From positions 1 through 27,967 of IMG/VR virus record IMGVR_UViG_3300035698_002204: 27,967 nt of DNA, one strand, 5' to 3'. Of this stretch, positions 1-27,967 are shown piece after piece. The stretch comes from a virus. Numbering within the stretch: position 1 is the first letter of the stretch; every line of letters begins with the position of its first letter. Made by a program: the position numbers and the translations under genes. The notes beneath the pieces are model-generated. The model saw nothing but the letters and a program-made list of their open reading frames with translations. It made no database searches and had not been told where the DNA came from.

Positions 1-124
1 GTGGTTCAAACTTTTTTGTCATTCTGAAACGAAAAATCCAACTTCATACTTGTAATCCAACTTGTAACAAGGTATGTAAAGGAAATTGACTCAATCGTCA
101 ACAGTTAACAGTGAGGCCCGACCG

Positions 125-307
125 ATGAGCAACATTCACACGCCAGACTTGGAAGTTCCTGAAATTCTAAAGGGTATCGTGTTGTCCCTTCGCATGGCCA
201 TTGACATGCATTGCGGGCGGGAACTCAACCCGAAATATCTTGAAGACATTGCCTATGCCAAAGACAAAGGTACAGTAGCAATGATTGAAGCCGTGAAAAC
301 CAAATAG
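125..307 (+). CDS. Small hypothetical protein (60 aa)
   Basis: I do not recognise this protein. It is short and soluble-looking, with no signal peptide or membrane segment; the centre is a likely helix (residues 8-28) followed by an ELNPKYLEDI stretch. I chose the ATG at 125 because GAGG lies 8 bases upstream; a TTG at 86 would add 13 residues, but its AAAGGA sits only 2 bases from the start. It is the first of two small plus-strand genes, 12 bases before the next, and it is transcribed towards the large minus-strand operon. It therefore belongs to a different transcription unit, perhaps early or regulatory. Function unknown. Confidence 0.6.
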   Translation: MSNIHTPDLEVPEILKGIVLSLRMAIDMHCGRELNPKYLEDIAYAKDKGTVAMIEAVKTK

Positions 308-319
308 GAAGCCTCAACC

Positions 320-523
320 ATGACCCCCAAAGAACAGTACGAAGCGCGCCAGGCAGAACGGCAACGCCGAATAGAAGCGAAAAAAACATTAGACTTGGAA
401 CAGTCTGACATTGAGATGGAGCAGTCTGACATTGGGATGGGGGAGTTTATTGACCGCTTCGTTACTGCAATTGAAGACATCGCCACATCGCTCGCCGTGA
501 TAGCAAGCAGGCAGTCTAAGTGA
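320..523 (+). CDS. Small hypothetical protein with internal repeat (67 aa)
   Basis: The function is not recognised. The N-terminal half (residues 1-25) is strongly charged and helical, rich in R, E, K and Q. The middle holds a tandem 7-residue repeat, EQSDIEM then EQSDIGM, and the C-terminal third (about residues 42-62) is an amphipathic helix of the type seen at the end of many small phage proteins. AGGAAG lies 8 bases before the ATG. It follows the previous small gene by 12 bases and is probably co-transcribed with it. Its stop lies 4 bases before the first hairpin of the convergent intergenic region. Confidence 0.6.
   Translation: MTPKEQYEARQAERQRRIEAKKTLDLEQSDIEMEQSDIGMGEFIDRFVTAIEDIATSLAVIASRQSK
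397..438 (+). repeat. 21-bp tandem duplication (2 copies) within a small gene
   Basis: Two adjacent 21-bp units (397-417 and 418-438) differ at only two positions, both A/G changes, and keep the reading frame, encoding EQSDIEM and EQSDIGM. This looks like a recent in-frame duplication. Confidence 0.85.
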
Positions 524-527
524 CACC

Positions 528-549
528 CGAGGACTGTCATCAGTCCTCG
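528..549. other. Perfect 8-bp hairpin between convergent units
   Basis: CGAGGACT and AGTCCTCG form a perfect 8-bp stem with a 6-base loop. It lies 4 bases after the plus-strand gene stop, and it contains the stop codon of the small minus-strand membrane protein gene. There is no T-run on either side, so it is not a canonical intrinsic terminator; it could stall or protect both converging transcripts. Confidence 0.55.
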
Positions 550-686
550 TAACCGGCCTCGATCATCTGCGGGGCGACCCCGAGATCGGTGCCGGTTACG
601 CCCAGGGCGATCAGGAACACGACGCTCCCGACAACGACCAGAATCTTCAGCCAATCAAATATCTTGATACGCATGAGGCCAACCAT
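540..686 (-). CDS. Small single-span membrane protein (48 aa)
   Basis: This short frame starts 21 bases after the stop of the giant gene and is probably the last gene of the late operon. The product has a short basic start (MRIK near residue 5), one hydrophobic segment (about residues 14-30, rich in V, I, L and A) and a short acidic tail ending in YED, which suggests an N-in single-pass inner-membrane protein. The ATG at 686 has AGAGG too close to it; a start at 674 would remove 4 residues but has GAGG 13 bases upstream, so the true start is uncertain. It could be a holin-like or ejection-related peptide, but no family is recognised. The 3' half overlaps strong inverted repeats, which leaves some doubt that it is a gene. 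Confidence 0.5.
   Translation of the reverse strand: MVGLMRIKIFDWLKILVVVGSVVFLIALGVTGTDLGVAPQMIEAGYED
549..599. other. Long interrupted stem-loop (9+5+5 bp)
   Basis: The arms GTAACCGGC (549-557) and GCCGGTTAC (591-599) are perfectly complementary. Inside them CGATC (560-564) pairs with GATCG (584-588), and CGGGG (570-574) pairs with CCCCG (578-582) around a CGA loop. The stem is about 19 bp with small internal loops. It abuts the 528-549 hairpin and lies inside the coding region of the 48-residue membrane protein. It may be an RNA structure at the 3' end of the late transcript. Confidence 0.5.
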
Positions 687-707
687 GCCTCTTCTGGCTT
701 TCAAAAT

Positions 708-3700
708 CTAGTCCGGATTGATCAGACTGTTGTAACGGCGGCGGACCTGCGTCATCACCTTGTCCATACGCTCGGCGATCAATTCCATCCTGCGTTTCTT
801 CACTTCATCGTTCAGGCTTGAGGCCTCAACCTTGCGCTTCTGTTTGCGCAACTGGCGCAACTGGTTCGATGCCTTCTTCACCGCCGGTATCATGCGGTAT
901 TCAGGCGTCTTCCTGATCCGCCGAACTTCTGCGGTGTCGCCTTGCTGCCGAAACAGATCATGCTCGCGCTTGACCAGTTCGACCTCATTGCTCAACTCAT
1001 AGTACAACTGCTGGTCTTGGCGTTCCGATTTGCCGCCAAACACCTTGCGGGCAAACGGGACTTCAAACGTCTCCATGGGTTGACCCATCCACCATTTGGT
1101 CAACGCATTGCTGGATCTGGCTACGAAAGCGCCGGCACCACCGAACACGGTGTCTATCCAGTAATCCATGGTTTCAGGGCTGATATCCACCCAGCCCGGA
1201 CGAACCTCGTTGCCGCCGGTAACTTCGTTCACAAACGCAGCAGTTCTCTTCGACATCACGCTCACGCTGTTCCAGTAGCGTTGCGAGTCCGGCTTCTCCT
1301 GACCATATCTGTTTTCAGGCATGATCGAGCGACCGAGCCAATCGCGGTTTGCATAGATGTCCACAACCGGGTCAAGTATCGTCGGCATCACCATCCGGGT
1401 CGGGTCGTCGGAACCGCCAAGCGGGTTGAAGGCGTTGATAACGGTCTTGCCGACATTCAGCGCCGACTGCACGGGGTCTTCTGGCCCAAACGTCGCGGCG
1501 GCAGTCTGCTGCCCGATGACATGGAACAGATTGTAACCCCACGGCAACGGTATCATCGAGTAATTGCCTGACCCGTCCGGGTACATGAAGATGAGATTGC
1601 GCTCCTTGATCCAGAACGGGATCTTGTCATAGTTGTTGGCATCGTCGTCGTCATCGCCGCCAACCATGCGATTGTAGAGGTCGAGCATGAAGCTGGACGC
1701 CGCAATGGCAAGAACGATCTTCTGCACCTTGGGGTGCTTCATGGCCTGCAGCATGCGCACCGAGCCCTGAATGCCGGCGTTGTAGAACAGATACAGCGCA
1801 TTGGCTGTGGCGCCCCATTCCCCGCGGCGATTGAAGTTCACCGTCAGTTCGCGCGCCAGGCTGGCCGCCTTTGCCCTGCTCACGCCTGCCTTGCGGGCAT
1901 TCACATAGGTGGAGAGGCGTACCGCGTTCTCGACCGTCATGTTGGCATTCTCAATCGATTTCTTGATCACGCGGCCCACTTCCAGGACCGCCTCGGTCTT
2001 GCCGCCGTTGAGGCGCTTGATGGCGCTGCCCAATTCACGCTTGTGCTGATCGACATCGTACAGGCTCAGCCAGCCAATCTTGCCGCCGGCCGCCTTGAAC
2101 TCGTGATAGTATTTCTCCCAGTCGGTGTTCTTCCTGTTGTTGAGACCGCCCCATACACCCCGACCGGCCTTGATGATGTCACGGGTCACGTTCTTGTGGA
2201 TGCCCTTGATCTCGGTCTGGCTCAGATTGATCTGGGCCGTCTGGAAGTCCCGGAGGAAGTTGGAGATCGTGAACGGCGGATTGAGCGCAGTGTTCATGTA
2301 GGAGAGATAGCGATTGACGCCGTGCAGCAGCTTGATAACGGAAGTCAGCGCCACCTCGTCCAGCCCCTTCATCGCCTTGGCTATCAGTGGATCATGCACC
2401 TTGATGTAGGTGGGCTCGCCGCCAATCTTGACGGACACGACATCGTCGGCCTCGCGTTCGACCACCCAGCGCTCACGGACCAGCCATGGCGGGGCGTCCG
2501 GATCAAACCGGGCTGCGGGATTGTCGACCTTGTACTTCTGGGCCGTCCTGCGGTTGATTTCCCATAGGGTCGGGTCCTCAAACCGCTGCACCAGGCGGAG
2601 AAACGTCTTCAGCACCCGGTTCTTCTCGCCGCGAATGATGGCCTGCTGGGCCTGCATCAGAACGTAGGAGAGCGGGCTGTCGGCCTGCGTGGTGCGTCCG
2701 TAGGCGTGCTGGGCCTCTTTGCCCCGGATATCGAACTTGCGCCCGATCTGGGGCCTGTCTGCCGTCTTCAGCTTGTGTTCATCGGCCTCCCATCCCCGCA
2801 GAGGCACGTAATGCTGGTACATGACGCGCCAGGCGTCGTGCATTTCCTGCGAGATCAGCCCGTCACGCAGCAGATCGCGGCGTGTATTGGCCAGTATCTC
2901 GTCGACATCCTTTGCGATGTCCTCCAGTGCGTCGAGTTTCCCCTTGGCCTTGTACTCTTCAATGATCTCATCGGCCTCTTTGTCAGTGATGCCGGAACCG
3001 GCTTCCGGCAGGTTCGGATTGCGTTCGGCGATGACGCGGTTTCGTTCCGGCGCATGACGCGCATACAGGAACTCGTCGACCGACTCAAGGTCGAGGTTGT
3101 GCGACACGATCTTCCTGACCAGCGGTTCAATGAAATCGTCGTTCAGCGCCTCGTTGCGGTGGCCCGTCTTGCCGGGGTAGAGGGATTCCGCCAGGTACAC
3201 ATCCTGAAACTCGTCCACGCCTTCGGGTCCGGCCAGCGATTGCTGCATCCGCTGCACCTCGATGAACCGGTCCTGAAACTTGCGGCGGGCCAGTCGTGTA
3301 GCATCACCAACCCGACCGGATATGCGGGCCATGTACCGCCTGGCACTGGCTTCCAGCGTATCTCTGCTGGTGAGACGTTCCTTTGCGGCCAGTATGGCGT
3401 GGTTGCTCGTGTCAGGCGCGCCACCCTGCCTCGATGCCTGTTGCTGTTTTGCCGCCAGCCTGTATCCCCTGCCGCGCGGATCGGATTCCCGCGTCGCCAT
3501 GCCGCCCTGCTCGATGCGTTCAAGTATCTGCCGGCTTGAGGTGAACCCCTGCCCATGAAGATAATTGGCTGTCTGTTCGAGTATTTCAAGCAGCCTCCTG
3601 AAGATGTGGCCTATCCGGTTGGTCGGAGCGTCCCTGGTCAGCCAGTAATCGGCAAAGGCCTCGGCGACGGCCTCTTCCAGCAGCAACTCGTCCATCTGCT

Positions 3701-6700
3701 CACGGGTGATATCAATGGACTGTGAGTATGCCTTGCGATAGCGGTCCTCGATCGCATACTTGTCCATCCACACGCCTTGCGCCATGCGCGACAACACGAT
3801 CCATTCAGGCCGGGAGATTATGCCGTGCTGGCGCAGGACATGGATGGTTTCGTGACGGATGATGGATCGCGGGTCCATCTTGGCGTTGAGCGAAACCCTG
3901 ATCAACTCCATGCCGGGGTCGTACTGGCCATAGCCACCACTTATTTCCCCGGTTTCCAGCGATATCCGCTTCTTGTGGCGGCCAAGCACCCGGTTCGCTA
4001 TGTCCTCGATCTCGCCAATGATGGCCTGGGCGCGTTCCGGCTGGATGGCGAACCTGAACGGGTTCTGCCCGAAACCGGCCCGAGACGAAAAAACCGACCT
4101 TCCGGTCGGTTCTGATGATTGCGTTCTGGGGCTCGCCGTTAGCGGCTGAATGCCTTTTTGTAGTAGGCGCCGCTCTCTTTCGCCCTTTGCCTTAGTGACG
4201 TAATCTCTGAGGGCGTCAGCGTCTCTGTAGTTGAGGATGTGGGCCGCTTCGTCTGCGTTGAGGGCGGATGGCTCGACGCCGAATTCTTCTCTGACAACAT
4301 TTCCGAACCTCCCTTCGATTTTCCTGATCTGCGCATTTGCAGCAGACCCTACACCGGATCTGCTTCGGCTGACAAGGGTAACCACCCCTGCCACCTCGCC
4401 GCCGCCGGCAATGATGTGGTTCGCCATCTCGGACAAAGTACCACCCATGACGGTGACATCATCAACGATGACATACTTGCGGCCAGGCTCGACGGGACCG
4501 TCGAATACGGGCCTTGCCAGCAGTCGCTCCATTGGCCTTGCGCCTGTGTGAAACGCCTTGTTTGCCTGAACCATGTCATAGGTCACCGCACCGCCTGCGC
4601 GCTCGGCCAGCCACGTTGCCGTAGCGGTGGGGATTTCATTGTGTCCCGACGCTTCCTCTGCCAGTACCGGGGCATACACCACGTCCGGGCCGAACGCCGC
4701 GCGAGCCTGATCTGCATGGCTGTCATCGAGCAGATCCATGATGAGCCGCGCCGACGCCTCGACATCACCCGCCTTCGCGGATTGGTATTCGGCGTGTTTG
4801 GTCAGGTTCCCCAGGCCCGGCAACAAGGCAACGGCAGGCATGTCGACCGGAAACCCGGACTTGCGCGGCGTGGCCTGCGCGTCGCGGCTCGCCATGGACA
4901 ACGGGGCCTCTTTCTTCTGGCCGATGATTTCCACCGCCTTGTCCTGGTCGCTGCGGGTCTCGAAGACCGCGCTGTGGTCAATCATGGCGTCAAGGATGCG
5001 TGCGGCCTGACCTCGGGACCCTCTCCACCGCATGCGGTTGCCGACCGTGGCAAAATCATCGTTCGCTGCGTCGCGCACGCTGGCTTGCAGGAAGTACCTG
5101 CCGCCAGTCGCCCTGCCCTTGGGCAGTTCGATCTCGTACTCCGAGCCTGACCGGCTCACCGTCACCATCTTGTCGGTGCTGGCGACTTCAGCCTGGCCGA
5201 CTGCCGACATGAGCTGGATGACCTGATCCGCCGTCTTGAACCGTACCGGCTGACCGGCAAGGAATTCCGACTCCTTGAAACTCTGCGGCATCAGAATGCC
5301 CTGACGCACAGCACCGTTGATATCGGAGAAGTTCATGATCTGGCCCGGAGCCATCTCGAACCCGGCAACGATATTTCCCGTCATCATGTATCGTTGCTGG
5401 CGTCCGGTGGTCGAGGCATGCTTGAAGGCCTCTATCACACTGGTCGGCGAGTCCAGCCGTGATGCCGGCTCAATGAGCATCCCGTCCTGGTCTGCCGTTG
5501 GGTTGGCGGGCGTCAGGACGGCGGAGAACGGTATGGTGATGTCACGGGCATTGTGCGGCACGGCCAACTTCAAACGCCAGCCACTGAGCGCGAGCGGGCT
5601 CTTGGCGCGTCCCTTGCGGAATACGTCGACAACAACGGCAGGTATCTCGGTGCCGTCCTTCATGGTTAACTGAATGTAACCGCCCGGTTGCGCAATTGAA
5701 ACGATCTCGTTCCATCGGCTGGCAATTTGATCGCCTTCCGTGCGCATCTTGGCCTTGGCGTCTTCCTTCTTCCGGTCCTTGACCTCGGATGTTACCCATG
5801 CCTGGTGCTTCTCTATCCACTCGTTGCGCAATGAGGAAAGTCTGGCCCGCTTGCCGCGCTCGGCGCTGGCCAGCACGCCGGTCGGCGTGTCGCCGGTCAC
5901 GTCCGGCATTGCCTCCTTCAGCGCCTCGGCCAGTTCGTCGGGCGACATGGCAAGGCCCTGCGCATCGATCTCCACCCGTTCCAGATTGACGGCCTGCGCA
6001 AACGGGCTCGGCCCTTCCGGCTCCTTCATCGTGGAGGCATCCAGCGTTTCCGCATTCAGATCCACGAACTTTGCCTCAAGATCATTCTGGCCGGTCTTGT
6101 CCAACTGCTCGATAAGTTCGGTATAGGTCTCCTGAACCGCATCGAGGAACTTCTGCTGTTCGGCTGGGGCCAGCATGACCAGCTTGCCGGTTGCCTTGCG
6201 CGCGAAGTCCTCTTCCAGCGCGCCCTCCAACCGCATTGTCATGGCCCATTGCGGGTTTTCGGACAGAACGTGGGACACGACCTTGTCGCCGTACTTGTTA
6301 AGAAAATCGACCGCATCGGATGACAGGGCCGATTTCCGGCTCGCCGTGGTATTGGCCGACAATGACGCCATTTTCTTCGCCAGAACCGCCGCCGGGCGAG
6401 CCTCTGCCGGGATGTCGGCGACAAGCTGGGTGTAGGCAGGCAGATTGACCTGCCCAGTCCGGTTGATGCGGCCAAGCATCTGTACGTGGGTATCGATATT
6501 GCCTTCGGCCTGGATGATGATCATCCGCCGCGGGGTCTGGTCCTTGAACTTGGCGGACGTGTGCAGGGACAATCCTGTTGACCCGGCCCGGTTCAGGATC
6601 AGCACATCGATATCGCCGCTGTTGAACTGGTTCACGGTGGATCGACGGCCGGCGGGCTTGATTTCGCGTGGCGGCCGGATTTCGAATGTCGGCGTACCAC

Positions 6701-9700
6701 CGCTGTAGTCTATCGAACTGGTGCGCCCCGTGATTTCGCCAACCTTGTATCCTGCCTCAACCAGCCGGTGCTTGACGTGATCGATTGGCGATATCGGCAC
6801 CCGGGGGATTTTGCGGATCGCGGCGCGCGCATCCTCGTAATACCGCTGCACAGATCCCGGCATCGCCGATTCCGGCATGACGTAGTGAAGTTTCTCGTCA
6901 CCAAGCTTCACTGTGATCCGGCGGGTCCGGTCCAGATAGTTCTCCACCACATCGGCAAATGACAGATCAATCGCATCACCGGGCGACAGTCCGTTCTCCA
7001 GGACATACGTGTTAATGAACGCGCCCATGGTATTCCCCACGGTCAGTACGGGCTTCTCGCCGGCCTTGATGCTGGCAATGGCGCGATCAGCGGCTACATC
7101 GGCCTTCAGGGACAACAGCATCTGGCTGACGATATTGTGCATCAGGCTGGTGAAGTTGGTCGAGGTCACGCCGACATTGCCGGTGGCGCTGTCCATGGCC
7201 ATCCCGCCGCCGACATCCTTGGTATGCTGGTCTACCCAGGACTCCCAGGCATCGCTGTCTTTGAGTTGCTCCTCGGCATGGACTATGTTTTGCAGCGATG
7301 TGACGAATTCCGCATAGGCGCCGGCATCGACCGGAGAAGTCTCCATGTCATAGGAAATGCCCTCATATGACCGCTCCCGGCGCACGTACTGCCCCGCATC
7401 GGCCAGCATGGACGCCACGATCTGCTGCATCGGCACGCCGCCTCGCGCGATGGTGGGGCCCAGGTTCTTGATGTCTTCGACCGCATCACCGAGATCGGTG
7501 CGCGCGTACAGGTCCATTCCGTCAGGCCGCTTGGCGTAGGTCGCAGACGAGAACATGGTTCCCTTGGATGCCGCGACGGTCTGGCGGACGAATGTGGCCC
7601 TGTCAGGGGCTTTCGGCACCCCTTCCTTGGTCTTGCCCGGTCCCCAGCCTTCCGATGAGGTGCCAAAGGCGTTGTGGGACTCGTCCAGCACGACAAACGC
7701 GCGTGGCGCGATGCTCTGGATGAACCTGCGCCGGTTGGTTTCGCCGCCGCGTATGGTGTTCATCTGGTCATATGTGGTGAAGATGATGTCCACGTCACCG
7801 AGACCATTGGCCTCTATGTCGGACAACTGCCGGTCCAGTACGGCGGGACCACCGCTGGTCAGGAACCTGCCGCGCCTGGAAGGCACCTTCTCGCGCTCGC
7901 CTGCAGGTGCGTCGGCATTGCGTTCCTTGATGTCTTCGGCCTCGTTGAACCAGTCCAGCGCATCGTCATCGAGCGGGACACTGGTGGACGGGTTTGTCAT
8001 CACTGCGTTGACCGGGCGGCCAAGCAGTTCAGGCATGCCGATATCGTTGAGATCGCGGATCATGTCGCCATACAGGTTCGGCTTTTCAGTCACGAATATC
8101 GGAGCCATGTCGTTCAGCCTGGCCCAGCGCAGCATGCCGGCCACGACACGCCCCTTGCCGATGCCGGTCTGGTCGCCAATGATGAAGGCCTTGCCCTTCG
8201 CCGCATTGGTGATGGCCAGCGCTATCGCATCGATCTGCTCCGCACCAAAGGCCTCGTTCAGGCTGCCCTGATCGTATTGCAGCTGGTCGGCCACAAACGC
8301 ATCGACGCTGCCGTGTGCGCCTTCCACGGCCATCAGCGCCTTGGCGGCGGCTGACTGCATGTTGGACGGGATCAGGGTGTTCAGGGATGTCTGGTTCGAC
8401 GCTGCGGTGTAGGAGACCTGCGGCTTTACGTCATTTCCGCGATCAGGACGTGGTTGATCAGTTCCATCGCGCTGTCCGCGCTGCCTGGTGGCCATCTTGT
8501 CGCTAAGAGTTGGTCCAGATTGGAGTTTTCGTAGATCAGCGGGTTTTCTTCCAGGACGGTCGAGGCGAAGTTCTGAGGCTGATCCATCTGCGGGCTGCTC
8601 AACAGCATCCCCTCGTCTTCCATCACCTTCGCTATCTCGCGGGCCTCCGCTGTCCAGTTCGGGCTGGCTTTCAGAAGGTTTTCGAGCGCTGTCGTCAGCG
8701 AGTCCAGATACTTCTGCTTGTCCACCGATCTTCTCCTTCAGGTTCTGCCAGTCAAAGAATTCCTGCGGGACCTGTGCCGCCGGCAGCTTCATGTCTGACT
8801 TGCCGCGACCGTCGATGACAATCACATCAACCGGCCAACCCGCACCCTGACGCTCGTATAGCGAGCCGTCCACGGTGAAATGGTCGACCACATTGTAGCG
8901 CGAATACAGCCTGCGGTAAAATTCTCTTTTCTGCTTCACATTGTAGGCGTTGCCGCGCTCGGTCACGTTCTTGATCTTGTTGTTGATTCCGCCAACGATC
9001 ATCACCGCCCTGCCGTTGTCGGGCATGGCCTCCAACGCGTTGAGCGCGATGGCGTGATCGATCGCTGTGGTGGTGAGGTCGTCTGCGGTAAACTCCTGCG
9101 AGCGGCCCTTGTCGTCCTTCACCGCGCCAAACGGCGGGTTCATGATCACCACATCAGCCGCACCGTTGGCCCTCACGATACCGGGTTGCGGTCCCGGCAG
9201 CAGGTTCTGCGTGACCTTGAAGCCCTGCTCACGCAGTTGCCCGGCCCTGATGTCGCTGATCTCGTTCGCGGTGACATTGCCCGGCGTTGCTGCGGTTACC
9301 AGCGCGCCGTTGCCTGCCGTGGGCTCGTAAACCTTCGTGGCGGGTCCGATGCCGGCCAGGTGCTGCGCCAGATAAGCCAGCGGAACGGGTGTGGAATAAG
9401 CCTGGTCGGCCATTGATTTCGAAGTGCGCACCCCAAGCTTGGGCTGGCGTTGGTACAGCGACACAAGGCGGTCATAGGTTATTCCGGCGTCCCTCCCCCG
9501 CTTGCTGCCCATATCGATGATGTCGCGGGCAACCTGCACCAGCGCCAGTTCGATTTTTTCCTCAAGTTCCTTTGCAAAGGCAGTGCCGCTTTCGACCGGG
9601 AAACCCTGCTCCTTGGCGAATTTGCGAGCCTCGGTGATGGTCTTGAAGCCTCCGTCCTGATCCATCAGGCGCTCCCGGAAGGCCTCTATCAGCGGGTCGG

Positions 9701-12700
9701 GATCGGTTGCGCCGGGCTTGTCGACGGGCTCGGTCGCGCCCTTCACCGCACTGAACATGTCGCCCTGGTCCATGCTGTCGCCGAACAGGCCGCCATCCAT
9801 GGGTTTCTGGTCGGCCTTTGGTTTCAGCGGCGCATCGGCAGCGTTCTGCGTCGCGCCGCGAACATCGCGCTCGGTGCCGGGGATAACCTCTTGCGGCTTG
9901 CCATCTGCACCGGAGTCGGTTGCGGGGGCGGTCGGGTCGGTCTCGACGGTCAGGTCTGGCTCGTTCTGCCTGCCGCCTTCGCCAGCGTCCGTGCCAGTGT
10001 CGCCTTGGTCTTCAGCCTCTTCGCGTCGCGTGGGCTGGCGGCCTTCTTCGCGGCCTGGCCCAGCCGCTTCGCTGCTTTCAAATGGGTCTGTCGGGAGATT
10101 TTCACTGCGCTCACCTATGTCAAAAGGAATGTCATCGGCTTCATGCCCGACGCCAGCATCGCCATCGTTCTCGATGGCCTCGATCGCTGCGCGCTCCATG
10201 GCATTATCCATGATCTCGCCCTGCGAGACAAGTTCGGCGGCGCGCGCGATGTCCAAAGCCGCCCAGTTCGGCAGTGTTGTACCGCTTGCGGTCAGGAATT
10301 CGTCAAGCGCAATCATGAAATCAGCGCCGTGCGCCTCCAGTACCGCGCGTTCTTCAGGCGTGCTGAACCGGTCAAGCAGGTGGTCCTGATCGGCCTGACC
10401 GTCAAGCTTCTGCTGCTCGGCAATATCGGATTCCCTGACCTGCTTGTCACCGCTCGCGTCAGCCCTGATTGCATCAAGCAGTTCGCGGATCGTTGATGTC
10501 GCCAGGCCATCACCCCACGGCGTGTCGCGCAGATAGCCGTTTTCCACCGCCCATTCGCGCGCCTCGTCCAGCGTCATGCCGCCGCTGGTGCGCACAAGAC
10601 GCCCGCCCGGACCAAAATGCTTGTCCAGGTCCATTGCGGCCAGTTCGCCACCATGGTCCCGGATACCCCCGGCACGGGTCAGTGCTTCGATCAGGCCAAC
10701 GGGCTTCTTTGATTTGCCGACCCGCTGAAACTTGCCGGATCTGGTGTAGATCAACCCGCCATCCTTCACCGTCTCCTGAAGCAATCCGGCAGCGGTTTTG
10801 ACGTTTGTGCCAATGGCCTTGGCAACCTTGTCGATTGCCAGTGACTTGCCGGATTTCAGGTGTTCTTTGTACCTGTGTTCAACAAGGGCCTTGATGGCTC
10901 CCTGTCTGTCAGGAACACCCATATTGGTCGAAGCATGTTCTCCAAATACTGCGTCGTATTCCTCGGCCAGGGCATCGTCATCCAGCGACTGAAGCTGCGA
11001 CGGCTCGTCTGGCGCGCGCTTTCCCCCATCTAGTGCAGCGTCTGGTTGAGACGTTGCGCCTCTTCCACCGTCTGTTCCCCCTTCATCACCGTCCCCACGT
11101 ACAACAACTCCATCTCCACCGCCTGTTGTGCGTACTGGAACCCGATCCGCTGGTCCGCGCTCTGCGCCTGCTGTATTGCCACCTTGATCGCCTTGCGAAC
11201 CTCCCACATCGCCATCAGCTGCGGGTGCTTCAGTGCCTTCAGCATTGCCGGCCTCCTTTGTGGTGTCGCCCTTGAGCCAGGTCTTGAATTCATCCATCGA
11301 CATGCGGGTTACGTTGCCGATGCGATCCACGCCCTTGCCGTCGCTGAAGGCGTAGACATACAGGCCAAGCGCCTTGGATTGGTCGTCCTCGCCCAGAATG
11401 ACCTTGTGTTCGTCGAATTTTCCGGACTTCAGGTCCATCTGATCGACGATGAACACAACATCACTTTCGGGATTATCCCCGATATACACATCCACCTGGT
11501 CGCCATCGGCACCCGTGGTGCGCTTCACGTAGCCGTAGTGGGCAGGCATCTCGACTTCCCACGTCTCGCCATCAGAATCCTTGCCGGTGCGCATCGACCC
11601 CTTCGGGTTCTCAATGGCGATATCAAGCCCCTGCATCCTGACATGCGACTTCTTGTAGTTGCCTGCGGCCTTCTGGCCGTCCGTAGGTGCCGTCTCGACG
11701 TGCTGTGCCGCCGTTTCAAGGTCCTCGGCGGTGACAACCTGCTTGGGCTCGTCCCTGCGCCCTGCGAGTTCGGCAGCGGCCCTGCCTTCACGGTCGGCAA
11801 GGGCTTCGTCCGGCGACATCTGCACAACCTGTGTTCCGGGACGCTGAAACGCCTCCATCACACCGCTTGCCTCGCCGGATGTGGTCAGCGTTTCACGTAA
11901 AACATTGCCCTGTTCATCCTGCTGGCGCACGATGGTGTCGCCATTGGCCGGCTTTCCGGTGCCCGAACCGGTGATGATACCGACAATCTCCTGCATGGGC
12001 CTGCCATTGTCCCTTGCCTCGGTTGCGATATCTGCAACCTCCTGGCTCTCGGCAACGAGAATACCGCCGCGACCGTCGAAGTCTTCAATCGCCACACCTG
12101 CTCCGGTAGCCTCGTTGAGTTTGCCGGCCTTTTTCACCTGCTCGACGGTGGCGCGCGGCATGTAGACGCCGGAGCGTTCATTTTCAGGGTCCTGCATGTC
12201 CCTGGTCTGGGCAATGATGTCGGAGGATGGTTCGCGCGTTGGAGCCTCGATACCGGCCTCCATGGCGGATTGCACCTCGTGGGCGAATTCTTCATCGCTC
12301 ATCGAGGTGATTTCGTCGCGGCTGTACCCCTGCTCCTGAAGGATGGCTTCAGCCTGCTGGCGGCGTGCGGTCTCGGTGCGCTTGTCCACCTCGACCGGAC
12401 TGCCGGGCAACGCCCTGCCGGCAACCCTATTCACCGGCTGCTGATCCCCCTTGGCATCAACATTGACGCTCCGCTCTATGCGCCTGCGTTCGGCATCCTG
12501 TTTGCCTGCGCGATCGATGTCGCCGGACTGGGACCTGTTGTATCCGGCATCAACGGCCTCTGCGCCAGTCGAGAACGCCATGCTGCCAAAGAACCCGGCG
12601 GCCGCGGCGTTGATCATCTTGTCGGCCAGCGTTACCAGATCCACGTCCTTGCCGGTGCCGGTCTTGGCGATGGTCTCCTGCAACCCTTCCTGCAGGGACT

Positions 12701-13838
12701 CCGTAAGGGCCTCCTTGCCGCCGGTGCGAACAATGCTCATGAGGCGTCTGGCTATGGTCTTTTGCAGTTCCCGCTTGGCGTTGCCGGTAAACTTGGCGGC
12801 GATCTCGCTGGGGACCACCGTGTCCAGCATGGACATCGCGCCACCGCCGACAATGGAAAGCTGCGACCGCAATTTCCGGTCGTCATCCCCCATACCTTCT
12901 TCAACCAGCGCTTCACGCATGGACCCGACATTCAGGATGTTGGATGCAGTGAAGGCTCCCACGCCTGCGCCTATCTTGCCGCCCCATTTGCCCATGACGC
13001 GCTTGCCCATGGCGCTGCCGGTAACGCCCCCCAGTACAGGCAGCAACATGGAGCCTGCGCCCTGCCCCGCCATGGTCTGCGCGTAATCGACAAAATCCTG
13101 CCAACTGCCGATTTTCTGCAACTTGTCGACACGATCCGGCGCGATACCGGACCCGGCTTTCTTCTCAAGCTTTTCGAGGTCGTGCGCGCCGATTTCCATC
13201 AACTCGACATTATCGACATCGTCGGACAGGTCCGCGAATGTCCGCAAGGTCTCCTTGGCAAGCCGGATGTTCTGCGAGCCGGCGCTGCGGAGAAACGAAT
13301 TGGTGAAATCCCCGTAATCCTTGACACCATCGCCTCCGGCAGCCTTTGCCTTGGCCACCTCCCCTTCCACCCATTTCTGATTTTCAGCGATGCGTCTGCC
13401 GACTTTGGACCCGCCTCGCCCACCAAGCGCCTTCGATATGCGTTCGTCGTCAATCGGAACAGGGTCGCCGCTGAGCGCCCCGGTTTCGTCGCGCGGCACC
13501 TGCCAGATGGAGCCATCCGACCAGCGGGCATACTCCTTGCCGTCGATCATCTTCCATGCCTTGGTGTCGGGATGGTTGCGAATATCAGGGGTTTCCGGCT
13601 GGCCCGATGGCGTCAGGGCTGATGTAGGCTTGCCGTTGGCGTCGAACGTCTGGGGCTTGGGTGATGCCGGATCAGCCGGCTTGGCATCCCCCGGAGTAAG
13701 CCCGATGCGACCATAGAAGTCGTTGCGGTCCATGTCGGAATAGAACTTCTTGTGCAGACCGTCTGCAAGCTGCTGGTCGGAAAGGTCCTGGTACTGCGGA
13801 TACTTCTCGCGAACCTGCTGTATCGTGATGCCAGCCAT
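708..13838 (-). CDS. Giant polyvalent (DarB-like) multi-enzyme virion protein, 4,376 aa
   Basis: This single uninterrupted frame encodes a protein of roughly 0.48 MDa. Domains in order: a short N-terminal helical module (1-45); a Gly/Ala-rich hydrophobic region (about 255-310, again near 407-425) like those of ejection proteins; an inorganic-pyrophosphatase-like domain (about 725-850, Asp778/780/783 in a DGDxxD motif); an N6-adenine methyltransferase (motif I EPTAGNG near 1505, catalytic NPPF 1567-1570); a Strawberry-notch-type SF2 helicase (GxGKG with Lys1895, DESH 2052-2055, GRxxR near 2457); a phosphoribosyltransferase (DD 3126-3127 in VIVDDVTVMGGT); a zincin-like metallopeptidase (HETIH 3329-3333, possible third ligand in the EExxAE stretch 3388-3393); and a long helical C-terminal part resembling LPD38. 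Polyvalent proteins of this type, including P1 DarB, are packaged in the virion and injected to protect phage DNA and act on host targets. The ATG overlaps the previous stop (TAATG), so translation is coupled. Individual activities are inferred from motifs. Confidence 0.93.
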   Translation of the reverse strand: MAGITIQQVREKYPQYQDLSDQQLADGLHKKFYSDMDRNDFYGRIGLTPGDAKPADPASPKPQTFDANGKPTSALTPSGQPETPDIRNHPDTKAWKMIDGKEYARWSDGSIWQVPRDETGALSGDPVPIDDERISKALGGRGGSKVGRRIAENQKWVEGEVAKAKAAGGDGVKDYGDFTNSFLRSAGSQNIRLAKETLRTFADLSDDVDNVELMEIGAHDLEKLEKKAGSGIAPDRVDKLQKIGSWQDFVDYAQTMAGQGAGSMLLPVLGGVTGSAMGKRVMGKWGGKIGAGVGAFTASNILNVGSMREALVEEGMGDDDRKLRSQLSIVGGGAMSMLDTVVPSEIAAKFTGNAKRELQKTIARRLMSIVRTGGKEALTESLQEGLQETIAKTGTGKDVDLVTLADKMINAAAAGFFGSMAFSTGAEAVDAGYNRSQSGDIDRAGKQDAERRRIERSVNVDAKGDQQPVNRVAGRALPGSPVEVDKRTETARRQQAEAILQEQGYSRDEITSMSDEEFAHEVQSAMEAGIEAPTREPSSDIIAQTRDMQDPENERSGVYMPRATVEQVKKAGKLNEATGAGVAIEDFDGRGGILVAESQEVADIATEARDNGRPMQEIVGIITGSGTGKPANGDTIVRQQDEQGNVLRETLTTSGEASGVMEAFQRPGTQVVQMSPDEALADREGRAAAELAGRRDEPKQVVTAEDLETAAQHVETAPTDGQKAAGNYKKSHVRMQGLDIAIENPKGSMRTGKDSDGETWEVEMPAHYGYVKRTTGADGDQVDVYIGDNPESDVVFIVDQMDLKSGKFDEHKVILGEDDQSKALGLYVYAFSDGKGVDRIGNVTRMSMDEFKTWLKGDTTKEAGNAEGTEAPAADGDVGGSQGDQGGNTAGAERGPADRVPVRTTGGGDGVVVRGDGDEGGTDGGRGATSQPDAALDGGKRAPDEPSQLQSLDDDALAEEYDAVFGEHASTNMGVPDRQGAIKALVEHRYKEHLKSGKSLAIDKVAKAIGTNVKTAAGLLQETVKDGGLIYTRSGKFQRVGKSKKPVGLIEALTRAGGIRDHGGELAAMDLDKHFGPGGRLVRTSGGMTLDEAREWAVENGYLRDTPWGDGLATSTIRELLDAIRADASGDKQVRESDIAEQQKLDGQADQDHLLDRFSTPEERAVLEAHGADFMIALDEFLTASGTTLPNWAALDIARAAELVSQGEIMDNAMERAAIEAIENDGDAGVGHEADDIPFDIGERSENLPTDPFESSEAAGPGREEGRQPTRREEAEDQGDTGTDAGEGGRQNEPDLTVETDPTAPATDSGADGKPQEVIPGTERDVRGATQNAADAPLKPKADQKPMDGGLFGDSMDQGDMFSAVKGATEPVDKPGATDPDPLIEAFRERLMDQDGGFKTITEARKFAKEQGFPVESGTAFAKELEEKIELALVQVARDIIDMGSKRGRDAGITYDRLVSLYQRQPKLGVRTSKSMADQAYSTPVPLAYLAQHLAGIGPATKVYEPTAGNGALVTAATPGNVTANEISDIRAGQLREQGFKVTQNLLPGPQPGIVRANGAADVVIMNPPFGAVKDDKGRSQEFTADDLTTTAIDHAIALNALEAMPDNGRAVMIVGGINNKIKNVTERGNAYNVKQKREFYRRLYSRYNVVDHFTVDGSLYERQGAGWPVDVIVIDGRGKSDMKLPAAQVPQEFFDWQNLKEKIGGQAEVSGLADDSARKPSESQPELDSGGPRDSEGDGRRGDAVEQPADGSASELRLDRPGRKPADLRKLQSGPTLSDKMATRQRGQRDGTDQPRPDRGNDVKPQVSYTAASNQTSLNTLIPSNMQSAAAKALMAVEGAHGSVDAFVADQLQYDQGSLNEAFGAEQIDAIALAITNAAKGKAFIIGDQTGIGKGRVVAGMLRWARLNDMAPIFVTEKPNLYGDMIRDLNDIGMPELLGRPVNAVMTNPSTSVPLDDDALDWFNEAEDIKERNADAPAGEREKVPSRRGRFLTSGGPAVLDRQLSDIEANGLGDVDIIFTTYDQMNTIRGGETNRRRFIQSIAPRAFVVLDESHNAFGTSSEGWGPGKTKEGVPKAPDRATFVRQTVAASKGTMFSSATYAKRPDGMDLYARTDLGDAVEDIKNLGPTIARGGVPMQQIVASMLADAGQYVRRERSYEGISYDMETSPVDAGAYAEFVTSLQNIVHAEEQLKDSDAWESWVDQHTKDVGGGMAMDSATGNVGVTSTNFTSLMHNIVSQMLLSLKADVAADRAIASIKAGEKPVLTVGNTMGAFINTYVLENGLSPGDAIDLSFADVVENYLDRTRRITVKLGDEKLHYVMPESAMPGSVQRYYEDARAAIRKIPRVPISPIDHVKHRLVEAGYKVGEITGRTSSIDYSGGTPTFEIRPPREIKPAGRRSTVNQFNSGDIDVLILNRAGSTGLSLHTSAKFKDQTPRRMIIIQAEGNIDTHVQMLGRINRTGQVNLPAYTQLVADIPAEARPAAVLAKKMASLSANTTASRKSALSSDAVDFLNKYGDKVVSHVLSENPQWAMTMRLEGALEEDFARKATGKLVMLAPAEQQKFLDAVQETYTELIEQLDKTGQNDLEAKFVDLNAETLDASTMKEPEGPSPFAQAVNLERVEIDAQGLAMSPDELAEALKEAMPDVTGDTPTGVLASAERGKRARLSSLRNEWIEKHQAWVTSEVKDRKKEDAKAKMRTEGDQIASRWNEIVSIAQPGGYIQLTMKDGTEIPAVVVDVFRKGRAKSPLALSGWRLKLAVPHNARDITIPFSAVLTPANPTADQDGMLIEPASRLDSPTSVIEAFKHASTTGRQQRYMMTGNIVAGFEMAPGQIMNFSDINGAVRQGILMPQSFKESEFLAGQPVRFKTADQVIQLMSAVGQAEVASTDKMVTVSRSGSEYEIELPKGRATGGRYFLQASVRDAANDDFATVGNRMRWRGSRGQAARILDAMIDHSAVFETRSDQDKAVEIIGQKKEAPLSMASRDAQATPRKSGFPVDMPAVALLPGLGNLTKHAEYQSAKAGDVEASARLIMDLLDDSHADQARAAFGPDVVYAPVLAEEASGHNEIPTATATWLAERAGGAVTYDMVQANKAFHTGARPMERLLARPVFDGPVEPGRKYVIVDDVTVMGGTLSEMANHIIAGGGEVAGVVTLVSRSRSGVGSAANAQIRKIEGRFGNVVREEFGVEPSALNADEAAHILNYRDADALRDYVTKAKGERERRLLQKGIQPLTASPRTQSSEPTGRSVFSSRAGFGQNPFRFAIQPERAQAIIGEIEDIANRVLGRHKKRISLETGEISGGYGQYDPGMELIRVSLNAKMDPRSIIRHETIHVLRQHGIISRPEWIVLSRMAQGVWMDKYAIEDRYRKAYSQSIDITREQMDELLLEEAVAEAFADYWLTRDAPTNRIGHIFRRLLEILEQTANYLHGQGFTSSRQILERIEQGGMATRESDPRGRGYRLAAKQQQASRQGGAPDTSNHAILAAKERLTSRDTLEASARRYMARISGRVGDATRLARRKFQDRFIEVQRMQQSLAGPEGVDEFQDVYLAESLYPGKTGHRNEALNDDFIEPLVRKIVSHNLDLESVDEFLYARHAPERNRVIAERNPNLPEAGSGITDKEADEIIEEYKAKGKLDALEDIAKDVDEILANTRRDLLRDGLISQEMHDAWRVMYQHYVPLRGWEADEHKLKTADRPQIGRKFDIRGKEAQHAYGRTTQADSPLSYVLMQAQQAIIRGEKNRVLKTFLRLVQRFEDPTLWEINRRTAQKYKVDNPAARFDPDAPPWLVRERWVVEREADDVVSVKIGGEPTYIKVHDPLIAKAMKGLDEVALTSVIKLLHGVNRYLSYMNTALNPPFTISNFLRDFQTAQINLSQTEIKGIHKNVTRDIIKAGRGVWGGLNNRKNTDWEKYYHEFKAAGGKIGWLSLYDVDQHKRELGSAIKRLNGGKTEAVLEVGRVIKKSIENANMTVENAVRLSTYVNARKAGVSRAKAASLARELTVNFNRRGEWGATANALYLFYNAGIQGSVRMLQAMKHPKVQKIVLAIAASSFMLDLYNRMVGGDDDDDANNYDKIPFWIKERNLIFMYPDGSGNYSMIPLPWGYNLFHVIGQQTAAATFGPEDPVQSALNVGKTVINAFNPLGGSDDPTRMVMPTILDPVVDIYANRDWLGRSIMPENRYGQEKPDSQRYWNSVSVMSKRTAAFVNEVTGGNEVRPGWVDISPETMDYWIDTVFGGAGAFVARSSNALTKWWMGQPMETFEVPFARKVFGGKSERQDQQLYYELSNEVELVKREHDLFRQQGDTAEVRRIRKTPEYRMIPAVKKASNQLRQLRKQKRKVEASSLNDEVKKRRMELIAERMDKVMTQVRRRYNSLINPD
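8426..8725 (-). CDS. Candidate overprinted gene in the methyltransferase-helicase linker (99 aa)
   Basis: This frame lies wholly inside the giant gene, shifted +1. It begins with GTG preceded by AAGGAG at 7-base spacing. The product is acidic and largely helical (MDKQKYLDSL, then a TALENLLK helix, then a TAEAREIAKVMEDEGM helix), with no membrane segment, and has the mixed composition of a real protein. The giant protein is a Ser/Gly/Arg/Asp-rich linker here (about residues 1705-1805), between the methyltransferase and the helicase. That contrast suggests the +1 frame carries the main selection. No family is recognised. A chance frame is possible, but the ribosome site and composition make it less likely. 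Confidence 0.6.
   Translation of the reverse strand: MDKQKYLDSLTTALENLLKASPNWTAEAREIAKVMEDEGMLLSSPQMDQPQNFASTVLEENPLIYENSNLDQLLATRWPPGSADSAMELINHVLIAEMT
9950..10105 (-). CDS. Candidate overprinted gene, basic helical protein (51 aa)
   Basis: It starts at GTG (10105) with AGGTGA 5 bases upstream, a full match to the anti-Shine-Dalgarno core. The product is a strongly basic Ala/Lys/Arg helix (segments HLKAAKRLGQAAKKA and LARTLAKAAG) and would be a small nucleic-acid-binding or structural peptide. It lies in the +1 frame of the giant gene; there the giant protein is a Glu/Gly/Thr/Arg-rich linker (about residues 1246-1297) preceding the methyltransferase module. No homologue is recognised with certainty. 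The short length lowers confidence, but ribosome site, composition and the parallel with the two other linker frames support it. Confidence 0.55.
   Translation of the reverse strand: MKISRQTHLKAAKRLGQAAKKAASPRDAKRLKTKATLARTLAKAAGRTSQT
11030..11245 (-). CDS. Candidate overprinted gene in the linker after the InPase-like domain (71 aa)
   Basis: The ATG at 11245 is preceded by an AAAGGAGG sequence at 6-base spacing, among the strongest ribosome sites in the window. The product is helical and amphipathic, starts MLKALKHPQL, and contains QQAQSADQ and GEQTVEEAQRLNQ. It is in the +1 frame of the giant gene, which at this point encodes a Gly/Asp-rich linker (about residues 865-936) with runs such as GGGDG and GDGDEGG. 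The overprinted product has the ordinary protein composition while the linker does not. The function is unknown; an in-frame start 48 bases further upstream is possible but lacks this ribosome site. Confidence 0.65.
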   Translation of the reverse strand: MLKALKHPQLMAMWEVRKAIKVAIQQAQSADQRIGFQYAQQAVEMELLYVGTVMKGEQTVEEAQRLNQTLH

Positions 13839-14782
13839 TACCGGATACCCAGCGGATCGGCACCGGCATTGCCGGAAAGCCCCAATGGATCACCGGAGCC
13901 CTGCGGGGCTGCGGCACCCACCTTCTTGCGGAATTCTTGTTCATAGGCGGAGTACATCTCTTCAGCCGCCGCCTTGTCTTCCGGTGTGGCATATTCATCA
14001 ATGTTCGCGAAAATCTCCTTGCGCGCCTGAAGCAGGTGCTTGTGTGCCTCGATCTCCAGTTTGCGCGGATCGGCCTTTGCGCCCTGCCGGATGCGAGTTG
14101 CATTCTTGGCCGCCGTGTCAGCATTCTGCTGGCTGATGGCCAGCGTCTTGTCACGATAGGCAGCCGTGTTGTTCTCGCGGGTGTCTGCCTGATCAAGACG
14201 GCGATTGCCCTGCTGATCGGTGACATCTATGCGCCTGTCACCCTGATCGAGACGCCGATTGCCCTGCGCCTCAGTGACATCAATCCTGCGATCCCCCTGG
14301 TCAACCCGGCGGTCGCCCTGATCGAGTTTTCGGTTGCCTTGTGTTTCCAGAATACCGAGACGATCCTTGAGGAGATCGATGCGCTGGCCGGTCAGGTCTG
14401 ACCTCTGGCGGTCAGCCTCACTGCGCCGCGCGGTTTCAGCCTCCCGGTTGGCCAACTGGCCTTCTCGGTATTGAGCCAGGTCTGACGCCTTGCCGGTATT
14501 GACCAGCAGATCCATGATCTTCTGAAACCCCTTGTCGTCGCCATCAGGCGGTCGCGTGCCGGCCCGATAGGTATCCGAGCCATCTGCGGCTGCAGCCGAC
14601 AGTCCGGTCAGGAAGTTGCCCGGCGTTGATGACAGGGTTCGTCCGGCGGCACCCAGCGCGTCTGCGATTGCGCGCTGCTTCTGCGCGCCTGCGTCCGGGG
14701 ACTGCAACATCTGCATGAAACGGGCCTTGATGGCCTGCTGGGCCTCCGGCGTGTCGAACATCTGTGCGATCTGCTCGTACAT
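13838..14782 (-). CDS. Coiled-coil internal virion (ejection) protein candidate, 314 aa
   Basis: The protein is hydrophilic, rich in Q, R, D and A, and mainly helical. Residues 148-200 carry a repeated heptad/hendecad pattern (RRLDQGD, RRIDVT). The C-terminal region is Gly/Pro-rich, ending in LGIR. I chose the ATG at 14782 because AAGGAGA lies 6 bases upstream; a frame open further upstream has no such site. It follows the preceding gene by 10 bases, and its stop overlaps the start of the giant gene. Position between an internal-protein candidate and the giant protein suggests a partner in the ejected complex. The exact family is not recognised. Confidence 0.75.
   Translation of the reverse strand: MYEQIAQMFDTPEAQQAIKARFMQMLQSPDAGAQKQRAIADALGAAGRTLSSTPGNFLTGLSAAAADGSDTYRAGTRPPDGDDKGFQKIMDLLVNTGKASDLAQYREGQLANREAETARRSEADRQRSDLTGQRIDLLKDRLGILETQGNRKLDQGDRRVDQGDRRIDVTEAQGNRRLDQGDRRIDVTDQQGNRRLDQADTRENNTAAYRDKTLAISQQNADTAAKNATRIRQGAKADPRKLEIEAHKHLLQARKEIFANIDEYATPEDKAAAEEMYSAYEQEFRKKVGAAAPQGSGDPLGLSGNAGADPLGIR
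14183..14341 (-). repeat. 54-bp (18-residue) coiled-coil repeats
   Basis: This stretch encodes repeats of 18 residues built from a 7-residue and an 11-residue block: RRLDQGD followed by RRIDVTEAQGN and variants. A 7/11 mix is typical of a continuous coiled coil with altered handedness. The DNA copies are clearly similar. Confidence 0.8.
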
Positions 14783-14792
14783 GGTTGTCTCC

Positions 14793-15575
14793 TTAAACGA
14801 ACATCGAGGCGACACTCGCGGCGGCACCTATCCCCTGTGCGGCAGGAGATGCCCCTGGTGTTGTCGATGTCTGCGTCTTGGAATAAGGCGTTCCCGAAAG
14901 CGCGGAGATCAGCATCTGCAGTTTCTCCTGCGGGTCGCCCTGCTCGTCTGCGAACAACTGGTAGAGCCAGTCCTGCTCCTTCTGCGCTACAGCGTCCTCC
15001 TGTCCGCCGGCCGCGTTCTGGGCGTTGACGTAGCTAAGGGCGTTGTTCATCTGCTGGCCTTCGATGTCGGCCTCGGCCTGCAGCGCACGCAGGGCTTCGG
15101 TGAACCCGCTTGAGCGCAGTCCGGCAGACATCTTGCCGACCTCGGAACTCAGGTTCTTGCCGATTTCGGCTTCGTAAGCCCCTTGCCGAGCGTCGCCAAA
15201 TGCGCCACCGGCATGAAACGTGTTGTCCAGGTCCTCGCCCTGCATCTGGGCGCCACGCACCATGTCGGCGGTGGTCTTGTTGATGACCTCATCCGTGTGC
15301 GGGTTGAGGTACTTGGACAACTGGCTCATGTCGATGCCGGTAACCCCTGATGTCAGGGTCGACGGCTTGAAACTGTCGAGGTAATTGAACGATCCCATGG
15401 TGCGGTCGCCAAGCCCGGCGACACGATCACCGCCATAGCCCTGCCATGGGCTCGCCGCGATATCCTTGGCGAAGTCATAATTCGACTGACCGGCTTGCTC
15501 CATCCACTTGGGGATTTTGACGGTGCTGGTCGACTTGTTTTCGCTCGCGCCGAACAGCGTGTCGAGGAAACTCAT
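14793..15575 (-). CDS. Putative internal virion / DNA-ejection protein, 260 aa
   Basis: The N-terminus (MSFLDTLFG, then YDFAKDIAASPWQGYGG and RVAGLGDRT) follows a pattern common in short-tailed phage internal proteins. It continues with helical Q/A/E-rich segments (QAEADIEGQQMNNAL) and a C-terminal Gly/Ala-rich hydrophobic tail (GIGAAASVASMF). AGGGAG lies 7 bases before the ATG. It sits between the fibre genes and the coiled-coil and giant genes, a usual place for ejection proteins. The family link is inferred from sequence pattern and position. Confidence 0.75.
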   Translation of the reverse strand: MSFLDTLFGASENKSTSTVKIPKWMEQAGQSNYDFAKDIAASPWQGYGGDRVAGLGDRTMGSFNYLDSFKPSTLTSGVTGIDMSQLSKYLNPHTDEVINKTTADMVRGAQMQGEDLDNTFHAGGAFGDARQGAYEAEIGKNLSSEVGKMSAGLRSSGFTEALRALQAEADIEGQQMNNALSYVNAQNAAGGQEDAVAQKEQDWLYQLFADEQGDPQEKLQMLISALSGTPYSKTQTSTTPGASPAAQGIGAAASVASMFV

Positions 15576-15606
15576 ATCGTTTCTCCCTATGCAATGATGG
15601 TGAGGG

Positions 15607-16257
15607 TCAGGCTGCTATTGCGCCGATAATGGGGGGGTGGTCGACGACAGGAACCGTGCCTGCTTCAGCGATGTCGCCACGCAGATCGATGGAACTTCTG
15701 ATCAACGGCATGTGGTGGATCAGGCTTTGCGGGCGGATAAGGTGGCAGGAAAACCCCTTGCCGAGGCTGGCAACTTCCGCATCTGTCAGGGCAGCGTCCC
15801 ACACACCCAATTCGGCAATGTATGCGCTGGAATAGCTCGCTCCTGCCTGCCCCGCCCTGTAAGAGCCAGCCTCGATTGTGTCAAAACTGCCTATGTTTGC
15901 GTTAACTGTAGTGGTATTTGTTCCCTTGTTTCCGCCATCCAGGAATGCCGAACGACTGTTGTTTGCGATCCACACCCCACAAAAATGATGCCACTGACCT
16001 GTAGAAACAGAGCCGCCAGAGGTCGCCGCGCCATTGTTTGTCCCAAAATTAACGGAATTTGCAGACACGCCGTTTCCAATCGTGCCGCAATACAAACCGA
16101 ACAAACCGAACCGATCACCACCGGCGTTCTCAGATATATAGGCTGCAAAATCCTTCACGGATGGCAGAAAAACCCACAATGCCATTGTGATCGGATAGGA
16201 AGTTGGCGGGCTGGTTGAGATTAACGTGTTTCCAGAACTGAACGGCCCCCTCGCCAT
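15607..16257 (-). CDS. LamG/concanavalin-like lectin-fold protein, 216 aa
   Basis: The pattern is that of a LamG-like jelly roll: an ALWVFLP strand, a GQWHHFCGVW core motif (about residue 90), an LDGGNKGTNTT strand, and a closing IAELGVWDAALTDAEVASL segment (about 148-168). The last 45 residues are a separate tail. Such domains bind sugars and occur in phage receptor-binding or decoration proteins. The ATG overlaps the preceding stop by one base (TGATG); a GTG one codon upstream is also possible, and GAGG serves either. Base composition is more AT-rich than in neighbours (61 of 120 GC by hand count over 16021-16140), which suggests recent exchange. Confidence 0.8.
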   Translation of the reverse strand: MARGPFSSGNTLISTSPPTSYPITMALWVFLPSVKDFAAYISENAGGDRFGLFGLYCGTIGNGVSANSVNFGTNNGAATSGGSVSTGQWHHFCGVWIANNSRSAFLDGGNKGTNTTTVNANIGSFDTIEAGSYRAGQAGASYSSAYIAELGVWDAALTDAEVASLGKGFSCHLIRPQSLIHHMPLIRSSIDLRGDIAEAGTVPVVDHPPIIGAIAA

Positions 16258-17162
16258 CACTGTATCCTCATTTCGACCTGGTGCAGTTCAGCATCATTCG
16301 CAGCCGTATCGGCAGACACATTCCTGCGGATACGAAGCCGGAAGGCGCTACCTGCGACCAGGCTGTCCATGGCTGCACCGTCTGCGATATTGATGCTCGC
16401 GGTCTGAAGAGTGCCATTGGTGCCGCTCACCGTGATCGCCGTGATGATCTGTGCCGTCGCAAAGCTGTCGCTGTCCACATCAAGCCCGGTCACCAGTTCC
16501 AGGCTGACATCCCAGCCGATAGTGCCGGACGTGACCGTTGTCGCAGTGAACCAGACCTGAACCGTAATGCCTTCACCGTTGTAATTGTCCGGCATGATGC
16601 CGCGAAAATAGGCCGTCTCCTGCGTAGTTGTGTCAAAATCCAGCACGGGATGGGTGTTGCGCAGGTCCAGCGTGGCATAGTTGCTGGCCGGGAATGTCGC
16701 CTGTGTCGGACCCCAGTTCCTGATGATCTTGCTGCCGCCGGTCGCGTTCAGCGTGGTGCCGGAAAATGAAAGGTTTGTACCAAGGACGATTTCGGCAATC
16801 GTGCCGGCCGCATTGCCTCCAAGCAGGGCGGCTTGTGATATCTCCTGCATCTTGGCGTAGGTTACCGACTCTGCGTCGATGGTCCAGACCAAGCCTGCTG
16901 ACGAGACAACGATATCCCCCTTGTCCCCGTTTGATGGCGGCAATGTCGCGGGAATGGTGATCGTGGTGTTCGTCCACATCCCGTTGGTTGCGTCAAACGC
17001 GACCAGCGCGCCATCCACCAGGTTGTCGAGATCGATGCTCAGAGGTGCAAGTTGACCCTCTTCCTGTGATATGCGCTCCAGTTCCTCTAACGCACCGCGA
17101 ACCCAGTCCTCGAACGACTGGCTGGGCAGGCGTTCCGGCAGCGTGAACGCACGATCCGTCAT
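16257..17162 (-). CDS. Tail fibre / appendage protein, 301 aa
   Basis: The N-terminal 45 residues are helical (SFEDWVRGALEELERI) and probably attach to the tail. Then comes a fibre-type segment with ALLGGNAAGTIAEIVLGTNLSF, which is a typical phage fibre motif, and a beta-rich C-terminal domain (about 150-301) with alternating T, V and I. It would be a receptor-facing appendage. Its start overlaps the preceding stop by four bases (ATGA), and its own stop overlaps the next start, so this block is translationally coupled. Confidence 0.75.
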   Translation of the reverse strand: MTDRAFTLPERLPSQSFEDWVRGALEELERISQEEGQLAPLSIDLDNLVDGALVAFDATNGMWTNTTITIPATLPPSNGDKGDIVVSSAGLVWTIDAESVTYAKMQEISQAALLGGNAAGTIAEIVLGTNLSFSGTTLNATGGSKIIRNWGPTQATFPASNYATLDLRNTHPVLDFDTTTQETAYFRGIMPDNYNGEGITVQVWFTATTVTSGTIGWDVSLELVTGLDVDSDSFATAQIITAITVSGTNGTLQTASINIADGAAMDSLVAGSAFRLRIRRNVSADTAANDAELHQVEMRIQ

Positions 17163-18940
17163 CTGCGCCCGCCGGCAGGCTGGATATCCGCCCGAATGCG
17201 GCCCAGCCTGAAATCGCTGCCGATTTCATTGCCCTCCATCCTGAACTTGATCTGCCGCCCGGCCATGCGAATGTCTTCCATGCCCTCGCTTTCAGCAAGA
17301 ACCGCGGCAAACGTCTCTGTCAGCGCCGCGTCTTCAGGCTTGTCCTTTGAGTACAAGGTCAGGTCGATGCTGCCGGTGCGGCGCTCAAAGTCCGGAATAA
17401 AGCCAAACACATCCATGGTCTGGTTGCCATCGCCGATATCGGAATACCCGGTTTCCAGAAACCAGGCCATCGCGATACCGGCGTCATCGACACCGATCTC
17501 GTGTTCATAGCTGACACCATCCACCTTGAAGCCGATGATTGCGTTGGCCTGCTCGGTTTGCGTCACGAAACAGGTCCGCTCCATGGTGCCGATTGCCCAC
17601 TCGCCTTCATCCAGCGAAAACATGACATAGCGGTCGTTCTCGTCTGATGCTGCTGAAGGATAGTGCCACCAAACCTCGTTGTTGACCGGATCGTATCGGC
17701 ACTCGATCTTCTGGGCCTGCGTCTTGTTGAGATCGTTAAAGACGTGCTTGCGGATATCGTCGACCTTGGGCATGCGCTGCGGCGAGCCGGCAAACATCTT
17801 GAAATCGGACGGGCTCATCCAGAATCCGACACCACCCACAACCGCAAAGGCCGCTGATCCGATGAGGCCGAAGTCACCCCCTTTGCCGACCACACGGGTC
17901 GAGTACACGGTGACGTTGTTGTTCTGGAACTGCATCACGTAGACCGAGGTATCCGACCATATGAGGTTGACGCCCTCGGCCAGGATGCTGGCCGCAATCA
18001 ATCGTGATCCTGATTGCAGGACGCGATTGAACGACTTGTTGGTGACCGATGGCGTCCAGTCGTTCGGATCTTCGTCGTCACTGCCCCTGATCCGCATGGG
18101 GTTGCCGTCCGTGCCGAGCGAAACCACGATCCGCTCCGAGGTCACGAAGACGAAGTTGCCGTTCGGCGAGTTGCTCAGGGCCGACAATCTCCCGCCGGCC
18201 GATGAGTCCCAGTAAAACACCTTGGTCTGACTGTTGCGCTGGGCAACCAGGTCTTCACCGTAGCTGTCGATGCTCCATCTGGTCGCGAACTGGAGATAGT
18301 TGCCGCCGGTGCGCTCGGAGCCGAATGTGCCCACACCGAATGTTCCGACGCCGAACCCGCCACCTGCTACCGTGTCCACCTCTCCACATGACAACAGGTA
18401 TTCATAATCCACCGATGATCCGCCACCGGTTGCCGTCGAAGATGCCGCACTGGAATGCGTGATGGTGAAGGTATCGGCATCGATCACCTCCGTGACCTGG
18501 TAACTGCCGTCCACGGTTATGCCGCCAACCGCAGTTGCCCCGCTCAAGGTGATGAAATCGAATTGCTCCAGCCCGTGCGACGTGTGGTCCATCTCGACCA
18601 CCGCAGACCCCGATGTCGTGCTGATCGGGTCGGCCCCAAGCGTGCCTGTGTCGCGTGTCGGGGTAACATCACTCAGGCTGTCGCCGTCATTGTCGTACAC
18701 CTGGAACAGGCATTCCGAGGCGACCGCAACGAACTGGTTGAATGACTGCGAGCCCCACGAATGAGCCTTGCGGGGGGTGCCGGTGACGGATTGCCATCCG
18801 GTCGCCTCCCAGCCGCCCAGTTTCTCCGGGTAGCCTTCCTCGAAACGCACCTTGTCCATGTCGATATAGCGCCCTGGCGAGGCATATTCGGACTGTGACT
18901 TCAGCACGCCGGGCTTGATCTCGATAGGGGTATAGCCCAT
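17159..18940 (-). CDS. P22 gp10-like packaged-DNA stabilisation / tail hub protein, 593 aa
   Basis: The N-terminus (YIDMDKVRFEEGYPEKLGGWE, broken by a short strand) with later repeated beta strands and W-rich turns (WSIDSYGEDL, VWWHYPSA, EGEWAIGTMERTCF) matches the beta-propeller style of P22 gp10-like proteins. These sit below the portal and adaptor ring and hold packaged DNA. The protein is longer than P22 gp10 (about 470 residues) because of an insert around residues 100-200. It is followed by fibre genes, as expected for the tail hub. Starts and stops overlap those of both neighbours (TGATG and ATGA). The assignment rests on pattern and gene order. Confidence 0.65.
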   Translation of the reverse strand: MGYTPIEIKPGVLKSQSEYASPGRYIDMDKVRFEEGYPEKLGGWEATGWQSVTGTPRKAHSWGSQSFNQFVAVASECLFQVYDNDGDSLSDVTPTRDTGTLGADPISTTSGSAVVEMDHTSHGLEQFDFITLSGATAVGGITVDGSYQVTEVIDADTFTITHSSAASSTATGGGSSVDYEYLLSCGEVDTVAGGGFGVGTFGVGTFGSERTGGNYLQFATRWSIDSYGEDLVAQRNSQTKVFYWDSSAGGRLSALSNSPNGNFVFVTSERIVVSLGTDGNPMRIRGSDDEDPNDWTPSVTNKSFNRVLQSGSRLIAASILAEGVNLIWSDTSVYVMQFQNNNVTVYSTRVVGKGGDFGLIGSAAFAVVGGVGFWMSPSDFKMFAGSPQRMPKVDDIRKHVFNDLNKTQAQKIECRYDPVNNEVWWHYPSAASDENDRYVMFSLDEGEWAIGTMERTCFVTQTEQANAIIGFKVDGVSYEHEIGVDDAGIAMAWFLETGYSDIGDGNQTMDVFGFIPDFERRTGSIDLTLYSKDKPEDAALTETFAAVLAESEGMEDIRMAGRQIKFRMEGNEIGSDFRLGRIRADIQPAGGRR

Positions 18941-20076
18941 CAGAGTTTCACGATGAAGTTGATGACGATGGAGGGCTGCACGTTGCTGTGTTCTTCGTCG
19001 CTGCCAACCGTTTCAGTGTAGGGTTGAAGACTGTTTGAGTTGGAAGACGTAAACCCATTATCATGCGCCCCCGCCGCATTCCCAGGACTGTCGGCACTGC
19101 TTGTTGAATAGACTGCAGGATCAACGCTAGTGTGGTGCAAAATACCGCTCAAATGTTTATGCGCAGCCAATTGAGCAGAGGTCAGGATGACGCCATCGGA
19201 CCCGCCCGTGGCGAACAGCGTGCTTGTGTCCAGGCCAGTCAAGGTGTTGTCAATGAGCCCCGCCGCCCCTGCTCCCATATCGCCGCCAACAGGTCCTTTA
19301 TCCCTGAAGCTAGGCACTGGCATGCGCTTGTTGGCTGAAAAGTCTGCTGCCGCAGACGCACCGCGCGTCGTGGCTGATCCGGCGCTGTCCTGTATCGGCA
19401 ACTCGGCGTTGTCAGACCCGTCCCATAGTGCCGTGAACAGATCGGCTGCATCGGCATTCGCGCGCAATGTCGCGCTCGATGCAGCGTTACCAATAGTGCC
19501 GCCATTGCAGAACACCCAGCCGGTGGGTGCCGTGGCAAGCACCGTCATCTTGATGTCGCCGGTATTGCCGAGACCCGCCACAACCTCCGCAGCCAGCTTG
19601 GCCAGCGTAATGGCGGCATCGGCCACCCCTGCGGTGACAATGGCTCCGGCGCCTACATAGGCCGATGTCAGGGCAGACAGAGCCGCCAGCGAGCCGGTCA
19701 GTTCCTCGACATTGGTGCCGTCGCAATAGACCAGCCGCTTTTCCCCTGTGGGGACGACTATACCGGTTCCTGCCGATGTCTTGACTGTGAGATCAAAGCC
19801 GCCGGTACAGTCATTGCGGATCCAGAACCGCTTGGTCTGGGTTTTCACGATGATTGAGCGGGCGGCAGTCATCTCCCCTGTGCAGTGGATTATGGGGTTG
19901 CGGTTCTGCGCCTCGGTCAGCGTCACGTTGGCCCCGGTGACGGTCAGCGCCAGCACACCGCCGATGGCGGCATCGATAGCGGTCATGTTGTCGTTGAGAA
20001 TGCCGCCCCAGGTGTTGTTGTTGCCGCCGATGGTCTGGACGGTGATTTCAAGGGACGTGGTAAGGGTATCTGCCAT
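18940..20076 (-). CDS. Tail collar-type fibre protein, 378 aa
   Basis: It begins MADTLTTSLEITVQTIGGNNNTWG, interrupted only by normal strand residues, a motif shared by many fibre N-termini, followed by an ALTVTGANVTLTEAQN segment. The C-terminal half resembles a tail-collar domain: GDIKMTVLATAPTGWVFCNG, then SAQLAAHKHLSG (His-rich), and a final NVQPSIVINFIVKL strand. I chose the ATG at 20076, one base after the preceding stop, because GGGAG lies upstream; a frame open to 20208 would overlap the adaptor gene. It is probably a fibre or spike attached to the tail hub encoded next. Confidence 0.85.
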   Translation of the reverse strand: MADTLTTSLEITVQTIGGNNNTWGGILNDNMTAIDAAIGGVLALTVTGANVTLTEAQNRNPIIHCTGEMTAARSIIVKTQTKRFWIRNDCTGGFDLTVKTSAGTGIVVPTGEKRLVYCDGTNVEELTGSLAALSALTSAYVGAGAIVTAGVADAAITLAKLAAEVVAGLGNTGDIKMTVLATAPTGWVFCNGGTIGNAASSATLRANADAADLFTALWDGSDNAELPIQDSAGSATTRGASAAADFSANKRMPVPSFRDKGPVGGDMGAGAAGLIDNTLTGLDTSTLFATGGSDGVILTSAQLAAHKHLSGILHHTSVDPAVYSTSSADSPGNAAGAHDNGFTSSNSNSLQPYTETVGSDEEHSNVQPSIVINFIVKL

Positions 20077-20077
20077 C

Positions 20078-20719
20078 TCACTGCTCCCAATACTTCTCGT
20101 GACGTTCCGAGCCCTGCAGGAGCCCGTTCTCGTCGTTGGCCTTGTCGATGGCTTCCATGGCGACGTTGAGCCAGTGGTCGCGCTCCGCCTTGTCCTTCTT
20201 GAACGCATACGCCCAGTACAAACACGCCGCCTCCAGCATGTTCGGGTATCGATCGGTCAGGAAATTGGTTTCGTTGGTCGTCTCCACCAGTGCCGGCAGG
20301 TGCCGCATGAACACGAAGCGGTATGGATAGGCCTGGTCGGCCTTGTAATTGAAATACAGTGTATCCCCGACGATCATGTAGGAGCTTGGTGCAGCGACCT
20401 CGAGCGTGCTGGTGTCGTCGACATATATCCTGCTCTCGAAGTGCTGGGAGTCCAGCAGATCAATGGGACCGCCATTGCTGCCGGTACGGCGCAACGATAT
20501 CGGCTCCATCAGGCCCTCGTCTGCCATGGACAGGGTTGTGTCGCCGGAGGCAATAGTGCCGGTCTTGATATGCTTCATCTCGCGCGTGCGCAGGTGCTGG
20601 TAGATGAACGCCTGTGCTTTCGTGATGACCGATGCGGCCGGGACCGTGGAGTCGTTGACCCAATTCCTGATCGAGCCGTCAACCGTCTTGAGCCCGGCCA
20701 GCACCGTATAGCTGGTCAT
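20078..20719 (-). CDS. Head-tail adaptor protein, 213 aa
   Basis: The sequence follows the pattern of adaptors of short-tailed phages: an initial helix (SIRNWVNDST), a helix with ITKAQAFIYQHLRTREM, beta strands in the middle, and a helix-rich end with YPNMLEAACLYWAYAFKKDKAERDHW. Such a protein forms the dodecameric ring under the portal. The ATG overlaps the preceding stop (TGATG). Its neighbours, acidic protein upstream and fibre/hub downstream, fit a connector block. Confidence 0.8.
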   Translation of the reverse strand: MTSYTVLAGLKTVDGSIRNWVNDSTVPAASVITKAQAFIYQHLRTREMKHIKTGTIASGDTTLSMADEGLMEPISLRRTGSNGGPIDLLDSQHFESRIYVDDTSTLEVAAPSSYMIVGDTLYFNYKADQAYPYRFVFMRHLPALVETTNETNFLTDRYPNMLEAACLYWAYAFKKDKAERDHWLNVAMEAIDKANDENGLLQGSERHEKYWEQ

Positions 20720-21237
20720 CAGGCCAGTTCCACGCCAAGCTGCGAGGCCAGGGCGACCTTGTTCTTCGGCTTGTCGCCAAACTCGGTTTCAGCCAGTGCC
20801 GCTGCCTTGTGCCACTGCATCCGAATATCACCGGCAAGGTATCCCCTGAGCGCAAGTATGCCGTCACTGACCGGGGCGGCAGTGACTTCAGGGGCATCCG
20901 CGTCATTGGCAGCAACTTCGCCCTCGTCGCTGATGGTGTCGTCGGACTCGTCAGGGATAGTAGCCGGGTCGATAGTGCCGTCCTTCGCCTCCATGACGGG
21001 CTTGGCTTCAGCAACCGGGTTTTCGGGTGCGGGCTTGGGCGCATCGGGCTGGGGTTTCGTGACAGGGACGCCGCTCTTGCTGCGCCTGGATGCCAGTTCA
21101 ACGCCCTGTGCGGTGCCCATGTCGAACTTCAGGAAGTCACCGTTCACGTCATACAGGCATCCGTCCTGCTGGTAGAAGGCGTCCTGGTAGGGCGGGATGA
21201 TTTCGCCAAACAGTTTCTGTCGGTTCAGTGTGTTCAT
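20719..21237 (-). CDS. Acidic hypothetical protein (172 aa)
   Basis: The family is not recognised. The N-terminal 45 residues are ordinary (NTLNRQKLFGEIIPPYQDAFYQQDG). The middle, about residues 60-120, is disordered and rich in P, A, E and D. The last 45 residues form a folded-looking helical part (LRGYLAGDIRMQWHKAAALA). The ATG at 21237 has GAGGA upstream. It is the first gene after the terminator at 21251-21281 and is coupled to the adaptor by a TGATG overlap, so it probably acts with the connector. Confidence 0.7.
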   Translation of the reverse strand: MNTLNRQKLFGEIIPPYQDAFYQQDGCLYDVNGDFLKFDMGTAQGVELASRRSKSGVPVTKPQPDAPKPAPENPVAEAKPVMEAKDGTIDPATIPDESDDTISDEGEVAANDADAPEVTAAPVSDGILALRGYLAGDIRMQWHKAAALAETEFGDKPKNKVALASQLGVELA

Positions 21238-21250
21238 TGTGTCCTCATTG

Positions 21251-21281
21251 AAAAAGACCCACACCCATTCAAGGGTGCGGG
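21251..21281 (-). terminator. Intrinsic terminator
   Basis: On the minus strand a 9-bp stem (with one G-U pair; arms around CCGCACCC and GGGTGTGG, 6-base loop) is followed by TCTTTTTC. It separates the capsid block from the connector/tail block and overlaps no gene. Confidence 0.8.
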
Positions 21282-21312
21282 CCTATTCTTCAGCGTAGCT
21301 CAAAGCAGGCTT

Positions 21313-21495
21313 CTACTTTTTCGACGTGTTGGAGAGAGAGTGGTCGACGTTATTCACGCCGCCACCCATGGGAGTGCTGCGTTCCTTTGCAGCTGAGCCG
21401 GTATAATCACTGTCATCCTTGCCGAAGGGCGTGTTGAATTTGCCCTCCTTCTGGACGCCGTGATTGTGTGACGGCGATTTGGGATTGCCTTTCAT
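21313..21495 (-). CDS. Small hydrophilic protein (60 aa)
   Basis: The product is rich in G, S, N, K and D, with no predicted membrane segment, and looks disordered (KEGKFNTPFGKDD). AAAGGAG lies upstream of the ATG at good spacing. It lies between another small gene and a terminator at the end of the capsid block. The composition suits a small head-associated or packaged protein, but no function is recognised. Confidence 0.6.
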   Translation of the reverse strand: MKGNPKSPSHNHGVQKEGKFNTPFGKDDSDYTGSAAKERSTPMGGGVNNVDHSLSNTSKK

Positions 21496-21530
21496 CAGAA
21501 AAGCTCCTTTGAGATTTGATCCACCGCTGA

Positions 21531-21698
21531 TCAGTAGCGGTAGTTCGGGTGGTCGCGCTCAGTCAGCCCGTCCCGTTCGGAACGATGCGGCTTGACCTGA
21601 TCGAGCCTGTCGAAACCATCCTTCGCGATGTCCCGGCTGGATTTACCCGAACCTTCGGTGTCGCGATTTCTGGTCAGTTCACGGCGGTCGCCATACAT
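21531..21698 (-). CDS. Small charged protein (55 aa)
   Basis: This frame is short but well supported: AAGGAGG lies 6 bases before the ATG, and the frame fills the gap between the decoration-type gene and the 60-residue gene. The product is highly charged (YGDRRELTRNRD, DGLTERDHPNYRY), about 20% Arg plus Lys, with no membrane segment. No family is recognised. It is likely a head-associated small protein of the same operon. Confidence 0.65.
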   Translation of the reverse strand: MYGDRRELTRNRDTEGSGKSSRDIAKDGFDRLDQVKPHRSERDGLTERDHPNYRY

Positions 21699-21737
21699 TG
21701 CGAGCCTCCTTCATGTGGGGCGTGTCAGGTCCCCGGC

Positions 21738-22163
21738 TTAGTTGTCCCAGTCAATGATCATGAACGGGGTTGCAATACCGGCAGGAGTGCCACCGGTAGG
21801 CGATGTCGCGGTCAGCATCACGACGCCATCGGCAGGGATGGCTTGTCCTGCCGCCAGCATCAATGCCGCATAGCCGGCATCGGTCGGCTTGTATGTGGTG
21901 CGAACCGACTTGCTGCCGGAGTTCACATCGGCAGTACCAAGCTGGAACTCTTCACCATAGGCATCGGCATCGGAACCGTTGCCCACGGCGAGAGTGGCTT
22001 CGAGCGTGTCGTCGGTGAACTGCTCCGTGATGTGTTCAACACCATAGTCGATCAGCCGGCCCTTCTTACCCTTCGGGCCGGTGATGGCATAAGTATCGGC
22101 TCCGGCACCAAAATCGAGCGGCGGAAACGTGTACTTTTCCCGGTTGATGGGATTGTCGTACAT
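21738..22163 (-). CDS. Probable capsid decoration or head-stabilising protein, 141 aa
   Basis: It is beta-rich (DTYAITGPKGKKGRLIDYG, then TLEATLAVGNGSD, and a closing PFMIIDWDN strand). Size and position directly after the major capsid gene fit head decoration or stabilising proteins, but I cannot name the family. The ATG at 22163 has AAAGGAAG upstream; an upstream extension to 22202 reads through the terminator-like hairpin and lacks a ribosome site. Confidence 0.65.
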   Translation of the reverse strand: MYDNPINREKYTFPPLDFGAGADTYAITGPKGKKGRLIDYGVEHITEQFTDDTLEATLAVGNGSDADAYGEEFQLGTADVNSGSKSVRTTYKPTDAGYAALMLAAGQAIPADGVVMLTATSPTGGTPAGIATPFMIIDWDN

Positions 22164-22186
22164 GACAACTTCCTTTCTCAGAATTG

Positions 22187-22213
22187 AAAGGGCGGGCCAC
22201 AAGCGGCCCGCCC
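22187..22213 (-). terminator. Terminator-like hairpin after the major capsid gene
   Basis: A perfect 9-bp stem (GGGCGGGCC and GGCCCGCCC, 6-base loop) lies 15 bases after the capsid stop, followed only by a short TTTC on the minus strand. It may act as a partial terminator or a 3' stabiliser for abundant capsid mRNA. Confidence 0.65.
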
Positions 22214-22227
22214 ATGTCAGCGTTCGG

Positions 22228-23220
22228 TTATGCCGCGCTATCCCATTTCCAGATGCGGGCGTGACGCTCGTCAGGGTGCATCAGGCCGAAACCACCGAGA
22301 TAGTAGTAGGCGATGCCCTTGGCGCGGCCATAGTCGCCGGCGATGCGGGCACGGATTTCCTCGGGGATCACGATGGCCTCGGTGACGGTATCGGCACCGA
22401 AGAAGAACGCCCAGGACGACTTGCCGTTGTTCCAGGCATCAGCCGTCGCAGTGCGCGCATTGAAGGTCGTGGAGTCGATGGCACCGCCTTTCGGAACATA
22501 GTTCTGTTCCACAAAGCGCATGTCCTCGTACTTGCCGACTTCACCGTTCATGATGTGCATCAGTCCGGATTCTGTGTACTGATAAACCCCTTCCAGGTTG
22601 TTCTTCATGTTCCGGTAGGTGGAAGGATGGGCAATCGAGAAGTAGCAATCGTCCATGTAAGGCGGGACATCGGACTCCTTCATGTCGTCCGAGATCGCCT
22701 TGATGTGATCCTTGCCCAGCGCAACGTTGTTGGTTGTCGCGGTTGAGCCGTTGGTGGTCTTGGTGATCGCCGTGGTTGACGTACCACTGGCTGGGGCCAC
22801 GCGGATCGCCGTGGCGTTGAACTGCTCGAACGTCAGGGCATCGAACGTCTTGCGGGCACGATGCTTGAGCGCCTTGTCGATAACGCCGACCACATCATGC
22901 TTGCCGAGCGTCTTCACCTTGCCGGTGAACGGAACCGATTTACCGTACTCAGTCACGGTCAGCGAGCGCTGGACGATCCTGAAACCATCCTCGTGCATCG
23001 GCTCGTTTTCGGCCAGTTCGTCGTCAGTGTCGGCCAGGTTCTCGTAGACGTTCCAGGAATACGATTCGCCAGCGCCAACACCTTTTTCGGTGCCGTCTTC
23101 GGCGTCTGCAAATTGCCGGAACTTGGTGAGCGGCTGTACTTCCATGCGCAGCGTATCGCTGAGTTCGTCGGAATACAGATAGCCACCTTCAGCCGGCACA
23201 GACCAAAGTTGTCCAGTCAT
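22228..23220 (-). CDS. Major capsid protein, 330 aa
   Basis: The sequence has the pattern of a major capsid family of short-tailed phages (N4 gp56-like), probably HK97-fold. Typical parts are SVPFTGKVKTLGKHD, the segment around HPSTYRNMKNNLEGVYQY (about residues 195-215), FVEQNYVPKGG (about 233) and the C-terminal DYGRAKGIAYYYLGGFGL with a final KWDSAA. The length (330) is in the expected range. AGGAGA lies 7 bases before the ATG, an apt site for the most abundant virion protein. The scaffold-like gene lies 33 bases upstream and a hairpin follows the stop. Confidence 0.9.
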   Translation of the reverse strand: MTGQLWSVPAEGGYLYSDELSDTLRMEVQPLTKFRQFADAEDGTEKGVGAGESYSWNVYENLADTDDELAENEPMHEDGFRIVQRSLTVTEYGKSVPFTGKVKTLGKHDVVGVIDKALKHRARKTFDALTFEQFNATAIRVAPASGTSTTAITKTTNGSTATTNNVALGKDHIKAISDDMKESDVPPYMDDCYFSIAHPSTYRNMKNNLEGVYQYTESGLMHIMNGEVGKYEDMRFVEQNYVPKGGAIDSTTFNARTATADAWNNGKSSWAFFFGADTVTEAIVIPEEIRARIAGDYGRAKGIAYYYLGGFGLMHPDERHARIWKWDSAA

Positions 23221-23253
23221 GGGACTTTCTCCTAAGATTTGTGTGTTGGGGTG

Positions 23254-24528
23254 TTAAGCAGCGGTGGTTTGGCCACGGGCCTTGCGCATCTGCTGGATCA
23301 CCGATGAAGGTGATTTCTTTGCAGGGGCGGCTGGCTGGGCGTGGGTCCGTGCTGCCGGTTGTGGCTGCGCTTGTTCGGCTCGTTGCTGGCGGGCTTCAGA
23401 GACTTTCACGCCACCATTCTGCTTCTGTTCGACGGACTTCCCGGAAATGCGACCATATGCAGATGCCAGCAGATCGCCATGTGTGCGAGGTGCCAGACCA
23501 TCTATGCGCATCTGCTTGTGAACAGCCCTGATCCGGGCAGGATCAGCATTGGCCAGCAGTTGGCGAACAGATACATCGTCCTGGCCGGCAGTCTTGGCGG
23601 CTTGCACGATGTCATTTTCCATCTCGATCTGAACCGAGGTCTGGAACATGCGTTGCTGTTCGGGGTTGTCTGTCTTGAGGTCAGGATTGGCAGTAGCGAA
23701 ATCCTTGAGCGCCACATCAACGGCGCGCCGGTCTTCAGTTTCACGAATGGTATTGACGATCTCGGCTTTATCGAGGGGCTGACCGGCGGAATTACGCACC
23801 CGTCCCTCAAACCGTTTCAGAGCATCTACGATCTCTTTCTTGTCGCCAACCTGAAGGGTCTCGCCGATCTCCGCCAGACCGTCATCGTCAGCATCGTCTG
23901 CTTCGGAATCCGGCGAGGTAGGAGATGCGGTAGCATCAGGTCCATCGTGCTTCTTCTTGGAGGCGTTGGCCTCCAATTCCTCTACGCGCGCCAATACGGC
24001 ACGCGCTTCCTGAAGGGTCATGTCCGCGGCACCGTTCTTCTGTGCGCGCTGGATCAACTCTTCCGTTGTAACTTCGGTTTTGACACCATTGATCGTGATC
24101 TGGTGCCTTACCTCTTGCGCCGGCTTGGCCGGCGCTGCCTGGGCATCCTTGTCGCTCTTGCCATCATCGATACCGCCTTCGACAATCGCGCCTTCGCCAT
24201 CATCTGATGCCGCGTTCGCAGGCGCGCCATAGACGTTTTGGGGATCGTTGGCGTCGGTGAATTCGGTACTGCCCTCGCGCTTCCACTTCTTGGCGATGGC
24301 GGCGCGCTTGTCATCGGGCCTTTCGGCGTGCTGACGCTCGTCAGGCTCCTTGTCCGGATCGCGGGCAGGCTTGCTCTTCTTGCTTGCGGGTTCGGCCTGG
24401 CCTGCGTCGTCATCATTGGCGAGTTCAGCGCCTTGTTCGTTTGCAATTTCCTGCGGGTCGAGCGCGGTTTCGGAAGCATCGGCTCCATTTTCGGCTTCAA
24501 TCCCGGAAGTCTGGTTCTCGTCTACCAT
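23254..24528 (-). CDS. Scaffold-like capsid assembly protein, 424 aa
   Basis: The first 130 residues are acidic and disordered. A folded-looking part (ITINGVKTEVTTEELIQRAQ, about 150-170) leads into a coiled coil (LQEARAVLARVEELEANASK). The C-terminus is basic and Q/A/P-rich (KKSPSSVIQQMRKARGQ). This layout, directly upstream of the major capsid gene, is typical of scaffolding proteins whose basic tail binds the coat. The start overlaps the preceding gene by 32 bases. Assignment is by composition and position. Confidence 0.75.
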   Translation of the reverse strand: MVDENQTSGIEAENGADASETALDPQEIANEQGAELANDDDAGQAEPASKKSKPARDPDKEPDERQHAERPDDKRAAIAKKWKREGSTEFTDANDPQNVYGAPANAASDDGEGAIVEGGIDDGKSDKDAQAAPAKPAQEVRHQITINGVKTEVTTEELIQRAQKNGAADMTLQEARAVLARVEELEANASKKKHDGPDATASPTSPDSEADDADDDGLAEIGETLQVGDKKEIVDALKRFEGRVRNSAGQPLDKAEIVNTIRETEDRRAVDVALKDFATANPDLKTDNPEQQRMFQTSVQIEMENDIVQAAKTAGQDDVSVRQLLANADPARIRAVHKQMRIDGLAPRTHGDLLASAYGRISGKSVEQKQNGGVKVSEARQQRAEQAQPQPAARTHAQPAAPAKKSPSSVIQQMRKARGQTTAA

Positions 24529-24874
24529 CTAGCTGTTCCCTTAGTTTGGCGTCTTCATCGGTCGCGATGATTTCGGTGAGTTCTTCAGCAGCGATGTCTG
24601 CATCGCCGCCGGCTTGGTAAATCCACACAATGAGTTGCCTGAACCGCGCGTAGCGGGCCTGCCATGCGATGGCCTGCGCAACGCCTGCAGGTGTCGTGAG
24701 ATCGGCCAGCAACAGGTTGCCGCCGGCTTCCACCGCGTCATCCCTCGCAAGTTCAAGGATCTTGTTGAGCGCGGAGTCCGGCGTGGAGAGCGCCATCATC
24801 ATGGCTTGCCCGAGCATGATCTCGCGCTCCAGTCGGGCTACTTCTTCCTCTTCCGGCCGCTCGTCCGTAAACAT
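24497..24874 (-). CDS. Hypothetical helical protein before the scaffold (125 aa)
   Basis: The family is not recognised. The product is helical and acidic (DERPEEEEVARLEREI, AQAIAWQARYARFRQLIVWIY), with no membrane segment. I chose the ATG at 24874 because GGGAG lies 6 bases upstream; an ATG at 24886 is in the terminator U-tract. It is the first gene after that terminator and overlaps the scaffold start by 32 bases, so it belongs to the capsid block. Confidence 0.65.
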   Translation of the reverse strand: MFTDERPEEEEVARLEREIMLGQAMMMALSTPDSALNKILELARDDAVEAGGNLLLADLTTPAGVAQAIAWQARYARFRQLIVWIYQAGGDADIAAEELTEIIATDEDAKLREQLDGRREPDFRD

Positions 24875-24886
24875 GGCGTCTCCCAT

Positions 24887-24913
24887 TAAAAAACCCCGCT
24901 CGGTGGCGGGGTT
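24887..24913 (-). terminator. Strong intrinsic terminator
   Basis: On the minus strand an 8-bp GC-rich stem (AACCCCGC and GCGGGGTT, 6-base loop) runs into a T-run of at least six. It lies 4 bases after the membrane coiled-coil gene stop, closing the surface-protein cluster before the capsid block. Confidence 0.9.
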
Positions 24914-24916
24914 GTG

Positions 24917-25291
24917 TCAACTCTTGGTGTCCTGCTGGCTCATGTATTTGGGCAGGTACTTGTGCCAGTTCTTGACCTCATCGGTTAATCGATCGATGGC
25001 TCCGACAAGCCGGTCCTCCACCTTCTCCAGATGGCCGACTGAGGCGTAATCCTTCATCACCTGCAGCCGGAATGCGTTGATTTCGTCCTTGTTCGCGCTC
25101 ATGCGGGCGTGAAGAAGCTTTTCGCGCTCCAGGGCGGCGTCTTCGGCTTTCTGTATCCGCTCGTTGGCATGGGTCTGCACATCATCTATGCACTTGCGGA
25201 TGTAGATCCACGCCCAGGCGATAACCGCCACAATGGCGGCCACGGCGGTTACGAACCAAACCGCAAATTCAAATGTGATGTTGCCGTTCAT
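24917..25291 (-). CDS. Membrane-anchored coiled-coil protein (124 aa)
   Basis: A hydrophobic segment spans residues 7-30 (FAVWFVTAVAAIVAVIAWAW), followed by a charged helical stretch (about 35-70, HANERIQKAEDAALEREKL) and a second helix to about residue 110. This is the layout of inner-membrane spanin (Rz-like) or class III holin proteins, but an Rz1-like lipoprotein frame was not found nested here, so the role is uncertain. AGGAGG lies 5 bases before the ATG at 25291. The terminator follows directly. Confidence 0.7.
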   Translation of the reverse strand: MNGNITFEFAVWFVTAVAAIVAVIAWAWIYIRKCIDDVQTHANERIQKAEDAALEREKLLHARMSANKDEINAFRLQVMKDYASVGHLEKVEDRLVGAIDRLTDEVKNWHKYLPKYMSQQDTKS

Positions 25292-25332
25292 GTCGCCTCC
25301 TGAATCTTGATCCGCGCGCACGAAAGACGTGA

Positions 25333-25536
25333 TCAGCCCTCGTTTCTCCAGCCATTGACAACGGCAGATGACCCGTCATCCACACCCCAATGCGGGCCGG
25401 GTATCCTGGCTCCGGCGGCTGGCGAGCCCCAGTCAGTCGTGGAACCATCCTCGTTGAACGTGACCAGCGTGCCGGTCGTCACGACATAAAGTTCCATGAA
25501 GGGCGCGCCGGGGTCCGCAGCGGCAACCTCTGTCAC
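25333..25536 (-). CDS. Small beta-rich virion-type protein with a coupled leader (67 aa)
   Basis: The product has the pattern of small phage virion-surface proteins: MELYVVTTGTLVTFNEDGS, TDWGSPAAGARIPG, and a VNGWRN end. It starts at GTG, whose GTGA overlaps the stop of a 15-codon leader (25533-25580). It has no good ribosome site of its own. Adding one base to the GGGTG run would fuse leader and body into one frame (NTTNG-VTEVAAAD), so it may be a single 82-residue gene with a frameshift or a sequencing error. Confidence 0.6.
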   Translation of the reverse strand: MTEVAAADPGAPFMELYVVTTGTLVTFNEDGSTTDWGSPAAGARIPGPHWGVDDGSSAVVNGWRNEG

Positions 25537-25580
25537 CCGTTCGTGGTGTTGTATGCGTAGTCGGGGGTTCTTCGGGCCAT
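25533..25580 (-). CDS. Leader ORF of 15 codons (start of the small beta-rich gene)
   Basis: AAGGAAG lies 7 bases before this ATG. The short peptide (MARRTPDYAYNTTNG) stops in an overlap with the following GTG. It is either a leader for translational coupling or the true N-terminus of the next frame. Confidence 0.4.
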   Translation of the reverse strand: MARRTPDYAYNTTNG

Positions 25581-25593
25581 AGTGGGCTTCCTT

Positions 25594-26172
25594 TCAACCG
25601 GTCAAAAGCAGGAGATAGACTTCTTCATCCTCGATCGCCGCCGCATTGATGGCACCAGCCTTCGCCATGCGGGCGGCCAGATCATCACCGGCACGCTCAC
25701 GCGCAACGCGGGCTTCCTCACGCTTGCGGTCTCGGTCCCGAAGCTTCCATTCCTGGTAGGTAATTGCGCCCTTCGACCCGGCGCCGGGGTGGTAGACGAC
25801 ATTGAGCGTGCTTTGGGTGGTGTCATCGTCTTCAGTGACTGCAACCGTGGCCGTGATATCAACCGTGACGGCTCCTGAAGCGGTGTCATCGGCCTCGGTA
25901 ACGTCGACGGTTGCCTCGACATCAACGGCAACTGCGCTGGAGGCGGTATCATCGGCCTCGGTGATGTCGGCAACGGCAGATACATCAACGGCCACCGCTG
26001 ACGATGTGGTGTCGTCTGCTTCCGTTACGGCGACGGTGGCGGTAGCCTCGACGGCTGCTGCTGACGATACGACATCATCGGCCTCTGTGACGGCAACAAC
26101 GCCGGTAATGCCATCGTCGGGCAGTGGGCCGGATGCGACTGGCCTGCTGGCGACGGGGGCGAATGCGGTCAT
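25594..26172 (-). CDS. Tandem-repeat virion-surface candidate (192 aa)
   Basis: Residues 24-127 are five copies of a 21-residue beta-type repeat (core TEADDT plus SSAVAVDV), likely an elongated surface or fibre shaft. The C-terminal 60 residues are a charged helix (YQEWKLRDRDRKREEARVARERA) and a short LLLLTG end. No enzyme motif is seen. The gene is surrounded by LamG-like and small beta-rich genes, so a decoration or adhesion role is likely. The ribosome site is weak. Confidence 0.65.
   Translation of the reverse strand: MTAFAPVASRPVASGPLPDDGITGVVAVTEADDVVSSAAAVEATATVAVTEADDTTSSAVAVDVSAVADITEADDTASSAVAVDVEATVDVTEADDTASGAVTVDITATVAVTEDDDTTQSTLNVVYHPGAGSKGAITYQEWKLRDRDRKREEARVARERAGDDLAARMAKAGAINAAAIEDEEVYLLLLTG
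25792..26103 (-). repeat. Five tandem 63-bp (21-residue) repeats
   Basis: The TEADD core recurs every 21 residues at residues 29, 50, 71, 92 and 113 of the protein (the last as TEDDD). The DNA copies are divergent, which suggests an old repeat under protein-level selection. Confidence 0.9.
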
Positions 26173-26185
26173 GTTGTACTATCCA

Positions 26186-26337
26186 TCAAGCCACAAAAGA
26201 CGCGCCGACAACCACGTTATTGCCTGAACCGCACACTCCAGTCACATCAATCGTGCCGGTCCCGGTTGTGTCATCTGATGCACCGCATCAAGCGCGTCCT
26301 GAATTGACGTGAAGTGCGAGGCGTTAAGAGTGGTCAT
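26186..26337 (-). pseudogene. Small split gene, apparent -1 frameshift (about 50 codons)
   Basis: The ATG overlaps the previous stop (TAATG) and has GAGG upstream, so initiation looks real. The first frame gives MTTLNASHFTSIQDALDA and then stops at 26242 after 31 codons. A -1 frame that opens within that stretch reads GASDDTTGTGTIDVTG and CGSGNNVVVGASFVA to a stop at 26186. The two halves look like one small virion protein; adding one G to GCGGTG (26281-26286) would join them. A 31-residue protein, a programmed shift, decay or a sequencing error are all possible. Confidence 0.45.
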
Positions 26338-27125
26338 TATAGCGCCTCATTAACCCATGCGTCGGCCAGCGCGACAGTATCCGCATCAGCAGTGTTAAGA
26401 ATGACCCGCCGATACATAGCGGCGGTTGAGAATTGCTGTGCAGAATTGTGGATGCCGGTACGAAAAGCTCCGGGCGTAGTGAAGTCTGCCGATGTGGTTG
26501 TTATGGTGGCTGCTAAGGAGCCATTTACATACAACTTTACACTTGTCCCGCTTTCACGGACCTGTGTTATAGCCTGATGATTGATTAGACTAACAACTGG
26601 ATCATCGGAAAACGTGTCTATAGATGGGTATCTTGTTCTAATTCTGCCTGTTCCTGCGCCATTATAAATATTAAGTTCAGCAGGCGCTGATCCGTTCCGA
26701 ATGTTTACTCCGGTAACGTAGGAAAACAGCGCAGAATTTCTACCAACCCCCGGACTTCCGGCAGCGAATGAAACGGAGATACAATGAACTTGTGGAAGCG
26801 TTATGCTATTCGCAGTCGCAACGCCCATCCATCGCCCATCGGCCCCGTCAGTTCCAGCGAATTTAACAAACCCACCTTTCCACAACGGTCTTTGTATCGC
26901 AGTAGCCTGAATTTCATGCCTGTCATTACCTGACAGATCAGCGATATACCCGACAGGATCATCAACACTCGTGACTGCAACCGTACCACCCGACAACTGA
27001 AACAGATTTGCAGCGTCTGTATAGTCAAGCATTTGCATGACCATGCCGGTATTTAACAGGCGTTGGGCGAGACTTGATACCCCGCCCCGTCGCCTGCGCC
27101 GTCGCATAGCAGAAATCCCGCTCAT
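26337..27125 (-). CDS. LamG-like lectin-fold virion protein (262 aa)
   Basis: The N-terminus carries a run of seven consecutive Arg (residues 8-14), then a likely helix (SSLAQRLLNTGMVMQML). The rest is beta-rich, with SVKLYVNGSLAATITTTSADF (about residues 205-225) as the clearest LamG-type strand pair and a closing helix VALADAWVNEAL. It is probably a sugar-binding surface protein. Start and stop overlap neighbours (TGATG, TAATG). It is markedly AT-rich: a hand count gives 50 of 120 GC at 26581-26700 against about 60% in neighbours, which suggests transfer. Confidence 0.65.
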   Translation of the reverse strand: MSGISAMRRRRRRGGVSSLAQRLLNTGMVMQMLDYTDAANLFQLSGGTVAVTSVDDPVGYIADLSGNDRHEIQATAIQRPLWKGGFVKFAGTDGADGRWMGVATANSITLPQVHCISVSFAAGSPGVGRNSALFSYVTGVNIRNGSAPAELNIYNGAGTGRIRTRYPSIDTFSDDPVVSLINHQAITQVRESGTSVKLYVNGSLAATITTTSADFTTPGAFRTGIHNSAQQFSTAAMYRRVILNTADADTVALADAWVNEAL

Positions 27126-27481
27126 CAGTTAAGACTTCCACGAAGCACCATGATGCAATCAACGTCCTGACCTGTACCACCAGAAGCAGAACACCTGAGA
27201 TACAATGCAGCAGTGGTGAAATCAGCCAGGCCGGTTGCCGTGAGGGATATGTCAACGCCCGCAAGGTCTTTGACCGTGACCCAGTTTGTGTTGTCATTCG
27301 ACGCCTGCAGCACAACGGTTGCGCCGCCGAATGTGCCGGTGACCTGAATGCAGCCAATTGCGCCCTCCTCAAACTCTGGCACGTAAGCCTCACATGTGTC
27401 TGCTTCAGTCAGCGTTAGCCACGAAACACGAGTAATCCCGCGTTTGGTCGGCTTTGTTTCTGTTGCGGCTCTTTCAGTCAT
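27125..27481 (-). CDS. Small beta-rich virion protein (118 aa)
   Basis: The segment VTGTFGGATVVLQASNDNTNW, followed by KDLAGVDISLTATGLADF and YLRCSASGGTG, is a beta-sandwich pattern frequent among small phage structural proteins. The first 40 residues (TERAATETKPTKRG) look like a flexible arm. I chose the ATG at 27481 because AAAGGAG lies 8 bases upstream; an upstream frame start lacks a ribosome site. It is coupled to the LamG-like gene by TGATG. Role in the virion is inferred. Confidence 0.7.
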   Translation of the reverse strand: MTERAATETKPTKRGITRVSWLTLTEADTCEAYVPEFEEGAIGCIQVTGTFGGATVVLQASNDNTNWVTVKDLAGVDISLTATGLADFTTAALYLRCSASGGTGQDVDCIMVLRGSLN

Positions 27482-27536
27482 AGTGCGTCTCCTTTGCTCC
27501 ACCATATAGGCAAAAAGAAACCCTAGCAACTAACAA

Positions 27537-27551
27537 GGCCCACTGGGGGCC
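27537..27551 (-). terminator. Weak hairpin, possible terminator
   Basis: A 5-bp GGCCC/GGGCC stem with a 5-base loop is followed on the minus strand by a T-rich stretch (TTGTTAGTT). It lies between the 81-residue gene and the next one. It is short, so termination would be partial at most. Confidence 0.3.
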
Positions 27552-27585
27552 GACAGATGTGTCCAACACCATTTAAGACAGAGTG

Positions 27586-27831
27586 TCAAATCGTTGTGTT
27601 GTGTCCCGGAGGGCCGATGCGGTGATAACCCGGTCCGCCGAGCGACACTCTAAGCTGATTCAGCTCCAGCCGATCCGCCTCGCTCAGGTAGCCCTGCTTG
27701 CGGTAGAGGTTGTTGAGAACCTTCTCGCGAACCTTGCCGTACCGCTCATTGATCAGACGCACTCCAACGGTCCTCGCATAGCTTGTGTTGCACAGTGGCG
27801 ACCGTCCAAATCTTGCCTTGCCCGGGATCAT
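27586..27831 (-). CDS. Small basic protein with a coupled leader (81 aa)
   Basis: The product is basic and helical in the middle (KVREKVLNNLYRKQGYLSEADRLELNQLR), with a GPGYHRIGPPGHN end. It has no good ribosome site of its own; its ATGA overlaps the stop of an 11-codon leader (27828-27863), so it is probably translated by coupling. It is the first gene of the cluster in this window; the promoter is not clear. No family is recognised. Confidence 0.6.
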   Translation of the reverse strand: MIPGKARFGRSPLCNTSYARTVGVRLINERYGKVREKVLNNLYRKQGYLSEADRLELNQLRVSLGGPGYHRIGPPGHNTTI

Positions 27832-27863
27832 GCTTTTCTACCTGTGTCAAATATGCCTGCCAT
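27828..27863 (-). CDS. Leader ORF of 11 codons
   Basis: AAGG lies 8 bases before the ATG. The peptide is MAGIFDTGRKA; its stop overlaps the next start in ATGA. It may be a coupling leader, or the lost N-terminus of the 81-residue protein if one base is missing near the AAAAGC run. Confidence 0.35.
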   Translation of the reverse strand: MAGIFDTGRKA

Positions 27864-27875
27864 TGTGTTACCTTC

Positions 27876-27905
27876 TGGCTTGATGTAATTGGCCAGACCA
27901 AGCCA
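27876..27905. promoter_or_regulatory. Inverted repeat upstream of the first minus-strand gene
   Basis: TGGCTTG and CAAGCCA are perfectly complementary across a 16-base spacer. A TTGACA-like element lies further upstream on the minus strand, but no matching -10 element is seen at the usual spacing. It may be an operator or an RNA hairpin; the evidence is slight. Confidence 0.25.
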
Positions 27906-27967
27906 AGCCTAGTTATTAGCTAGTTTGTCAATGCCAGCCGCATCATGTTCCGGCGATGCACGCGAAA

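Follow-up and report, generated by a model that had tools for sequence, protein, structure and literature searches.

A small gene very probably lies hidden, with a start of its own, inside the gene for a giant polyvalent phage protein, where the linker between an adenine methylase and a helicase can be read in the +1 register as a conserved protein family. We reached this conclusion by sequence analysis of a 27,967-base phage fragment (the window), which encodes one 4,376-residue polyvalent protein, and of the homologous linkers of its relatives. We call this frame L3; two shorter +1 frames in other linkers of the same gene are L1 and L2.

The giant gene and its three +1 frames

The giant gene (708–13838; all features described here are on the minus strand) was identified as an ORF with Pfam matches to InPase, AAA_34, Helicase_C_4, Pribosyltran, and LPD38. 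Its domains comprise an InPase domain immediately upstream of L1 (residues 721–856; 11271–11678), an adenine methylase assigned by PHROG DNA methyltransferase matches and alignment (residues about 1383–1690; 8769–9692), a strawberry-notch SNF2-type helicase (AAA_34 at residues 1881–2170 and Helicase_C_4 at 2365–2529; 6252–8198), a phosphoribosyltransferase domain (residues 3081–3161; 4356–4598), and an LPD38 domain (residues 4068–4262; 1053–1637), all but the methylase recognized with Pfam. It has an adenine methylase beside a strawberry-notch/SNF2 ATPase in one polypeptide that also contains LPD-type domains, and is thus a methylase–helicase dyad. It resembles the DarB-like dyad, with its adenine methylase, SNF2-type ATPase, InPase, and LPD domains (Iyer et al. 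2017, PMC5512222), relative to which the overlapping gene is an extra; a word search of that paper found no mention of overlap or linker. By analogy with DarB of phage P1 (PMC5512222), the giant protein would enter the host together with the DNA.

When codons along the giant gene were scored without regard to frame, the scan departed from the giant frame at three places only; the departure was clear for L1 and L3 and marginal for L2. All three +1 ORFs of the original prediction were present, each with a start and a Shine-Dalgarno-like motif. Their openness alone is unremarkable because recoding the giant peptide often leaves the +1 frame open (P = 0.60 for L1, 0.33 for L2, and 0.21 for L3), and we therefore considered whether they are chance ORFs, arising where G/D/E/S-rich low-complexity linkers in a GC-rich genome offer few +1 stops. 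Chance may fully account for L2 (9950–10105), a 51-codon frame with a GTG start whose codon statistics are marginal against recodings (P = 0.13 for GC3, P = 7.5e-4 for codon score). The +1 frames had been credited with normal protein composition, which fails for L2, whose product is a K/A/R-rich string with ordinary GC3; a frame scan flagged no L2 equivalents in relatives, and its status as a gene is ambiguous.

For L1 and L3, we reject chance on codon statistics. Over L3 (8426–8725, 99 residues, GTG start, between methylase and helicase) the giant-frame GC3 was 0.37 against an expected 0.73 ± 0.04, and over L1 (11030–11245, 71 residues, ATG start, after InPase) it was 0.29 against 0.71 ± 0.05; 0 of 20,000 recodings reached either value, and 0 of 20,000 matched the codon scores, which favor the +1 frame in both. 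In the L3 segment codon usage is normal in the +1 frame and odd in the giant frame. When the calculation was reversed and the +1 peptide held fixed, the giant frame was open by chance with P = 0.015 in the window and a median P of 0 across 139 homologous loci. As an account of the +1 frames overall, we give chance a negligible probability; for L3 it is also excluded by conservation, with the frame open even in AT-rich genomes and under selection, and by a confidently predicted fold and stand-alone copies, as described below. L1 is preceded by a strong Shine-Dalgarno, AAAGGAGG (11252–11259), and searches of viral contigs, phages, 398 genomes from a single order, and the retrieved loci gave no homologue. 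Composition and the Shine-Dalgarno motif suggest that L1 is probably a second, lineage-specific hidden gene of the same kind as L3.

Conservation and selection in L3

Relatives of L3 were recovered with a methylase-plus-helicase profile; viral contigs scanned by pattern with the giant protein, the L3 product, or the L1 product gave no match. The 139 homologous methylase–helicase linkers, drawn from several phyla and located in phages, plasmids, and genomes, all had an open +1 frame. Carriers of the element include plasmids of Picosynechococcus PCC 7002 and 7117 and Bacteroides phage BS-TP4. Every one of these loci had at least 93 open +1 codons, and the open stretch (median 134 codons) exceeded that of the +2 frame (median 33) in 139 of 139. 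The window's L3 product is homologous to that of locus L007 (blastp, 37.6% identity, 4e-19), while for highly diverged copies (Bacteroidota, Thalassospira, and others) family membership was assigned from position and register, not from sequence match.

Because even the closest relative of the window shares only 36% identity in L3, selection was measured among the relatives rather than in the window's own lineage. Substitution-rate ratios were about 0.26–0.39 in the +1 frame, indicating purifying selection, and about 0.8–1.25 in the giant frame over the same DNA, indicating drift in a frame that is nevertheless kept open. Substitutions at +1 codon positions 1, 2, and 3 numbered 723, 612, and 1259, and were thus concentrated at the +1 wobble position, and the +1 protein was more conserved than the giant-frame linker in 34 of 34 pairs. 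When sites were divided into four classes, the substitution rate was 0.0619 where changes were silent in the +1 frame only and 0.0196 where they were silent in the giant frame only, with 0.0244 for changes silent in neither frame and 0.0758 for those silent in both. The original prediction had turned on whether the +1 frames stay unbroken and keep their start sites in relatives, and on which frame selection acts; for L3 the frame is unbroken in all 139 loci, the Shine-Dalgarno and start codon are conserved (see below), and both codon positions and four-class rates locate selection in the +1, not the giant, frame.

The start of L3

In the window, the Shine-Dalgarno AAGGAG (8733–8738) lies 7 nt before the GTG of L3, and the same motif and spacing occur in relatives: the family signal is AAGGAG, a spacer of about 7–10 nt, and then ATG or GTG, with 130 ATG, 5 GTG, and 3 TTG starts across the family. 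An SD of at least 5 was found at 91 of 137 L3 loci (66%) compared with 170 of 3673 control +1 ATGs (4.6%); at about one third of the L3 loci the SD was weak or absent at the chosen start. These features suggest that the L3 family has its own translation start.

An internal Shine-Dalgarno can also stimulate frameshifting, and here the combination of such a motif and the +1 register recurs at one position throughout the loci, as would be seen if programmed +1 frameshifting from the methylase frame produced a methylase–small-domain fusion and no free small protein. We consider this very improbable, since a +1 stop lies at most 5 codons upstream of the start in 93 of 138 loci, leaving little room for slipping into the +1 frame; moreover, the start codons are conserved, the Shine-Dalgarno is spaced as in initiation, and stand-alone copies have their own start. 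Re-initiation of the helicase at the +1 stop by translational coupling, an idea taken from a Gloeobacter annotation, was also rejected: a main-frame ATG lay near the stop in 23 of 138 loci, against 21% expected, and an ATGA overlap occurred in only 3 of 138, too few for a general mechanism.

With initiation at its own start as the preferred reading, the methylase–helicase linker would be a dual-coding segment in which L3 is a small gene in full, equipped with a Shine-Dalgarno and a start codon of its own. We infer that L3 is translated as a separate protein, most likely by internal initiation on the giant mRNA, while the giant frame through the same DNA would yield a disordered linker whose sole strong constraint is the absence of a stop.

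Predicted fold, stand-alone copies, and possible partner

The L3 family product is about 100–170 residues long and mainly α-helical. AlphaFold predicted confident folds both for the window's product (pLDDT 93.5, pTM 0.85) and for a long form (pLDDT 92.4, pTM 0.89), and searches of Pfam, NCBIfam, PHROGs, PADLOC, and PDB returned no family or fold, only isolated weak matches. L3 appears to define a new protein family with a confidently predicted fold, tied to a DNA methylase of phage–host and plasmid–host conflict.

When 291 cyanobacterial genomes were searched with the small family only, 27 of the 30 loci read proved to be +1 frames in methylase–helicase linkers. Stand-alone homologues, which the original prediction had proposed to look for, were found for L3 in three cyanobacterial genomes; these copies have their own start, and what was once the giant frame now contains 15, 12, and 6 stops. 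The family retains its methylase neighbor even when the helicase is absent or has been replaced (loci L135 and L142), and on this basis we tentatively suggest that the L3 product acts with the adjacent DNA methylase. It may be an accessory subunit or, alternatively, may restrain the methylase until the giant protein has been delivered with the DNA.

Origin of the hidden gene

The original prediction offered, as one explanation, a fusion of separate genes by which small genes between them were read through in a second frame and became linkers; for L3, this means a methylase gene and a helicase gene joined across the small gene. The data are compatible with this origin, and they fit equally well with a small gene having been inserted into a linker that already existed. 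The normal +1 and odd giant-frame codon usage of L3 agrees with a fusion, as do a Persicobacter operon in which methylase and helicase are two genes with a 4-base overlap and locus L082, where the +1 gene is followed by ordinary giant-frame domains. However, the Persicobacter operon has no small-gene homologue between the two, fused methylase–helicase genes without the small gene occur in Pseudomonas, Cupriavidus, Acinetobacter, and Competibacter, and the methylase–helicase tree, which is unrooted, requires three changes. We regard read-through fusion as possible but doubtful.

Insertion would have brought small mobile or ordinary genes into an existing linker, where those whose −1 frame was stop-free survived, being tolerated because they left the giant frame uninterrupted. 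At locus L062 a recognizable phage HNH endonuclease (phrog_3377, 8e-46) occupies the +1 frame after InPase with the giant frame open, and the lineage-specific L1 sits at the same spot; among relatives, however, we found no empty-versus-filled pair of close kin for L3. We view insertion as a realistic possibility, somewhat short of probable.

De novo overprinting, in which a small protein would have arisen in the second frame of an older giant-frame linker, is a common route in viruses (PMC8227390), and L1, with no homologue anywhere searched, would suit it. In L3, however, the odd codon usage and the disordered product belong to the giant frame, the reverse of the usual pattern, and the small protein is predicted to be well folded and is present in several phyla; we judge this origin unlikely.

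Comparison with known nested genes and generality

Small genes nested in another frame are familiar from phages, such as E within D of phiX174 and Rz1 within Rz, and like L3 these lie wholly inside another gene with their own start; in those pairs both proteins are functional over the overlap, whereas the giant frame over L3 is near-neutral and apparently only a spacer. Cas11, a small subunit translated internally from cas8 or cas10d, likewise illustrates what we propose for L3, namely internal initiation within a large enzyme gene to give a small accessory protein; Cas11, however, is read in the frame of its host gene, whereas the L3 product is out of frame and has no sequence in common with the host protein. 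A further parallel is comS, which lies within srfAB of Bacillus subtilis (PMC12915044) as a small second-frame gene in a giant modular gene, co-expressed in that case. Unlike srfAB, the host frame over L3 is a disordered linker, and comS is known from one host lineage, whereas the L3 family recurs at one linker across phyla and mobile elements. In L3 conservation lies with the hidden frame, and the annotated frame is carried along as a passenger, the opposite of how disordered linkers are usually viewed.

The proposal that polyvalent-gene linkers shelter small genes is supported by L3 and by further +1 genes hidden in related giants. For the window's own linkers it holds by comparison for L3 and likely for L1, and L2 is ambiguous; the description of the residents as small phage genes is too narrow, as the L3 family also occurs in plasmids and bacterial genomes. 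We lean toward a broader view, in which small, mutually independent +1 proteins generally make their home in the disordered linkers of giant polyvalent genes, whether these belong to phages, plasmids, or integrated elements. In this view the set of residents changes, the giant frame pays only by staying open, and the residents would be inherited and expressed jointly with the delivered enzymes. At least four families fit this reading: the methylase-linker family, the HNH endonuclease, a family in Bacteroidota elements, and a pair in loci L075 and L085. Linkers with an out-of-step third codon position offer a search rule for more. The L3 family is almost always missed by annotation because gene finders call one gene per stretch of DNA. 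Gloeobacter provided the one record seen in which the L3-family gene is annotated, and there the helicase gene is shortened instead.

Results and discussion

In the 27,967-base virus record, phage head and tail genes are encoded on the minus strand; the structural cassette at 20078-27125 comprises a major head protein, an SU10-type adaptor, and tail proteins. A giant ORF of 4,376 aa spans 708-13838 (-). Its domains (InPase, DNA methylase, strawberry-notch helicase, a phosphoribosyltransferase fold, and LPD38) identify the product as one of the polyvalent proteins whose methylase-helicase dyad Iyer et al. 2017 (PMC5512222) described. The original prediction noted three second frames in the +1 register of its linkers, and we found them where it had placed them: L1 (11030-11245 (-), 71 aa, after the InPase), L2 (9950-10105 (-), 51 codons), and L3 (8426-8725 (-), 99 aa, between methylase and helicase). 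As a null model, we recoded the giant peptide 20,000 times with its own codon usage. Openness of the +1 frame did not exceed chance for any of them (P = 0.60, 0.33, and 0.21 for L1, L2, and L3). In composition, L1 and L3 did exceed it: the GC3 of the giant frame drops to 0.29 and 0.37, respectively, lower than anywhere else in the giant gene (mean 0.73), the codon score shifts to the +1 frame in both, and none of the 20,000 recodings attained either value. The observation holds for L1 and L3 but is weak for L2, where the statistics are ambiguous (GC3 P = 0.13; codon score P = 7.5e-4) and the frame encodes a K/A/R-rich string. A frame-blind scan of the giant gene departed from the giant frame at these three places only, marginally at L2.

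The L3 product is homologous to that of its nearest relative, L007 (blastp 37.6%, E = 4e-19), which connects it to a family of more than 100 copies. Five distantly related giant genes, found on cyanobacterial and Thalassospira plasmids and in a Bacteroides phage, all show the pattern of L3 in their methylase-helicase linker. A two-domain profile (methylase plus helicase) retrieved 80 viral and 74 genomic loci; in 139 loci the linker +1 frame is open (median 134 codons versus 33 for +2), the giant frame has no stop over the linker, and in 121 of the 139 linker GC3 is below that of the methylase. The core interpretation, that small genes lie in the +1 frame of giant-gene linkers, was right, and the hidden gene is far more widespread than could be known from one sequence: it occurs in Cyanobacteriota, Pseudomonadota, Bacteroidota, Thermodesulfobacteriota, and many phages. 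On plasmid pGMOR1 of Gloeobacter morelensis it is already annotated, as WP_230844304.1 (L005:3944-4393), and the helicase gene annotation is shortened to begin where that protein ends. The methylase region of this plasmid is mostly unannotated in the feature table examined.

The original prediction had proposed comparing substitution rates by codon position in both frames; measured in relatives, these place selection on the +1 frame of L3. We compared 34 pairs in which each locus was used once (some loci are nearly identical to others); substitutions in the linker numbered 723/612/1259 at +1 positions 1/2/3. Since position 3 of the +1 frame collects the largest share of them, wobble in the linker follows that frame; in the methylase control it follows the main frame (559/398/1753). 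In 34/34 pairs the +1 protein was more strongly conserved than the giant-frame linker. Per opportunity (22 pairs), rates were 0.0619 for changes silent only in +1, 0.0196 for those silent only in the giant frame, 0.0244 for those silent in neither, and 0.0758 for those silent in both, which gives the +1 frame a rate ratio of 0.26-0.39 and the giant frame one of 0.8-1.25. At the level of sequence, these comparisons establish that the segment is dual-coding and that selection acts on its small frame. The giant frame is still constrained, because given the +1 peptide it would rarely be open by chance (P = 0.015 in the window; median 0 over 139 loci); the giant-frame linker is a passenger under a requirement to stay open. 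Reasoning from the genetic code suggests why the register is +1: a small gene placed there creates a giant-frame stop only where a codon with a final T is followed by one starting with AA, AG, or GA, whereas the alternative register would create one at every CTG, ATG, or GTG before A.

An AAGGAG about 7 nt ahead of an ATG recurs across loci, and L3 in the window has AAGGAG, 7 nt, and GTG. In 91/137 loci the start is preceded by a Shine-Dalgarno match of 5 or more bases, compared with 170/3673 other +1 ATGs in the same genes. The +1 frame could alternatively be entered by programmed frameshifting, which we disfavor: in 93/138 loci a stop closes the +1 frame no more than 5 codons upstream of the start, and the Shine-Dalgarno and start are conserved. 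These data favor internal initiation, which would yield a free small protein from the giant protein's mRNA. AlphaFold predicted a confident fold for both the 99-aa product (pLDDT 93.5, pTM 0.85) and a 173-aa long form with an N-terminal extension (pLDDT 92.4, pTM 0.89). Searches of the PDB and viral structure libraries gave no structural match, and protein-family libraries gave isolated weak matches only.

The small gene is absent from one block of methylase-helicase genes (Pseudomonas, Cupriavidus, Vogesella, Acinetobacter, Competibacter, Mesorhizobium) and from Pleionea and Persicobacter, where the domains are separate genes. Its presence or absence requires three changes on a quick tree of 80 helicases, which is unrooted and so does not separate gain from loss; ambiguous locus L125 was scored present there and omitted from linker counts. 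In two loci (L135:6953-7381 and L142:4521-4937) it lies directly behind the methylase even though the helicase is absent or a different C-terminal region takes its place, so the small gene goes with the methylase. This association tentatively suggests that the small protein might act as a partner or brake of the DNA methylase, a role we consider somewhat short of an even bet.

The original prediction had also suggested looking for stand-alone genes, and we found three of the L3 family. When the small family alone was used to search 291 cyanobacterial genomes, it matched at 51 places in 41 genomes, of which we read 30 loci. In 27 the match is +1 within a methylase-helicase frame that runs on without interruption, and in two of these a stop falls in the matched part of the small gene; the others are free-standing: L200:7613-8212, flanked by a response regulator and a Dps-like gene, L202:7824-8426 (-), and L194. 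Among these three, the would-be giant frames contain 15, 12, and 6 stops, so the small protein is an independent one, and the giant frame is kept open only if the giant protein requires it. The two whose surroundings we read sit among ordinary chromosomal genes, and host capture is possible. As to how the arrangement arose, fusion, insertion, and overprinting are all candidates; we consider read-through fusion, as originally proposed, less likely than not.

L1 combines statistics as extreme as those of L3 with a strong AAAGGAGG, yet our searches found no homologue; on this balance we rate it a probable hidden gene. A frame scan of giant ORFs gave 20 hidden segments beyond the methylase-helicase linker, window L1 included, 19 of them in +1. 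At L062:4496-4852 and onward, an HNH endonuclease (phrog_3377, 8e-46) occupies the +1 frame of the linker after the InPase while the giant frame stays open; its family is common in phages, and 936 phage records contain relatives. One of the scanned segments is a second small gene (MDN.E.MYWLA.VQQA.KGDKEAMEVLRQEDE..) with relatives at another linker in Bacteroidota elements, among them Bacteroides phage BS-TP4 (L127:3107, L146:3293, L003:5531, L120:3377, L115:2681, and L118:2330); computed from reported coordinates, all six copies are +1 of the giant frame, and the pair L127/L146 gave substitutions of 33/25/33, a pattern that does not clearly favor either frame. Another scanned segment is a pair of 60-codon +1 genes inside giant genes (L075:4325-4504 and L085:2969-3148), which shares 52% identity in the +1 frame versus 31% in the giant frame, and one giant gene holds two adjoining hidden +1 segments of 85 and 79 codons (L088:2587-2940).
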